A stretch of DNA of 60,522 nt from Aeropyrum sp. (lineage in GTDB: Archaea > Thermoproteota > Thermoprotei_A > Sulfolobales > Acidilobaceae), in NCBI GenBank assembly GCA_015523465.1, contig WAKF01000026.1, positions 1 through 60,522 on the forward strand, given 5' to 3'. Shown piece after piece: positions 1 to 60,522 of the stretch (positions are counted from its first letter, which is position 1; each line of letters starts with the position of its first letter). The position numbers and the translations under genes were made by a program. A model generated the notes under the pieces. The model made no database searches. It was given only the letters and a program-made list of their open reading frames with translations, and was not told the origin of the DNA.

Positions 1-554
1 GCTTGGGGGAGGGGTATGCCTAAGCCTAGAGTGTCCGAGAGCTTAACCCTGAGATCCAGCCCCTCCCTCTCACTCAGCCTCAAAGCCCCCTCAAGCAACT
101 TTGATACGAAACCCTCTACATCGGACCTAGTAACATCCTCGAGCGCTAGTCTAACGTTAAGTCCCAGCCTATAGGCCTCTCTAAGAACCTTAAGGTACCC
201 CTCTAGAGCCCTCTCCCTGCTAATCCCCAGCTTGTAGTGTATGTGATAGTCGCTCACACTAGCTAGTATTACTGTCTCTTCGAGCCCCAGACTCTTAACC
301 AGCCTGAGGTCCTCCAACCTAGCCCTAACCCACCCCACAACCCTAGGCCCCGCAGGCTCGTCTCTAAGAAGCCTTGCAACAACCCTATCCCTACTGGTAT
401 AAGGGAAGACCTCTACAGACTCGATAACGCCACCCCTATCAATCTCAGCTAACAACCTATAGATTTCAAGTGCCTCCCCTACCCTCAAAGGCCTCCAACC
501 CTGTTGTCCGTCCCTTAGCGTAGTATCTGTAACGGCAATCCTCCAATCCAACAT
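1..554 (-). CDS. LeuA-family (DRE-TIM barrel) acyltransferase/lyase, partial
   Basis: The minus strand encodes the N-terminal ~185 residues of a homocitrate/isopropylmalate synthase or HMG-CoA-lyase-like TIM barrel. The frame stays open to the left edge, so the C-terminus lies outside the window. Visible motifs are TDTTLRDGQQGWRPL near the N-terminus (family TLRDGxQ metal/active-site loop) and SDTLGLGIP near the edge. I place the start at ATG 554, with TTG 551 preceded by GGAGGG as an alternative. A TATA-like element (TTTATATA on the minus strand, about 602-609) would give a leader of roughly 25 nt. The frame is open upstream to GTG 620 or 632, but that part is proline-rich and lies across the TATA box. 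Substrate cannot be assigned from this fragment. Confidence 0.75.
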   Translation of the reverse strand, partial: MLDWRIAVTDTTLRDGQQGWRPLRVGEALEIYRLLAEIDRGGVIESVEVFPYTSRDRVVARLLRDEPAGPRVVGWVRARLEDLRLVKSLGLEETVILASVSDYHIHYKLGISRERALEGYLKVLREAYRLGLNVRLALEDVTRSDVEGFVSKLLEGALRLSEREGLDLRVKLSDTLGLGIPLPQ

Positions 555-780
555 TCCCTCCAGCCCTGTAGAGGGTGGGGGTGTGAGAGGCCCACTCAGC
601 TCTATATAAATCCTAGCCACATTATTAATCACTAGTAACCCCCGTCAACCCCCCAATAGAGTTAACTAGGAGATAAGCTTTGAATTATGAGTCCTTACCC
701 TTTAATCCCCTTAAAGATTACATTTTATTAAGCATATTGTTAGGAATCCTAACCTTATGGCGCCTTTCGTAGCGCTACTC

Positions 781-2553
781 TTACGGTACCGAGACACCTA
801 GGTGCGATGCTATGAATTTTACAGCCTCTGTATAAACCCTAACCCTATTCTCAATCTTAGAGATCCCGTGACCCTCATCCTCGAGCCTAAGATACTTTAC
901 CTCGACGCGCCTCGCCTTAAGGGCTTCTACTAGCTGTTCGGCCTCGCTTACAGGGACCCTAGGGTCTCTAGCTCCGTGTACTACCATTAGTGGCGCCTTA
1001 ATCCTGTCCACGTAGGTTATCGGGCTCAGCTTCATCATTATGTCGTAGTGTTTGTCTGGGTCCCCGTACTCTACGATCCTATACCTCCTTCTGTAAGGGC
1101 TAGTGTTCCTTATGAACGTGACTAAGTTCACTATACCGACTATCTCGACGCCACACCTCCATAATTCAGGGTATATGGCTAGGTTCATCAGAGTCAGATA
1201 GCCTCCATAGCTTCCGCCCATCACGCATAGCCTCTCAGGGTCTACTACACCGCCATCTACTAGGCTCTTCACAGCATGGTATACGTCCCTCACAGCATCC
1301 ATCCTTTTCTCGACATCGTCTAGGTGTACGAACGTCTTCCCATAGCCTGTGGACCCCCTAAAGTTGGGTGCAACTACTGCAACCCCCAGGGATACTATGG
1401 CTTGTATGAGGGGGTTGAACGAGGGTCGAGCTTGAGACTCGGGGCCGCCGTGTAGCCAGTAAACAGCCGGCACCGGCAGCTTGACTCCCCGAGGCTTGTA
1501 TAGCAGCCCATGTATCCTCAGGCCGTCGAAGCTCTCGTACTCGAAATCAACGGGTTCCACAAGCTCGCCTTCGAGGCCCAACTTAGGGCTCCATGTAACC
1601 CTCTCAACCCTAACACCCTCAACCAGGTAGACCTCAGCCCCCTCCCTCGGAGAGCTGGCTGAGACTAGAACTCCTCGACCTCCAGGCAAAGGGTCTAGGC
1701 TGGAGATGACCCACTTAGCCTTAAACACTGCTAGGGGCCTTGCTTTCCAAGCGTCTACTGAGATCACGTACAATGCGCTTGAGCCCTTCTCGTTGACCGA
1801 AACGTAGGCTATACCGCCACCGCCATAGGCTACAGCCTCCACGTCACCCCGAGGCTCGAATATAATCTTTCTCTCTCCCGACTCCAAGTTCATCATGGCC
1901 AGGGCCTTATACTCTCTTCCCTCGTTTGTGGCGTATAAGATCCTCCTAGAGTCTAGAGGTGCTGGGCTATCATTAGCTGCCTCCCCCTCGTGTGCCGTTA
2001 TAACCTCCCATGAGCCTTTCTCAGGGTCTACAATGACAATGTCGCTGTCAAGGTTGGTGTTCCTCTTAACGAGCAGGACCTTATTGCCAAGCCAATGGTA
2101 GGGCACGCTTATCCCCTCACCCTTAACAACCATCTCAGGGCTCTCACCACTGTAGATGTAGAGGTCGAAGTCCACGCTGTTCCTTGCATTGCTAGTGTAG
2201 GCTAGGACCTCCCTGTCGCTCCAAGCGCCTAGAAGATTCATGCTACCATCCTCTCCGGCAATAAGGTCCACCTTGTCATCGCCGTAGAGGTAGATAGCCC
2301 ATCTCTCGTCACCATCAAAGTCGCTAGAGAAGGCTATGGAGCCCCTATGAGAGGGTAGTACCTCTCCAACCCTCCTAGGCCATACAAGTAGCAGGTCACT
2401 CCGCCCTCTGCAGGACCTCCAGGCCTGTGGGAGGCCTGTGACGTCTGAGACATAGTGGATGCAGCCACTAGCATTATCGTATCTAGCCCCCCATGAAGAC
2501 CTAGCGGCTAGGAGCTTCCTCACCCTAACCTCTAGCCGCCCCCATACTCCCAA
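781..2553 (-). CDS. S9 family serine peptidase (acylaminoacyl-peptidase/prolyl oligopeptidase-like)
   Basis: A 590-residue protein with an N-terminal beta-propeller-like region (about 1-330) and a C-terminal alpha/beta-hydrolase domain. The nucleophile sits in GGSYGG (Ser448), the acid is probably Asp530 in HGARDPRVP, and the base is His562 in DEGHGI. The order and spacing are those of acylaminoacyl-peptidases and oligopeptidases, which remove residues from short or N-blocked peptides. No signal peptide is seen, so a cytoplasmic enzyme is inferred. TTG 2553 has no clear SD, whereas GTG 2523 (10 codons in) is preceded by GAGGT, so the true start may be 2523. The gene is monocistronic between unrelated neighbours. 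Confidence 0.9.
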   Translation of the reverse strand: MGVWGRLEVRVRKLLAARSSWGARYDNASGCIHYVSDVTGLPQAWRSCRGRSDLLLVWPRRVGEVLPSHRGSIAFSSDFDGDERWAIYLYGDDKVDLIAGEDGSMNLLGAWSDREVLAYTSNARNSVDFDLYIYSGESPEMVVKGEGISVPYHWLGNKVLLVKRNTNLDSDIVIVDPEKGSWEVITAHEGEAANDSPAPLDSRRILYATNEGREYKALAMMNLESGERKIIFEPRGDVEAVAYGGGGIAYVSVNEKGSSALYVISVDAWKARPLAVFKAKWVISSLDPLPGGRGVLVSASSPREGAEVYLVEGVRVERVTWSPKLGLEGELVEPVDFEYESFDGLRIHGLLYKPRGVKLPVPAVYWLHGGPESQARPSFNPLIQAIVSLGVAVVAPNFRGSTGYGKTFVHLDDVEKRMDAVRDVYHAVKSLVDGGVVDPERLCVMGGSYGGYLTLMNLAIYPELWRCGVEIVGIVNLVTFIRNTSPYRRRYRIVEYGDPDKHYDIMMKLSPITYVDRIKAPLMVVHGARDPRVPVSEAEQLVEALKARRVEVKYLRLEDEGHGISKIENRVRVYTEAVKFIASHLGVSVP

Positions 2554-2618
2554 GTTGAAAGCCCTTTCAGCGGCTTGTCAGCATGGGGGGTTAATGTCTC
2601 CATGTAGACTCTCTATCT

Positions 2619-3089
2619 TTACCCCTGACACCTAGCTGCTAGGAGCCGTTGTAAATAACCGTTAGACTCTAGAGCTTTCAAGGCTTCTAGTAAATTCCTA
2701 GGATTAATTCGTAGAGAAGAGGCTCGAGAAAGCTTTTCAAACGTCTTTTCGGGGTCTAGCTCGTCGCAAGCTGTAGTAGCGAGATCCACGAGAACGTGTG
2801 GAGGTGGTAAAGGCTCGCGGTTCAAGACTAGGAATATGCTGGCGGCGAGTGCCGCTAGAGCAGCGCTAGCCCCGCCTAAAGGCTTTAGGGACGCTAGGTC
2901 TACTAAGAGCTGGGCTGCTTCCCGCCTCCTACGCTCGCTACAATCACCCCTATACCTCCTATAAACCCACCTAGCCTGGGCCAGCGCAGCTTCAACTAGC
3001 TCTATAGACTCGGGCTTCCAGCCTTTGGAGAGTGCTAGTAGGAGGGGGTGTAGGTCCTCTAGCCTAAGGTGCCTAGTCCTGCATGCCAC
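2619..3089 (-). CDS. hypothetical helical protein
   Basis: A 156-residue protein I do not recognise. It is Leu/Ala-rich and appears entirely alpha-helical, with an Arg-rich stretch near residues 43-56 and a short hydrophobic segment (about 77-90) that could be a buried helix. Two or three cysteines occur, but no metal motif is evident. The start is GTG at 3089. It lies divergently from the MFS transporter and upstream of the S9 peptidase on the same strand, with a 65-nt gap. Codon use matches the neighbours, supporting real coding. No function is proposed. Confidence 0.6.
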   Translation of the reverse strand: MACRTRHLRLEDLHPLLLALSKGWKPESIELVEAALAQARWVYRRYRGDCSERRRREAAQLLVDLASLKPLGGASAALAALAASIFLVLNREPLPPPHVLVDLATTACDELDPEKTFEKLSRASSLRINPRNLLEALKALESNGYLQRLLAARCQG

Positions 3090-3179
3090 CCGCCATCCCA
3101 GGCGTATTGGCGTGTGTATACTCTGAGATAAGCCTTCCGGGGATTCACAGTGACTATGATCGTGGGCGGTGAGGTATAG

Positions 3180-4361
3180 TTGTCGAAGCGAAGGGAGGCC
3201 GCCCTTCTAGCTTACATAGCGTTCGTCGGGATCCTAGACACCTCTGTAATGATACCTACAATAGCAGCCTACGCTAAGAGCCTGGGAGCCTCGGAATTTG
3301 AAGCCGGGTTGATAGCTGGCATGTATAGCTACATCGCACTAGCTGCTAGCGTGGCCGCAGGCATTGTAGTCGACTTGATCGGCAGGAAGAGGGCCCTAGT
3401 GATAGGCCTCCTATGGGACTCGGTGGCAGTAGCCCTCTACTCCCTAGCCAGGACGCCGCTACACCTAGCAGTACTGAGAGGCCTCCACGCCCTCGGCGGA
3501 AGCCTTGTATACCCTGCAGCTTACGCCCGAGCCGCTGGGGGCGGCGAGCCAAATATTCCCAGGTTATCCTTGGCACTCGCAGCTACAGCCATAGCAGTAG
3601 CCGTAGGAATAACGCTGGGTGGCGTAGGAGCCCATGTGATAGGCTTTAAGCCTCTCTACCTCATGGTCTCCATAATGCTGCTTACGGGTACTATAGCAGC
3701 CCTAGCACTCCCATCCACGAGCCAAGAAAGCTTTGGTAGAGAGAATGTAAGGAACTTGAGGGAGGTCCTACAGGGGCTTAGGAGGGCTGGGTTCCTTGTA
3801 GCCCTGGGCTCCTACACGATACTCACAGCCTATATAGGCTTAGGCGTGGTAACTGGAGGCCTAGCTACAGCCCTCCTAAGGGACGGGCTTGCTGGTAGCG
3901 AGAGAGAGGCCTCTAGAATCGCTGGGGAGGTCCTAGGAGTCATGGTCATAGCGTCCTCTCTCGTCATACTAGCGTTGGGGAGGGCTTACCAGCCGGGCCG
4001 AGGGATGCTTTTGCTAGCGGCTTCTAGCATTTTAGGCTCCCTGGCTATACTCGCCTATATAGCCCTAGGACCTACACCCCTCTACATAGCCCTAGCAGTC
4101 ATTGGAGGGGGCCTTTCGCTGGGTTCCCTAATCCTAGCTAGCACCATATTAGTAATCTCTGCGCCCCCGGAAAGCCGGGGCACGGCTGTCGGAGTACAAC
4201 AGGTATTCAACATTATAGGAGCTGGGGTAGGCGCCGCCTTGGGGGGCTTAGCTAGCGAGTATGTTGGTGTAACCGGTGTAATAGTACTTGCAGGCCTGGC
4301 AGGTATAGCAGCTAGCCTGGGCCCCCTGACGTCGTTGAGGATTCAAGGCCTGAGGGCTTAG
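3180..4361 (+). CDS. major facilitator superfamily (MFS) transporter
   Basis: A 393-residue membrane protein with about 12 hydrophobic segments. It carries the MFS loop 2-3 signature as DLIGRKRALV (about residues 63-72) and a Gly/Ala-rich second half with a GVQQVFNIIGAGVGAALGG segment. The overall pattern is that of proton-coupled drug or metabolite exporters in the plasma membrane. The substrate is unknown, and it does not look like NarK despite the nitrate reductase elsewhere in the window. TTG 3180 is chosen because GGTGAGG ends about 6 nt upstream. No operon partner. Confidence 0.88.
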   Translation: MSKRREAALLAYIAFVGILDTSVMIPTIAAYAKSLGASEFEAGLIAGMYSYIALAASVAAGIVVDLIGRKRALVIGLLWDSVAVALYSLARTPLHLAVLRGLHALGGSLVYPAAYARAAGGGEPNIPRLSLALAATAIAVAVGITLGGVGAHVIGFKPLYLMVSIMLLTGTIAALALPSTSQESFGRENVRNLREVLQGLRRAGFLVALGSYTILTAYIGLGVVTGGLATALLRDGLAGSEREASRIAGEVLGVMVIASSLVILALGRAYQPGRGMLLLAASSILGSLAILAYIALGPTPLYIALAVIGGGLSLGSLILASTILVISAPPESRGTAVGVQQVFNIIGAGVGAALGGLASEYVGVTGVIVLAGLAGIAASLGPLTSLRIQGLRA

Positions 4362-4501
4362 AGCCTCAGAGCAGCCATCATGCTCCTATTATAGTCTACA
4401 GCGTTAACGCTCGCTAAAGCAACTAAAGGCGGTACTATTACTTCTAGGTATGTATCGGAGCACGTATCTACCCCCGTAACACTCCTATTTCCCTCCCTCA
4501 C
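4358..4501 (-). CDS. possible small ORF or gene remnant
   Basis: A 47-codon frame from GTG 4501 to a TAA that overlaps the end of the convergent MFS gene. The predicted peptide (TYLEVIVPPLVALASVN in the middle) has codon use like real genes here, but there is no SD and I recognise no family. It fills most of the 170-nt gap before the acetamidase gene. It could be a true microprotein, a decayed gene end, or chance. It also spans a perfect 12-bp palindrome at 4400-4411. Confidence 0.2.
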   Translation of the reverse strand: MREGNRSVTGVDTCSDTYLEVIVPPLVALASVNAVDYNRSMMAALRL

Positions 4502-4532
4502 TACAATCGGAATTAGAAGTTAGGGTGGGATT

Positions 4533-5666
4533 ATGGTGGTTAGGATCACGATCGATAGGTCTAAGAGGTGCGCTGACGAGGAGGATATATGCCATAACAG
4601 GTGGCATCCAGACATTAAGCCTGCCGTAGAGGTTGAACCCGGCGAGATAGTAGAGATCGAGACTAGAGACGCTCTTGACGGGCAAATAACCGACAAGCCC
4701 GGAGTTGAGGACGTAGCTAACGCCCGCCTAGGCGTCGTGCACCCCCTTACAGGCCCGATATACGTTAAGGGCGCTAAGCCCGGAGACCTTCTGGTAGTGG
4801 AGGTACTAGATATTAAGCCAGACACCTTCGGCTTCTCAGTAGCTATACCGGGCTTCGGGTTCTTAAGAGATCTATTCGAGAAGCCGTTCAAGGTTAGATG
4901 GAAGATTGAGGGTGGCTACGCAACCTCCGAAGACTTACCCAAGGTACGCATACCCGGGGACCCCTTCCTGGGAGTTATGGGTGTAGCGCCCTCCAGGGAA
5001 CTCATGGAGAGGATTACGAAGAGGGAGAAGGAGCTTCTCGAGAAGGGCGGCTTCGTACTCCCCCCAGACCCTACCGACGCGGTACCCGCCAGGGAGCCTA
5101 TCGCCAGCGAAGGATTAAGAACCATACCTCCACGGGAGAATGGTGGCAACTTAGACGTTAGGCACTTCTCGCCAGGCGCTAAAGTCTACTTCCCGGTCTT
5201 CGTGGAGGGAGCTCTCTTCTCGGCGGGAGACGCCCACTTCGCCCAGGGCGACGGTGAAGTGTGCGGTACCGCTATTGAGATGAGTGCAACCGCGACTCTC
5301 AGGTTCTATGTGATAAAGGAGGGAGCTAAGAAGTATAACATACGCTTCCCGATCTACAAGCCCTCAGACTCCTCAATAAGGAGGTTTACTTACTCAAAGC
5401 ACGTGGCTGTAACTGGAGTGGGTGTGATAGACGACAAGAACGCCTCCGAAGACGCAACCTTCTCAGCCCGCCACGCCCTACTAAACCTGATAGACCTCCT
5501 AGAGAAGGCTGGGTACACTAGGGAGCAGGCCTATATACTGGCGAGTGTCGCAGCCGACCTAAGGCTCAGCCAATTGGTGGACGTTCCTAACTTCACGGTC
5601 TCGGCATTCCTGCCGCTAGACATTTTCACCGAGGTACCAGAACTCCTTAAGAAGCTAGCTGAATAG
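4533..5666 (+). CDS. fmdA: acetamidase/formamidase family amidohydrolase
   Basis: A 377-residue protein of the FmdA/AmdA family, which hydrolyses formamide, acetamide or related short amides to ammonia plus the carboxylate. Family features are the N-terminal beta-rich segment, GDLLVVEVLDI, IPGFGFLRD, the GGNLDVRHF and GDAHFAQGDGEVCGTAIE blocks (metal-binding and active-site region), and the C-terminal helical DLRLSQLVD. Length is close to the family norm, although this is a compact archaeal form. ATG 4533 is preceded by GGGTGGG. No signal peptide, so cytoplasmic. It stands alone, and its natural substrate is not shown. Confidence 0.88.
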   Translation: MVVRITIDRSKRCADEEDICHNRWHPDIKPAVEVEPGEIVEIETRDALDGQITDKPGVEDVANARLGVVHPLTGPIYVKGAKPGDLLVVEVLDIKPDTFGFSVAIPGFGFLRDLFEKPFKVRWKIEGGYATSEDLPKVRIPGDPFLGVMGVAPSRELMERITKREKELLEKGGFVLPPDPTDAVPAREPIASEGLRTIPPRENGGNLDVRHFSPGAKVYFPVFVEGALFSAGDAHFAQGDGEVCGTAIEMSATATLRFYVIKEGAKKYNIRFPIYKPSDSSIRRFTYSKHVAVTGVGVIDDKNASEDATFSARHALLNLIDLLEKAGYTREQAYILASVAADLRLSQLVDVPNFTVSAFLPLDIFTEVPELLKKLAE

Positions 5667-5714
5667 CCTAGTAGCCTAAGCTAGGTCCTACCCCATAAGA
5701 GCTTTTTAAGGTCG

Positions 5715-6878
5715 CTAGCCCTCCCTAATCCATATCACCTTGTCGTCGCCACTCCTAGGAATCCCCCTCCCATCCCTATTACTCGTGGCGACTAACACAC
5801 CCCCCTCTGGGTGGGGCACAACATCCCTCAGCCTCCCATACCTGCCTCGAAGCATGTACTCGTAGCCTTCAACGCCACCTTCAGGGTTAAAGGCCACCCT
5901 CACCAACATGCTACCCCTAAGGCAAGCTATGAGCATGTCACCCTCAAGCCCTAAACCCTTCCTAACGAATGAGGCGCCCGACGGAGCTATGCTTGTAGAC
6001 CCAAAGTCTATAACCGGCTTTCGGAGGCCCTCCCTCCACTCACCCTCGAGCCCTGAGGTGTATGGCCACCCGTAGTTGCCTCCAGCAACTATCTCATTAA
6101 GCTCGTCCCTCCCTACAGGCCCGTGCTCGCTAGAATACATCCTAAGGCTTCCAGGGTGCCAGTCAATGCCCTGAGGATTCCTGTGACCATAGCTATATAC
6201 TGGGCTCCCTGGGAAGGGATTGTCGTCCGGGACTTCACCTTCAAGCCCCAGCCTCAGGATCTTCCCCGCGAGAGAGCGTAGGTCCTGGGCTAGACTAGGC
6301 TCGGCAGCGTCACCCGTAGTAGCGTAGATCATGGAGTCAGGTCCTACTCTAAGCCTGCCACCATCATGGATCCTAGCACCCGGTATACCATCCAGCAACG
6401 TCCTAACCTCAACAGCCTCTCTAAGATCCCTCGATAACCTTATGGAGAGAACCCTATTCTCAAGCCTCCCTCCAACATCGAAAGTGGCATATACATAGAG
6501 CCTCCTATCCCCCGGAAAATCAGGATGAACATCAGCACCCAGAAGCCCAGCCTCCCCTACAGCAGCCACTTGAAACCTAGCAATAGTAACCCTACGGCCC
6601 CCACTAACAAGGGATATCCTGCCGGGCCTCTCAGTGACTATTAGAGACCCGTCCTCCAAGGGAACTATAGCCCAGGGTACCAAAAGACCCGTAGCCACAG
6701 CTACATGTTCAAATTGATCTAAGTAGTCTTCGCCTAATGCTTTAAAACTCTCCTTACCCTTCTTTTTGACATTAACGTCAACAAGTTTAGAACCTAGGTA
6801 GAATCCTAGTAATACGGAACCCGTTAACCCTATTACTAAGGAAAGAAACTTCCTCCGCGACATTATAGTCTTCTTCAA
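5715..6878 (-). CDS. Tat-exported PQQ-type aldose/sorbosone sugar dehydrogenase
   Basis: A 387-residue six-bladed beta-propeller of the soluble glucose/sorbosone dehydrogenase family. These enzymes oxidise aldose sugars with pyrroloquinoline quinone and pass electrons to the membrane. Motifs include HDGGRLRVGPD, YATTGD, YSYGHRNPQGIDWHP and SEHGPVGRDELNEI. The N-terminus has a twin-arginine signal (SRRKFLSLV followed by a hydrophobic stretch), implying export of the folded protein and an anchored or extracellular location. TTG 6878 is supported by GGGGGT about 6 nt upstream. No PQQ biosynthesis gene is present in the window, so the cofactor remains an inference. Confidence 0.87.
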   Translation of the reverse strand: MKKTIMSRRKFLSLVIGLTGSVLLGFYLGSKLVDVNVKKKGKESFKALGEDYLDQFEHVAVATGLLVPWAIVPLEDGSLIVTERPGRISLVSGGRRVTIARFQVAAVGEAGLLGADVHPDFPGDRRLYVYATFDVGGRLENRVLSIRLSRDLREAVEVRTLLDGIPGARIHDGGRLRVGPDSMIYATTGDAAEPSLAQDLRSLAGKILRLGLEGEVPDDNPFPGSPVYSYGHRNPQGIDWHPGSLRMYSSEHGPVGRDELNEIVAGGNYGWPYTSGLEGEWREGLRKPVIDFGSTSIAPSGASFVRKGLGLEGDMLIACLRGSMLVRVAFNPEGGVEGYEYMLRGRYGRLRDVVPHPEGGVLVATSNRDGRGIPRSGDDKVIWIREG

Positions 6879-6911
6879 ACTATAACCCCCTACAAGCTAC
6901 TCACATAGACA

Positions 6912-7424
6912 CTATCCGTATCGAAATATATCTACGTTACTTCTCTCCAGCGCTTTTTCTCGTAGCTCCACCAGCCATCGCGGCAGTTTTATCTCTTCAG
7001 GGCATCTAGAGGGTGTCATAGGCTTTATGTCGAGGACTGGCGTACCATCATATAGGTCGCAGTGATCTACGTAGAGTATGTTCCCCTCTACCTTGACGAG
7101 CCTCATTATAGTTACTGCTATAGGGTTCGGTCTTAACGGTGAAGCTGTGCAAAATACTCCAACTTCTGGAAGCTCTTCCTCTTTTATCCCTACCTTAAGG
7201 AACCCTTTAGGCTTGAAAACCTTCCTGAAGTCCTTGCCTTCAGCTTTATGTAAATGAGCTACCACTATAATGTGGGAGAATTCTTCTAGCCCCTTTAAGC
7301 CCTCCACGTAATCTGGAAGCACCTCAATCCTGGCTTTGACTCCTCTCCACGAGGTCCTTACTACCTCGTCCGAGTGCTCGTTTCTGACATAGCCTATAGG
7401 CTTGTATTTGATAATATCATTCAT
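6912..7424 (-). CDS. trmO: tRNA (N6-threonylcarbamoyl-adenosine37-N6)-methyltransferase TrmO
   Basis: A protein of the TrmO/YaeB (UPF0066) family, which N6-methylates t6A37 of certain tRNAs using SAM. The family pattern is clear: IGYVRNEH at the N-terminus, GLEEFSHIIVVAHLHK, the ASPLRPNPIAVT loop (active-site RPNPI) and DGTPVLDIKP. I prefer ATG 7424 because GAGGTGG precedes it at good spacing; ATG 7439 is a weaker alternative. It lies 25 nt after hypE on the same strand and is probably co-transcribed with the hydrogenase maturation genes, although no functional link is evident. Confidence 0.85.
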   Translation of the reverse strand: MNDIIKYKPIGYVRNEHSDEVVRTSWRGVKARIEVLPDYVEGLKGLEEFSHIIVVAHLHKAEGKDFRKVFKPKGFLKVGIKEEELPEVGVFCTASPLRPNPIAVTIMRLVKVEGNILYVDHCDLYDGTPVLDIKPMTPSRCPEEIKLPRWLVELREKALERSNVDIFRYG

Positions 7425-7449
7425 CCTAGGCCACCTCATTAATACCGCC

Positions 7450-8493
7450 CTAGCATATTCTAGGTACTAACTCTCCTCGAGGAGGCTCTAGTATCCTGAG
7501 CCCTCCAACACTGCTCCGTAATAAGACGTAGCCTCTATATTTTTCAGCTTTCCTTACCTCACCTACTATAGAGGCTTCTGTAAAGCCTAAGCTTCTAACG
7601 TACTCTACAACACTCTCTGCTACACTAGGATCTACAGACAGCACTGCTACCCCCTCACTAGCCAAGTACAACGGATCAATACCAAGTATACCAGCATAAC
7701 GTTCAACCTCAGACCTTATAGGCACATTGTCCTCCTCCACAACTATAACGCTACCGCTCTTCCTAGCCCACTCGTTAAGAACCATTGCCAAGCCTCCACG
7801 CGTGGGGTCACTAGCCGCATGTATATAACGGCCGTACCTTTCAACTAGGGGAAGCATTAGCTTCGAGAGCGGTCTTACGTCGCTTTTCAACCTACTCCTT
7901 CTTCGCTCCTCCTCAGCTTCAGCTCCTAGCTGATAAAGTAGAATAACGGCTCCATGATCTCCTACGGGCCCGCTAACAACGATCTTATCACCCGGCTTTG
8001 GCGCATCTACTATAAGTCTCTCAGCGAAGCCCACAACGACCGTATTTATTATTATACCGTCGAGACTACCTTTAGGCATCACCTTGAAATCTCCCCCCAT
8101 AACAATCACTCCCTCACTACTAAACACCTCCGACATGGAATCAACTATGACCTTCAAGTCATCTAAAGGAAACCCCTCTTCAACTACTATACTATCAAGG
8201 GCTGCAACGGGCTTACCACCCATCATCAAGACGTCATTGATAGAACCCGCCGCAGCCAAGACTCCAATATTACCTCCAGGGAAGAAATACGGCTTAACAG
8301 TATAAGAATCCGTTGAAACTACTAAATACCCTCCCCCCGGAAGGGGTATAGCAACGCCATCATCCATATACTCTAACCCGACAAACCCCTCGGGGGGCTT
8401 ACTGCGAGAAAATATGGGTACTATGAGCTTCTCTAGCAGCTCCATCATCTCAACGCCGCCAGACCCATGAGATAACTTTACGAACTCTTTCAT
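7450..8493 (-). CDS. hypE: hydrogenase maturation carbamoyl dehydratase HypE
   Basis: HypE dehydrates the carbamoyl group received from HypF into the thiocyanate that supplies CN- ligands of the [NiFe] site. It has the PurM/SelD-like fold with the N-terminal KLSHGSGG motif, GVLAAAGSINDVLMMGGKP and ASDPTRGGLAMVLNE. It ends in PRIC, and the C-terminal Cys is the acceptor of the carbamoyl group. ATG 8493 is chosen because GGGGGTG lies about 6 nt upstream; the in-frame GTG 8502 lies inside that SD. It follows the CooC-like and 117-residue genes on the minus strand and precedes trmO. hypD, hypC and hypF are encoded on the opposite strand. Confidence 0.93.
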   Translation of the reverse strand: MKEFVKLSHGSGGVEMMELLEKLIVPIFSRSKPPEGFVGLEYMDDGVAIPLPGGGYLVVSTDSYTVKPYFFPGGNIGVLAAAGSINDVLMMGGKPVAALDSIVVEEGFPLDDLKVIVDSMSEVFSSEGVIVMGGDFKVMPKGSLDGIIINTVVVGFAERLIVDAPKPGDKIVVSGPVGDHGAVILLYQLGAEAEEERRRSRLKSDVRPLSKLMLPLVERYGRYIHAASDPTRGGLAMVLNEWARKSGSVIVVEEDNVPIRSEVERYAGILGIDPLYLASEGVAVLSVDPSVAESVVEYVRSLGFTEASIVGEVRKAEKYRGYVLLRSSVGGLRILEPPRGELVPRIC

Positions 8494-8558
8494 AGCTAGC
8501 ACCCCCTAACTGATACTGCTCATACCCGCCTCTATTCAATTCCAGTCAGAATGCCATA

Positions 8559-8912
8559 CTATATTCGAACTGAGTAGGGACATGTGCTTCCCTGCCTTAT
8601 TACAACGTCCTCATCCCTAATAGCGAGGGCGGAGTCAACCTCCTCTACCTTAACGTTAAGGCCGGGTGGAGTACCAGCACTCCTAGCTCTAAGCGACTCA
8701 CCTACTACCACTACTTCGGCATTGGTTTCTGAGGCTAGCTTAAGTGCTTCAACAACCTTTCGACTAGTTAACAGTTTTACCGCGTCACGGTATACTACTA
8801 TCCTACCACAGTTGAACCCCTCCTTAAGCTCTAGAAAGTCTTCTATAGCGGCTAAAGCCTCTTCCTCGTCCGGATCTTCCAATATTAATATCAGCCTATC
8901 TCGGCACGACAT
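8559..8912 (-). CDS. hypothetical protein, coupled to CooC-like ATPase
   Basis: A 117-residue acidic protein I do not recognise. The first 45 residues are alpha/beta with several acidic runs (LEDPDEEEALAAIEDFLEL). A middle segment, AEVVVVGES, resembles a beta-strand-turn of a small alpha/beta fold. Cysteines occur at positions 3, 34 and about 111. Its ATG 8912 overlaps the 3' end of the CooC-like gene by 17 nt, so translation is probably coupled. hypE lies 65 nt downstream. The position suggests an accessory role in nickel-centre assembly, but nothing in the sequence proves it. Confidence 0.65.
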   Translation of the reverse strand: MSCRDRLILILEDPDEEEALAAIEDFLELKEGFNCGRIVVYRDAVKLLTSRKVVEALKLASETNAEVVVVGESLRARSAGTPPGLNVKVEEVDSALAIRDEDVVIRQGSTCPYSVRI

Positions 8913-9672
8913 AGCCCATGTCCACCAATAGCTTCAAAGCGATACCCCTGATAGCCTTTACCGCATTGCAGTCAGGCTTGTAGTCTATTGGTGCGTAGCC
9001 ATACTTGTCTGCAGTATATACTGTATCGTCGTGAGGCACGAAGCCAAGAACCTTTATACCATACCTTTCAAAAACCTTTAAGACTAGGTTCTTCTCATCC
9101 TCGCTCCTAACCTTATTAACTACTCCATATACCTTCTCCACGCCCAAGTCCTGGGCTAGCTGCGCTATTTTGACTGCGGTGACAACCGACTTAAAGTATG
9201 GCTCTGCAACTGCTAGAACAACGTTGGCGTATTTAGGCGTCGCGCGGCCGAAGATCTCTAGCCCAGGCTCCATATCTATAACTACTATCTCGTTCGGACC
9301 CGGCACTATGTGATGAATGATCTCTCTAACCGTTGCGTGAGACCCACATGCACACCCTATCCCCGCCCTCTCTATCTTAGTCATTATTAAAAGCTTAATG
9401 CCGCCGGGGCCCTCGATAGAGTACTTCCTTACTATCTCCTCTGGCTTCATGAGAAGCCTTAACCCAGTAGAGCTCCTCACCAGAAGTCTTGTAGGAATAG
9501 GCTTGCCCTCTTCAAACTTTTCTAGCGGTATACCTAGGGTAATTGCCAGGTTTGGATTATCATCGGCATCCACAGCTAAGACTCTAAAACCCATTGAAGC
9601 GTAGACCCTAGCCATTGTGCCGGCTATAGTAGTCTTCCCAGATCCTCCTTTACCTGTAACAGCCACCTTCAT
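8896..9672 (-). CDS. CooC-like P-loop ATPase, probable nickel insertion factor
   Basis: A 258-residue MinD/ParA-class ATPase closest in pattern to CooC, the dimeric Ni chaperone of CO dehydrogenase. It has a deviant Walker A (GKGGSGKTT, residues 7-15), DADDNPNLAITLG, a Cys-X-Cys (C107, C109 in GIGCACGSH) that in CooC binds metal at the dimer interface, and IDMEPGLEIF. ATG 9672 has GGAGGG upstream. No CO dehydrogenase and no HypA/HypB are in the window, while HypC, D, E and F are. I infer it serves the hydrogenase in place of HypB, as a Mrp/MinD-type ATPase does in Thermococcus. It could equally serve a CODH elsewhere. Confidence 0.82.
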   Translation of the reverse strand: MKVAVTGKGGSGKTTIAGTMARVYASMGFRVLAVDADDNPNLAITLGIPLEKFEEGKPIPTRLLVRSSTGLRLLMKPEEIVRKYSIEGPGGIKLLIMTKIERAGIGCACGSHATVREIIHHIVPGPNEIVVIDMEPGLEIFGRATPKYANVVLAVAEPYFKSVVTAVKIAQLAQDLGVEKVYGVVNKVRSEDEKNLVLKVFERYGIKVLGFVPHDDTVYTADKYGYAPIDYKPDCNAVKAIRGIALKLLVDMGYVVPR

Positions 9673-9798
9673 AGAGTTTATACCCTCCGGTTTACCCGGT
9701 CACCCCTCACAGACTATAAGTTATTTTTAATAGTAACGTCCTTTCTAAAGTTTAAATGAAAAATGGCTACACAAAATACTCGTGGGTGCTAGGTTATC

Positions 9799-11091
9799 GT
9801 GTCAAGCTTTACAGCAGCCTGCGGTTCACCCGGCTCCCTCTGCGAGACAACACCTAACTTCGACTGCTGGAAGTGCCCTGTTACTACGAGGCAAATAAGG
9901 ATTATAGAGTTCCTTTACCGTAAGAATAAGAATATTGCTGAGAGAGTCAAACGCTATATCTCCAAATACCTTGGCATGCTTAGAGAAAGCTATGGCAATG
10001 ACTTTAAGCTCAAAATAATGAACTTCTGCGGCACCCACGAGTGGAGCATAGTCCACTTCGGTATCAGACACGTAGTAGGAGACAGGATAGACTTAATACC
10101 CGGTCCGGGGTGCCCGGTATGCGTTACCCCCAGCTACTACATAGAACAAGCCATAAGGCTTGCTATGGACGGGGTAAGGGTCTACACCTATGGCGACGTG
10201 TTCAAACTTCCAGCACTTAAGGGATACCGGGGTGCAAGAAGCCTTCAAGAAGCTAAGGCTAAAGGGGCTAACGTGAAAGTCGTCCATAGCATAATTCACG
10301 CAGCTAAGGATGCAAGGGAGTATGGCCGCGATGCAGTATTTATTGGTATAGGCTTTGAAACCATTGCACCGGGCTATGCTGAAGCTATTTACAAGAATCT
10401 CGTTCCAGACAATCTTAAGTTCATGAGTCTAGTAAAGCTTACTCCTCCAGCTATGGAGTACACCCTTGAAGTAATGGATAAGATTAGCGGTGGTGATAAG
10501 CCTATTCACGGTATAATAGCTCCAGGCCATGTATCAACCATAGTCGGTGCTAAGGCTTGGAAGATTGCTGCAGATGAATATGGGATCCCCGTTGTTGTCT
10601 CAGGTTTCGAGCCTAACGATGTACTATTGTCAATAGCTGAGATCTTAAGGCAACTTGTGAAAGGCGAAGCTAGAGTAGTAATAGAATATACTAGGGCTGT
10701 CACCTGGGAGGGCGACTTAAAAGCCCAAAAGGTAATGAATAGAGTATTCGAGGCAGTAGACACCGCGTGGAGGGGGATAGGGTTTATACCCAAAAGCGGC
10801 CTCGCCCTTAAGGGTGAATACGCTAGAAAGTACGATGCCTTGGAGTATTTCGGGATACCTGATTTAACACCCGAGACCTGGAAGTACGACTTACCAGCTA
10901 GATGCAGATGCGCCGAGATAACTATAGGGCTTGCAAAGCCTGTTGATTGCCCCCTCTTCATGAAAGCATGTACACCCGAAAGGCCCATTGGACCCTGTAT
11001 GGCTAGCATGGAAGGCGCTTGTGCCGTCTGGGCACGCTTTGGGGGCTCCGGACTAGCGAGCGAAATAGCTAGAGAGATAGGCCTGTCTTGA
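9799..11091 (+). CDS. hypD: hydrogenase maturation scaffold protein HypD
   Basis: HypD, with HypC, is the scaffold on which the Fe(CN)2CO unit of [NiFe] hydrogenase is built. It carries a [4Fe-4S] cluster and a redox-active thiol pair. Signatures are NFCGTHEW, PGPGCPVC, GIGFETIAPGYA and the Cys-rich C-terminal region (CRCAE, CPLFMKACTPERPIGPCM). At 430 residues it is longer than typical (~370), owing to an N-terminal extension with CETTPNFDCWKCP containing extra cysteines. The start is GTG 9799. A TATA-like AAGTTTAAATG lies at about 9748-9758. It begins the plus-strand hypD-hypC-hypF operon, divergent from the CooC-like gene. Confidence 0.95.
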   Translation: MSSFTAACGSPGSLCETTPNFDCWKCPVTTRQIRIIEFLYRKNKNIAERVKRYISKYLGMLRESYGNDFKLKIMNFCGTHEWSIVHFGIRHVVGDRIDLIPGPGCPVCVTPSYYIEQAIRLAMDGVRVYTYGDVFKLPALKGYRGARSLQEAKAKGANVKVVHSIIHAAKDAREYGRDAVFIGIGFETIAPGYAEAIYKNLVPDNLKFMSLVKLTPPAMEYTLEVMDKISGGDKPIHGIIAPGHVSTIVGAKAWKIAADEYGIPVVVSGFEPNDVLLSIAEILRQLVKGEARVVIEYTRAVTWEGDLKAQKVMNRVFEAVDTAWRGIGFIPKSGLALKGEYARKYDALEYFGIPDLTPETWKYDLPARCRCAEITIGLAKPVDCPLFMKACTPERPIGPCMASMEGACAVWARFGGSGLASEIAREIGLS

Positions 11092-11104
11092 AGGTGTATA
11101 GACA

Positions 11105-11452
11105 ATGTGCTGGGCTGTCCCTGGTGTAGTGCTTGAGGTAAAGACCAATGGAGTCGCTCTAGTCGATATGGGTGATGGCGTGGCTAGGGAAGCTGTTATT
11201 GCAATAGAGGTTGATAGAGTTAAGCCCGGATCTATAGTCATGGTCCATGCTGGAGCCATCATTACAACAATCAACATAGACGCCCTAAGGGAGACCTTCA
11301 ACATGAAGAAGGAAATGGCTAGAGAGCTCGCCGAAATGGCGGGGGAAGACCCAGAGGAAGCTGTTAGGGAGGTTGAGGTCGAATTTAAGTCTCTCCTTGA
11401 AGCTATTGAACGGGCTAAGAGACACGGAATAACTGAGACGACCATCACATAA
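11105..11452 (+). CDS. hypC: hydrogenase maturation chaperone HypC
   Basis: HypC/HybG family chaperone that carries the Fe(CN)2CO unit from HypD to the large-subunit precursor through its N-terminal Cys2. The protein begins MCWAVPGVVLEV, the invariant MCxxxPGxV motif. At 115 residues it is longer than bacterial HypC (about 80-90); the extra length is a charged helical C-terminal tail. ATG 11105 has GAAGGTG about 8 nt upstream and lies 13 nt after hypD. hypF follows after 40 nt. Confidence 0.93.
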   Translation: MCWAVPGVVLEVKTNGVALVDMGDGVAREAVIAIEVDRVKPGSIVMVHAGAIITTINIDALRETFNMKKEMARELAEMAGEDPEEAVREVEVEFKSLLEAIERAKRHGITETTIT

Positions 11453-11492
11453 CTCGTTACTAGAGTAAGTCTATAATGATGAGGGCTAAGAT

Positions 11493-13829
11493 ATGCATAG
11501 AACCGCTCTACGCATCATAGTAGTTGGTACTGTGCAAGGCGTGGGTTTCAGGCCCTATGTAGAGATACTAGCTAGAAGAGCTAGCGTTGCAGGCTATGTT
11601 AAAAACCTTGGAGGAGGCGAGGTTGAGATACACGTTGAAGGCGACGAGCAGAGCGTATCGAACTTTATCGTTATGTTTGAGAAGTTGAAGCCGCCTGTTA
11701 TAAAGATAGAAAAACTTGTTATAAAACAAGTAAAACCCATAAACACCAGAGAGTTTCGAATAGAGAAAAGCAGTGGCGCACTTAAAACGCCCTCTGATAT
11801 ACCAGCAGACCTTGCTATATGTAGGGATTGCATAGAAGAGTTAGAAAATCCCTCTAGTAGAAGATACCGATATCCCTTCAATTCTTGCAGTTATTGCGGT
11901 CCCCGTTTTTCTATATTAGATGCTCTTCCCTACGATAGAGATAACACCTCCATGAGACACTTCAACCTATGCATGGATTGTAAGGTAGAATATAGTAACG
12001 CCGCCATAGGGGGCTTCAGAAGATATTATTACCAAGGCATATCTTGTCCTCGCTGCGGCCCCTCGGTAAAGCTATTAGATTCTGCTGGTACACCCCTTGA
12101 TGTTAAAGACCCTATCGCAGAGGCTGCTAAGCTCGTAGATGAAGGCTATATAGTCGCTGTCAAGGGGTTTGGAGGCTATCACTTAGCTGCGTTAGCTAGC
12201 GACGATGACGTAGTATTAAAGCTTAGAGAGAGGAAAAGGAGACCGTTTAAACCGTTTGCGGTGATGGCATTAAACCTTGAGGTAGCCTCTCAACTTGTAA
12301 AAATTTCTCCCAAAGCTGCTCAGGTGCTAACTTCCGAGCTTAGACCCATACTACTATTGCCAAAACGTGAAAATAGCCCCATATCGCCTTGGGTTTCACC
12401 AGGCCTTGATAAGGAGGGCGTGTTCCTTCCAGTAACAGCGCTCCATTATTTATTGTTGAAGAGCGTTAAGGATAGGTTTGCCATAATGACTAGCGGCAAT
12501 AAGAGTGGTAGTCCTATGTGCACTACCCTAGACTGTGTTAAGATTGCTCTTAAGGATGTAGTTGACTACATACTAGACCATAACTTAAAGATAGTGCATA
12601 GGGTCGATGACAGCGTAGCTAGGTTCACAAGGGGGAAGCTTGTTCTTATTAGGAGGGCTAGAGGGTTTGCGCCTCGCAGGATTAAACTTCCAATGCGAGT
12701 TGAAGGGCTAGCAGTAGCGTTTGGAGCCGAGCTAGATAACGTGGGTGGCATTGGTATTAGTGATTATGCAGTCTTAACACAATACATCGGTGACACTGAC
12801 GTTATTGAAGCTTTAGAGGGCCTCGAAAGGGAGTTGAAATGGCTTGCCAACGTCTACATTAAGGGAAACAAGATCTCGTATCTAGTAGCCGACTTAAACC
12901 CTGCATATAATTCCTCAAGACTCTGTGAAGAGTGGTCCCGGGATCTAGGGGTAACATGTGTAAGGATACAGCATCACTACGCACATGCACTGAGCTTATG
13001 TGCTGATGCGGGGCTCGAGCCTCCCTTTACAGCTATTACCATAGATGGAGTGGGCTACGGCTTAGACGGTATGGCCTGGGGCGGCGAGGTTCTGGTAGTA
13101 GATTATAACGGGTTTGAGCGGGTGGGCCACCTAAAATACTCTCCGATGCCGGGAGGGGATAGCGCGGCCTTGTATCCTGCTAAGATGGCAATAGGCTTAC
13201 TGGTGGAAGACCTAGGCTATAGAAAAGCGCTCGATGTAATAGAGAGGCTGGGACTTCACAAGGCTCCTCCCATGAGTGGAATAGACGACGCTAGACTCGT
13301 CTCACTCCAGGCGCTAAAAGAGGCCCTTAAGACGTCGAGCCTTGGAAGGTTCCTAGACGCTGTATCAGCCGTTCTAGGAGTAAGGGTTAAGAGAACCTTT
13401 GAGGGAGAGCCTGCCATAGCACTAGAGTCCTTCGCGTCAAAAGCTAGGGTAAGAGAAGTTGATACTCGCCGCCTTAAGGCCTTATCTGATATATATTTGA
13501 AGAGCGAGGGCAATAGGACTATAGTTGACACCCCGCGTTTCTTCTCGGATCTTGTCGAGGAATACTTGAACGGCGCTAAGCCAGAAGACATAGCATTGTT
13601 AGCTCAAGAAGCTGTGGGCTACATGCTAGGCTTAATTGCATGCAATGCAAGCGAGGGTAAAGTAGTGGGCTTGACCGGCGGCGCGGCCGTTAACGAGTAC
13701 GTTGCAAGGGGCGTAGAAAAGGCGCTTAGAGAGTGTAGGGCTCGAGTAATAATGCACTCCAAGGTCCCGCCCGGAGATGGGGGTATCGCTTTAGGTCAAA
13801 TCTATCATGTAGCTTTATCTAGAAAGTAA
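11493..13829 (+). CDS. hypF: carbamoyltransferase HypF
   Basis: HypF makes carbamoyl-adenylate from carbamoyl phosphate and ATP and transfers the carbamoyl group to the C-terminal Cys of HypE. Domain order is complete in 778 residues. It starts with an acylphosphatase domain (VGTVQGVGFRPYV), followed by two zinc fingers (CRDC, CSYCGPR, CMDC, CPRCGPS, about 108-195). A YrdC-like domain (KGFGGYHLAAL, RPFKPFAVM) and a Kae1-like domain (HHYAHAL, DGVGYGLDGMAWGGE, PGGDSAALYPAKMA, LTGGAAVNEYV) follow. The segment between the third and fourth zinc pairs lacks the usual RRFHAQ-type sequence. ATG 11493 follows GAGGG. Last gene of hypDCF. Confidence 0.94.
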   Translation: MHRTALRIIVVGTVQGVGFRPYVEILARRASVAGYVKNLGGGEVEIHVEGDEQSVSNFIVMFEKLKPPVIKIEKLVIKQVKPINTREFRIEKSSGALKTPSDIPADLAICRDCIEELENPSSRRYRYPFNSCSYCGPRFSILDALPYDRDNTSMRHFNLCMDCKVEYSNAAIGGFRRYYYQGISCPRCGPSVKLLDSAGTPLDVKDPIAEAAKLVDEGYIVAVKGFGGYHLAALASDDDVVLKLRERKRRPFKPFAVMALNLEVASQLVKISPKAAQVLTSELRPILLLPKRENSPISPWVSPGLDKEGVFLPVTALHYLLLKSVKDRFAIMTSGNKSGSPMCTTLDCVKIALKDVVDYILDHNLKIVHRVDDSVARFTRGKLVLIRRARGFAPRRIKLPMRVEGLAVAFGAELDNVGGIGISDYAVLTQYIGDTDVIEALEGLERELKWLANVYIKGNKISYLVADLNPAYNSSRLCEEWSRDLGVTCVRIQHHYAHALSLCADAGLEPPFTAITIDGVGYGLDGMAWGGEVLVVDYNGFERVGHLKYSPMPGGDSAALYPAKMAIGLLVEDLGYRKALDVIERLGLHKAPPMSGIDDARLVSLQALKEALKTSSLGRFLDAVSAVLGVRVKRTFEGEPAIALESFASKARVREVDTRRLKALSDIYLKSEGNRTIVDTPRFFSDLVEEYLNGAKPEDIALLAQEAVGYMLGLIACNASEGKVVGLTGGAAVNEYVARGVEKALRECRARVIMHSKVPPGDGGIALGQIYHVALSRK

Positions 13830-13843
13830 AGTGGATGCCCTAC

Positions 13844-14353
13844 CTAGGTCCTAGGTCCTTCGTTACCTGAGCAAACGCTAGTGACTAGGGTAAGGAGGGC
13901 CCTACGGGCTCTTTCAAGGCACTTGTACATTGGGGGGCTGACTTCCAGTGTGAAGTCTATAGCAGCAGGCTCGCACCCTATGAAGTAAACCCTAGGGGGT
14001 AGGACTTTGAGTGCTTTAGCGATCTGCAGTGCACTCTGTGGATTTATTTCGTGTAGTTGGGCGATACTAGTAACATAATCATTGCTACTACTCTTCACAT
14101 CTTCGAGTTCCAATACGTATAGCTCCCCAGGCTCGCCGCCCATGCTAATAGCATCTAGTATAATCAGGACATCATAACCTTCCATTAGCTGTTGAACCAT
14201 CATAATGCCGTTAGTACTCGCTTCTAGAACGTCTATGCCACCGATCCTTCTCAGCTCGGCTTCTACGCTAGCTAGTAGGCGTATCCCGAAGGAGTCGTCT
14301 CCTTGAAGTAAACTGCCGAAACCTGCTATCAACACTTTCTTAGAGCAAGCCAT
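13844..14353 (-). CDS. [NiFe] hydrogenase maturation endopeptidase (M52, HycI/HyaD-like)
   Basis: A 169-residue M52 protease that should remove the C-terminal peptide of the hydrogenase large subunit after nickel insertion. The three expected Ni ligands are present: Asp20 in GFGSLLQGDDSFG, Asp67 in LIILDAISMG and His101 in AQLHEINP. The EPGEL turn after Asp67 and the C-terminal FIGCEPAAIDF segment also fit the family. It is the last gene of the minus-strand hydrogenase operon and overlaps the preceding DUF6084-like gene by 14 nt. It is convergent with hypF. Confidence 0.9.
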   Translation of the reverse strand: MACSKKVLIAGFGSLLQGDDSFGIRLLASVEAELRRIGGIDVLEASTNGIMMVQQLMEGYDVLIILDAISMGGEPGELYVLELEDVKSSSNDYVTSIAQLHEINPQSALQIAKALKVLPPRVYFIGCEPAAIDFTLEVSPPMYKCLERARRALLTLVTSVCSGNEGPRT

Positions 14354-14957
14354 CCTCTTCAGCCCTCCTTAATATGTCCTCGAGCATCTCGCTATAGCTT
14401 GGATAAAATTTACTCCTTTTAAGTTCCTCGAGCTTCTCTAGTACGTCACGCCTAATTTTTATCCAAATCAGGTCTCCCCCGTAGAAGGTCCTTATAATTG
14501 TGTTCCAGTCTTCAAAATCTAATATGAACCGGGATTCGAGGGGCGGGTCTGATGGTAGCGTGTAGTATAGTACTCTTCCGCTTTCAGGTTCCCTATAGAG
14601 TGCGAAACCCTCTAGCACGGCTACCAACGGGATTTTTTTGACCTCCCTACCCTTAAACCTAAGTAGGAGGGCCGCATCCATCTCAGCAGTCACAGGCAAA
14701 TAAGCCTCTGCCTCCGCCTCGTCCTTGAAAGGACCTGTTACAACCTGGCTAAAGCTAAGGGCTTCTCGCGCTAGCTCAGGCCTCACGTTAATATAAAGAG
14801 GATACTCCACAAACACCACAATCTTGCCCACAACACTAACTACCTCAACACTCTTAGCCCTGTTCCTAAATTTCAACTTCATTAAAGCCATTGGAGCCGC
14901 AGAGTAGCTAAGAGGCTTGAGAGCTTCTACTTTAAACGAGATCTTAGGCGACTCCAT
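14340..14957 (-). CDS. DUF6084-like hydrogenase-associated protein
   Basis: A 205-residue protein of unknown function. From memory it resembles DUF6084 proteins encoded with bacterial group 1h hydrogenases. Shared features are an N-terminal ISFKVEALKPLSYSAAP (family pattern F-V-x-P-x-x-Y-A-A-A-P), a VTGPF segment near the middle followed by YLPVT, and a C-terminal WIKIRRDVLEKLEELK. The body appears beta-rich and the C-terminus helical; no catalytic motif or metal site is visible. It overlaps both operon neighbours (13-14 nt). An assembly, targeting or electron-transfer role is possible but untested. The family assignment needs an HMM search. Confidence 0.65.
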   Translation of the reverse strand: MESPKISFKVEALKPLSYSAAPMALMKLKFRNRAKSVEVVSVVGKIVVFVEYPLYINVRPELAREALSFSQVVTGPFKDEAEAEAYLPVTAEMDAALLLRFKGREVKKIPLVAVLEGFALYREPESGRVLYYTLPSDPPLESRFILDFEDWNTIIRTFYGGDLIWIKIRRDVLEKLEELKRSKFYPSYSEMLEDILRRAEEDGLL

Positions 14958-15399
14958 AACTACCCCTCCTAGGCAAACTTATCCTCAACCCTTTCTTCCA
15001 ACTCCGAGCGGCCTCTTTAATCCTCTTCTCACTAGAATGAATAGAGCATGAAGCCGGATCACCTGTATGGCACTCACAATCTGGATCATTACAAAAGCCG
15101 TGGGCGCTTCCATGGAAAAAGCGGAACTCGTCCATGAACTTCTTCTCGGCTTCCTGTAATCCTTCATCTGTTAACGTATAAAGGTCTCCATCAATTCTTA
15201 TATAACCTCTATTTACTAGTAGGTCGATACATTTAAGTACTACAGATGTGTTAGCTCCAACCATTCTTGCTATATCATCTATGCCAAACTTTTCAAGCCC
15301 CGCATAAACGTGAAGGAAGACACAGACTTGAAAGACCTCATCGAGCATCCTAAGAAACTCCAGCTCTTCTATACTAGTATCCACCGGGTTTCCATCCAT
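14944..15399 (-). CDS. winged-helix protein with Cys/His-rich C-terminal motif
   Basis: A 151-residue protein. Residues about 30-85 look like a winged helix-turn-helix (DDIARMVGANTSVVLKCIDL, then a wing, GYIRIDGDLYTLTDEG). This is followed by a helix and a Cys/His-rich segment, HGFCNDPDCECHTGDPASC, ending in a basic tail. The Cys/His spacing could bind zinc, an Fe-S cluster or nickel. It sits inside the hydrogenase operon, overlapping the degenerate protease gene by 26 nt and the DUF6084-like gene by 14 nt. It may be a metal- or redox-sensing regulator of this locus, or an assembly factor with a wHTH scaffold. I do not recognise a named family. Confidence 0.7.
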   Translation of the reverse strand: MDGNPVDTSIEELEFLRMLDEVFQVCVFLHVYAGLEKFGIDDIARMVGANTSVVLKCIDLLVNRGYIRIDGDLYTLTDEGLQEAEKKFMDEFRFFHGSAHGFCNDPDCECHTGDPASCSIHSSEKRIKEAARSWKKGLRISLPRRGSYGVA

Positions 15400-15967
15400 T
15401 CTCCAAGCCCCTCCTACAAAGATTTCCTTCAGGATCTACGAAAGCATACAGAGTTTTCACAGCCTTTCTATAATAGGATTCCATGCCCGCCAACCTCAAG
15501 ATAGCTTTAACCACGTTAGGTAAGGCTTCATAGACTCGTTTACTAAGCCTGTTGCCATACATCACATCTTGAGGCTCTACCTCCACGACTGTAAACCTCC
15601 TACCCAAATCTCCCCCATAAAGTTTTATCAAGTATACTAAGCTCCGAAGGTCTATCGCACCACTAACCGATTCCCCTATAAATCGTTGAACCTCATCCTC
15701 TCCAGGCATAAGAATCTCGTTGATTTGATAAATTCTGAGAGACCCAGGCTCCCATCCCCGCTTTACAGCCCCCACAAGTATATACCGGCGGGCATCTACT
15801 TCTCTAATCCTGTGAAATGCGGCAACAGCACTATAGCTCAGGTCTTCGACTAGCACGCTCTCTTCCTCCTTTAATATTGCAGAAAAGACGTCTACCATTA
15901 GGGGACCTATCCCGTAATCTGATAGACAGTAATAGCCTATCCCCCCAATCATTAAATTATATTGCAA
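15374..15967 (-). CDS. degenerate M52 hydrogenase maturation protease-like protein
   Basis: A 197-residue protein with the M52 fold pattern. It has an N-terminal GIGYYCLSDYGIG, a central ILVGAVKRGWEPGS, and the C-terminal VVEVEPQDVMYGNRLSKRVYEALPNV in full family style (key residues E-P, G-x-x-L-S, A-L-P). Aligned by eye with the intact protease of the same operon, all three Ni ligands are replaced: Tyr18 for the second acidic residue, Gly66 for Asp, and about Gly103 for His. It is therefore probably not a protease. It lies 16 nt downstream of the large-subunit gene. A chaperone or large-subunit-binding role is inferred. Confidence 0.75.
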   Translation of the reverse strand: MQYNLMIGGIGYYCLSDYGIGPLMVDVFSAILKEEESVLVEDLSYSAVAAFHRIREVDARRYILVGAVKRGWEPGSLRIYQINEILMPGEDEVQRFIGESVSGAIDLRSLVYLIKLYGGDLGRRFTVVEVEPQDVMYGNRLSKRVYEALPNVVKAILRLAGMESYYRKAVKTLYAFVDPEGNLCRRGLENGWKPGGY

Positions 15968-15983
15968 ATGATAACCACCTTGG

Positions 15984-17837
15984 TTACACGCTACACGAGC
16001 AGGTGGTCACATCCCTTACTAACACTTTACCATTACCTACCATCATGTGTACTGTGCATGGCATGCATGGATCGAAACTCCTAAGCGCTCTGAGTACGTC
16101 AAGACCCGTTATGTCATCGGGAGTACTCGTTTCTTCAAGTATAGGAGTGTTCATTGCAGCATCTTCATAAGGTCCCGGCTGTCCCCAAGGATCTCTAGGT
16201 GATGCGTTCCAGGTCGATGGCGTTATTATCTGGTAGTTATAGATCTTACGGTCCCTCAAGACTAGATGGTGAGTTAAGAACCCCCTACCAGCCTCATAGA
16301 AGCCGACCCCAATCCCTTCCTTAGGTATGTTATGCGGCGTCCAAACTCGAGTTCTTCCAGCTCTCAGGTACTCTAGCGACTTGAGGAGGAAGTGCATACC
16401 CACACCAACAACATATGCTATATGGTAAGCTCTAGCTCTGTTCCTCTCGAGAGCGTTAAGAGCCTTAGGTATCCTCCACTCTAGATCCATTTCGGGCAAG
16501 TTAGCTCCCTTAGGCACATGCATCACAAGCTTATCACCTTTGATTCTTATAAAGGGATTCTCGGGCAACTTCTTAGCAAGCACTGTAACCCAGTGCCTAG
16601 CTAATGGGCCTCCTCCCGTTTCAAAAACCATTCTATTCCATCTTGGAGCGGTCGACCACGTGTACTTCTCCTTCCAGTTCAAAGGTCCTGGCTTTGGCAA
16701 CGTAACCTTATTCCAAGGGTGGTGTAGGGTTAATTCGTTACCCAGAGGATCTCTTTCCACGATCTTCTCGTTCCATTGCTCGTAATATGCGTGTTCAACG
16801 TACTCCTCTATGCCAAGGTTTATCTCTACTAAATCTGTAGTTATTAATTCTCCTTCCTTTATAACACCGGGAGTGACAAGACGCTTTTCTCCCCACTCCC
16901 TAGCACTTTCATATCTATAAAGATCTCCCGATTCCGCGATCTCAGGGTCATCGTATATGCCACCACATATAAGATTAACTTTAGAGAATCTGCCTACCTC
17001 TTCATACTCGGGTTTAACATTGTACCAGAAGTTAATTATGTCCTCCCACACTAAAGCCATTATTTTAGCCCAGTCATAGACCTTTATCATACGTGTTAGA
17101 TAGTTAGTGAACAAGTCTGGAGTCACGGTAGTTGTTACACCGCCCGGAACCAATGTTGAAGGATGCGGGTATCTTCCAAGCATTAGGCTAAACATCTCCC
17201 TTGCAATCCTTGTTACTTGAAGAGCCTCGAGATATAGTTTACCTGTCAGAGGATTAAGCGCATCCATGATATCTATAATCTTAGTAAACCCGTGAACATC
17301 TCTATACTCTGCTAGAGTCCGTTTAGCCTCATCTACAACACTAGGGAATGATTTAGATGTGAGGGCCGTAGAATAGTCAGGGCCTGCAAGCAGGAACATG
17401 TGAGTCGAATGGTCATATATCATTTCCGCTGCCGCTGCCATATTCCTCATAGCGACTGCTAAGGGCGGAGGGCTTATCCCGTAAGCCATTTCCTGCGCCA
17501 TAACAGAGGTTACAGAGTGCACACCACCACATACTCCACACGCTCTGCTACTTATCATAGCCGCATCACGTGGGTCCCTACCCCTCAGTATGACTTCATA
17601 GCCCCTGAACAATGCTGCCACACTCCTAGCATCAACAACCTTCCTATTATCAACATCTATTTTCACATAGAAGGCTAGGTCCCCTGCTACACGTGATACG
17701 GGATCCCAGAATATCTCTTTAAGCCTAAGCTTACCCCCCTTACCGCCATTACCTTCGTCCCCATTACCCCCTTCATGCTTATGCTTGTGCATATCCTCTT
17801 CTCTACACGCTTCCCAAGACATCCTATCTAGGCACAT
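15984..17837 (-). CDS. [NiFe] hydrogenase large subunit, group 1h-like
   Basis: The catalytic subunit (617 residues) holding the NiFe(CN)2CO site. The L1 motif is RACGVCGGVHS and the L2 motif is DPCMPCTVH, followed by about 20 residues expected to be cleaved by the maturation protease. Long blocks resemble actinobacterial HhyL/HucL, including NPLTGKLYLEALQVTR, RYPHPSTLVPGGV, ETGGGPLARHW, ALERNRARAYH and GQPGPYEDAAMNTPI. An N-terminal extension contains MHKHKHEGGN and a Gly/Asn-rich run. ATG 17837 is fixed by a strong GGAGGTGA that includes the stop codon of the small-subunit gene. No signal peptide, so probably cytoplasmic or at the inner face of the membrane. Confidence 0.95.
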   Translation of the reverse strand: MCLDRMSWEACREEDMHKHKHEGGNGDEGNGGKGGKLRLKEIFWDPVSRVAGDLAFYVKIDVDNRKVVDARSVAALFRGYEVILRGRDPRDAAMISSRACGVCGGVHSVTSVMAQEMAYGISPPPLAVAMRNMAAAAEMIYDHSTHMFLLAGPDYSTALTSKSFPSVVDEAKRTLAEYRDVHGFTKIIDIMDALNPLTGKLYLEALQVTRIAREMFSLMLGRYPHPSTLVPGGVTTTVTPDLFTNYLTRMIKVYDWAKIMALVWEDIINFWYNVKPEYEEVGRFSKVNLICGGIYDDPEIAESGDLYRYESAREWGEKRLVTPGVIKEGELITTDLVEINLGIEEYVEHAYYEQWNEKIVERDPLGNELTLHHPWNKVTLPKPGPLNWKEKYTWSTAPRWNRMVFETGGGPLARHWVTVLAKKLPENPFIRIKGDKLVMHVPKGANLPEMDLEWRIPKALNALERNRARAYHIAYVVGVGMHFLLKSLEYLRAGRTRVWTPHNIPKEGIGVGFYEAGRGFLTHHLVLRDRKIYNYQIITPSTWNASPRDPWGQPGPYEDAAMNTPILEETSTPDDITGLDVLRALRSFDPCMPCTVHMMVGNGKVLVRDVTTCSCSV

Positions 17838-17846
17838 GCTATCAGC

Positions 17847-18932
17847 TCACCTCCCGCTCATCTTCATCAGCTCCAGCCTCAACTTCTTCCTCTTCCACCT
17901 CGGGTTAGTATCGGTCTCCAGCTTCAGAGTCAAATCTCTGCCAACTCTCTTTATGAGCCCTGGTAGCCCCAGCCTATCGGATATCATACTAAGCTTATGC
18001 CGGAAGGTTGGGGTGTAGAAGGGTGAGAATGCGTCTGGGAACCCGGGCATTGTGCATCCAATACAAGGTCCTCCCATGTTAGTTACGCCTCCTACCCCGT
18101 TAATCCAGCCCACCTTGTTGACATTGCATTTAACTACCGGACCCCAACAGCCAAGGGATAAGAGGCACTCTTTGTCCCCAAACTCGCGCGCAAAGTTGCC
18201 CTCCTCAGCATAGCCTGCTCTAGGACATGCTTGCCTGTTTGTGTCGCCATATGCGAACTTAGGTCTTCCTAGTTCGTCTAGCTCCGGCGGCGGGGCTAGG
18301 CCTATAGCATAGAGGATGATCATGGCGACTGTCTTCATGAAATTATCGCCCTGAGGAGGACATCCAGGGACATTTATTATTGGGAGGCCAAGCTTACTTC
18401 TATAATCGGGGCCCAAGAATTCTAGCAAGCCCATAGCGTTAGTAGGGTTTCCTCTAGCCGCCGGGATGCCACCCCAGGCAGCACAGGTACCTATAGCAAT
18501 AACTGCTAGCGCATTAGGAGCAAGCCTTTTTAACCACTCTGACGTAGTTATAGGCTTATTCCTCTTCTTATCGAAACCTAATGCAGCCCACCAGCCGCCA
18601 GTCCTCTCAGCTATGCTTTCATCAGGCACCGAGCCTTCCAGAACCACTACATAAGGACCTAACTCGCCTTTAGCAGCCTTCTCGTAGTATGATACCAGCT
18701 CTTCTCCAGCCTCTACAGCTAGGACCGGGTGAATTAATACTACGCGGGGAAGACCAGGGATCCTACCCCCGAGTACGTCTTCAAGCGACGGGTTAGTAGC
18801 ACCAGCAACAGATATAGTACATCCATCACAGCCTAATCCTGTCGACAACCATAGAATGTATATTGTATCAACTTTCTTCTTTTCCTGGGATACCTCGTTG
18901 TCGGCACCTGTATTTTGTTGTTGAACTTCCAA
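17847..18932 (-). CDS. [NiFe] hydrogenase small subunit without Tat signal
   Basis: The electron-transfer subunit (361 residues). Proximal-cluster cysteines are C35 and C38 (GCDGCT), C150 (GTCAAWGG) and C191 (NVPGCPP). Distal-cluster candidates are C236, C256 and C262, and medial ones are C269, C290 and C293 (GGPCIGC). The residue normally a His distal ligand, three before C236, is Arg233. The block FLGPDYRSKLGLPIINVPGCP matches group 1h style. There is no twin-arginine leader or C-terminal membrane anchor; the first 22 residues are polar. TTG 18932 opens the six-gene operon. H2 oxidation feeding a quinone or soluble acceptor is inferred. Confidence 0.93.
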   Translation of the reverse strand: MEVQQQNTGADNEVSQEKKKVDTIYILWLSTGLGCDGCTISVAGATNPSLEDVLGGRIPGLPRVVLIHPVLAVEAGEELVSYYEKAAKGELGPYVVVLEGSVPDESIAERTGGWWAALGFDKKRNKPITTSEWLKRLAPNALAVIAIGTCAAWGGIPAARGNPTNAMGLLEFLGPDYRSKLGLPIINVPGCPPQGDNFMKTVAMIILYAIGLAPPPELDELGRPKFAYGDTNRQACPRAGYAEEGNFAREFGDKECLLSLGCWGPVVKCNVNKVGWINGVGGVTNMGGPCIGCTMPGFPDAFSPFYTPTFRHKLSMISDRLGLPGLIKRVGRDLTLKLETDTNPRWKRKKLRLELMKMSGR

Positions 18933-18950
18933 CTAGATCCCTATAATTTA

Positions 18951-18980
18951 ACGTTAACGTCTACCACCATATATAATTAT
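18951..18980 (-). promoter_or_regulatory. hydrogenase operon promoter and palindromic operator candidate
   Basis: A TATA-like stretch (ATAATTATATATG on the minus strand, about 18968-18980) lies about 40-48 nt upstream of the small-subunit start at 18932. Between TATA box and start is the perfect palindrome ACGTTAACGT (18951-18960), positioned where a repressor or activator would touch the initiation region. The start site itself is inferred. Confidence 0.5.
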
Positions 18981-19021
18981 ATCCTAAATTAGACAGTATA
19001 AAATTCCCAACCAAGACTTAA

Positions 19022-19036
19022 CCTTATAAAATATAA
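19022..19036 (+). promoter_or_regulatory. promoter (TATA box) of ABC importer operon
   Basis: CTTATAAAATATAAC lies about 24-38 nt upstream of ATG 19060, and GGGTG provides an SD about 7 nt before the start. It faces the hydrogenase promoter across a 127-nt divergent intergenic region. Confidence 0.5.
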
Positions 19037-19059
19037 CTTTTAAGCTTGGGTGCTTATAA

Positions 19060-20232
19060 ATGCAACTAATGCTTAGCAATAGGCTAGCATTAGTTGCAGT
19101 TTTAATAGCGGCGATCTTAGCGATAGGCGTAATCGCTTATCTTATTCTATCACCAGGTAGCGGAGAAGAAACCGTTACCGAAGCCCCTGCATCAACAAGG
19201 GAAGCCAAGGAAACTGCAACCATCACCCAGAGCCCTGTAGCCGAAGAGGAAAAGGAAGAGCAAAAAGAAGAATTAATCCCCTTCAGGTTTCAATCTGGCT
19301 ACGGCATAAGGGTTATACCCGATATTGGAATTGCCTTTAACGTCTTTGAGCAATGCGGACTTAGGCTAGAAGGAGGTGGGCCTCAGAAGATAGCTGGGAG
19401 AGAAGTAGTAGCACCCTACATAGTTGGCGGCAGGCCAGAACCTATTCTTAAGGGCGACGCCTACGGAGGAGTACTACCTACGCTATTAAGCCTAAAGCCT
19501 ATCGAGCAGGGGGCTCCGCTCAAGGTGGTGGCTTCGCTTTCCGATGCTTCACACCCAATAATTGTTGTAAGGAAAGACCTGAATGTAAAAAGCCCCGAGG
19601 ATCTGAAAGGCCTTAAGATAGCTACTACGCGTCCAGGTTTCCCACCCCACTTAACCTTACTCAACTTACTCGAGAAGGTGGGGCTTAGCGAAAAAGATGT
19701 AGAGATTATAAGCGTCTCGGGCGGCCCTCTAGGACCCATAGTATTGAATATGCTTAAAAAAGGCGAAGTGGACGCTGCTAGCCTACCTCCCCAAGAAGCA
19801 GCCTACGTCCTTTCCCAGGGTGTTGCAAAGCTCCTAGAGATCGATGTAGAGCTTGAAAAGATCCTTTTCACTTCGGTAATAGTTAACTCTAAGTGGGCAG
19901 AAGAGAATCCTGAAGCAGTAGTTAGGCTAATCTGTGCTGTTGATAAGATATTAGAGATAATACACACAGAAGACCCTGAGATAGTTGCCGACGCCCTTCT
20001 CAACAATACTCCCCCGGAAATACGCGAGTACTATAGTCAATTCGATAGAGAGACGGTTGTCCTCTACATTACTCTTCTACGTGAAGGATTCTCGAGGAGC
20101 GTTGAAATAGATATGGAAGCAGTAGAGAATATAATAGAGATTGCAAAGAAGCTGGGTATAGTATCGCAGCTAACGCCGGAACAGGTTGTGGACACAAAAT
20201 ATCTCGAAGAGTACTTAAAGCAAAAAAGATAA
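19060..20232 (+). CDS. ABC transporter substrate-binding protein (NMT1/TauA/SsuA-like)
   Basis: A 390-residue extracytoplasmic binding protein. It has an N-terminal hydrophobic signal or membrane anchor (about 8-31), then an acidic Glu/Thr-rich linker (about 34-72), then a periplasmic-binding type II domain with SPEDLKGLKIATTRPG, the hinge region and EVDAASLPPQEA. The family carries nitrate, sulfonates, taurine, thiamine precursors, bicarbonate or small aromatic compounds. No residues fix the ligand here. The linker and retained N-terminal helix suggest tethering to the membrane. First gene of the ABC-FmdE cluster beside the hydrogenase. Confidence 0.88.
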   Translation: MQLMLSNRLALVAVLIAAILAIGVIAYLILSPGSGEETVTEAPASTREAKETATITQSPVAEEEKEEQKEELIPFRFQSGYGIRVIPDIGIAFNVFEQCGLRLEGGGPQKIAGREVVAPYIVGGRPEPILKGDAYGGVLPTLLSLKPIEQGAPLKVVASLSDASHPIIVVRKDLNVKSPEDLKGLKIATTRPGFPPHLTLLNLLEKVGLSEKDVEIISVSGGPLGPIVLNMLKKGEVDAASLPPQEAAYVLSQGVAKLLEIDVELEKILFTSVIVNSKWAEENPEAVVRLICAVDKILEIIHTEDPEIVADALLNNTPPEIREYYSQFDRETVVLYITLLREGFSRSVEIDMEAVENIIEIAKKLGIVSQLTPEQVVDTKYLEEYLKQKR

Positions 20233-20235
20233 AGG

Positions 20236-20976
20236 GTGTCTCCGGAATTGCCCCCTATTAAGGTTGCCCTTGAACAATGCAACGTCTTTTATGGAAGCCT
20301 TCAAGTCCTTGACGAGTTAACCCTTAACGTCAAGGAGGGCGAATTTGTGGCTATTGTAGGTCCTAGCGGCTGCGGTAAGACTACCTTACTCAACCTCATA
20401 GCTGGTATTCTTGAGAAGGCAACTATTAATTGTAGAAAGCGCGAAGTCAAGGCTTCTAAGGTAGGCTATGCTACTCAGGAAGATCTTTTACTTCCTTGGA
20501 GGACTGTGTGGGGTAACATATTATTGCCGTTAGAGCTACTACGTGTTAAGCCTGACACCAGCTATCTTAAACGGCTTCTGAGTATATCTGGGTTGGCGGA
20601 TTTCATAGATTATCGACCCCATCAGCTTTCAGGGGGGATGAGGAAGAGGGTTGTCTTACTCCGTGCATTATCTTTGAAGCCGGACCTCCTACTCCTTGAC
20701 GAGCCCTTTGCTAACATTGATGCATACACGAAGATCCAGCTTCAAAGGCTTTTAATGAAGCTTCTCTCTAACCTGAGAACAACAACTATACTAGTAACTC
20801 ACGATATAGAGGAGGCAGTGTCTCTAAGCAATAGGATCGTAATACTATCAAGGAGGCCTGCAAGGGTAGTGAAGGCTATTGAGGTAGAAGCTCCTTGGCC
20901 TCGCGACCCCCTGGAGGCTAGGAGGGAATTGAAGGATTACATAAATGAGGTGTACGGTTATGTCTTCAATAAGTAG
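20236..20976 (+). CDS. ABC transporter ATP-binding protein (TauB/SsuB-like)
   Basis: A 246-residue ATPase of the nitrate/sulfonate/taurine importer class. Walker A is GPSGCGKTT, the Q-loop follows in GYATQEDLLLPWRT, the signature is LSGGMRKRV, Walker B is LLLLDEPFANID and the switch His is in THDIEEAV. The DLLLPWRT loop after the Q-loop is characteristic of this class. GTG 20236 starts 3 nt after the binding-protein gene; TTG 20248 is a possible alternative. It energises uptake with the neighbouring permease. Confidence 0.92.
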   Translation: MSPELPPIKVALEQCNVFYGSLQVLDELTLNVKEGEFVAIVGPSGCGKTTLLNLIAGILEKATINCRKREVKASKVGYATQEDLLLPWRTVWGNILLPLELLRVKPDTSYLKRLLSISGLADFIDYRPHQLSGGMRKRVVLLRALSLKPDLLLLDEPFANIDAYTKIQLQRLLMKLLSNLRTTTILVTHDIEEAVSLSNRIVILSRRPARVVKAIEVEAPWPRDPLEARRELKDYINEVYGYVFNK

Positions 20977-21739
20977 CTTGTTACTAATTGTTAAAAAGGT
21001 AGCTGCAATAGCTGGCTTTTGGGTTGTCATAATAGTTGTGTGGCAAACGTTGGTTAGTTATGGAGTTCTACCTGAGTATATCTTTGGCTCGCCGCTAGGG
21101 GTTTATTACGAATTCCAAAGGTACGTGGAAATAGGGTTTATTTATGTAGATGTGCCTATAACTTATACAGAGGCTTTTGCAGGTCTTATTTTAGGGATAA
21201 CACTCGGCGTTACACTGGCTATAATAGGAGCGTTTTACACGGGGCTCGTGGAACCCATAATAATCACTTTCAAGTCAATACCCCACATACTTATTGCCGC
21301 TATGATTATAACGCTCCTCGGTGTCGGGGTGCTCCCAAAAATACTAATATCAATGGTGTTTTCCTTCTCCATAGTGTTCTTCAACGTATATGCCGGTATG
21401 ACTTCGATAAGCCACAACCTAATATCGCTATTTAAACTTTATAAAGCTAGCCGGAGAGATATGCTATTGAAACTCCTCTTACCCTACGCCATACTATGGC
21501 TTTCTGCCTCCTTAAGGCAAGCGTTCCTGCTCTCATTCTCGGGGGCATTTCTAGGCGAGTTTCTCGCGGCACGCTACGGCCTCGGTTATAGGCTTCAGTA
21601 TTATATAACAGTTTACAACACTAACGGGGTATGGGTTATAGCAGTACTGATTATGGTTCCTACCCTGATCTTCCTAGCTATATTAAGGGTTATAGAGAGG
21701 AAAGTGAAGGAAATCTATGGCCTAAGCGGGGCTCATTAG
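20960..21739 (+). CDS. ABC transporter permease (TauC/SsuC-like)
   Basis: An integral membrane protein of about 259 residues with six hydrophobic segments. The EAA-type coupling loop is present in LFKLYKASRRDMLLKLLLPYA, and the GEFLAARYGLGYRLQYYI segment is typical of TauC/SsuC permeases. ATG 20960 is chosen because GAGGTG lies 7 nt upstream; ATG 20945 is in frame but sits directly over that SD. The gene overlaps the ATPase gene by 17 nt, so the two are translationally coupled. Third member of the importer. Confidence 0.9.
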   Translation: MSSISSLLLIVKKVAAIAGFWVVIIVVWQTLVSYGVLPEYIFGSPLGVYYEFQRYVEIGFIYVDVPITYTEAFAGLILGITLGVTLAIIGAFYTGLVEPIIITFKSIPHILIAAMIITLLGVGVLPKILISMVFSFSIVFFNVYAGMTSISHNLISLFKLYKASRRDMLLKLLLPYAILWLSASLRQAFLLSFSGAFLGEFLAARYGLGYRLQYYITVYNTNGVWVIAVLIMVPTLIFLAILRVIERKVKEIYGLSGAH

Positions 21740-21813
21740 ATTCTCTATTGTGAATCCATGTTAACGCTTTTTACTTAATTAAGAACTATTACCATAATAA
21801 TAGGTGTCCCTCT

Positions 21814-22632
21814 TTGGAAGCAAGTAGAGAAGGCCAAGAAAGCATCGTGCCAGAACTCGAACCAAGGATATTTTACAATCCTAGGTACGAGATTAACGAA
21901 CTTGTTAAAAGAGGCGATATGCGGAAGTTAATGATAAAGGCTGCAGAGCTTCACGGTCATTTCTGCATTGGTCTTGCTATGGGCGTTAAAGCTAGCATGC
22001 TTGCCCTGAAGGAGCTTGGTGTCGAACTGCCTGAAAGGGATGTGACAGAGCATGTTAGGCACGAGCTAATAGCGGTCGTAGACAACAACTTATGCTTCGC
22101 TGACGGAGTGCAAATGATCATAGGGGCTACACTAGGTAATAATAGTCTTGTATTCAGGGATATGGGTAAGATCTCGTTGACTCTTATCGATAAAAAGAGT
22201 AAAAGGGCCGTTAGGGTAACCATGATTAAGCCTTTCACCTCGCCTACCATAGAGAACGAGAAGTTCCAGGAACTATTTAGGAAGGTTATGGTAAGACGAG
22301 AACAGGTTCCCAAGAAGGAAGCTGAGGCCTTTAGGAGCATGATGGATCGTGCCTCCCTTGAAGTCCTATCACTACCTGAAAACGAGTACTTCAAAGTCGA
22401 GAAGTTTGAAGTAGAAGATGTAAACGACGAAGCCTTCAAAGGGCCCTCAGTACAATGGGTTAAATGCGCCCATTGTGGAGGCCTCGTAATTGAGTCAAAG
22501 GCCTTCAAAAAAGAAGATCAAGGGAAGAAATATTACTGTGCCGATTGCGCCGGCGAAAAGGTCTATTCCGTGGTTGGCAGGAAAATTGACAAGATAAGCC
22601 TTAGCGATATAGCTAGGCTAATTAGAATGTAG
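21814..22632 (+). CDS. FmdE family protein with C-terminal zinc ribbon
   Basis: A 272-residue protein of the FwdE/FmdE family. The HGHFCIGLAMGVKA motif (about residues 48-61) supplies the His/Cys metal site of this fold, and HELIAVVDNNLCFADGVQMI continues the conserved core. A C-terminal zinc ribbon (CAHCGG and CADCAG, about 214-250) resembles that of the formylmethanofuran dehydrogenase E subunit. No formylmethanofuran dehydrogenase genes are present. It follows the ABC importer by 74 nt on the same strand. A role in handling the imported ligand or a metal for the hydrogenase or molybdoenzymes is possible. TTG 21814 has GGTG upstream. Confidence 0.82.
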   Translation: MEASREGQESIVPELEPRIFYNPRYEINELVKRGDMRKLMIKAAELHGHFCIGLAMGVKASMLALKELGVELPERDVTEHVRHELIAVVDNNLCFADGVQMIIGATLGNNSLVFRDMGKISLTLIDKKSKRAVRVTMIKPFTSPTIENEKFQELFRKVMVRREQVPKKEAEAFRSMMDRASLEVLSLPENEYFKVEKFEVEDVNDEAFKGPSVQWVKCAHCGGLVIESKAFKKEDQGKKYYCADCAGEKVYSVVGRKIDKISLSDIARLIRM

Positions 22633-22700
22633 CCTCCACTAAAGACTCTATTGATTGAATAGAACATTATAATCTGGAATTAAAAGGCTAATAGGTGAGA

Positions 22701-23678
22701 TTATGTTTTTATCTCTTTAAGTAGCCTCTCTGCGGCCCTTCTTGCTAGTTCGTGAGATAGAGTAAAAGCTGCTGTTACATTCTCTTTGAAAACCTCTTCT
22801 AGCTCACTTTTAGTCTCGTTTATCACTTCTTCTAGGGACTTTGATAGCATTGCTTCAGCCATTAGTTTAGCTAGGAGTATTCTTCGTGATGTTAGCCTCT
22901 TAGCGGCTACCCCGCTTTTCTTAAGATATTCCCAGTGCTCCTCTATAGCGTCTACTAGCTTGTCTACTCCTTGACCTAAAACTGCGCTGGTCTTTACTAG
23001 TCTTGGAGCCCAGCCTTCGCCCCTTCCTATGCCCTCTTTTTCTAGGGCAAATTGTAGGTATGCTGCTGTCTTGTTTGCCTCTGGCTTGTCGCTCTTATTA
23101 ACCACGTATATGTCTCCTATCTCCATGACCCCGGCCTTTAGCATTTGTATGTCGTCCCCAGCCCCGGGCATTGTGACTACTACTATCGTGTGGGCTGCGT
23201 GGGCTACGTCCACCTCGCTTTGCCCCACGCCTACAGTTTCTATCACGATCTTTTCGTAGCCCAGGGCGTCGAAGACTTCTATCATTGCCAGGGCCGCCAT
23301 GCTCAAGCCACCCTTTAGGCCCCTCGTCGGTATGCTCCTTATGAAAACCCCGGGGTCTGCCGCGTGTTCCTGCATCCTGAGCCTATCGCCCATAATGCTC
23401 CCGCCGCTGTATGGGCTCGAGGGGTCGATCGCTATTACTGCCACCTTGTAGCCTCTCCTTCTCAGATGAGTTATGACCCTTGAGACGAGAGTGCTCTTCC
23501 CAGCCCCTGGTATGCCCGTGAATCCTATGACCTGGGCGTTCCCAGCCCTAGGGGCCACCTTGGCTAGGACCTGCAGTGCCTGGGGCCCCGGATGCTCTAC
23601 AAGCGTTAAGAGCCTGCCGAGGGCCCTAAGCTTCCCCTGCGAGGCTAGGCTTAGCAGCCTGTCAACGTCAACCCTCAA
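22701..23678 (-). CDS. meaB: MeaB/ArgK-type GTPase, B12-dependent mutase chaperone
   Basis: A 325-residue G3E-family GTPase that gates cofactor loading and protects adenosylcobalamin mutases from inactivation. Walker A is GIPGAGKST; further motifs are [27 protein letters not shown] (switch region) and NKSD (guanine specificity). Length matches MeaB. It overlaps the B12-binding subunit gene by 11 nt, giving a mutase large subunit, B12 subunit, MeaB operon. It is convergent with the FmdE gene. Confidence 0.93.
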
Positions 23679-24132
23679 CCCTCGCTAGCCCCTCCGCCTC
23701 CTCCCTACTCCTCTTCTCCTCCGCAAGCCTCCTAACTTTCTCTATAATCTCCTTCAGGCTCGTACCGGGAAGGAATACGTCTCTAACACCCATCTCCTTA
23801 AGGGGCTCAATGTCTAGTACTGGTATGGTGCCGCCCAGCACTACCGGTATGTCTTCAGCTCCCAGCTCCTCAAGCTTTCTTAGGAGCCTCCGCATTAAGT
23901 GAATGTGGGCTCCGTTTAGTATGCTAACCCCTATAACATCAACGTCTTCTTGCACGGCGGCCATAGCCACCTGCTCTGGAGTCTGCCTCAGCCCTGTATA
24001 GATTACCTCGAAGCCCGCGTCCCTGAGAGCCCTAGCTACGACCTTAGCCCCCCTGTCGTGCCCGTCTAAGCCCATCTTGGCTACCAGCACTTTATACCTC
24101 CTAGTACTCTGGGGGCTCGACATAAACCCCAT
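23668..24132 (-). CDS. acyl-CoA mutase small subunit, B12-binding
   Basis: A 154-residue cobalamin-binding Rossmann domain. It contains the base-off/His-on motif DGHDRGAKV (DxHxxG, with the lower axial His ligand), [12 protein letters not shown] and VVLGGTIP. This is the separately encoded small subunit of archaeal two-subunit acyl-CoA mutases. It overlaps the large-subunit gene by 32 nt and the MeaB gene by 11 nt. Substrate specificity lies in the large subunit. Confidence 0.93.
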
Positions 24133-25798
24133 GCACCTCCTTTAACACGCCCATGATCTCTCCCAGGGTCGCGTAGGACCTTGCAGCCTCGAGCACGTAT
24201 GGCATGATGTTCTCGCCCCTCTCAGCAGCCCTCCTAAGCTCGTCGAGAGCCCTCCTCCACCTTTCCTGGTTTCTGCTAGCCCTAACCTCCTTAACCCTCC
24301 TCTTCTGCCTCTCCTCGATCTCTTCCTGGTCGAACTCGAGCAGGGGTACCTTCCTAATCTCCTCTATGTCCTCGCTCCTAAAGATGTTGACCCCCACTAT
24401 GAACCTTTTACCCTCTTCAAGCTCCCTCTGGAACTGGTATGCAGCCTCGGTTATCTCCCTCTGCGGGTAGCCCTTCTTCACAGCCTCTAGCATGCCGCCC
24501 ATAGACTCGATCCTCTCTATGTACTTCCAAGCCCTCTCTTCTATCTCGTCTGTAAGCCACTCTATGAAGTAGCTGCCTCCCAGCGGGTCTATTACGTCTG
24601 CGACACCAGTCTCATAGGCTATTATCTGTTGCGTCCTCAGGGCTATCTTAGCCGCGAACTCGCTTGGAACCCTGAATGGCTCGTCAAAGCTGTTAGTGTG
24701 AAGGCTCTGCGTGCCCCCGAGAACCGCTGCCAACGCCTCTATAGCAGTCCTTATAATGTTGTTCCAGGGTTCCTGGGCTACAAGGCTAACCCCCGCAGTC
24801 TGCGTATGGAACCTAAGCCACATGCTCCTCTTCTTCTTAGCCCCAAACCAATCCTTCATTATCTTAGCCCACATTCTCCGAGCGGCCCTAAACTTGGCTA
24901 TCTCTTCGAAGAAGTTTATGTGAGCGTCGAAGAAGAAGCTGAGCCTTGGGGCGAACTCGTCCACATCCATACCCCTAGCGATCAACTGCCTCACATACTC
25001 TATACCATCTGCCAGGGTGAAGGCGAGTTCTTGCACTGCTGTGGCTCCAGCCTCCCTTATGTGGTAGCCGCTTATGCTTATCGGGTTCCACTTAGGTAGG
25101 TTCTTAACGCTCCACTCAACCACGTCCATAGCGATCTTAACTGCAGCTTCGGGTGGGAATACGTAGGTCTTCTGCGCTATAAACTCCTTCAGCGGGTCGT
25201 TCTGAGTCGTGCCTCCAATCTTATGGTAGGGTACCCCCTGCTTTTCAGCCACTGCCACGTAATAGGATAGCAGCACGGGGGCTGGAGGGTTTATTGTCAT
25301 GTTAGTCGTGACCTCACCCAGGTTTATACCATCGAATATTATCTCCATATCCCTCAGGCTAGAGACGTTAACCCCCTCAATACCCACGTGACCCTCAGCC
25401 ATAGGATCGTCGGGGTCTATGCCCACCAGCGTTGGCTCGTCGAAAGCTAGGCTGAGCCCGGTCTCCCCATGCTTTATAAGGAACTTAAGCCTCCTATTAG
25501 TCTCCTCGGGCCCTCCGTAGCCCGAGAACATCCTCATAGTCCACAGTTTAGCCCGGTACATGGTAGCGTGTATACCCCTAGTGAAGGGGTAGTCTCCGGG
25601 AAGTCCTAGCTTCTCCATGTAATCCCAGTCTTTGAGGTCTAGCGGCGTATAGACCCTTTTCAGTGGTATACCGCTAAGTGTCGTAAACTCTTCCATCCTC
25701 TCAGGCATCCTCTTAAGCCACTCGGGAACAACTTTTTCCTCCCACTCCCTAAGGGCCTGAGCGATCTTCTTGAGGGACCTCTCGTCATAGAGAGTCAC
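24101..25798 (-). CDS. adenosylcobalamin acyl-CoA mutase large subunit (isobutyryl/2-hydroxyisobutyryl-like specificity)
   Basis: A 565-residue TIM-barrel subunit of the methylmalonyl-CoA mutase family, which rearranges acyl-CoA carbon skeletons by radical chemistry. Family blocks include [45 protein letters not shown] and [14 protein letters not shown]. True methylmalonyl-CoA mutases bind the substrate carboxylate with Arg207 (KEFMVRN) and Tyr89. Here the aligned residues are Gln209 (KEFIAQK) and His77. Gln is what isobutyryl-CoA and 2-hydroxyisobutyryl-CoA mutases have, so a non-carboxylated substrate is likely. Start GTG 25798 with GGAGGTG 9 nt upstream. Confidence 0.9.
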
Positions 25799-25828
25799 TG
25801 TCTAGGACACCTCCGGAAGGCCCAGATG

Positions 25829-25840
25829 TATTAAAAAGAT
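25829..25840 (-). promoter_or_regulatory. promoter (TATA box) of mutase operon
   Basis: TCTTTTTAATAC on the minus strand lies about 31-42 nt upstream of GTG 25798, with the SD GGAGGTG between. The spacing suits a short leader transcript for the three-gene operon. Confidence 0.4.
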
Positions 25841-25905
25841 TCTACCATAATCACTAGGGGTCCCCAGTAGTTTATAACACCTGCTGGACTCCCCCTCCAA
25901 AAAAT

Positions 25906-27597
25906 TTAAGATGAGAGGTTTTGGCGGCGAAGTAATAATGTTATGGCTAGGAGGGCTATGATAGCTAGTGCCAAGCCTCCTATCGCTATGACTGTCGGGT
26001 TGAGCCCCTCCTTTGGAGTAGCCTTTGGGGAACCCTCGGGCTCTATGGTCGTTGGTGCATTATCGGCTTCGTTAGCTTCACCGCCTTTAGTTGTGTTATC
26101 CCCGCCCTCGTTAGGTCCTTGAACGGGGCTGGAGCCTATAGTTGTGGTCTCCTTCTCATAGCCGGGAGCTCCAGTCTGTAGCCCGGCTTTTTCAAGTCTA
26201 GACTCTAGCTGTGATAACCTTCTCGATAAGTCCTCCATCGTCTTCTGAAGGTCGTTGACACTGATTTCGATAGCATCTAACTGCTTCGATAGGTCTGACA
26301 GTCTTGAAGCCTCGCTTTCAAGCATAGACTTTATACTTGCTATCTCTCTAGAAGCTTGAGCGGCGTCATCTTCTAAAGCTTCAAGCCTTTGAGATAATTC
26401 TTCGATGCTGGATTGTATCACGTCTATGGACTCGCGGGTACTTTGGATCCCTTCCTCTAGCGCACTAATCTTAGCTTCTACACTGCCAACCCTGTTATCA
26501 AGCATTTCTAGCTGATCCTTAACGTTCTCAAGGTCTTTTAAACCGTCTTCAAGCTCCATAGCAATCCTCTCTATGGAGTCGATAGCACTCTTTAAACTAT
26601 TAACTTCATTCTCCAACGCTGAGATGTCGCCTTCGAGGCCCGCCACTAAGTCCTCGAGATCCGATATTCTGGATGAGAGACTTACAAGACCCTGCTCCAC
26701 CGTATCCAGCCTACCCTCTATGTCATCAACTCTCCCCTCTAGGCTGTTTAGAGCTCCAGATAGGCTTGATATAGAGGTTTTAACTGACTCTACGGCAGCC
26801 TCTAACTCTGCTATCTTCGCCTCGAAGGAGCTTATAATGCTTTCTACGCTATTTACCCTATCCTCTAGCTCGCTTAGCCTACTTTCAATGGATGCTAGCG
26901 CCTGGCTCAGCGTTGCTTCGGTCACCACCCCATCAACCACTGTAATCTCTGTTTCTGCTACGACTGCAGGACCTCCGTATAGGCTCTCAAGCCTAACCCA
27001 TACTAAGCCTGGATATACCACTTGGACTTTATGGCGACCTGAAGGTAGAGGCGGCACCATGAACTCTATCGAGGCAACACCCCTATCATCCGCCATGAGA
27101 TAGCCCACTACCACCCCGTCTACGGCTAAGAAGTATACCAGCCCTAGAGGTCCTGCTCCTAACCCGCTAACAGTAGCGCTGATAACGTCTCCGGGCTTCA
27201 CAGTGTATGAGGAAAGCCTGATTTGAGGGTCTGTCACCTCTATGGGCACGCTAGCTTTAACGCTATTACCTTCAACGAACTCTAGTGTATAGGACCCTGG
27301 AGGCAAATCCCTTGGAAGGCCTACGAGCTTTATCCCGCCGCCGCTACCATCAAGGTATAACCTAGCAATCTTGACCTTCAGGGAGCTTCCATCAGTCACA
27401 TAGACGTCTACCACAGCGTAGGCGCTGAAGCCTCGTAGGAAGAGTGCTATGTCGACGGGCGGCGTAGGGTTAGGAGTCACAACGACTATAGCATTAGGCT
27501 CGAAACCCTGTGAAAAGGCTACTGCCGGCGCCGCTGCTGACACGGCTAGGATGAATATGAGTGTTGCCGCGAGGTTAGGGGTGTGTAGTAGCTTCAT
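25906..27597 (-). CDS. secreted coiled-coil surface protein with C-terminal anchor (stalk-like)
   Basis: A 563-residue protein. It has an N-terminal signal peptide (about 1-29), then beta-rich Ig-like domains (about 35-222) containing LPPGSYTLEFVEG and LPSGRHKVQVVYPG. A long heptad coiled coil (about 226-475) follows, in which units such as SLEGRVDDIEGRLDTVEQGL recur. Next come a polar Gly/Asn/Thr/Glu linker (about 476-535), a transmembrane helix (about 537-558) and a short basic tail. The layout is that of S-layer stalk proteins such as SlaB. I infer it lifts a surface layer or binding head off the membrane. No enzymatic motif. It lies alone between the mutase and nar operons. Confidence 0.8.
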   Translation of the reverse strand: MKLLHTPNLAATLIFILAVSAAAPAVAFSQGFEPNAIVVVTPNPTPPVDIALFLRGFSAYAVVDVYVTDGSSLKVKIARLYLDGSGGGIKLVGLPRDLPPGSYTLEFVEGNSVKASVPIEVTDPQIRLSSYTVKPGDVISATVSGLGAGPLGLVYFLAVDGVVVGYLMADDRGVASIEFMVPPLPSGRHKVQVVYPGLVWVRLESLYGGPAVVAETEITVVDGVVTEATLSQALASIESRLSELEDRVNSVESIISSFEAKIAELEAAVESVKTSISSLSGALNSLEGRVDDIEGRLDTVEQGLVSLSSRISDLEDLVAGLEGDISALENEVNSLKSAIDSIERIAMELEDGLKDLENVKDQLEMLDNRVGSVEAKISALEEGIQSTRESIDVIQSSIEELSQRLEALEDDAAQASREIASIKSMLESEASRLSDLSKQLDAIEISVNDLQKTMEDLSRRLSQLESRLEKAGLQTGAPGYEKETTTIGSSPVQGPNEGGDNTTKGGEANEADNAPTTIEPEGSPKATPKEGLNPTVIAIGGLALAIIALLAITLLLRRQNLSS

Positions 27598-27706
27598 AAC
27601 GCACGCCCCAGGCTTTCCAGCCTAGTAATGCTAGTATTATCCGTATAGACTTGATTAAACGTTAGCCGTCTCGCCGGCAGGTTTACACTATTTAAGAGCC
27701 TGAGGT

Positions 27707-28225
27707 TTAGAGGGTATCCAAAACCTTCTCTAGAGCCTCCGCCGCAAACTTCCAGGGACTGTTAGCTTTATACAGGCACTTCTTGAGATGCCCCACCCAA
27801 GGCTTTATATATCTCCTTGCAAACCTCTTAGCAGCCTCCCGGTCTTCATCGTAAACTAGTGACAGATATTCTAGCATTACTGGAAGATAGGTAGGGAGTT
27901 CTTTCCTAACTGGGACATCATAACCCTTGACCTTGTAGTGGCCTTTGACTTCGAGGAGTAGTTGGCCCACCATATCCTCTTTACCTTTCAGAAGGTAAGT
28001 ATGCGCGTAGAGGCTACATTTTGGGGGGACTTCGAATACTGATACATACTCTTCATCGGCCTTTTCAGGGTCTAAGGACTTCAGAAACCGTTGTATAGCC
28101 TCTGCAGCCTCCCTATTTTCAGCTCCTAAGGCCTCGACAACCTCATCTCGCTCCCTAACTATCTTTTTAAACTCGTCTCGAGGGTAGTCAAAGAGGATTG
28201 CAAGCACCCTCAGCGTAAGCCTCAC
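27707..28225 (-). CDS. narJ: nitrate reductase assembly chaperone NarJ/TorD family
   Basis: A 172-residue helical chaperone that helps insert the molybdenum cofactor into NarG and checks its Tat signal before export. Family features are FDYPRDEF at the N-terminus, EYVSVFEVPPKCSLYAHTYLLKG (NarJ D/EYVxxFD plus a Leu/Tyr-rich helix) and LPTYLPVMLEYLSLV. GTG 28225 overlaps the stop of the preceding membrane-protein gene by 4 nt (GTGA), showing coupled translation. It closes the five-gene nar operon. Confidence 0.9.
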   Translation of the reverse strand: MRLTLRVLAILFDYPRDEFKKIVRERDEVVEALGAENREAAEAIQRFLKSLDPEKADEEYVSVFEVPPKCSLYAHTYLLKGKEDMVGQLLLEVKGHYKVKGYDVPVRKELPTYLPVMLEYLSLVYDEDREAAKRFARRYIKPWVGHLKKCLYKANSPWKFAAEALEKVLDTL

Positions 28226-29016
28226 CTTACTTCACCTCCTCTCTTCTTCAGATAGACTTCTAGGCCGTATAGGGATATGAGTACGAGGGGTTGGAATGAG
28301 AGCTGTATTTGAGGGCCTGTTAGCAGAATGCCTAGGAGCCCCCAGCTACCGGCGGCTGAGTAGAGTAGTATAGCTGGGGGAAGGTACCAGGGGTTTAAGA
28401 GCCCCATAGCGAAGACTAGCACTTGGCTGGCTATGTACGGGTCTCTAACTATAAAAAGCAGGGCTAGTAGAAGGGGCGGGATCGACCTCTTAACCCAACT
28501 CCGATTAACCTTCATGCTATTGACCACCAGTATGTAAATGGCTGGGAGGGCGAGCCATGCAAGGTTAATGGCTAAGTGTAGCGTGGCTGAGGGCCTGATA
28601 GTCGTGAGGGTAGCCAGTAGTAAGTAGAATGCTTCGATCGACCTGTCAGGCCGTACTGTCGCTAGGACGGGTGCAAATACTATTAAGGCCCAGTGCATCC
28701 CAGCTAGGCCTGCAAGGTTCAATGCCAGTAGTGCCAGGGCTGCAAGATAGACAGCTCTGAGAATCCTCCTATCCTCGAGCAATAGCAAAGCCAGTATAGT
28801 AGCTAGGCTTGCTAGAGCCGAGGCGTTGAGAAAAGCAAGGCCCAGTACGGCTACAGCTTTACCGAAGGCTTCTTGAACGGGGCCTGGGGGTATGAATACG
28901 ATCACCCTGAAAATTACCCTGTTGAGTATAAGCTCCATCGTATATAATAGGATGATTATCATCGCGGCTCTCTCGACCCAGAGGGAAAGGAGATCCCTCA
29001 AATCACCCTTCCTCAT
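28222..29016 (-). CDS. membrane subunit or anchor encoded in nar operon
   Basis: A 264-residue hydrophobic protein with about seven or eight predicted transmembrane helices. It sits between the heme-b gamma subunit gene and narJ. It does not resemble NarI: only two His residues lie in membrane segments (GMHWAL, TLHLAIN), so a two-heme bis-His cytochrome b is unlikely. It may be the membrane or quinol-interacting anchor of this archaeal nitrate reductase, as proposed for genes in the same position in other crenarchaeal nar clusters. Quinone-binding residues cannot be read by eye. Confidence 0.7.
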   Translation of the reverse strand: MRKGDLRDLLSLWVERAAMIIILLYTMELILNRVIFRVIVFIPPGPVQEAFGKAVAVLGLAFLNASALASLATILALLLLEDRRILRAVYLAALALLALNLAGLAGMHWALIVFAPVLATVRPDRSIEAFYLLLATLTTIRPSATLHLAINLAWLALPAIYILVVNSMKVNRSWVKRSIPPLLLALLFIVRDPYIASQVLVFAMGLLNPWYLPPAILLYSAAGSWGLLGILLTGPQIQLSFQPLVLISLYGLEVYLKKRGGEVR

Positions 29017-29072
29017 CGCGGTATCACGCTCAACTGTGAAGAGTGGGGAAAAATGAGGTTAAGAGGGGAGGG

Positions 29073-30047
29073 TTATGAGGTGGAAGAGCCCTTCCTGGAG
29101 AAGTATACTATTGCTAATACGGCTGTATATAGCAGTGCGGCGAGTAGGGCTCCTAGAGCAGCCATGCTCCAGTCTCCCAGTACGGTTTCCCTTGCAGTCG
29201 CCACCCTCTCTACAGTCTGCGTCATTGTCTCGGTTACCGTGACGGTCTCTGTAACTTTTTCTGCGGGTGCCGGAGCCGCTAGTGAGGGTATTGCTAGAGT
29301 AAACCAGGCACTAGTACTCTTCTTACCCCCTATTTCACCCTTGCTTCCATCCCACACCGCAAAGGCAACGCTAACCTCCATACCAGGCTTGAGGCTTGTA
29401 ACCAGCGGGTGGGGGGAGCCTAGGGGTCTATAGAGTACTACCTTCCACTTGCCATCCTCGTAGGTGGCGTTAGCCTTCCACACTTGAGCGTCGGGGGGTA
29501 GCAACTCTATGGGGTTTGTAGGCACTGAGTGGAGGCCTAGAGCCTCCCTCTCCTCAGGCTTTAAGCCGTAACCGCTCCCGGCTACTAGCGTCTCAGCCGT
29601 GTCGGGTGCCTTCCAGAGCACTATGCTTACTGGCTCTTCTACAGTGCCCATGCAGATGTAGGGTAGCGAGTCAGCTCTTACCGGGAACTGGATCGCCACC
29701 TTATCCTCGAAGACGTCTATACCCCCGGCTTTGGGAGTGTCGGGCTGGGGATCCTCCCACTCCAGGTAGAACGCTATGAGGGAGCCGTCGGTAGCCGCCG
29801 CCACCTTCAGCAGTTTTGAGGTTATCTCTGTGGGGAGAGGGTAGACTAGCTGCTGGCTTGCCAGGGCTACCTCAGTTTTCGGAGCCTCGGCCCAGTAGGG
29901 GTCTCTGGGGTCTATGGGTAGCGTGTCTACAATACCCACCTCTATCTTAGCTACCTGTGCCTGGGTTAACGGTATCCCTGCTAGCGCCATAGCTATAGAG
30001 GCTGCGAGGAATATGGTGAGTAGGGCTATTGGGAGCCTCTTCCTCAT
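29073..30047 (-). CDS. nitrate reductase heme b gamma subunit (ethylbenzene-dehydrogenase-related)
   Basis: A 324-residue exported protein of the DMSO-reductase-family gamma-subunit group. It has a signal peptide (about 1-30), a beta-sandwich heme-binding domain (about 32-255), a Thr/Val-rich linker (TVTVTETMTQTVERVA) and a C-terminal transmembrane helix (about 295-315). In ethylbenzene dehydrogenase the heme is held by Met and Lys. Candidates here are the Met in LPYICMGTVEE and a Lys in IGGKKSTSAWFTL. Its external location fits the Tat signal on NarG. ATG 30047 has GGTGAGG upstream, and the gene lies 6 nt after narH. Confidence 0.85.
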   Translation of the reverse strand: MRKRLPIALLTIFLAASIAMALAGIPLTQAQVAKIEVGIVDTLPIDPRDPYWAEAPKTEVALASQQLVYPLPTEITSKLLKVAAATDGSLIAFYLEWEDPQPDTPKAGGIDVFEDKVAIQFPVRADSLPYICMGTVEEPVSIVLWKAPDTAETLVAGSGYGLKPEEREALGLHSVPTNPIELLPPDAQVWKANATYEDGKWKVVLYRPLGSPHPLVTSLKPGMEVSVAFAVWDGSKGEIGGKKSTSAWFTLAIPSLAAPAPAEKVTETVTVTETMTQTVERVATARETVLGDWSMAALGALLAALLYTAVLAIVYFSRKGSSTS

Positions 30048-30053
30048 GGAGCC

Positions 30054-31454
30054 TCACCTCCCGGCCTTTCTTCTCGGTATCCTAATCCTCAGCTCCTTCT
30101 TAGCCGTCGGTATCACGTACCTCTCCCTACCTAGGGCTAGCCACCTATACATGAGGTCTGCATCTTCCAGGCTTAGCCCATGCTCTTCGAGCACCCTTGC
30201 AGCCTGCCTCTTACTCACGCCCTCGACTTCGACGAGCCTGAAGAACTCTCTTATGGCTAGAAGCCTCTTTAACGCCTTTCTAACCTCGTCCTCGTTGCCA
30301 GCGGCGAACATGCTGGCTAGATACTTTATCGGTATCCTTAGCTTATCTATGGTTGGGAGCACGCTCTCATAGTCAGCACTAAACTTGCCATTCCTGTCTA
30401 GGACTGTTATGACTGGGTTTAGTGGTGGCACGTAGAACACCATAGGTAGGGTCCTGAATTCTGGGTGGAGTGGAAGGGCTATCTCCCACTTCTTGAACAT
30501 GTAGTAGATCGGGCTCTTCCTAGCGGCCTCGATGAAGTTTTCAGGCACACCATCCCTCCGCGCTTGCCTCACGACCTCGGGGTCCCAGGGGTCTAGTATT
30601 ATATCCCTCTGCGCCCTCACTAGCTCCCTCTCGGGGGCCTTCGCTGCCTCCAGCACCTTCTCCTCATCGTATAGCACTACGCCGACATACCTTATCTTGC
30701 CTACGCACGTCAAAGCACAGACGGGCGGTTGCCCCTGCTCGAACCTGGGGAAGCAGAAGATACACTTCTCGCTCTTACCCGTCTTCCAGTTATAGTAGAC
30801 CTTCTTGTAAGGACATGCTTGAACACATTGCCTATAACCTCTACACCTCGTCTGGTCGATCAGGACTATCCCGTCCTCAGGCCTCTTATATACAGCCTTC
30901 CTCGGGCACGCTACTAGACAGCTTGGGTTAAGACAGTGGTTACAGATCCTGGGTAGGTAGAACATAAATACGTTCTTGAACTCAGTATACATTGACCTTT
31001 CCAGCAGGGCCATGTTCGGATCAGCGGGTATTGTCAGGTCCCCGCCTGCTAGGTCGTCGTCGAAGTTGGGACCCCATTGAACCTCTATCTTCTCACCGCT
31101 ATACATGCTTATCGGGTCTGCGCTAGGCTGCTCGTCCCTTAGCTCCTCTGTGAATAGCTCCTCGTAGGTGTATGTGAAGGGCTCGTAGTAGTCCTCCTTG
31201 CTGGGCACCTTATACTTCTTCAATTCAAGCCTGAGCCTCAGTTTGCCGTTCTCTAGAACCCAGCCCCCGCCGTACCTTTCCTGATCCTCCCAGCGCTTAG
31301 GATAGCCTACTCCAGGCCTCGTCTCGACGTTGTTCCACCAGGCATACTCTAGGCCCTCCCTGTTGGTCCACACGTTCTTGCAGGTTATGCTACAGGTATG
31401 ACATCCGATACACTTGTCGAGAACCATAACCATCGAGGCTTGAGCCCTCACCAT
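30054..31454 (-). CDS. narH: respiratory nitrate reductase beta subunit NarH
   Basis: The iron-sulfur subunit (466 residues) that wires the gamma subunit to NarG. Four Cys groups are visible: CIGCHTCSITCKNVW, CNHCLNPSCLVACPRKAV, CRGYRQCVQACPYKK and CIFCFPRFEQGQPPVCALTC. In the third group an aromatic residue (Tyr here, usually Trp in NarH) replaces the second Cys, giving a [3Fe-4S] cluster. ATG 31454 follows GGGTGAGG. It is 14 nt downstream of narG, and it is likely exported with NarG because it has no leader of its own. Confidence 0.95.
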   Translation of the reverse strand: MVRAQASMVMVLDKCIGCHTCSITCKNVWTNREGLEYAWWNNVETRPGVGYPKRWEDQERYGGGWVLENGKLRLRLELKKYKVPSKEDYYEPFTYTYEELFTEELRDEQPSADPISMYSGEKIEVQWGPNFDDDLAGGDLTIPADPNMALLERSMYTEFKNVFMFYLPRICNHCLNPSCLVACPRKAVYKRPEDGIVLIDQTRCRGYRQCVQACPYKKVYYNWKTGKSEKCIFCFPRFEQGQPPVCALTCVGKIRYVGVVLYDEEKVLEAAKAPERELVRAQRDIILDPWDPEVVRQARRDGVPENFIEAARKSPIYYMFKKWEIALPLHPEFRTLPMVFYVPPLNPVITVLDRNGKFSADYESVLPTIDKLRIPIKYLASMFAAGNEDEVRKALKRLLAIREFFRLVEVEGVSKRQAARVLEEHGLSLEDADLMYRWLALGRERYVIPTAKKELRIRIPRRKAGR

Positions 31455-31468
31455 GCCACCTCACCCCC

Positions 31469-34400
31469 CTAGGGCACCTTGCTACCAAGCTTTTCGTGGA
31501 GATACACTATTACCATTGTATCCCTGTTGACACCTGTGGGCCCGTAGTAGTTGAAGAAGTAGCTTAGCTGCCCGTAGCCTCCCACCATCAGGTTGACCTT
31601 GAGGTCTGCTCTCGTAACGCTGTTGTGTATTCCTCCCTTCTTCCCTGTGAGCTTGCTCCTTCTAACGTAGACGTGCCTTTCCTGGGCGTGGTACATTATG
31701 GCTACGCCCTTGGGTATCCTCGGGCTGGTGGCCACCCTAGCTACTATCACACCATTATCGTTGACTACTTCTATCCAGTCGTTATCCCTTATGCCGGCCC
31801 ACTCGGCATCTTCACTGTTGATCCAGACTACTTGGCCTCCCCTGAATAGGGTGAGCATTATCAGGTTGTCCCAGAACTCGCTGTGTATGTTCCACTTCCC
31901 GTGCGGCGTTAGGAACCTTAGTAGCAGGTAGCGCTTCCCGTTAGCCTCGACTCTATAGCCGTTCACCTCCCTTATGCCTAGCTTGGCTGCAGCGTTCTTC
32001 AGGTAGCCTAGCCTTATTGGGTCTAGCGGGGGCTTGTATGTAGGCAGCATCTCGCCTAGAGCTATGAACCAGTCGTGGTCTAGGTAGAAGTGTTGTCTCC
32101 CGGTGAGGGTCCTCCAGGGCACTAGCTTCTCTGTGTTGATTGTGAACGGAGCGTAAGCCCTGTTATGGTCCTCTATACCGCTCCACATGGGGCTTGTATG
32201 ACTCCTTCTAGGCTGTGCAACTAGGTCGTCGAAGCGGTACCACTCTTTCTTCTTGGCTAGGTCCTTCAGCGGCACTCCAGCCCTCTTCTCTAGGCTCTCG
32301 AAGGCCCTCTCGCCTACTAGCCCGTTGGCTTCTGGGCTTAGAGCTAGTATGGCTTCGGCCGCGTACTTGTCTCGTTCTAGGCTGGGACATCCATCGGGGC
32401 ACCCGTCCCAGTAGACTGTGCCTAGCATTAGCTTGAGCTGCTCGTATATGTCGCTGGTGTCGTAACTCACACCCTTGACTCCAGCCTTCCTGGCTTTCGG
32501 GCCTAGACTGATGTACATGTTGTATACGTTCCTATAGTCTCTCTTCACCACCTTCAAGTCCCACATAGTCTTGCCTGGAATGGGCTCTGTCTCCCCATAC
32601 TTCCAGTCCTTCTCGACGCCGTAGGGCTGGGCTATCTCCATCGGCGTGTCATGCCAGAGAGGCCTAGCTACTATGTCCTCTACCGGCTCTGGGAAGTGCC
32701 TGGCAGCTATCTCGCTAAACTTCTTAGCTAGCTCCTTGAATATGTCCCAGTCACTCTTACTCTCCCACAGCGGGTCGACTGCTGGGGTGAATGGATGTAG
32801 GAACGTGTGTAGGTCTGTCATGCTCAGATCGTACTTCTCGTACCACGTTGCGGCGGGGAGGACTATATCGGCGTAGACGGGGGTGGTAGCCATTCTGAAG
32901 TCTATGGCTACTAGCAGGTCTAGCTTGCCCTCGGGAGCGTCCCTCCACACAACCTCCCTAACCATGTCCCTGGGGACTTCGTCGCTCATAACCTGCGCCA
33001 TCGGGCTGCCTAGCAGGTGCTTCAGGAAGTACTCGTGACCCTTACTGCTGCTGCCTAGCAGGTTAGCCCTCCAGACGAACATGACTCTTATCCAGTTCTC
33101 AGGCGCGTCGGGGTCCTCAATTGCCAGCCTCAGATCACCCTTCTTTAAAAGCTCTACCACGTACTCCACAGGGTCCTTACCCTGCCTCCTAGCCTCGGCA
33201 GCCAGCTCCAGGGTGTTCCTGTTGAACTGCGGGTAGAATGGTAGCCAGCCTAGCCTAGCAGCCTTAATGTTACAGTCCATAGCATGGCTACACTTCATCT
33301 TCTCCGCCACGTCCCTCCAAGGGGCATTATAGTAGTCTACACTCAGCCTATCGTATCTCCACTGGTCCGTGTGGACGTAGTAGAAGCTCGGGCTGTTCTG
33401 GTGCCTGGGAGGTCCTAGCCAGTCTAGCGCGAAAGCTATCTTAGCCCATCCCGCTATAGTCCTGATCTTCTCCTGGCCTACATAGTGGGCCCAGCCGCCG
33501 CCGTTCCTACCCTCAGCCCCCGTGAGCTTGACAAGCATTAGTATAGCCCTGTAATGGAGGTCTGCGTGGAACCAGTGGTTCACGCCAGGGCCCAACATCA
33601 CCATTACCCTACCCTTGGTCTTGGCGGCTGTGTCAGCCCACTCTCTCGCGAGCTTTATAGCGAGCTCCCTGCTAACACCAGTTATGTCTTCTTGCCATGC
33701 TGGGGTGAAGGGCTTCTTGTCGTCGTAGCTCTTCGGGTAGTCTCCGGGGAGTCCTCTATCCACTCCGAGGTACGCTGCTAGGAGGTCGAACACTGTAGCC
33801 ACTAGGACCTCCCTTCCACCCTTAACTCTTACCTTCTTGGCCGGGACGCCCCTAACTACCAGCTTCTTCTCTCCGAAGGTTGGGCCGAAGACCGGGAACT
33901 TCACCATAGCAACCTGGTCTGCCTCGTCAATGAGGGTTAGCTTGGGATCCACAGGCTCTCCGGTCACTGGGTCCTCTAGCTTGAGGTTCCACTTACCGCT
34001 GCCATCCCACCTATAGCCTATACTACCGTTGACTAGCCTCACTCTCCCGGTCTTAGAGTCGTAGATGAGGAACTTCCACTCCTTGTTCTTCTCCTCCCCG
34101 TAGCCTGGATGGTAGTACTCACTCTCGTCTAGGTCGCTCAGTCTGAGGAACTTACCGGGCCTGTAGCCGTCCTCGTAGGGCTCTAGCACTACTAGGAATG
34201 GCAGGTCCGTGAACTTCTTAGCATAATCCACGAAGTAGTCCACTCTCTTCTCGAGGTAGAACTCCCTTAGTATGACGTGGTTCATAGCCATTGCAAAGGC
34301 TCCGTCAGTACCCTCCTTTATGGGCACCCATACGTCAGCGAACTTAGTGTGCTCGCTAAAGTCGGGGCTCACGACTACTACCTTAGCCCCCCTATACCTA

Positions 34401-35314
34401 ACCTCAACGAAGAAGTGGGCGTCGGGAGTCCTGGTCATCGGTATGTTAGTGCCAAAGTTTATTATGTAGGCTGCATTGAACCAGTCAGCACTCTCGGGAA
34501 CGTCTGTCTGCTCTCCCCAAACCTGCGGGCTCGCGGGAGGCAGGTCTGCATACCAGTCATAGAAGCTTCCCATGGATCCTCCAATCAGCTCTATGAATCT
34601 GGCCCCGCTAGCATAGCTTACAGGGCTCATTGCCGGGATTGGCGTGAAGCCGAAGATCCTGTCGGGCCCGTACTTCTTAATGGTGTATACTAGGGCTGCG
34701 GCTATGATCTCGAGCACGGTGTCCCAGTCAGCCCTAACCCAGCCTCCGAGTCCTCTAGCCCTAACATATCTACTCCTCTTCTCGGGGTCCTCCACTATGC
34801 TAGCCCATGCCTCGACGGGATCGTCATAGCGGTTCCTAGCCTCTCTCCATAGCTCTAGCAGGGGCTTCCTCACATAGGGGTACTTCACCCTGAGAGGGCT
34901 GTAAATGTACCATGAGAAGCTAGCCCCCCTCGGGCACCCTCTAGGCTCGTGGTTTGGATAGCTAGGACCTATATCCGGGTAATCCGTAGCCTGGAGCTCG
35001 TAAGCTATTATGCCATCCTTAACATAGACCATCCAGCTACAACTACCAGTGCAATTGACTCCGTGAGTGCTCCTAGCAACCTTATCGTAGCTCCACATAT
35101 CCCTGTAGAACTGCTCCCAGCCCCTCAACTCTTCAGGATACTCTAGCCTTGGCGTAGTGATCTCCGTCAAATACCTGTTCCTAGCGAAGACCGTTACCGT
35201 GGATCCCAGGCCCGAGAGTAGGCCTGCCGCCGCGAGTATCTTAATGAAGTCCCTCCTAGACACCTTTAAGCGCGAACTCGATTCTCCCTGCTTACCTTTA
35301 GCTTTCTGAGCCAA
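31469..35314 (-). CDS. narG: respiratory nitrate reductase alpha subunit NarG, Tat-exported
   Basis: The molybdenum catalytic subunit (1281 residues) reducing nitrate to nitrite. It has a Tat signal at residues 19-25 (SRRDFIK) plus a hydrophobic stretch, so the active site faces outward. The N-terminal [4Fe-4S] ligands are H84, C88, C92 and C127, with His as the first ligand as in NarG. The Mo ligand is probably Asp253 in [14 protein letters not shown]. Long family blocks include [40 protein letters not shown] and [13 protein letters not shown]. TTG 35314 has GGGTGA upstream. First gene of the nar operon. Confidence 0.96.
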   Translation of the reverse strand: [1281 protein letters not shown]

Positions 35315-35608
35315 CTAGAATTCACCCGAACGCTCCACGACTTAAGTCTAGGTTCAAACAGGTAGATATTATTTAACAGGCTGTAATTTAAATTGCATGT
35401 ACATACAACCCCCTTATAAGTCGTTATACTATTGTCTAAAAACCCCTGAGAGGTTATTAACAACGTTAATATAACCCTTATTTCTGTTTTTCCACTAGCT
35501 AAACTACCGTCGTACCAGCCGCATTTATATATTTTAATACTTATTTTAATGCCAAAAACACTTTTCTCCCTTCACCGTACATTATTCTAATAAATATGGT
35601 GGAGTAGC
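35315..35608. promoter_or_regulatory. divergent nar / peroxiredoxin intergenic region
   Basis: A 294-nt AT-rich region between narG (minus) and the peroxiredoxin gene (plus). It holds TATA-like stretches for both directions (AATTTAAATT near 35387; TTTATATATTTTAA near 35525). It also contains an imperfect palindrome at 35452-35476 with outer arms GGTTAT/ATAACC and inner arms TAAC/GTTA, a plausible operator. No gene is visible in it. Confidence 0.45.
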
Positions 35609-36331
35609 GTGCCCGGGGAGATCCCTCTCATAGGTGAGAGATTCCCTGAAATGGAGGTTGTAACTGACAAGGGAAAGCTGAGGCTTCCCGACGACTTTAA
35701 GGGTAAGTGGTTCGTCCTTTTCAGCCACCCTGCAGACTTCACTCCAGTATGTACAACCGAGTTCGTGGCTTTTGCCAAGCGCTACGAGGAGTTTAAGAAG
35801 CTCAATACAGAGCTAATAGGGCTCAGCGTTGACAGCGTTTATAGCCATATTAAGTGGAAGGAGTGGATCAGGGAGAAGCTGGGTGTTGAGATACCATTCC
35901 CGATCATAGCGGACCCCCAGGGCTCCGTAGCCCGCAAGTTGGGCATGCTTCATGCAGAGAGTCCTACCCACACTGTAAGGGCTGTATTCATAGTTGACGG
36001 CAACGGCGTCATCAGGGCGATCCTCTACTATCCGATGGAGCTTGGCAGGCTGGTAGACGAGATATTGAGGATGGTGCTAGCGCTTCAGCTCAGCGACAAG
36101 TATAAGAGGGCTGTCCCCGCCAACTGGCCTTACAGCGAGGTAGTAGGGGAGGACCTCATAGTTCCTCCAGCTAGTACTGTAGAAGAGGCGGAATGGAGGC
36201 TTAAGGAGGCCCCCTATGAGTGCCTAGACTGGTGGTTCTGCCACGATAAGCCCGTGAAGGACGAGGAGGTTGCTAAGGCTAAGGAGATACTAGGGAGGGC
36301 CACTGGAGGCAAGGTTGAACTGAAGGCCTAA
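35609..36331 (+). CDS. thioredoxin-type peroxiredoxin (Prx6 class)
   Basis: A 240-residue peroxiredoxin that reduces H2O2 and organic peroxides. The peroxidatic Cys48 is in [11 protein letters not shown]. Two more cysteines, C205 and C211 (CLDWWFC), match the C-terminal resolving pair of the decameric Aeropyrum enzyme almost position for position. GTG 35609 has GGTGGAG immediately upstream. It is transcribed away from the nar operon and shares its regulatory region, which suggests a joint oxidative or nitrosative stress response, though this is inference. Confidence 0.95.
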
Positions 36332-36386
36332 CCGCCTCGAACCTCTTAATAATGCCGCGTAGAGTGTGGCTTGACTACCCTCCTTT

Positions 36387-37571
36387 TCATAGACCTTTCC
36401 CAGCTAGCATAACAACTTTTACTCTCTCGCCTCTCTTATGATACCCTCTCGAGAGAAAAGCGTAGCCATCGGCTTTAGCGAGTTCCCTGCAAAGGCCTAT
36501 ACCCCATTCTAGGGGCTTAGCTTCTCCCCCCTCAATCTTTACTAGATAGATAGTATCCATCCTCTTCTTCACCTCCACGTCCTCCGAGAGCATATATAGC
36601 CCCTCCCTAACCAGGCTCTTACCTGTTAACCCCTTCATGGGCCTGAGTAGAACCTCGTGGGCTGCTGTAGCTGCTGAGACACATTGGGCTGGCAGGATGG
36701 ATACCATCTTTCCATTTAGCCTACCTAGCCCGCCTCTTTTAAGTACGCTGACTGCAAAGCCTGGGATCAGTAGCTCACCTCTCTTCAAAACTACCTCTTT
36801 TACCGAGTCCTCAGGCCCTACCGAGGCTCTCCCAATAGTCACTATTATATCGGAGGTCCTAGCCGCGAGATCCAGGGTTTCCTCTAGCCCCTCACGGCCT
36901 CCGGGCACAGGCCCGACCACTCTAACCTCCGCCCAGGGCATGAGCCCTGCTATCAAGGGGGAGACATTATCTCTACCCTTAGCAGAGGCTCTAAAAGGCG
37001 TTTCGGGCCTTGAGACGTCGCTAGCTATGACTATGGTCGCTCTTACCCTATACACCTCCACGTAGTCCACACCGGCTTGAAGTAGCAGTGAAACCCTGTA
37101 GGGAGTCAGCACGTCGCCTCTCTCGGCAAGCACGTCACCCTTAGACACGAACTCGCCCGGAGGGAATACATCCTTGCCAGGCCACACTCTATCAACTGTC
37201 TCCAAGAAGCCTCCTACTACCTTAGAGGCCTCCCTTCTAACCACAGCGTCAGCGCCCTCAGGCATAGGAGCCCCGGTAGAGACCTCAACCGCCTCCCCCT
37301 CACCTATAGCTGGCATGCCCCCCTCGGGGGAGGACCTACCTACGACTCTTATCTTAATTCCTTTAGCTAAGTCGCTACTCCTTATAGCATAGCCGTCCAT
37401 AGCTGCCAAGGGCTTCTCAGGGACGTCTCTCTCAGCTTCAACTCTCGAAGCCGCTATCCTCCAGAGGGCATGAGCTACAGGCACAGTCTCCTTTGGAGGC
37501 TCGACGAATTCCTCGCCCTCAGCTATGGCCCTAGCCTTTTCTAGAGGGTATAGCTTATGAGTTAAGCTCAA
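36387..37571 (-). CDS. moeA: MoeA-like molybdopterin molybdotransferase
   Basis: A 394-residue MoeA family protein that inserts molybdate (or tungstate) into adenylylated molybdopterin. Motifs seen are AAMDGYAI, STGAPMPEGADAVV, VRATIVIASD and a divergent MoCF domain with TIGRASVGPEDSVKEVV in place of the usual GGVSxGxxD. The usual LPGxPVSA is LPAQCVSAA here. These changes may mark a paralogue with altered metal or partner use. TTG 37571 overlaps the mobB gene by 17 nt and has GGTGAGAGG upstream. It supplies cofactor for NarG and the CoxL-like enzyme. Confidence 0.85.
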   Translation of the reverse strand: MSLTHKLYPLEKARAIAEGEEFVEPPKETVPVAHALWRIAASRVEAERDVPEKPLAAMDGYAIRSSDLAKGIKIRVVGRSSPEGGMPAIGEGEAVEVSTGAPMPEGADAVVRREASKVVGGFLETVDRVWPGKDVFPPGEFVSKGDVLAERGDVLTPYRVSLLLQAGVDYVEVYRVRATIVIASDVSRPETPFRASAKGRDNVSPLIAGLMPWAEVRVVGPVPGGREGLEETLDLAARTSDIIVTIGRASVGPEDSVKEVVLKRGELLIPGFAVSVLKRGGLGRLNGKMVSILPAQCVSAATAAHEVLLRPMKGLTGKSLVREGLYMLSEDVEVKKRMDTIYLVKIEGGEAKPLEWGIGLCRELAKADGYAFLSRGYHKRGERVKVVMLAGKGL

Positions 37572-37983
37572 CGCCTCTCACCCTGCAGGCCCTCACAACG
37601 GTCTCTAATAGCTTTGCATCTGAAAAGTCGGGGTCTGTAGTACTTAATGTGGCCTCTGGCTTCTGTGACATCCCTCGGGAAAAACCCTCTACTATGATAA
37701 CGTCAAATGAGAGGCGTAGCGCCTCTAGTATGGAGCTGAAGTCTAGCCTAGTGAAGACTGCAACTCTCTCTCCACTACCCTTCACTACTATACTAGCATC
37801 CGCACCCCCCTCTTCCAAAAACCTCCAACTATCCTTGCCGGGAACGTCTATATCATGATGTGTGTGCTTGAGCACTGCGACCCTAAGCCCCATCCCCTTA
37901 AGCGTCTTGACGACCTTTACTATGGTAGTCGTCTTGCCGGTACCGCTAGGACCTACAACTTGCACGATACAGCCAGCCTTCAT
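37555..37983 (-). CDS. mobB: molybdopterin-guanine dinucleotide biosynthesis GTPase MobB
   Basis: A 142-residue P-loop protein. Walker A is VGPSGTGKTT, followed by VAVLKHTHHDIDVPGKDSWR (family KHxHHDFxxDxPGKDSxR) and VIIVEGFSRG. MobB binds GTP and assists attachment of GMP to molybdopterin for MGD-type enzymes such as NarG. First gene of a two-gene mobB-moeA operon, near the nar operon. It is divergent from the histidine operon, with a 131-nt gap to the proposed hisG start. Confidence 0.92.
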   Translation of the reverse strand: MKAGCIVQVVGPSGTGKTTTIVKVVKTLKGMGLRVAVLKHTHHDIDVPGKDSWRFLEEGGADASIVVKGSGERVAVFTRLDFSSILEALRLSFDVIIVEGFSRGMSQKPEATLSTTDPDFSDAKLLETVVRACRVRGVELNS

Positions 37984-38029
37984 TACTGAGCCCCCAGTGC
38001 TATAAGGGATCTGTCTAGTGCTGTTAAGG

Positions 38030-38041
38030 GGATTATAAAAG
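38030..38041 (+). promoter_or_regulatory. candidate TATA box of his operon
   Basis: GGATTATAAAAG lies about 75-85 nt upstream of the proposed hisG start. A second, weaker TATA-like element (CTTATAAC, 38072-38079) would place the transcript start near 38100, close to the SD GGTGAGGTG. Which one is used bears on the hisG start problem. Confidence 0.4.
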
Positions 38042-38114
38042 GATTTCTCTCCAAGCCTCCTAGAGTATACCCTTATAACTCCCAGTATGAGGGTTGTTGG
38101 GGTGAGGTGCGGGG

Positions 38115-39008
38115 CTGTGCGAGTTCATAGGTCCCTGGGAGTCTTCGGAGCCGTCTTATAGGCTTGCTGTTCCTAGTAAAGGTAGGCTTAAAGAGCCCAC
38201 CCTAAAGCTCCTCTCTCAGGCCGGCTTTGAGCCCCTCTACGGCGAGAGCGATGGCAGAATGCTTATAGTGCCTACTGTAGCCCCTTGGCTTAGGCTCGTT
38301 TTTGTGAGGCCTGAGGACGTTCCATCTATAGTAGCCTCCGGTGCTGCAAGCCTTGGGGTTACTGGGCTTGACTACGTTGAAGAGTCTGGAGCGAGTGTAG
38401 AGGTTTGCTTAAGACTAGGTTTTGGGAGGGCTAGGATAGTTGTTGCTGTGCCAGGTGAAAGCGGGGTTTCTGGGGTTGACGACCTTGAGGGTGCTAGGGT
38501 AGCAACTAAGTATGTCAATATTGCTACTAGGTTCTTCTCCCAGAGAGGAGTTAACGTCGAAGTAGTGAGGATCAGCGGTTCGGCGGAGGTTATGCCCAGG
38601 CTTGGTGCTGCAGACGCTATAGTGGATGCCCTCTCAACGGGCACTACATTGATGCTACACGGTCTAAGACCTATAGAAACGATCTTGGAGACGGAAGCCG
38701 TGCTCGTGGCTTCTAGGTGTAAAGGGGATCCTGCTGTTGAGAGCGTAGTCGAAGCTTTGAGGGGAGTGGTTAACGCGAGGGGCTATAAGATAGTGCTCAT
38801 GAACGTGCCGGGGGAAAGTCTTGAGAGGGTGTTGGAGGTCCTACCTAGCATGGCAGCGCCGGCAGTGGCTAAACTCGATTCTAAAGAGCCCATGTGGGAG
38901 GTGATCACCGCAGTTCCCTCTAGCGTGCTCTCGAGGGTAGTTTACGAGGCTAAGAAGAGGGGGGCTAGGGATATAGTGGTGCTCCAGGTCGAGAGGGTGA
39001 TATTATGA
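38115..39008 (+). CDS. hisG: ATP phosphoribosyltransferase HisG (non-canonical start)
   Basis: HisG catalyses the first step of histidine synthesis, joining PRPP to ATP. The frame contains the conserved N-terminus RLAVPSKGRLKEPTLKLL, then FVRPEDVP, GVTGLDYVEE, VATKYVNIATRFF and DALSTGTTL. The first in-frame ATG (38259) lies downstream of RLAVPSKGRL, so it cannot be the real start. Between the in-frame TGA (38103) and that ATG there is no ATG, GTG or TTG. CTG 38115 has the SD GAGGTG 5 nt upstream and is my choice; a +1 frameshift from an upstream ATG frame, or a sequence error, is the alternative. First gene of the his operon. Confidence 0.88.
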   Translation: MCEFIGPWESSEPSYRLAVPSKGRLKEPTLKLLSQAGFEPLYGESDGRMLIVPTVAPWLRLVFVRPEDVPSIVASGAASLGVTGLDYVEESGASVEVCLRLGFGRARIVVAVPGESGVSGVDDLEGARVATKYVNIATRFFSQRGVNVEVVRISGSAEVMPRLGAADAIVDALSTGTTLMLHGLRPIETILETEAVLVASRCKGDPAVESVVEALRGVVNARGYKIVLMNVPGESLERVLEVLPSMAAPAVAKLDSKEPMWEVITAVPSSVLSRVVYEAKKRGARDIVVLQVERVIL

Positions 39009-39715
39009 GGGTGGTGCCGAGCGTCGATGTTGAGGGGTTAATAGCCGTTAAGAGGGTTAGGGGTGAGAGGGGCACGGGCCTAAAGCTAGGTCCTGCTACT
39101 GTAGTACTAGAGGACTTAGCCTCCAGAGGGTTTACCAAGGTGCACATAGTAGACCTTAGAGGGGCTGAGAGGGGCTCTCCAACACGCCAGGTCCTACAGC
39201 TCATAAATCTTGCGGCTAGGCTGGGTATAGAGGTTAGAGTTGGAGGAGGATTCCGGGACGAGGCTCATGTTAACGCTGCCTGTGAGAAAGGAGCCGTAGA
39301 GGTAGTAGTTGGGAGCCTCTGGATCCTGGAGCCTCTCAAGGCTGCCAGGCTTATAGAGTCTAGCCCCTGTAGACTTGTGGCGGCGATCGACATTAGAAAC
39401 GGTAGGGTTGCCTATTCAGGATGGAAGACACTTTCAGGGATGAGTCCTGTAGAGGCGCTTAAGAGGGTTGAAAGCCTCGGTTTTAAGTCGGCCCTTGTAA
39501 CTGATGTTGACTCTGAGGGAACTCTAAGCGGCGTCAACATTGGTTTCGCCGAGACTGTTAGAAGGTCCTTCGAAGGCAGATTATATTATGCCGGTGGCAT
39601 TGCATCCCCCCGTGACCTAGATATACTCGAGTCCCTGGGCTACGACGAAGCTGTTGTGGGGATGGCACTCTACACAGGCAGAATCCCTGTGGAGGTGGCC
39701 CTAGCCTATGCGTAA
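39005..39715 (+). CDS. hisA: ProFAR isomerase HisA
   Basis: A 236-residue (beta-alpha)8 barrel that isomerises ProFAR to PRFAR. The catalytic Asp near the N-terminus lies in VPSVDVEGLIAVKRV and the second in VTDVDSEGTLSG. Phosphate-binding loops GGGFRDE and YAGGIAS are also present. The ATG overlaps the hisG stop by 4 nt (ATGA), so the genes are translationally coupled. The LIAVKRVRG segment departs from the common GKVVRLxxG form but keeps the fold pattern. Confidence 0.92.
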   Translation: MRVVPSVDVEGLIAVKRVRGERGTGLKLGPATVVLEDLASRGFTKVHIVDLRGAERGSPTRQVLQLINLAARLGIEVRVGGGFRDEAHVNAACEKGAVEVVVGSLWILEPLKAARLIESSPCRLVAAIDIRNGRVAYSGWKTLSGMSPVEALKRVESLGFKSALVTDVDSEGTLSGVNIGFAETVRRSFEGRLYYAGGIASPRDLDILESLGYDEAVVGMALYTGRIPVEVALAYA

Positions 39716-40280
39716 GGCTGAAGTTGAGAGGGAGACTGCAGAGACCTACGTTAAGGTCTTCATAGACCTTGATGGGAGGGGTAACGTTAGGGTTGATACT
39801 GGAATAGGCTTCTTCGACCACATGGTAGAGACTATGACATACTATGCCGGGTTTGACTGCGAGGTTATTGGGAGGGAGAAGAGGTGGGTTGGGGGACACC
39901 ATGTCATGGAGGATGTGGGCCTAACTATGGGCGAAGCGATTAGGAAAGCACTTGGTGATCGAGGGTTTTCACGGTTTGGCGAAGCCATAACTCCTATGGA
40001 TGAGACTCTAGTCCTTGCAGCAATCGATATATCGGGTAGGCCTAGAGCGTTCATAGACCTTCCTCGGGGTGCTGTGGGAGGGGTGTCTGTGGAGGACCTA
40101 GCCCACTTCATAGAGAGCCTAGCTTATACGCTGAAGGCTTCTGTTCACATCGTAGTCTTCAGGAAGGGTAATACTCACCACGTTGTAGAGGCTGCTTTCA
40201 AGTCCCTGGGAAGGGCGTTGGGTGAGGCTACCAGGTCCTTCAGTGGGGTTAGAAGCCTTAAGGGAGTCCTCGAGGGGTGA
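39708..40280 (+). CDS. hisB: imidazoleglycerol-phosphate dehydratase HisB
   Basis: A 190-residue monofunctional IGPD, with no phosphatase domain. Metal-binding motifs GFFDHMVE, GGHHVMEDVG and THHVVEAAFKSLGRAL are all intact. It removes water from imidazole glycerol phosphate. The gene overlaps hisA by 8 nt. The next chemical step (HisC) and the histidinol-phosphate phosphatase are not encoded in this operon. Confidence 0.95.
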   Translation: MRKAEVERETAETYVKVFIDLDGRGNVRVDTGIGFFDHMVETMTYYAGFDCEVIGREKRWVGGHHVMEDVGLTMGEAIRKALGDRGFSRFGEAITPMDETLVLAAIDISGRPRAFIDLPRGAVGGVSVEDLAHFIESLAYTLKASVHIVVFRKGNTHHVVEAAFKSLGRALGEATRSFSGVRSLKGVLEG

Positions 40281-40286
40281 GAGGGA

Positions 40287-41042
40287 TTGGTTGCAGTCAG
40301 GGTCATACCCTGTCTTGACGTTGCGGGGGGGCGCGTGGTTAAGGGTGTCAAGTTCCAGAGGTTGAGGGAGAAGGGTGACCCAGTCGAGCTCGCGGCTAGG
40401 TATGAAGAGCTTGGCGCCGACGAGCTAGTACTGCTGGATGTCACAGCTACTATTGAGGATCGGGGGCCCCTGTATAACCTTGTAAGGAACGTGGCCTCTG
40501 CAATTTCGATACCCTTCACTGTAGGGGGCGGCGTTAGGAACCTCTATGACGTTGAGAAGCTTTTAGACTCGGGGGCTGATAAGGTCTCGATCAACACTGC
40601 AGCCGTTAAGAACCCGCGCCTCGTTGAAGAGGCTTCTAGGGAGTTCGGCAGCCAGTCCATAGTAGTGGCTATAGACGCCAAGCGCGAGCCGGGGGGTTGG
40701 AGGGTGTATGTGGCATCCGGTAAGGTCCCTACGGGTTTAGACGCCATAGCCTGGGCTAGGAGGGCTGTGGAGCTAGGCGCTGGAGAGCTGCTAGTCACCT
40801 CCATAGACCGTGACGGCACGAGAGAGGGCTACGACGTTGAGCTCACCAGGGCGATAGCTGAGGCTGTGGAAGCACCTGTGATAGCTAGCGGGGGCGCTGG
40901 GAGGCTAGAACACTTCTACGAGGCCTACAGGGCCGGTGCTACAGGCCTACTCGCCGCCGGCCTATTCCACGACTCGATACTCACCCCGATGGAAGTTAAG
41001 GAGTACCTAGCTTCGAGGGGGGTTGAGGTGAGGCTATGGTGA
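40287..41042 (+). CDS. hisF: imidazole glycerol phosphate synthase cyclase subunit HisF
   Basis: A 251-residue TIM barrel. The catalytic general acid/base Asp residues are in [16 protein letters not shown] and [13 protein letters not shown]. Phosphate loops are VGGGVRN, ASGGAG and LAAGLFHD. It uses ammonia from HisH to form imidazole glycerol phosphate and release AICAR. TTG 40287 follows GGTGAGAGG, six nt after hisB. It overlaps hisD by 7 nt. Confidence 0.95.
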
Positions 41043-42283
41043 ATGTTGAGCTTGTAGACGCCACCAAGCCTGAGGGCTTTCGCAGGGCATTGGAGTTAGT
41101 GACTGAAAGGCCCTATAGTATAGAGAGGTTCCTAGAGGCCGTAGCTCCTATAGTAAGAAAGATTGCTGACGAGGGGTATGAGGCTGCAAGGCGCTATTCA
41201 GAGGAGCTAGACGGTGTCGGTTTCGAGGACCCATTGGTAGGGGTTGAAGAGGCCGGTAGGTACATGGCACGTGTTCCTGAGAGGACCCTGAGAGCCCTGA
41301 GGGAGGCTGTGAGAAGGACCTACAGGTTCCACGAAGCAATGATGCCTCCAAGGAGGGTTAGGGTTCCTGGAGGCTGGGTTGAGTGGGCCCCTATAGAGTC
41401 TGTGGGAGTTTACGTCCCCGGAGGCCGACATCCCTACCCTTCAACCGCAGTGATGACTGTAGTGCCTGCAAGGGTAGCAGGGGTTAAGAGGGTCTACGTA
41501 GCCACGCCGCCTTGCATGTCATGTGGGGGCTTGAAGGTAAACCCCCTAATAGCCTCCGCAGCCTTCGAGGCTGGGGCCGACGCTGTAATAGCGCTTGGAG
41601 GCCCTCAGGCTATAGCCTCTATGGCCTATGGCTGCAAGCCCGTGCCTAGGGTTGACAAGATAGTAGGGCCTGGTAGCGGTTATGTCCAAGCAGCGAAGCT
41701 GCTAGTGTCACACATGGTTGGTATAGACATGGTTGCAGGTCCTACAGAGCTAGCTGTAGTGGCTGGCTGCGAAGCGGATCCTAGGGTAGTGGCTATCGAG
41801 ATGGCAGCGCAGGCCGAGCACGGCCCCGACTCTATAGTAGTCCTAGTATCCCTCTGCAGCGAGCTGGCTAAGAAGACCTTAGAAGTCCTTAAGAGCTTGT
41901 GGAGTAATGGCATGGGCTCTGCGCTGCTCATAGTAGTTGATAGGCTGGAAGAGGCTGCTAGGCTAATCGCTGCTATGGCTCCCGAGCACCTATACCTTGA
42001 GGGTGTTAGGCCTGAGGACCTGGGGGAAGCCACGTTATACTCTGGAGTCGTGAGTATAGGCGCGCCTACAGCATTCCTAGACTACGTTGCTGGGCCCAGC
42101 CACGTACTACCCACGGGAGGCTCTGCTAGGTGGAGAGGCGGTCTTTCAGCATACGACTTCCTCAAGCCAGTAGCGTTCGTCGCGGAGTATGATAGGGAGG
42201 GGTTGAAGGCTGCGGTGGAGCTGGCTAGGGCTGAGGGGTTCGAGGCTCATGCTAGGAGTCTGGAGCTGAGGGTGGTAGAATGA
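41036..42283 (+). CDS. hisD: histidinol dehydrogenase HisD
   Basis: A 415-residue zinc enzyme making histidine from histidinol by two NAD+-dependent oxidations. Motifs are VGVYVPGG, VGPGSGYVQAAK, AGPTELAVVAG, AAQAEHGPDS (catalytic Glu/His and zinc region), APEHLYLE and GPSHVLPTGG. The ATG lies within the hisF 3' end, overlapping by 7 nt, and the stop overlaps hisE by 4 nt. Length is normal. Confidence 0.95.
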   Translation: MVNVELVDATKPEGFRRALELVTERPYSIERFLEAVAPIVRKIADEGYEAARRYSEELDGVGFEDPLVGVEEAGRYMARVPERTLRALREAVRRTYRFHEAMMPPRRVRVPGGWVEWAPIESVGVYVPGGRHPYPSTAVMTVVPARVAGVKRVYVATPPCMSCGGLKVNPLIASAAFEAGADAVIALGGPQAIASMAYGCKPVPRVDKIVGPGSGYVQAAKLLVSHMVGIDMVAGPTELAVVAGCEADPRVVAIEMAAQAEHGPDSIVVLVSLCSELAKKTLEVLKSLWSNGMGSALLIVVDRLEEAARLIAAMAPEHLYLEGVRPEDLGEATLYSGVVSIGAPTAFLDYVAGPSHVLPTGGSARWRGGLSAYDFLKPVAFVAEYDREGLKAAVELARAEGFEAHARSLELRVVE

Positions 42284-42573
42284 ATAGTGGTTTCTGCGTT
42301 TTAAACGAGGTCTACGAGATAGTGCTTGAGCGGCTTAAGGAGATGCCTGAAGGCAGCTATACAGCCAGGCTAGCCCGGGGAGGGGTGGAGTTTGCCTCGA
42401 GGAAGCTTGGAGAAGAGGCTGTGGAGGTTATAGTAGAGGCTTTAAGGGGTGGTAGCGAGGATCTTGCCGAGGAAGCAGGTGACCTTCTCTACCACCTCCT
42501 AGTAGTGCTCGCTCTGAGGGGTGTAGGACCTAGGGATGTAGAGAGGGTTTTACGGGCTAGGATGAAAGGGTGA
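42280..42573 (+). CDS. hisE: phosphoribosyl-ATP pyrophosphatase HisE
   Basis: A 97-residue all-alpha NTP pyrophosphohydrolase that cleaves PRATP to PRAMP. The MazG-like metal motif is visible as KLGEEAVEVIVEAL and EDLAEEAGDLLYHLLVVL. It is encoded apart from hisI, unlike the bacterial HisIE fusion; in this genome the HisI domain is fused to something else. The start overlaps the hisD stop (ATGA). Confidence 0.94.
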   Translation: MNSGFCVLNEVYEIVLERLKEMPEGSYTARLARGGVEFASRKLGEEAVEVIVEALRGGSEDLAEEAGDLLYHLLVVLALRGVGPRDVERVLRARMKG

Positions 42574-42578
42574 ATACT

Positions 42579-43205
42579 ATGGCTCCCAGGATCCTGGTCT
42601 TCAAGTATGGTGTGGGTAACGTCTTCAGTGTGAAAGCAGCCCTTGAGAGGGCTGGGGCTCTAGCTGATATCAAGGATAGTCTAGAGGACATTGAAGACTA
42701 CGACGCCCTTGTTCTACCTGGCGTTGGCACTATGCCGGCAGCTATGAGGAGGCTAACAGCATGGAGGGGGAAGGTTGAGAGGCACCTGGAAAAGAGGAAA
42801 CCCTTGCTGGGCATATGTCTAGGTCTTCAACTATTATTTGAGGAAAGCGAAGAGCTAGGTCCTACCCCCGGCCTCGGTCTTCTTCCGGGTAGGATCGAGA
42901 AGCTCAGAGCAAAGCCACTACCCCATATAGGCTGGAACCTGGTAGAGCCTATGAGACCTTCAGAACTATTAAAGGGGCTCGAGAAACCCTTCTACGCTTA
43001 CTACATACACAGCTACGCCTACAAGGGGGTCGAGAAACCCTATGTTAAGGCGCATACGAGGGTTGGGGGAGAAGTATTTGCAGCCGTCGTAGAAAAGCCC
43101 CCCCTCTACGCTACACAATTCCACCCCGAGAGAAGTGGCAGGACCGGGGCCTCCATCCTCTCGAGGTTTGTGGAGATAGCGGGGGGTAGGGGGCTTGAGG
43201 ATTGA
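42579..43205 (+). CDS. hisH: imidazole glycerol phosphate synthase glutaminase subunit HisH
   Basis: A class-I glutamine amidotransferase of about 208 residues that channels ammonia to HisF. The catalytic Cys is in LGICLGLQLLFEESEE, and the His/Glu pair is in ATQFHPERSG. The oxyanion-loop region LPGVGTMP is present. ATG 42579 is preferred because GGGTGA ends about 5 nt upstream; GTG 42570 lies within that SD and overlaps the hisE stop. It overlaps the hisI fusion gene by 11 nt. Confidence 0.94.
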   Translation: MAPRILVFKYGVGNVFSVKAALERAGALADIKDSLEDIEDYDALVLPGVGTMPAAMRRLTAWRGKVERHLEKRKPLLGICLGLQLLFEESEELGPTPGLGLLPGRIEKLRAKPLPHIGWNLVEPMRPSELLKGLEKPFYAYYIHSYAYKGVEKPYVKAHTRVGGEVFAAVVEKPPLYATQFHPERSGRTGASILSRFVEIAGGRGLED

Positions 43206-44163
43206 AGGGCTTGAGAGGGTGGACTTCAGTAAGGGAGGGGGCCTCGTTCCTGTGATAGTCGTAGACGCTGCCACGAGGCAAATCCTAATGCTGGGGTACG
43301 CTGACAGGGAGGCGTTGAGGCGTACTGTGGAGACGGGCTACGCCCACTTCTACTCTAGGAGTAGGGGTAGGTTGTGGATGAAGGGCGAGTCTAGCGGGAA
43401 TAAGGTTAGAGTGTTGAAGGTTGAGTACGACTGCGACTCAGATGCGATAGTCTACTATGGAGTGCCTGAAGGGCCTGTATGCCACACAGGCAAGTACACA
43501 TGCTTCCACAATACCCTCACAGATGATTCCATGAAGACCATGTGGAGGCTCATAGTGGATGCCTTCAGGGAAGCTGTAGTGTATAGGAGGAAGGGCTATG
43601 GCGGCCTCGACGAGTACCGTTACATAGTAAACCCGCTCTCAGACAACATACCGCCTCCAAGCCCCCTGCTCCAGAGCCTCATAGCAGACTACCTAGCATC
43701 CAAGATAGGTTGGGGTAGGGTGGATAAGGTAGTGGCTCCAGAGGCTCTGGGCCTCCCTATAGCGTCCCTTGTAGCAGAGAGGCTAGGAGCCCCCTTGGCT
43801 GTAGTGAGGAAAAGATCCTACCCTGTGCATGGCTGGAGGGCTCCTTACGCTTCGGGCTATGAGGAGGGAGTACACTATATTTATGGGGTAGAGTCGGGCG
43901 AGAGAGTGGTATTCGTAGACGACACAGTGTCAACTGGGGGCGCAGCCCTATCAATAATAGGGGAGCTTGAGCGTCATGATGTCAACGTTGCCGCGATCCT
44001 AGCCTCAATGGCCAAACCACAGTATGGAGGGGTCCGAAGGCTTGAAGAGAAGGGGTATAGGGTTTGGAGAGCCGTAGACGTCTATCTAGACGGTAATAAA
44101 GTTGTAAGACTTATACAGCCTGAAAGAGGATGGGAGGCTGTAGTTGAGGTCAAAGAACCATAG
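43195..44163 (+). CDS. hisI: phosphoribosyl-AMP cyclohydrolase HisI fused to a phosphoribosyltransferase domain
   Basis: A 322-residue two-domain protein. Residues 1-110 are HisI: LMLGYADREALRRT, FYSRSRGRLWMKGESSG, the metal site YDCDSDA (C80) and the zinc cysteines in CHTGKYTCF (C96, C103). Residues ~120-322 form a type-I phosphoribosyltransferase with the PRPP loop VVFVDDTVSTGG (Asp242, Asp243) and APEALGLPIASLVAERLGAPL, resembling adenine or orotate PRTases. HisI is usually alone or fused to HisE; I do not know this fusion as standard. The domain could salvage adenine to refill the ATP/AMP used by HisG, or act as a PRPP sensor. Last gene of the operon. Confidence 0.9.
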   Translation: MRIEGLERVDFSKGGGLVPVIVVDAATRQILMLGYADREALRRTVETGYAHFYSRSRGRLWMKGESSGNKVRVLKVEYDCDSDAIVYYGVPEGPVCHTGKYTCFHNTLTDDSMKTMWRLIVDAFREAVVYRRKGYGGLDEYRYIVNPLSDNIPPPSPLLQSLIADYLASKIGWGRVDKVVAPEALGLPIASLVAERLGAPLAVVRKRSYPVHGWRAPYASGYEEGVHYIYGVESGERVVFVDDTVSTGGAALSIIGELERHDVNVAAILASMAKPQYGGVRRLEEKGYRVWRAVDVYLDGNKVVRLIQPERGWEAVVEVKEP

Positions 44164-44167
44164 GTAG

Positions 44168-44350
44168 CTACTCTCCCCAGTCTTCTTGTACCCCCTCTAA
44201 AGGCCTTAGAGAAAGCCTTCCTCCATCCCTTACTACTTCGACCATAGCTCCGCATTCATGCTCTAAAACCTCGCCATCGAGTGCATCCTCTGGAACGTCT
44301 ATTGGGAGGCCGCATACAGGGCATTCGAGGTGTTGGATAGCCCTCTCCAC
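44168..44350 (-). CDS. lysW: amino-group carrier protein LysW
   Basis: A 60-residue acidic zinc protein that carries lysine or ornithine biosynthetic intermediates on its C-terminal glutamate. It shows the CPVCG and HECGA zinc ligands, the VPEDALDGEVLEHE block and the invariant C-terminal EDWGE. GTG 44350 is supported by GGTGAGG. Convergent with the his operon and divergent from the Lrp/LysM-like regulator. The lysX, lysZ and lysY genes are not in the window. Confidence 0.93.
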   Translation of the reverse strand: MERAIQHLECPVCGLPIDVPEDALDGEVLEHECGAMVEVVRDGGRLSLRPLEGVQEDWGE

Positions 44351-44395
44351 TACGCCTCACCGGTTAATATCTATTAAGCCTAGGTTAAGAGGTTA

Positions 44396-44476
44396 ATAAC
44401 GTTATCGGGTCTCTATGGTTAAGGACCCTTAGTAAGGCGTCTTTAACGAGGACATAGGTTTAACCTCTATAAAACC
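44396..44476. promoter_or_regulatory. lysW/lrp divergent promoter region with palindrome
   Basis: A perfect palindrome, ATAACGTTAT (44396-44405), lies about 46 nt upstream of lysW and 104 nt upstream of the regulator gene. A TATA-like CTATAAAACC (about 44467-44476) fits the regulator, with an SD GGTGG before its ATG. Autoregulation by the Lrp-type protein is a reasonable inference. Confidence 0.35.
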
Positions 44477-44508
44477 TCTCCTTAAGAATCTTAACCTGGT
44501 GGTTGTGT

Positions 44509-44934
44509 ATGGACCTCGACGAGAAAGATTACATCATACTAAGGATGCTTCGTAGGAACGCTAGGACGCCCTACTCCGAGATCGCTAGGAGGCTCGGTAT
44601 AAGCGAGGTGGCTGCTAGGAAGAGGGTCTTGAAACTCATTGAGAGAGGAGTTATCAGGCGGTTCACTATAGATTATGAGGATCCGGGTGAGATAAGGGCT
44701 ATAGTCCTAGTTAAGACCACACCTGGAACTAAGGTGCCCGAGGTGTCTAGGAGGCTGGTTGCCATAGAGGGTGTAGATTGGGCTTATGAGGTCACGGGAG
44801 AATACGATATCATAGTGGCTCTCGCTGCTAGGAGCGTTGGAGACATTAACAAGTATATAGATGCCATCAGAAGCGTGCCCGGGGTAGCAAGCACGTATAC
44901 AATGATAGTGCTCAGGTATTGGACCCCAACGTAA
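44509..44934 (+). CDS. Lrp/AsnC family transcriptional regulator (LysM-like)
   Basis: A regulator of about 141 residues with an N-terminal helix-turn-helix (DYIILRMLRRNARTPYSEIA, RRLGISEVAARKRVLKL) and a C-terminal RAM ligand-binding/oligomerisation domain (GVDWAYEVTGEYDIIVAL, IDAIRSVPGV). In Sulfolobus, LysM, which responds to lysine, is encoded with the lysW cluster; the same neighbourhood here makes LysM the best guess. ATG 44509 has GGTGG 6 nt upstream; TTG 44503 is an alternative. Other amino-acid effectors are possible. Confidence 0.88.
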   Translation: MDLDEKDYIILRMLRRNARTPYSEIARRLGISEVAARKRVLKLIERGVIRRFTIDYEDPGEIRAIVLVKTTPGTKVPEVSRRLVAIEGVDWAYEVTGEYDIIVALAARSVGDINKYIDAIRSVPGVASTYTMIVLRYWTPT

Positions 44935-45002
44935 GCTGGGGATAGGACCTAAGGGTATTTAAAAAGGAGTTTAATAGTATACAGTGGGCGGGGCTAGGTT
45001 AC

Positions 45003-47522
45003 TTAGCTTCCTCCTCTTAAAGATGGGACTAGGACCTTAGCCGCTACTAGCAGGGCTGCTAGGAATGCTAGGAACGCTCCTACACTTGATAGTGCTGAGC
45101 GCGTTGAGGCTGATGAAGCCCTTTCTATGGCTTCCTCCGTAAGTCCTCTCAGCTCCGTTAGGGAGCCCTGCAGGGAGGATTGGAGCCCGTCTAACATGCC
45201 CTTGATCTCTTCTACGTAACTGTCTAGTTTCGAGGATAGGCTGTTTATAGCCTCGATCTGCTTCTCACTAGAGTTCCTCACTTCCTCCCTAGTAGCCTCG
45301 CCCTGAGACTCAACTTCCTTCTTTAACTCGTCTCTAGCAGAGGCAACCTCACTCTTAACTGCAGCCTTCACGTCCTCGGAGGCCTTCGCAACCTCTTCCC
45401 TTGTAGCTTGAGACTCAGCCCTCACAGTCTCTTCCAAGGACCTACCAGTCTCTTCTACCTTCCTGGAAACCTCTGCTATCCCCTCTACCATTGTAGACAT
45501 TGTAGATTCGAGAGATTCTAGCTTCCTGAAAGCAGCGTTTACGGTCTCCACAGCCTCTACCGCCCTTGCGCTAGCCTCGCTAGCCGCAGCCGCTACCTCA
45601 TCCTTAACCGTTATCTTGACTGTGGCGTAGGGGGTGAGCGTTGTGATATCTACTAGCGATAGCTCATACTCTCCCTCAGCTAGGGGTGGCAAGATTACTG
45701 TAGCCTCTACTCTCCCTTCCTCGTCCGTGAATATGAACCCCCTATCAACTACTACGCCGTTAAGTGCTGGGAGGAAGATTGCATTAACTGGTAGTCCTTC
45801 GCCTCTAAGAGCTGTTACAAGGGACCTCCCGGCGGGGGCTTCGCTCACCTCTAGGCTGAGTTTAGGCTTTGGCCTCTCTCCAAGCCTCGCGAAGTATATG
45901 GAAGAGTCCGCAAATATGAATGTGAATCCCCCCCTCTCTTTTATGGCCTCCCTAACATCGGTCCATACGGCATACACGTTGCCGCCGGCTGCAGCCAGGT
46001 TAAAGTAGTCTCCGAGGAAGAACGCGAGGAACCCGTTAGCAGTGTAGTCGCTTACTCTCACGTTAGGCGTTAATCCTTCCTCGGGCGCGTACCTAGCATA
46101 GAATATGTCGTACCCGAACATATCTGGATCTAGCCTCGTATCGCCCCACATTATATGCACTACTCCCTCCTCGTCAACGTCTAGCCACGGGAAGAACTGG
46201 TAGTTGCCGGGGCCATCGCTATTAACCTTCATAGGCTCGCTCCAAGTCTCACCGCCGTCTTGCGAGTAGACTAGAAACACGTCTCCAGGGTCTCTAGTGT
46301 TGGGGTCTGCCGATGCGTAAACTATGTACACCGTACCATCCGGAGCAACGTCCATTACGGGGAACATGGAAGACCAAGCCCTAAACCTGGCTGGCGAGTA
46401 GTACTCCATCTCACCCTCGATTACGGCTGCCTCTATAGGCTCGCTCCAAGTCTCACCTCCATCAACGCTCTTAACAACCATGATCCTAGCCCTGCCCGCA
46501 AGCCATCCATCCTCCCCCGAGTCGTAGTAAGCTATGTATATAGTCCCGTCAGGACCTACGGCTGGGTTGGAGCCTTGGATAACCCTCTCAACTCCTCCTT
46601 GCGGCCCCCTATAGTATATGTAGACTTCGTCGCTGACTTGCACAGGTCCCTTCCAGGTCCTACCTCCATCCAGCGAGATAACAGCCATTATCCTCATCCT
46701 AGTGAACTGGGACGCCTTTGTGGAGTCGTAGCCATCCATGAACTCGGTATAGCTCACTACAACTATATCGCCTGAGGGACCGGGGCCCGCCGCTATGTAC
46801 TCCTTATCGAGCAGCACGTTAGACACGAATATCCCCCTGTTCCTAAGCCCCTCAAAGTCTATGTAGAAGGGGTCTAGCTTGAGCACAACCTCCCACGAGG
46901 CACCGCCATCAACGCTCTTAGCGACTATTATGGTGCTAGAGAACCAGAACCTTACAGTCTCCGACATCCTAGGGCCGACCGAGAAGTATGTCAGGTAGAA
47001 GGCTCCGCTAGGACCTGCGGTTAAGGCAGGGTCGGAGGCTAGAAAGTCTGTAGGCTCGGCTGGAGGCATGGGCACAGGGCCCTCCCACGTCATGCCGCCA
47101 TCGAAACTATAATAGACTCCGACGACAACGTTTAATGGACCCGTATCTTCATGGTGAGCAGCGGCAACCACGTTATTGGGGTCTAACGGGTTGACGGCTA
47201 GCGTAGGTTCATGCTCATAAGGCCTTCCAAGATCGACACTAAGCTTCACGTTACGAGCAAACGAGATTCCAATAGCCTCCCCGCTATCAGCTCCCTGAGA
47301 GGGAGTATCAGCATACAGCCTGGGTATCAGGAACTGGCTCGAAGCCACAAGCTCGGGCCCATAGCCGCCAATGCCGCCCTCCATAGCCTGCGCCAGCATA
47401 CTACTACCAATGAATGAAAGAGAGGCGGTATCCCAGTTAGGCTTGCCACCTTCGGCCAAATACACTACCGCCGACACTGTTACAATGACAAGAAGAAAAA
47501 CAGCAGGTAAAATCCTTCTCAA
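45003..47522 (-). CDS. membrane-anchored Asp-box (BNR/sialidase-like) surface protein with coiled coil
   Basis: A protein of about 839 residues. It has an N-terminal signal helix, then a beta-propeller of the sialidase/BNR type with at least five Asp boxes (SFDGGMTW, SVDGGASW, SLDGGRTW, SVDGGETW, SQDGGETW). An Ig-like domain (about 555-645) and a coiled coil (about 650-805) follow, ending in a C-terminal transmembrane helix. The catalytic residues of true sialidases are not evident, so a binding or glycan-related role is inferred rather than neuraminidase. TTG 47522 is preferred because GGTGGAGG lies just upstream; TTG 47540 lacks an SD. It is encoded alone. Confidence 0.82.
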   Translation of the reverse strand: MRRILPAVFLLVIVTVSAVVYLAEGGKPNWDTASLSFIGSSMLAQAMEGGIGGYGPELVASSQFLIPRLYADTPSQGADSGEAIGISFARNVKLSVDLGRPYEHEPTLAVNPLDPNNVVAAAHHEDTGPLNVVVGVYYSFDGGMTWEGPVPMPPAEPTDFLASDPALTAGPSGAFYLTYFSVGPRMSETVRFWFSSTIIVAKSVDGGASWEVVLKLDPFYIDFEGLRNRGIFVSNVLLDKEYIAAGPGPSGDIVVVSYTEFMDGYDSTKASQFTRMRIMAVISLDGGRTWKGPVQVSDEVYIYYRGPQGGVERVIQGSNPAVGPDGTIYIAYYDSGEDGWLAGRARIMVVKSVDGGETWSEPIEAAVIEGEMEYYSPARFRAWSSMFPVMDVAPDGTVYIVYASADPNTRDPGDVFLVYSQDGGETWSEPMKVNSDGPGNYQFFPWLDVDEEGVVHIMWGDTRLDPDMFGYDIFYARYAPEEGLTPNVRVSDYTANGFLAFFLGDYFNLAAAGGNVYAVWTDVREAIKERGGFTFIFADSSIYFARLGERPKPKLSLEVSEAPAGRSLVTALRGEGLPVNAIFLPALNGVVVDRGFIFTDEEGRVEATVILPPLAEGEYELSLVDITTLTPYATVKITVKDEVAAAASEASARAVEAVETVNAAFRKLESLESTMSTMVEGIAEVSRKVEETGRSLEETVRAESQATREEVAKASEDVKAAVKSEVASARDELKKEVESQGEATREEVRNSSEKQIEAINSLSSKLDSYVEEIKGMLDGLQSSLQGSLTELRGLTEEAIERASSASTRSALSSVGAFLAFLAALLVAAKVLVPSLRGGS

Positions 47523-47672
47523 ACCCGCCTCCACCCCCAAACCAAGGCTAAGACCAAGGCTATACCCGCTAAAATAAGTTTATGCAAGCAATTTTAACCC
47601 CGTAAACACGAATCTCCGACTTTAACCCTAACCTAATAGGGGAGAGATTATAAAGGGGGGGAGTGCGAAAGC

Positions 47673-47749
47673 TGGTGGACCGGCCGGGATTTGAACCCGG
47701 GTCCTCCCGGATGCCAACCGGGCGCTCTTCCAGGCTGAGCTACCGGCCC
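47673..47749 (-). tRNA. tRNA-Ala (GGC)
   Basis: The minus strand folds into a full cloverleaf: acceptor GGGCCGG/CCGGTCC, D stem GCTC/GAGC, anticodon stem CCCGG/CCGGG with loop TTGGCAT, and T arm CCGGG-TTCAAAT-CCCGG. The acceptor carries G3:U70, the alanine identity pair, with A73 and an encoded CCA (47673-47675). No intron. A weak TATA-like CCTTTAAG lies about 45 nt upstream. Confidence 0.95.
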
Positions 47750-48169
47750 CCACACCCGGGCGTGGCCGTTGAGTAACTAGGCGCTCTGGGGCTTAAAGGC
47801 GTTTCCTTAGCTTACTGGCGACTAAGTAATCACCTAGGAAATAACACTATGTTCTCCCCCTTCCTAAACCCCGGATACATTATGTATTGATGTAGTGTAG
47901 CACTAAATCATGATGAAGTCTCGGCTGGAAACAAAGCCTTGGGGGGAGGCCTGATTCATGCGTACACGCGGATGCAATAATGTCAATCTACTCTTTGCTA
48001 AGTGAATAGCTCGGCGCTTAGCTATATAGTAATTATACATAGCTTCCTCGTTGGACCATGTAGTAGGAGTCTCAGCTTAGATAGGAACTCCCTCCCAGCT
48101 AATGCTACACCGAAAGTAATGTTCTTCCCACGATCCTTTAAATGAAAGTTGAGGCTTAGAGAGTGCCGG
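47750..48169. other. 420-nt intergenic region between two tRNAs
   Basis: No protein gene is evident on either strand, and stops are frequent. The tRNA-Ala promoter should lie at its left end. An isolated RTGATGA (47910-47916) and a CTGA (47951-47954) resemble C and D boxes, but internal D'/C' boxes are missing. I see no repeat or integrase, so the sequence is otherwise unassigned. Confidence 0.5.
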
Positions 48170-48244
48170 TGGCGCCGCCGCGGGGATTCGAACCCCGGAC
48201 CACCCGGTCTTCAGCCGGGCGCTCTCCCGCTGAGCTACGGCGGC
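48170..48244 (-). tRNA. tRNA-Phe (GAA)
   Basis: The minus strand gives acceptor GCCGCCG/CGGCGGC, D stem GCTC/GAGC, anticodon stem CCCGG/CCGGG with loop CTGAAGA (anticodon GAA), and T arm CGGGG-TTCGAAT-CCCCG. CCA is encoded at 48170-48172. The discriminator reads G73, whereas tRNA-Phe normally has A73. No intron. Confidence 0.93.
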
Positions 48245-48277
48245 TCTCCGAGGTTATGGTTGTCCGTACGGTAGCCT

Positions 48278-50557
48278 TTAACGTTTCCTCCCGGCCCTTA
48301 CAATTGCAAGTATCTCCTCGGGCTTCACTGGAGTCTTAGTTATCCTTGCCTTGGGGTTCACTCGTCTTAGAGCGTTCTCGATAGCCCTTACTATTGCTGG
48401 GGGGGCCGCTATACTGCCTATCTCGCCGACCCCCCTAACCTTGTGGGGGTGGTGTGTTGGGGTTTCCCTAAAGTGTACCTCGAACCTAATACTAGTTTCC
48501 ATTGACGTTGGTATCCCGTAGTCTGCTAGAGTCTGCGTCCTCGGGTATCCGCTTTCATCGTATACAACCTCCTCGTATAGGACCTGGCCGATCCCTTGCA
48601 CCACCCCGCCAATAATCTGCCCTTCGACAAGCGTGGGGTTGACTACCCTGCCTACATCGTCCAGACTCCTATACTCGACAACCCGGGCCACGCCGGTTTC
48701 AGGGTCAACTTCAACTACTGCCATGTGGGCTCCGAAGGGGTAGACAGGCCTCTCTGGATTATATTCTACGTACTCTTCCAGCCTTATACCCTTCTCACCT
48801 GCAATCCGGGCGACCTCCTTCAAGGGGACCGACTTCTCCGGGTCGCCCGACACGTAGAACCTCCCGGGCTCGTATGAAACCTGCTCCTCTGGGACCCCTA
48901 GAACCTCTGCAGCAACCCTGCGGGCCTTAGCCAGCACCCCTTCGAGAGCCTTTATCACAGCGCCGCCTCCCACAGCTAACGTCCTGCTACCGAAGGTCCC
49001 TTGACCCCGTGCAATTAAGCCCGTATCACCCCATAAGACCCTCACATCGCCAATATCCACACCCATAATATCGGCTGCCATCTGGGCAAAGCCTGTAGCG
49101 TCGCCTTGCCCTGTGGGTGTGGAGCCCGATATTATAGTGATGGTCCCGTCGGGCTCTAGCCTTGCGAGGGCGCTCTCAAAGGGACCCCCACTAGTTATCT
49201 CAACATAGAACGCTAGCCCGACCCCCACGAGCCTTCCCTGCCTAGAGGCTCTCTCAGCCTCCTTCAACGCCTCGCGATAACGCAGCTTCTCTAGCGCCTC
49301 ACGGAGAGCGCCGGGGTAGTCGCCACTATCGTACGTCCACCCGAAGCAGTTGGTATATGGCATCTGATCGGGCCTCACCATATTCTTAAGCCTAACTTCT
49401 ATGGGATCCATCCCCAGCTCGTCGGCTAAAAGGTCCATCATCCTCTCTATGAAGAACATGGCTTCAGGCCTGCCAGCCCCCCTATACGCCCCGAGGGGGG
49501 TCTTATTAGTGTAGACCCCGAGTGCCCTAGCCCTCCCATTACGTATATCATAGGCGCCGGAGAGTATCCTCGCCGCTATCGCCGGGAGAGCGTAGCCCAG
49601 CGGGTAGGCTCCAAGGTCTGCGACGATCGTTGCATCGAGACCTAGAACCCTACCCTCCCTATCGGCAGCGAGCCTTATCTTAGCCCTAATGTCGCGGCCG
49701 TGAGTAGTAGAGACTAGGTCCTCCCGCCTCGAAGCATACCATTTCACGGGTCTCCCCAGCCTTACTGAGAGAGCTGGGATCAGCACGTACTCCGAGTAGA
49801 CTGGGATCTTAGCGCCGAAAGCCCCTCCAACGTCGGGCTGTATAACCCTTATGGACTCTACCTTAACCTTGAGCCGATCCTCAAGCTCCTCTTTTATGTC
49901 GAAGGGCGTCTGAGTTGAAGCCCATACTATCAGGCTCTCTCCATCGTAGTGTGCTAAGACGCCCCTAGGCTCTAAGCTAGCAGCATAGACCCTCCCATTA
50001 TACAGTTCGTCCTCCACGATTATAGGAGCCTCCTTGAATACTCTGTCTACATCGCCGCAGGAATACGTCTTATCAAAGCCTATGTTACCCTTAGCAGAAG
50101 CATGAACCTGGGGAGCACCAGGCTCCAAGGCCTTGAGAGGATCTGTCACCGGCTCTAGGGGTTCGTAGTCTACCGAAACCGCTTCAACCGCGTCTAGAGC
50201 TTTTCCTGGGTCCTCTGCCACTACTACAGCCACAGGCTCTCCATAATACCTAACTTTCCCCCTAGCCAGAGGGTACATAGGGTCTGAGGGTACATCGAAA
50301 GTCTCAGGCTCCAGTAGGTCCTCCGCTTCCTTCCACGTGAAGACGCCTACAACACCCTGCATCCTGGCGGCGTCTCTGACATCAATTGATTTTATAAGTG
50401 CGTGGGGGTACTCGCTCCTCACGAACGCTGCATACAAGGTTCCCGGAAGCTTTATGTCGTCTAAGTACTCGCCCCTACCCCTAAGAAGCCTCTCGTCCTC
50501 TAGTCTAGCCACCCTCCTTCCAGTATACCTAGAGCCCAGCCAGCGCGAGGCCTCCAA
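48278..50557 (-). CDS. molybdenum hydroxylase large subunit, CoxL form II-like
   Basis: A 759-residue xanthine-oxidase-family catalytic subunit binding molybdopterin cytosine dinucleotide. The active-site loop reads AYRGAGR (357-363), the form II signature, not the AYxCSFR of aerobic CO dehydrogenases. The catalytic Glu is about Glu712 in GVGEIG. Other blocks: PDVGGAFGAK, PTGQGDATGFAQMAADI and GVVQGIGQVL. Substrate unknown (aldehyde, purine or aromatic acid). No small [2Fe-2S] or FAD subunit gene is adjacent, so partners must lie elsewhere. No signal peptide; TTG start. Confidence 0.92.
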   Translation of the reverse strand: MEASRWLGSRYTGRRVARLEDERLLRGRGEYLDDIKLPGTLYAAFVRSEYPHALIKSIDVRDAARMQGVVGVFTWKEAEDLLEPETFDVPSDPMYPLARGKVRYYGEPVAVVVAEDPGKALDAVEAVSVDYEPLEPVTDPLKALEPGAPQVHASAKGNIGFDKTYSCGDVDRVFKEAPIIVEDELYNGRVYAASLEPRGVLAHYDGESLIVWASTQTPFDIKEELEDRLKVKVESIRVIQPDVGGAFGAKIPVYSEYVLIPALSVRLGRPVKWYASRREDLVSTTHGRDIRAKIRLAADREGRVLGLDATIVADLGAYPLGYALPAIAARILSGAYDIRNGRARALGVYTNKTPLGAYRGAGRPEAMFFIERMMDLLADELGMDPIEVRLKNMVRPDQMPYTNCFGWTYDSGDYPGALREALEKLRYREALKEAERASRQGRLVGVGLAFYVEITSGGPFESALARLEPDGTITIISGSTPTGQGDATGFAQMAADIMGVDIGDVRVLWGDTGLIARGQGTFGSRTLAVGGGAVIKALEGVLAKARRVAAEVLGVPEEQVSYEPGRFYVSGDPEKSVPLKEVARIAGEKGIRLEEYVEYNPERPVYPFGAHMAVVEVDPETGVARVVEYRSLDDVGRVVNPTLVEGQIIGGVVQGIGQVLYEEVVYDESGYPRTQTLADYGIPTSMETSIRFEVHFRETPTHHPHKVRGVGEIGSIAAPPAIVRAIENALRRVNPKARITKTPVKPEEILAIVRAGRKR

Positions 50558-50632
50558 AACAGGTCCCAGGGTAGAGCATGTATCGGTATGAGACTCTTAA
50601 GTAGAACGTTATGGCGGGCTTATTACTCTACC

Positions 50633-51910
50633 TTACATCCCCGCATCATCCTCTATAAGTGCTATCAGCTCGTCTAGATGCCTTGCAGCAAGCCTCGCTA
50701 CAGCCCTAGCCACCCTAGCCCTCTCCACCCTAATACCCCTAGATGAGAGTAGGTCCTCGATCACCCCCAACTCCCACCTACTATCGCCCTCAAAGAACTC
50801 TGCCACGATGCCAGCAAGGCTTCCAATAGCCCTCCTATCCCCGATCTCAACGGGATCTACGATCTCAACGCCTCTATCCTCAAGGTCCCTCCTAACCCAC
50901 CCTGGGACCCTCACCCTAGATACTAGCACCAGCTTGTCAGGCTTGTACACCTCCTTGTAAAGGAGCACTAACTGGTGCTCCTTAACCTTTACCGCTTTCT
51001 CCTCCTTAAGGGCCTCTACAGTCTCCTTCACACCCAGTATATCACCTAAGCCTTCAACGAGCCCCGTCCACCACCTAGAGTACCATTCCTCGGCCGTGAG
51101 GGGCCTAGCTAGGCTACCCTTAAGATACCTCGTCCTCTCGTACCAATCGTTAAGTTCCTTGCACTCTATTATCAAGTTGGGCCTTCGAATGTCAGGCTCG
51201 CCACCCTTATACTCTACCATGTCAACCACTAACCCCCTATACACTATCATATCAGGCCTCAAGCTCACGTAGAGCTTCCAGACCCTCCTAAGATCCCTAG
51301 AGTCCCCCCAGCCTACAGGCCGGGGAGCTTCTAGGTAGAAGCTCGCATCACCCTTCCCAGGAAGCCTTAGTACTAGGTTAGCCGGTATCGAGCCTCCCCT
51401 CTGCCTCCCCGATCTCTCAATGTGAATGAACCCATGCTCGGGGTACACCATATAGGCTCCCTCTTCTGCCAGAACGACCGCCAGCCCCGTAAAGACCCAG
51501 TACTGGTATATGCTCCTCATGTTTGTCCTGAGGCTAGTCTGGAGGGCGCTCCTAGCCTTAGCTAGATACTCCTCTACACTTAGCTTGCCTCGAGCAAGGT
51601 CTACTGAGTACTGGAATAGCTTCTTAGAAAGGTGATGTCTGGGGTCTGAGAGAAAGCTTCTCAGCTCCTTAGGGAATATTATGCCTCTAGCACCTAGGAC
51701 CTTTCCTAGCCTTTCAGCCTCCTCTAATAGCGTCCTACTCCACTTAACAGCCTCCCTTACTAATCCCCCCACGAAGACGTCTACACTTCTATCCCTGAGT
51801 TCTTCAAGAAGCTCTTCAACGCCTCCTTCGAAAACAAGCCTACCCTTCCTAGTCTTAACCCGCCCCCTAGTAGATTCTGCCAGGCTCCTAAGCTCTTCGA
51901 GCCTCTCCAA
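50633..51910 (-). CDS. PD-(D/E)XK nuclease-like protein of unknown function
   Basis: A 425-residue protein I cannot name. The N-terminal ~135 residues are helical and charged. The central region contains a PD-(D/E)XK-type pattern: Asp220 in SLRPDMIVY and Glu249/Lys251 in PNLIIECKELNDW. Between them lies VVDMVEYKGGE. The C-terminal ~75 residues look like a winged-helix or helical bundle. This suggests a DNA- or RNA-directed nuclease, or a defence or repair factor. It sits 68 nt downstream of tmcA on the same strand. The catalytic assignment is by eye. Confidence 0.65.
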   Translation of the reverse strand: MERLEELRSLAESTRGRVKTRKGRLVFEGGVEELLEELRDRSVDVFVGGLVREAVKWSRTLLEEAERLGKVLGARGIIFPKELRSFLSDPRHHLSKKLFQYSVDLARGKLSVEEYLAKARSALQTSLRTNMRSIYQYWVFTGLAVVLAEEGAYMVYPEHGFIHIERSGRQRGGSIPANLVLRLPGKGDASFYLEAPRPVGWGDSRDLRRVWKLYVSLRPDMIVYRGLVVDMVEYKGGEPDIRRPNLIIECKELNDWYERTRYLKGSLARPLTAEEWYSRWWTGLVEGLGDILGVKETVEALKEEKAVKVKEHQLVLLYKEVYKPDKLVLVSRVRVPGWVRRDLEDRGVEIVDPVEIGDRRAIGSLAGIVAEFFEGDSRWELGVIEDLLSSRGIRVERARVARAVARLAARHLDELIALIEDDAGM

Positions 51911-51978
51911 CCCTAAACCCCCCAGTTACAAGTTATCTTCTCCCCCCTTCTCCTTCCACCCAGAGTAGAAGAGTTCTT

Positions 51979-54111
51979 CTATGTCTCTTCTAGCGTCAGC
52001 GCGGCTTCCACGAGCTTCCTAGTCGCCTGGTCGACGAGCCGTTGAGTCTCATCTACTGTAGCTCCAATAATGCTAGCCACCTCGTTTAAGGGCTTACCCT
52101 GGATTACCCTGGCTACTACCGCGATAGCTTCTTTACCGTCTAATGGTATGGGCCTTAACTTGGAGAGAGCTTTAACTACTAGGATTAGGATGGCATCCAT
52201 AGCCTGCTCCATCTCCACCTCGCCCTCCAAGTATAACTTGGCTATCCTCCTTTGAGCTTCGGTCAAACCCAGATTAGGAGCTCCTGGAGCTGAAGCTGAA
52301 ACCAGTAACACCATCTTCTCGGCTGCCAGGTCTCGGTACACGCTAGACCCTGCCAGCAATAGCTTGTGTAGCATCGCCGTAGACGCGGCATCTAAAGCGT
52401 TCTTAGCCTTCCAATTGAGGGCTTTACCCATCGCAATGTTCTTCTCTCCCGTGACCTTATTGTAGCGAGGGCTAACGTAGTAAGGCGTGTACCCATTCCT
52501 AACCCAGAACTCTATGACATCATGCCTCGAGAACATAGTTAAGACTATGTCGGCCCCCCGCTTTCTAGCCCACTCTTCTATACTCCTCAAAAGCCTCGAC
52601 CCTAAACCCCTCCTTTGGAGTTGAGGGTGAACAGCGATCCGTGATACCCTGTAGGACCTTAAACCTTCAGCAGCCTCGCCAGCCATGAGCTTTAGCCTTT
52701 CGACAGCGATTCTAGCAGCTTTATCGCCCTCCCAGGACTCGTCTACTACGTCTGCTACAGCCACAGGTACGCCAGAGGCTAGCAGAGCATGTATATGATG
52801 GTGCGGGCTATCCATAATGCCTAGCAGATCGTCGGGCATGTTACGGTAGTGAGCTTGGACTAGTATACCATATACTGCTTCAAGAAGCTTCCAGTCATCT
52901 TCTAGAGGGTCTACCACTTTATACTCAACGTCATCCAGGCTATTGGGCTGAGGTGGAGGCTCGGCCTTGAGAAGGAAAGTCCTATACACCCATTCCTCCA
53001 GAGGGTCACCTGGAGGATACCTTATAGGATCCTCCATCTCAACCTCTACTAGAGGCTTCGGTAGCATCTGTGGGAGTAGTCTAGCGAAGGTCCTACCGCT
53101 ACCCTCGTATCCGTGGATCGTAGTAGATACCACGATTTTACCTCCACGCCAAGAAAGCCTCCTAACCCTCGAGACCCCCACAGCCGCAGCCTCATCTATG
53201 ACAACTAGAGGCGCAGGCTCTGCAGACCCGGGCTCCTCATAGCTGATCCTAAACCAGGGCCCCGTAACTCTCACAACATACCCTTCAGAGCCCCGTACAA
53301 CTCTAAACCGGCCCTCCAAGCCTAAGTCCTTCAAACCCTCTAGGAGCCCCCTCATAAGACTTGATACGGAGAGGGGAGTGGGCCCTACAACTACAGCCCT
53401 ACCTATAGCGTGCCAGTAAACCGCTAACGCTAGGATGAGGCCCGCCACGTAACTCTTTCCTCTACCCCTATCACCCTTAATGAAGAGAGTCCTAGCCGGC
53501 GACTTCAAGAACTTACCTCCCACCTCGAGAGCCCGGGCTTGACTAAGAGTTAGAGCCTTGGAGAGAATGCTCCGGGGTACTCCAACCTTACTCTTAAAAC
53601 CCTCTGAAGCCTCGGCCCTAGACTGCTTATCAGGTAGTTCTAGGCGCTTTGATACGACTCTTAGTTCCTCGCCGCAAACTTCAACCCAATAGTGAGCCCT
53701 GCAGGACTTGAATGACGCTAGCAAGTACCTCCGATAAAAGCCTCGGGCCCCCGGAGGCCCGGGATCCCACTCGCCCAGGGGTGGAGCTACTATAGCTAGA
53801 AACCCGCCGCCCTTAACAGTCTCGGCAACCCCCGCAACAACGTTAGGCCTCAGCAAGCCGCCCGTAGAGACTATTGCAGCCTTAAACTCTCCTCCAAGCA
53901 CTTTTTCGAAGGCTGCAAGGCTAACCTCCTCCCGGCAGAGCCCGCTCCTTAGACCCTTTTCCGCGACTAGAAGGCAATCCTCGCCTACAAGCTCGACAAG
54001 CTCCTCTATGGTACGCCTTCTATCGCAGGCATTGACTACTACTAGCCCTCTAAACCCTGTAGACCGGAGTTTAGCAGTGAAGTGAGGGGGAATTAAGGTG
54101 GGTATGGGCAA
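51979..54111 (-). CDS. tmcA: RNA cytidine acetyltransferase TmcA/NAT10 family
   Basis: A 710-residue enzyme that makes N4-acetylcytidine in tRNA (and, in archaea, widely in rRNA and other RNA), using acetyl-CoA and ATP. Domain order is an N-terminal DUF1726-like region, a helicase-like ATPase with Walker A GDRGRGKS (213-220) and VVIDEAAAVG, then a GNAT domain with SRIAVHPQLQRRGLGSRLL, and a C-terminal helical tRNA-binding tail. Widespread ac4C is associated with hyperthermophily, consistent with the organism. Confidence 0.93.
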   Translation of the reverse strand: MPIPTLIPPHFTAKLRSTGFRGLVVVNACDRRRTIEELVELVGEDCLLVAEKGLRSGLCREEVSLAAFEKVLGGEFKAAIVSTGGLLRPNVVAGVAETVKGGGFLAIVAPPLGEWDPGPPGARGFYRRYLLASFKSCRAHYWVEVCGEELRVVSKRLELPDKQSRAEASEGFKSKVGVPRSILSKALTLSQARALEVGGKFLKSPARTLFIKGDRGRGKSYVAGLILALAVYWHAIGRAVVVGPTPLSVSSLMRGLLEGLKDLGLEGRFRVVRGSEGYVVRVTGPWFRISYEEPGSAEPAPLVVIDEAAAVGVSRVRRLSWRGGKIVVSTTIHGYEGSGRTFARLLPQMLPKPLVEVEMEDPIRYPPGDPLEEWVYRTFLLKAEPPPQPNSLDDVEYKVVDPLEDDWKLLEAVYGILVQAHYRNMPDDLLGIMDSPHHHIHALLASGVPVAVADVVDESWEGDKAARIAVERLKLMAGEAAEGLRSYRVSRIAVHPQLQRRGLGSRLLRSIEEWARKRGADIVLTMFSRHDVIEFWVRNGYTPYYVSPRYNKVTGEKNIAMGKALNWKAKNALDAASTAMLHKLLLAGSSVYRDLAAEKMVLLVSASAPGAPNLGLTEAQRRIAKLYLEGEVEMEQAMDAILILVVKALSKLRPIPLDGKEAIAVVARVIQGKPLNEVASIIGATVDETQRLVDQATRKLVEAALTLEET

Positions 54112-54120
54112 TGGCTAAAA

Positions 54121-54414
54121 CTACCTCACTCCAAGAACCCGAACGGTTACCCTATAGCCCCCTTCATCTACATCCCATCCCTCAACCTTAGCCTCAACCT
54201 CCAGCCCCTCATCTCTAAAGGCGCTCTCCACCTCCTCCTTAAGGCTGAAGTCTAAGCTGCAGGCACACCCCTGCCTGATAAGGAGCTTTACTTCTCCGTC
54301 CCTGACAGCGACTATCTCCATCTCGAGGTCGCCCATCATCCACTCATTAAACCTTTGAGCAGCCCTGACGGCCCTGCCGAAGATGTCGGCTGCAGCGACG
54401 CTCACTGTAACCAC
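54121..54414 (-). CDS. hypothetical small protein
   Basis: A 97-residue protein I do not recognise. It begins with an Ala/Val-rich helix and continues as alternating beta-strands and charged turns, ending in a strand-rich YRVTVRVLGVR. A Cys-X-Cys (RQGCACSLD) could bind metal. It lies between the dipeptide transporter operon (stop 4 nt upstream) and tmcA (10 nt downstream), so it is probably co-transcribed with both. No function is proposed. Confidence 0.6.
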   Translation of the reverse strand: MVTVSVAAADIFGRAVRAAQRFNEWMMGDLEMEIVAVRDGEVKLLIRQGCACSLDFSLKEEVESAFRDEGLEVEAKVEGWDVDEGGYRVTVRVLGVR

Positions 54415-54417
54415 CCC

Positions 54418-55521
54418 CTACTCCCAGGTAATGTATCTCCAGCAGGCTACCCTTCTCTCTTCCTCTACCTCGGCAAGGGGCCTCTTTAGGGGCGGCTCCT
54501 TAACGGGGCACATAGGCTTCAATCTATCATAATCCTCTTCGAACTCTACGCAGCGTGGATGGAAACGGCATCCCGGCGGTATAGCTGCAGCGCTGGGCAC
54601 TTCACCCTTGATCCTCAACTCCCTAAACCTCTTCCTATTCTCTGGGTCTGGCTCGGGGATAGCTGCTATGAGAGCCTTTGTATAGGGGTGAACGGGCCTC
54701 TCTATAACCCTCCTAGCATCGCCTATCTCAACTATCCTGCCTAGGTACATCACCGCTATCCTATCACATATATACCTGGCTACAGCCAGGTCATGGGTTA
54801 TGAAAAGGTAGCTAGTCCCTAGCTTCCCCTTAAGGTCTAGCAGAAGCTCAAGGATCTCAGCCCTTATAGAGACGTCTAGCATCGAGACAGGCTCGTCAGC
54901 CACTACGAGACTAGGGTTTAGTATGAAGGCCCTGGCTATGGCTACTCTCTGCCTCTGCCCCCCGCTAAGCTGGTGGGGGTACCTCTCCATGAAGTCGCTA
55001 GCTGGAGTCAGCTTCACAGCCTCCAGCATCTTAGCCACCATCTCCTCCCTCTCCCTCCTATCACCGATGCCATGAACTATCAGAGGGTCCTCTAGGATCC
55101 TCTTTATGGTGAACCTGGGGTTTAGGCTGCCATAGGGGTCCTGGTAGACTATCTGGATCTCCCTCCTAAGAGGCTTAAACCTCCTCCGAGGAACCTTGAG
55201 TAGGTCGACATAGCCATCGCCAGAAACATCTACCCCCTTAGACTGCAGCTCCTCCAAGACCTCCTTCTTAGGCTTGAATAGCGCGGATCCACCCGTAGCC
55301 TCTACAAGCCTCAGCAGAGCTTTACCAGTAGTAGTCTTCCCACAACCGCTCTCCCCTACGAGGCAGAAGACTTCCCCCCTCCTAATCGTGAATGAGACTC
55401 CGTCTACAGCTCTAACATACCTTCTAGGCTTGAAGGTCGCTATCTCGGTTAAACTCCTCCTAAGGGGGAACCAGACCTTCAAGTCCCTAACGTCTAACAA
55501 TACCTCGCTCCCTAGACTCAA
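54418..55521 (-). CDS. oligopeptide/dipeptide ABC transporter ATPase (DppF/OppF)
   Basis: A 367-residue ATPase. Walker A is GESGCGKTT, signature LSGGQRQRVAIARA, Walker B VVADEPVSMLD and the switch His is in FITHDLAVA. The C-terminal oligopeptide-transporter extension contains PPGCRFHPRC, a Cys motif that in this family can bind an Fe-S cluster or metal. A ~60-residue insertion follows Walker A (KKEVLEELQSKGVDVSGDGY). TTG start, 14 nt after the dppD gene. Confidence 0.92.
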   Translation of the reverse strand: MSLGSEVLLDVRDLKVWFPLRRSLTEIATFKPRRYVRAVDGVSFTIRRGEVFCLVGESGCGKTTTGKALLRLVEATGGSALFKPKKEVLEELQSKGVDVSGDGYVDLLKVPRRRFKPLRREIQIVYQDPYGSLNPRFTIKRILEDPLIVHGIGDRREREEMVAKMLEAVKLTPASDFMERYPHQLSGGQRQRVAIARAFILNPSLVVADEPVSMLDVSIRAEILELLLDLKGKLGTSYLFITHDLAVARYICDRIAVMYLGRIVEIGDARRVIERPVHPYTKALIAAIPEPDPENRKRFRELRIKGEVPSAAAIPPGCRFHPRCVEFEEDYDRLKPMCPVKEPPLKRPLAEVEEERRVACWRYITWE

Positions 55522-55535
55522 GAACCTTCACCCCC

Positions 55536-56507
55536 CTAGGCCTCGCCCTCGTTAAGCCAGCAAGCCGAGAGGTGCCCGTCTCCCAGGTTGAATAGGGGAG
55601 GCTCGTTCATCCTACACCTCTCAAAGGCTAGGGGGCAACGGGGGTGGAAGCGGCATCCTTGAGGTGGGTTCCTTAAGTCTGGAGGTTGTCCTGGTATGTA
55701 TGCTAGCTTGTCAACGGGTCCTCTGAGCCTGGGGATAGCCTTGAGTAGTGCCTGTGTATAGGGGTGCTTGGGGTTCTTGTATATATCCTCGCTGCTTCCA
55801 TACTCCACGATCTTGCCCGCATACATTATAGCCACAGTATCAGCTAGCTCCGCTATAACTCCCAGGTCGTGCGTTATCAGTATTATGCTAAGCCCTTTCT
55901 CTCTCTGAAGCCTTTTTAGCAAGTTTAATATCTGAGCTTGGACAACCACGTCTAGAGCTGTGGTGGGCTCGTCGGCTATGACTATGTCTGGTTCGAGGGC
56001 TAGCGCCATAGCTATTACAACCCTCTGTTTTTGCCCTCCGCTGAGCTCGTGCGGGTACCTATCTGCTATGGTCTTGTGGAGGCCCACGCTCTCGAGAAGC
56101 TCGTAGACTCTCTTCCTAGCCTCGTACCCCGAGATCCCTGCATGGACTCTGAGCACCTCCTCTATCTGACGTCCTACAGTGTAGACCGGTGTTAGGGCGT
56201 TCATGGCGCCCTGGAATATCATGCTCACCTTCTTCCATCTGAGCTTTCTTCTTAACTCTGACTCGCTCATCCTGGTAACCTCCATGCCGTCTACTACAAT
56301 GCTCCCTGACACGATCCTCCCGGGCGGTGGTACGAGGCCTAGGATACTCCAGGCTATGGTGCTCTTACCGCTCCCCGACTCGCCAGCGAGGCCTAGGACC
56401 TCGCCCCTTCTAAGCTTTAGGGAGACGCCATCTACAGCCCTCACTATGCCCTTAAGGGTGAAGTAGTAGGTCTTTAAGCCCTCTATCACGAGGACCTCGC
56501 TAGCCAC
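55536..56507 (-). CDS. oligopeptide/dipeptide ABC transporter ATPase (DppD/OppD)
   Basis: A 323-residue ATPase partner of the previous gene. Walker A GESGSGKST, signature LSGGQKQRVVIAMA, Walker B IVIADEPTTALDV, switch ITHDLGVI, and the C-terminal PPQGCRFHPRCPLAFERC. Two ATPases with different Walker A sequences form the usual heterodimer of peptide importers. It follows the DppC permease gene by 8 nt. Confidence 0.93.
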   Translation of the reverse strand: MASEVLVIEGLKTYYFTLKGIVRAVDGVSLKLRRGEVLGLAGESGSGKSTIAWSILGLVPPPGRIVSGSIVVDGMEVTRMSESELRRKLRWKKVSMIFQGAMNALTPVYTVGRQIEEVLRVHAGISGYEARKRVYELLESVGLHKTIADRYPHELSGGQKQRVVIAMALALEPDIVIADEPTTALDVVVQAQILNLLKRLQREKGLSIILITHDLGVIAELADTVAIMYAGKIVEYGSSEDIYKNPKHPYTQALLKAIPRLRGPVDKLAYIPGQPPDLRNPPQGCRFHPRCPLAFERCRMNEPPLFNLGDGHLSACWLNEGEA

Positions 56508-56515
56508 CCTCTAGT

Positions 56516-58213
56516 TCACCTCTTCAGCTTGGGGTTGAGTATGGCGTCTAGGGCGTTACCTATGAATATGAAAGTCATACCTACCACTGCTATCCCCAGG
56601 CCTGGAGGTATGACCCACCACCAATACCCCTTAAGAGCTGCCTGGGCGTTCTGAGCGTCATACAATAGCTTCCCCCAGGTCACTAGGTTGGGGTCTCCTA
56701 GGTTGAGGAAGCTGAGGCTAGCCTCCGCTATTACAGCGCTTGGCACGCTCAATGCCATGCTGGCGAACATGTAGGGTAGGACCTGCGGGAACACGTATAA
56801 TACTAGTATCCTCAGGGTGCCAGCACCGCTGGCTATGGCAGCCTCGACGTAGGGCTCACTCTTAATCTGCAACGCCATACTCCTAGTCACAAAGGATATG
56901 CCGGGCCAGCTAAAGAGCACTATCAATATTATTATGATCCAGATGCTCGGCTTTATCAGTGCGGAGAGCAGGATTAGGAAGGGGAGGACGGGGAGACTGT
57001 ATACTATCTGTGCGATCCTCAGCAGCACCTCATCCACTATACCGCCGGCGTACCCTGCCACAACACCATAGAAGCTCCCTACAACCACTGTTATGGCGCT
57101 GGTTAGGAGCCCGACTATCAGAGCCCAGCGTGTGCCGTAGAGGAGGGCTTGCCAGAGGTCTCTACCGTTGGCGTCGGTCCCCATTAAACCGTAGCATGAG
57201 CCCTTTACCACTACCTTCAAGGGCTCCATCTCTACTTTAAGACCTGAGCCCGCCAAGATTATAGTGAGCTTGTAGTCGCCCTTTAAGATGTTAAGGCTGC
57301 CTCCTTCAGGGTTGAACGCAGCGTCGATGTTACTAGTGAATATTGAATTGTATAGGGATGTGGCTAGCCTAGCTATGCCAGCATCCAAGACCCTCTCATC
57401 AACCTCTACGAGTTCAAGCTTAAACTGTCTCTGAATTAGTTTGAGCGCCTGTAGGGAGTTAATAGTCTTTGTGGCTATACTCTGCGCCATACTCCTCAAG
57501 TTAACATTTATAACTGCGCCTTCAAGCTTTTTCTCAGGATAGCCTAGGAACACCTCCGATATGCTTGCAGGCTTCTCCTCTATCTGTAGAACCCTTGCAA
57601 GGGGCCCCTTAGGCTCCACCTCCCCAGCTTTAACTGTAACTAAGTCTACTCTACCGTCAGGACCTTCAAAGTATATCTCGGATACTGTATACCTTTGAGT
57701 TAGGGCTCCAAGCTTTATAATGATCGTCCTAGGCTTTACTACGAGAGCGGAGCCGTCAGGCTTCTCAATCCTGATCTCATCAACCGCTACAGGCGGCTCC
57801 TCAACCTCGTAGCCCAGGTTCATTGACATGTAGAGGTCCGCGGGTAACTCGTCACCGTCAATTGGAAAGACAGCAACTATAGCATACCCTTCTAGCTCCC
57901 CCCTTTCAACTTCTTCCAGGTAAAGCATGCTGGCCAGCTTTTGGGGGTCCGTGTCAGACCTGACTACTATAGTCGATGTTGGCTCCTTATCACTTAACAG
58001 CCCGGCAGCCCAGCAGGGTGGAACGGCCCTCGGGTAGTCCTGGAAGTACGTTAGGTCTCCGTACCAGTACTTAATGACCTCGCTGTCGCCTATAACGGGG
58101 AAAGTGACGGCTACAAGGACGAGTACTCCTAGCAGAAATAGGCCTGCAAGCCCTATCTTAGACCGTCTATACTCGTGCCAGAAGCTCCTAACACTCTCAA
58201 CTGTAACTGACAA
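56516..58213 (-). CDS. dipeptide ABC transporter permease (DppC-like) with large extracytoplasmic insert
   Basis: A 565-residue permease, nearly twice the usual length. The first transmembrane helix (about 22-41) is followed by a ~300-residue soluble insert (about 42-344), then the canonical DppC core starting at GTDANGRDLWQALLYGTRW with five helices and the EAA loop (EPYVEAAIASGAGTLRILVLYVFPQ). The insert is mixed alpha/beta without a known motif and probably faces outside, where it may help dock the binding protein or shield the translocation path in the hot S-layer space. Confidence 0.88.
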   Translation of the reverse strand: MSVTVESVRSFWHEYRRSKIGLAGLFLLGVLVLVAVTFPVIGDSEVIKYWYGDLTYFQDYPRAVPPCWAAGLLSDKEPTSTIVVRSDTDPQKLASMLYLEEVERGELEGYAIVAVFPIDGDELPADLYMSMNLGYEVEEPPVAVDEIRIEKPDGSALVVKPRTIIIKLGALTQRYTVSEIYFEGPDGRVDLVTVKAGEVEPKGPLARVLQIEEKPASISEVFLGYPEKKLEGAVINVNLRSMAQSIATKTINSLQALKLIQRQFKLELVEVDERVLDAGIARLATSLYNSIFTSNIDAAFNPEGGSLNILKGDYKLTIILAGSGLKVEMEPLKVVVKGSCYGLMGTDANGRDLWQALLYGTRWALIVGLLTSAITVVVGSFYGVVAGYAGGIVDEVLLRIAQIVYSLPVLPFLILLSALIKPSIWIIIILIVLFSWPGISFVTRSMALQIKSEPYVEAAIASGAGTLRILVLYVFPQVLPYMFASMALSVPSAVIAEASLSFLNLGDPNLVTWGKLLYDAQNAQAALKGYWWWVIPPGLGIAVVGMTFIFIGNALDAILNPKLKR

Positions 58214-58228
58214 TCCCTTCTACCCCCC

Positions 58229-59317
58229 TCACCCAACCCTTACTCTCGGGTCTAGCAGCGAGTATATGAAGTCTAGGATCAGGATCGTGACTATGAACAT
58301 GACGGTTAAGACCCAGGTACTCGCTACCAGCATGGGGGCATCGAACTGCTGAATTGCAACCCAGTATATCAAACCCATGCCGGGCCAGCCGAAGACCGCC
58401 TCGGTTATTATAGCGCCTCCAAAGGCGCCTACAATGCTAAGTGCAAGATATGTTACTATCGGCGGGCTACTAGCCCTAAGCACGTGACCATAAACTACCC
58501 TCCTCTCAGGCAGCCCCCTAGCCCTCGCCGTCATCACGAAGTCTTCCTGGAGGACGCCCAGAACAATATTTCTAATAAGGTAAGACGCCCCTCCAAAACT
58601 CACCAGGACTATAGTTGCAACGGGGAGAGTCATATAGTAGAGCCAGATCTTAGCCTGCGCTATAATCCTCTCAAAGAGGCCTAGGTCCTGAGGTAGCTTG
58701 CTTAGGTCGTAGTACACATACATGGCCTGGCTTGGGAAGAGGTCTAGATAGAAGGAGAACACGAGGAGCATTATTATCGCTACCCACCATGTAGGCATGC
58801 TCCAACTAATCATGCCGAATACGCTAACAGCCCTATCAAGCACGCTCCCGGGCTTCCTAGCCATCTGGAAGCCCAGTATAATGCCTATGAGGAACGTTAT
58901 AAGAGTGGCTGTAAGGAATAGTATAGCAGTGTTCTTGAGGGCGATAAGCAGGATCTCTCCTACATCCTTAGTATTACCAATATAACTATACTTCGTAGTC
59001 CCAAAGTCAAACGTAAGATTCCTTATCAACAGTATCTTAGTCCAATTTATAATGTCAAAGGTAAAATTGCCCGTAAGACCATTCTGGCTAAGAAGGTTAT
59101 CCCATAGCTGCTGCCTCTTCTCCTCCAAGAGCTCCGGATTATGAGCATACCTAGTCTCGAGAGTCCTTAAAGCTAGAATATACTGCTCCCTCACAGAGCT
59201 ATACTTCTCCACTACAGTGTAGACGGAAAAGATAGCCGATATAAGGAATAAAGTAACAGCCAGTGTTAGAGCAGCGTTGAAAACCTTAGTAAGCACGAAC
59301 CTAGCTAATGAAGCCAA
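58229..59317 (-). CDS. dipeptide ABC transporter permease (DppB-like)
   Basis: A 362-residue permease with six helices. TM1 (about 10-30) is followed by an extracytoplasmic segment of ~80 residues (SSVREQYILALRTLETRYAHNPELL onward), then the DppB core with TLITFLIGIILGFQMA, the EAA loop (EDFVMTARARGLPERRVVYGHVLRAS) and EAVFGWPGMGLIYWVAI. TTG 59317 follows the purine-rich GGGGGTAGGAGGGG. A TATA-like GGGAAAAAATATCC (about 59355-59368) suggests its own promoter. Confidence 0.92.
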   Translation of the reverse strand: MASLARFVLTKVFNAALTLAVTLFLISAIFSVYTVVEKYSSVREQYILALRTLETRYAHNPELLEEKRQQLWDNLLSQNGLTGNFTFDIINWTKILLIRNLTFDFGTTKYSYIGNTKDVGEILLIALKNTAILFLTATLITFLIGIILGFQMARKPGSVLDRAVSVFGMISWSMPTWWVAIIMLLVFSFYLDLFPSQAMYVYYDLSKLPQDLGLFERIIAQAKIWLYYMTLPVATIVLVSFGGASYLIRNIVLGVLQEDFVMTARARGLPERRVVYGHVLRASSPPIVTYLALSIVGAFGGAIITEAVFGWPGMGLIYWVAIQQFDAPMLVASTWVLTVMFIVTILILDFIYSLLDPRVRVG

Positions 59318-59503
59318 CCCCTCCTACCCCCAACATACATCTTATCCCCGCCTGGATATTTTTTCCCCAAAATCGGTTGACATGATTAAAAAGAACCTAT
59401 GAGAAAAAGCAATAACTCCATAAGACGATGGTGAACACATCAATGCTAGACCGCTAAACCACTTTAAAAAATTAAGGGGAAAGACGGCCTGGAAAGCCTA
59501 GAA
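59318..59503. terminator. intergenic region with T-rich terminator of binding-protein gene and dppB promoter
   Basis: On the minus strand the binding-protein gene ends at 59504, and TTAATTTTTTAAAG at about 59463-59476 supplies the oligo-T tract archaeal RNA polymerase uses to terminate. Downstream of it the dppB TATA-like element lies near 59355-59368. The binding protein may therefore be made from a separate, more abundant transcript. Confidence 0.4.
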
Positions 59504-60522
59504 CTAGCTACCTCCTCTCCTCATGTAGAAGTATGCTGCGGCCGCTAGTATAATCAATATTATAATTACTGCTAACACGGCCCCGCTAACGCCACGCTGC
59601 ACGGTCGTTGTTACAGTCTCAGTCTGCGTCTGGACTTGTGTAACGGTTTCTGTTTGCACTACCTCCTTGGTCTGTGTGACTGTCTTAACTACAGTCTGCG
59701 TTATTACTACAGTCACTGTAGCACCGGGTCCCGGGGTTGGAGTGGGAGTGGGAGTCGGAGTGGGAGTAGGTGTAGGAGTCGGGGTTGGAGTGGGAGTCGG
59801 TGTTGGCGTCGGTGTGGGGGTCGGAGTCGGGGTTGCCTCTATAGTGCCGTATATGTTGCCTGCAGTCACCTCAAGCACAGGCTGCGGTATGAAGCCCTTG
59901 CCTAGCGGGTAGTCCTCGAAGAACTCTAGCTCCAGCACGTTAGCAGTGGGGTCGTAGCTCTTCAGGTAGAACGGCCCGTTAAAGACGACCGCATGGCCCC
60001 TCTCGTTTATGAAGTTGACGTAGGTCTGGAGCCTAGCATCCATCTCCTCCGGCGTTATCAAGGTCATGCCGGTCAGCTCGTTAAGCCTAGCCACATACTT
60101 CATAGCCTCCTCGCTACCCACAAGATCGCTAGCCATCTGAGCTATCACGTCAGGATGCTTCAACAGGTCTAGGGCGACCTCGCCAGTAGCCTCCCTATCA
60201 GTCCAACCGTAATTAGTCCCCCCAGGATCCTCCACCACACCCTTCTCCAACGCCATGATCATGTGTATCGGGGTCCAAACCCACAGGTCTACCTGGGCGG
60301 CGATCAGGGCGGGGTCGACGTCGAGGTAGGTGGTGTAGACCTCAACAGTATCCTCACCGACAACCCTCAAGCCCAGTATCAAGTCTAGCAGCCCAGTAAC
60401 GGTCTGGTCAATCTCGGGGTCATAGTACGGGTCGTCCTGGCCCGTAACCTGGGAGTCGTCGAAAGCCCACTCATAGTAGAACGCCAACACACCCAGGATG
60501 TCGGCTAGCGTCATATCGGTGC
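59504..60522 (-). CDS. dipeptide ABC substrate-binding protein, C-terminal part, membrane-anchored
   Basis: The C-terminal ~339 residues of a family 5 extracellular solute-binding protein; the N-terminus and signal lie beyond the right edge. The binding-domain part contains NERGHAVVFNGPFYLKSYDPTANVLELEFF, the usual end of this fold (NGPFYL-x-S-x-DP). It is followed by a Thr-Pro repeat linker, a Thr/Val/Gln-rich stretch (TVTQTKEVVQTETVTQVQT) and a C-terminal transmembrane helix with a basic end (YMRRGG). The Thr-Pro linker is probably O-glycosylated and spans the S-layer. Same strand and same transporter as dppBCDF. Confidence 0.9.
   Translation of the reverse strand, partial: TDMTLADILGVLAFYYEWAFDDSQVTGQDDPYYDPEIDQTVTGLLDLILGLRVVGEDTVEVYTTYLDVDPALIAAQVDLWVWTPIHMIMALEKGVVEDPGGTNYGWTDREATGEVALDLLKHPDVIAQMASDLVGSEEAMKYVARLNELTGMTLITPEEMDARLQTYVNFINERGHAVVFNGPFYLKSYDPTANVLELEFFEDYPLGKGFIPQPVLEVTAGNIYGTIEATPTPTPTPTPTPTPTPTPTPTPTPTPTPTPTPTPGPGATVTVVITQTVVKTVTQTKEVVQTETVTQVQTQTETVTTTVQRGVSGAVLAVIIILIILAAAAYFYMRRGGS
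59732..59833 (-). repeat. hexanucleotide-derived (Thr-Pro)n linker repeat
   Basis: About 102 nt coding for 17 consecutive Thr-Pro pairs within the binding protein. The codons are mixed ACC/ACT/ACA and CCG/CCC/CCA/CCT, so the repeat is kept at the protein level rather than by pure slippage. It precedes the membrane anchor. Confidence 0.85.

Follow-up and report, generated by a model that had tools for sequence, protein, structure and literature searches.

The window analysed here, the whole 60,522-nucleotide stretch of Aeropyrum sp. contig WAKF01000026.1, carries six minus-strand open reading frames at 13844-18932 encoding the two subunits of a [NiFe]-hydrogenase and four accessory proteins (Table 1). 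All six were confirmed in the order and at the coordinates given by an earlier sequence-only reading, which had described one-strand genes overlapping or lying within 16 nt of each other: gaps of 9 and 16 nt are followed along the operon by overlaps of 26, 14 and 14 nt. The large subunit matches the NiFeSe_Hases family profile (E 4e-81) and the small subunit the Oxidored_q6 and NiFe_hyd_SSU_C profiles, and the active-site and Fe-S cysteines are intact in both. Neither subunit has a Tat signal, as had been claimed; the small subunits of 1g-type archaeal enzymes start with SRRDFLK-type motifs. The pairing of a degenerate M52 protein with an intact protease was also borne out, the protein at 13844-14353 keeping all three metal-ligand positions that the other has lost, and the DUF6084-like protein was recognised with a profile score of 47.9 bits (cut-off 25). 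According to a PF00374 search, there is no second hydrogenase in the Aeropyrum genome of the window (1.80 Mb, 96.6% complete). The same six genes, in unchanged order, make up an operon in a Sulfolobaceae-like genome (G138, locus L051) from another archaeal family, so chance cannot account for the arrangement; the G138 enzyme is 72% identical to that of the window.

Table 1. Genes of the hydrogenase region and of the nitrate reductase in the window
Feature	Coordinates	Strand	Remarks
TrmO-like protein	6912-7439	-	Also near the CooC-like gene in Sulfolobaceae locus L051
HypE	7450-8502	-	AIRS/AIRS_C
117-aa protein	8559-8912	-	No Pfam match; C-terminus IRQGSTCPYSVR
CooC-family ATPase, 258 aa	8896-9672	-	Deviant Walker A GKGGSGKTT, CxCxxHxxVR metal motif
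HypD	9799-11091	+	Family match
HypC	11105-11452	+	Family match
HypF (cyanide ligand synthesis)	11493-13829	+	Family match
Intact M52 hydrogenase maturation protease	13844-14353	-	HycI match, 63 bits
DUF6084 protein	14340-14957	-	Beta-sandwich and C-terminal helices, no Cys
Cys-rich wHTH protein	14944-15399	-	Winged helix and C-terminal HGxC-x4-CxC...C motif
Degenerate M52 (protease-like) protein	15374-15967	-	Three metal-ligand positions all replaced
Hydrogenase large subunit, 617 aa	15984-17837	-	L1 RACGVC, L2 DPCMPCTVH, cleavable C-terminal tail
Hydrogenase small subunit, 361 aa	17847-18932	-	CDGC proximal-cluster motif, no Tat signal
NarH	30054-31454		Nitrate reductase; with neighbouring ORFs, region 28222-35314
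NarG	31469-35314		Nitrate reductase; same region

The large-subunit tree groups the window enzyme with the G138 copy (100/100), the two archaeal members sampled in the 1l-like lineage, and places this pair as sister to group 1l (96/96), a reference set inferred from gene layout and taxa and not from HydDB. Group 1h joins the archaeal pair and 1l at 100/98 and is monophyletic without the window enzyme (100/100), and all 1g-type archaeal enzymes lie outside. The small-subunit tree gave the same placement beside 1l with weaker support (88/72). The relatives at loci L063 and L065 were taken as 1l because their layout, the small-subunit gene, five genes for small transmembrane proteins and then the large-subunit gene, matches the published 1l cluster with HylTM1-5 between the subunit genes (PMC9561532), and the taxa match too. 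The large subunit is 49-53% identical to the 1l relatives, which a genome-collection scan detected in Gemmatimonadota, Chloroflexota, Actinomycetota, Bacteroidota, Gammaproteobacteria and one haloarchaeon, against 43-47% to group 1h and about 26-31% over most of the length to other bacterial groups; no closer relative turned up among plasmids, phages or PDB entries. At the proximal cluster, the window enzyme, G138 and 1l carry the motif CDGC, and 1h carries CDGD. A placement of the archaeal pair basal to 1l and 1h together was rejected by the AU test (p 0.008). The window enzyme is best called 1l-like, by its sequence a putative archaeal sister branch of the sampled bacterial and haloarchaeal 1l enzymes and not a canonical member. 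A separate archaeal group 1 lineage, about 45% identical, was seen at loci L026, L027 and L028 (genomes G421, G355 and G245); it falls outside both 1h and 1l in the tree, its small subunits have no obvious Tat signal, its subunit genes are adjacent and HypA is present.

Accessory genes were compared at 11 1l loci and 67 1h loci. The wHTH partner was found at 8 of the 1l loci and at none of the 1h loci, the degenerate M52 protein at all 11 and, as scored, at 2 of the 67, and the CooC-like ATPase gene at 7 and none. The reverse distribution was obtained for HypA (0/11 and 56/67), GTPase HypB (0/11 and 54/67), DUF6084 (0/11 and 59/67) and for DUF5947 and a protein of about 470 aa, both of which occur at all 67 1h loci and at no 1l locus and are missing from the window. 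Both archaeal operons have the wHTH protein, the degenerate M52 protein, the CooC-like ATPase and DUF6084, and both lack the HylTM and Rieske/NifU genes that most bacterial 1l loci have wholly or partly. HylTM genes between the subunit genes are not universal in the 1l clade, since the subunit genes are adjacent in L059 and L066. The expectation that the accessory proteins would be conserved next to hydrogenases elsewhere held for this closely spaced set; the suggestion that the enzyme has a set of its own did not, as the set is mostly that of 1l with DUF6084 as the one 1h-type protein.

The degenerate M52 protein has lost its metal-ligand positions in every copy and yet keeps conserved blocks of its own; it is therefore a conserved pseudo-protease. 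Six residues of the wHTH protein are invariant (H100, G101, C103, C108, C110 and C118), and its predicted structure combines a confident winged helix with a low-confidence Cys-rich tail. No specific fold relative emerged for this model, Foldseek returning generic MarR/IclR-like winged helices, none under 1e-3. DUF6084, which has no Cys, was predicted to be a beta-sandwich with C-terminal helices, and on these grounds we favour a scaffold role over electron transfer; fold-based assignment of a function was tried and gave only low-TM beta-sandwich matches.

The sequence-only reading had assigned the large subunit to group 1h under the label Hhy/Huc, which merges two groups, as Huc belongs to group 2a (PMC6883350). 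A genuine group 1h (Hhy/HofGK) hydrogenase is unlikely. The best PDB matches of both subunits are to the group 1h enzyme 5aa5 (HofG, 579 bits, next match 217; HofK, 357 bits), the window shares with that enzyme 46% identity, a cytosolic subunit pair and an operon with DUF6084, a 1h-operon gene, and a maturation protease, and the AU test does not reject, at the 5% level, a clade of the archaeal pair and 1h (p 0.078). Against this stand both subunit trees, the higher identity to 1l, CDGC in place of CDGD, the 1l markers (wHTH, degenerate M52 and CooC-like ATPase, the first and last not being 1h features) and the missing DUF5947, 470-aa protein and HypA/HypB (GTPase). NifU is a further 1h feature that the window does not share. 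Phylogeny of both subunits, proposed as a check, kept the enzyme apart from the Tat-bearing 1g-type archaeal enzymes and put it beside 1l, not inside 1h.

That the enzyme is a variant of the membrane-bound group 1g hydrogenase common in archaea can practically be dismissed. Family members (G007, G026 and G034) do have 1g-type enzymes with 43-45% identity to that of the window, but their small subunits carry Tat signals, no isp1/isp2 genes lie between the window's adjacent subunit genes (9 nt apart), and a single clade with 1g-type archaeal enzymes was refuted by the AU test (p 2.8e-6). An H2-sensing or inactive hydrogenase, not conserving energy, would fit the cytosolic location, the winged-helix protein in the operon and the absence of a membrane partner. 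We regard it as improbable, since the active-site Cys, the Fe-S ligands, the cleavable tail and its protease are all intact, no histidine kinase or PAS partner was seen, and high-affinity H2 uptake is ascribed to the related 1l enzymes (PMC9561532). The similarity to 1l (HylSL) covers the closest clade in both trees, CDGC, the lack of Tat, the shared accessory proteins and the lack of HypA/HypB, while the absence of HylTM1-5 and of the Rieske/NifU protein and the presence of DUF6084 set the window apart from it. From these sequence comparisons, we conclude with good confidence that the locus would encode a cytosolic, aerobic-type H2-uptake [NiFe]-hydrogenase of an early-branching archaeal lineage in the 1l/1h superclade, closest to 1l and acquired horizontally by an Aeropyrum-genus archaeon. 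What is supported is the broader claim that a hyperthermophilic archaeon has a cytosolic uptake hydrogenase, without Tat signal, that belongs to the 1h/1l superclade.

The hydrogenase operon and the hyp genes lie together in a low-GC stretch (7450-22632), with GC of 0.466 against 0.530 in the rest of the window (among the lowest values for stretches of that length, rank 4 of 182), and a search of five congeneric genomes, three with a completeness of 96% or more, did not detect the hydrogenase. The low GC and this absence suggest that the block was probably transferred horizontally into the Aeropyrum-genus genome. The locus had been expected to bear on the origin of high-affinity H2 oxidation; it says little on an archaeal origin because the block looks horizontally acquired. 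The TrmO-like gene was possibly carried along with the hydrogenase block. The same low-GC stretch also holds an NMT1/THI5-type ABC transporter and an FmdE protein (19060-22632), and an FmdE homologue occurs near the 1l locus L064 (4593-5351).

The CooC-family ATPase gene sits beside hypE and hypD. Its product has both features of the CooC type, the deviant Walker A and the CxC metal motif, and its best PDB match is the CooC nickel ATPase of CO dehydrogenase (3kje, 8e-29, 104 bits), with which it shares the fold family. Identity as the Mrp-type HypB_AT (3vx3) was set aside, with 30.5 bits against 104 for CooC. The C-terminus of the adjacent 117-aa protein resembles that of a gene beside the CooC-like gene in L051 (5213-5530). 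In the CooC tree, the hydrogenase-linked proteins form one clade (100/99) apart from ChCooC1 and other archaeal copies, one of which (L157) adjoins a gene read as CODH/ACS; unlike the CO-dehydrogenase CooC, members of this clade carry the motif [C/U]xCxxHxxVR and are linked to hydrogenase genes. By genome, CooC-like ATPases were detected in 10 of 11 with 1l enzymes and in none of 3 with 1h enzymes, and they are absent from five genomes of the same genus as the window. Three actinobacterial genomes (G430, G431 and G436) have 5-10 CooC-like paralogues each, some with internal TGA.

HypA was not detected above the cut-off in the window genome (G000, 96.6% complete) or in any of the 11 1l genomes, and GTPase HypB was not found in the window genome, in G138 or in 10 of the 11 1l genomes, absences weakened by the many 1l genomes that are MAGs. 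G138, however, does carry one HypA. All 12 archaeal relatives that have other group 1 enzymes gave a HypA match, and so the HypA search works in this lineage. Since HypA and GTPase HypB are missing, and the CooC-like gene lies beside hypE/hypD and is common to 1l loci and not to 1h loci, we propose that the CooC-like ATPase may insert nickel in place of HypA/HypB, a function suggested by the co-occurrence.

In four bacterial loci the first Cys of the CxC motif is replaced by an in-frame TGA after which the frame continues intact (L057:11971-12759, L064:6099-6920, L066:15493-16326 and L161:1501-2250); the window and G138 ATPases have Cys at this position. SelB was detected above the cut-off in six genomes (G426, G430, G431, G433, G435 and G436) and in none of the Cys-type genomes G429, G432 and G434. 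SelB is present in most of the TGA-bearing genomes. The source genome of L161 (G428) has the TGA and no SelB above the cut-off; given the close match of its copy to L066, this may be a binning error. Downstream, a GGU-loop hairpin can be drawn, and only for L066 and L161 is its folding clearly better than that of shuffled sequences. The UGA codon in the bacterial 1l CooC-like ATPases probably encodes selenocysteine, which would define a new selenoprotein family; a limited literature search, weak evidence of novelty, found no published selenocysteine CooC-like ATPase.

We lean somewhat toward a hydrogenase-dedicated CooC-like clade that has replaced HypA/HypB for nickel insertion in the whole subgroup (1l and its archaeal sister), with the ATPase being a selenoprotein (UxC for CxC) in several bacterial phyla. 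The competing explanation, nickel insertion without the CooC-like ATPase (by undetected HypAB, a HypB_AT-like Mrp protein or free nickel) and another purpose for the CooC-like gene, is a tentative but serious one. According to one report, the CooC of R. rubrum does not serve the Coo [NiFe]-hydrogenase (PMC6006190); Mrp/MinD proteins are common and the genomes are drafts. The R. rubrum report, however, concerns the CODH-type clade, the linkage and co-occurrence of the CooC-like gene are specific to 1l, HypA/HypB are absent, the clade is separate with its own motif, and the bit scores of the window ATPase speak against the Mrp alternative. A CooC-type ATPase has also been noted in the group 1m cluster (PMC9561532).

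In the proposed system, HypCDEF would assemble the Fe(CN)2CO unit, nickel would be handed over by the CooC-like ATPase through its CxCxxH motif and the intact M52 protease would cut the large-subunit tail after DPCMPCTVH, with the degenerate M52 protein, the Cys-rich winged-helix protein and DUF6084 as putative assembly or scaffold factors. Electrons from H2 would pass through the small-subunit Fe-S clusters and some carrier to the quinone pool, and from there to haem-copper oxidases, for which five matches were detected in the window's genome, or to nitrate reductase, a possible electron acceptor for H2 judging from the narGH genes in the window.

An archaeal enzyme of the 1h/1l superclade is not new. 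In HydDB (2016), S. islandicus and Robiginitalea biformata appear as distant members of 1h whose role is given as unknown (PMC5037454), and Leung et al. 2024 group both S. islandicus M.16.2 and a Halopiger together with 1h/1l (PMC11018855). The S. islandicus 1l entry WP_080561888.1 (PMC5037454, PMC11018855) is, like the window enzyme, a thermophilic archaeal member of this superclade and probably of the same lineage. G138 is probably another species: its identity as S. islandicus was set aside because its RpoB, near that of S. solfataricus, is clearly different from it. The additions made here are the occurrence in Aeropyrum, the mixed accessory set and the pattern of CooC in place of HypAB; no description of group 1l maturation was found in the literature examined.

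Among high-affinity hydrogenase lineages, group 1l is reported to be the most abundant in several desert and Antarctic soils. The superclade now reaches Aeropyrum; in this hot, oxygen-respiring genus, the enzyme is absent from the other members sampled. The archaeal operon, which has neither membrane nor Rieske genes, shows the accessory parts travelling with the enzyme, so they are likely essential. Because HypA/HypB are missing and a CooC-like ATPase is linked to the enzyme, the locus offers a directly testable hypothesis for nickel insertion, with heat-stable proteins suited to biochemistry.
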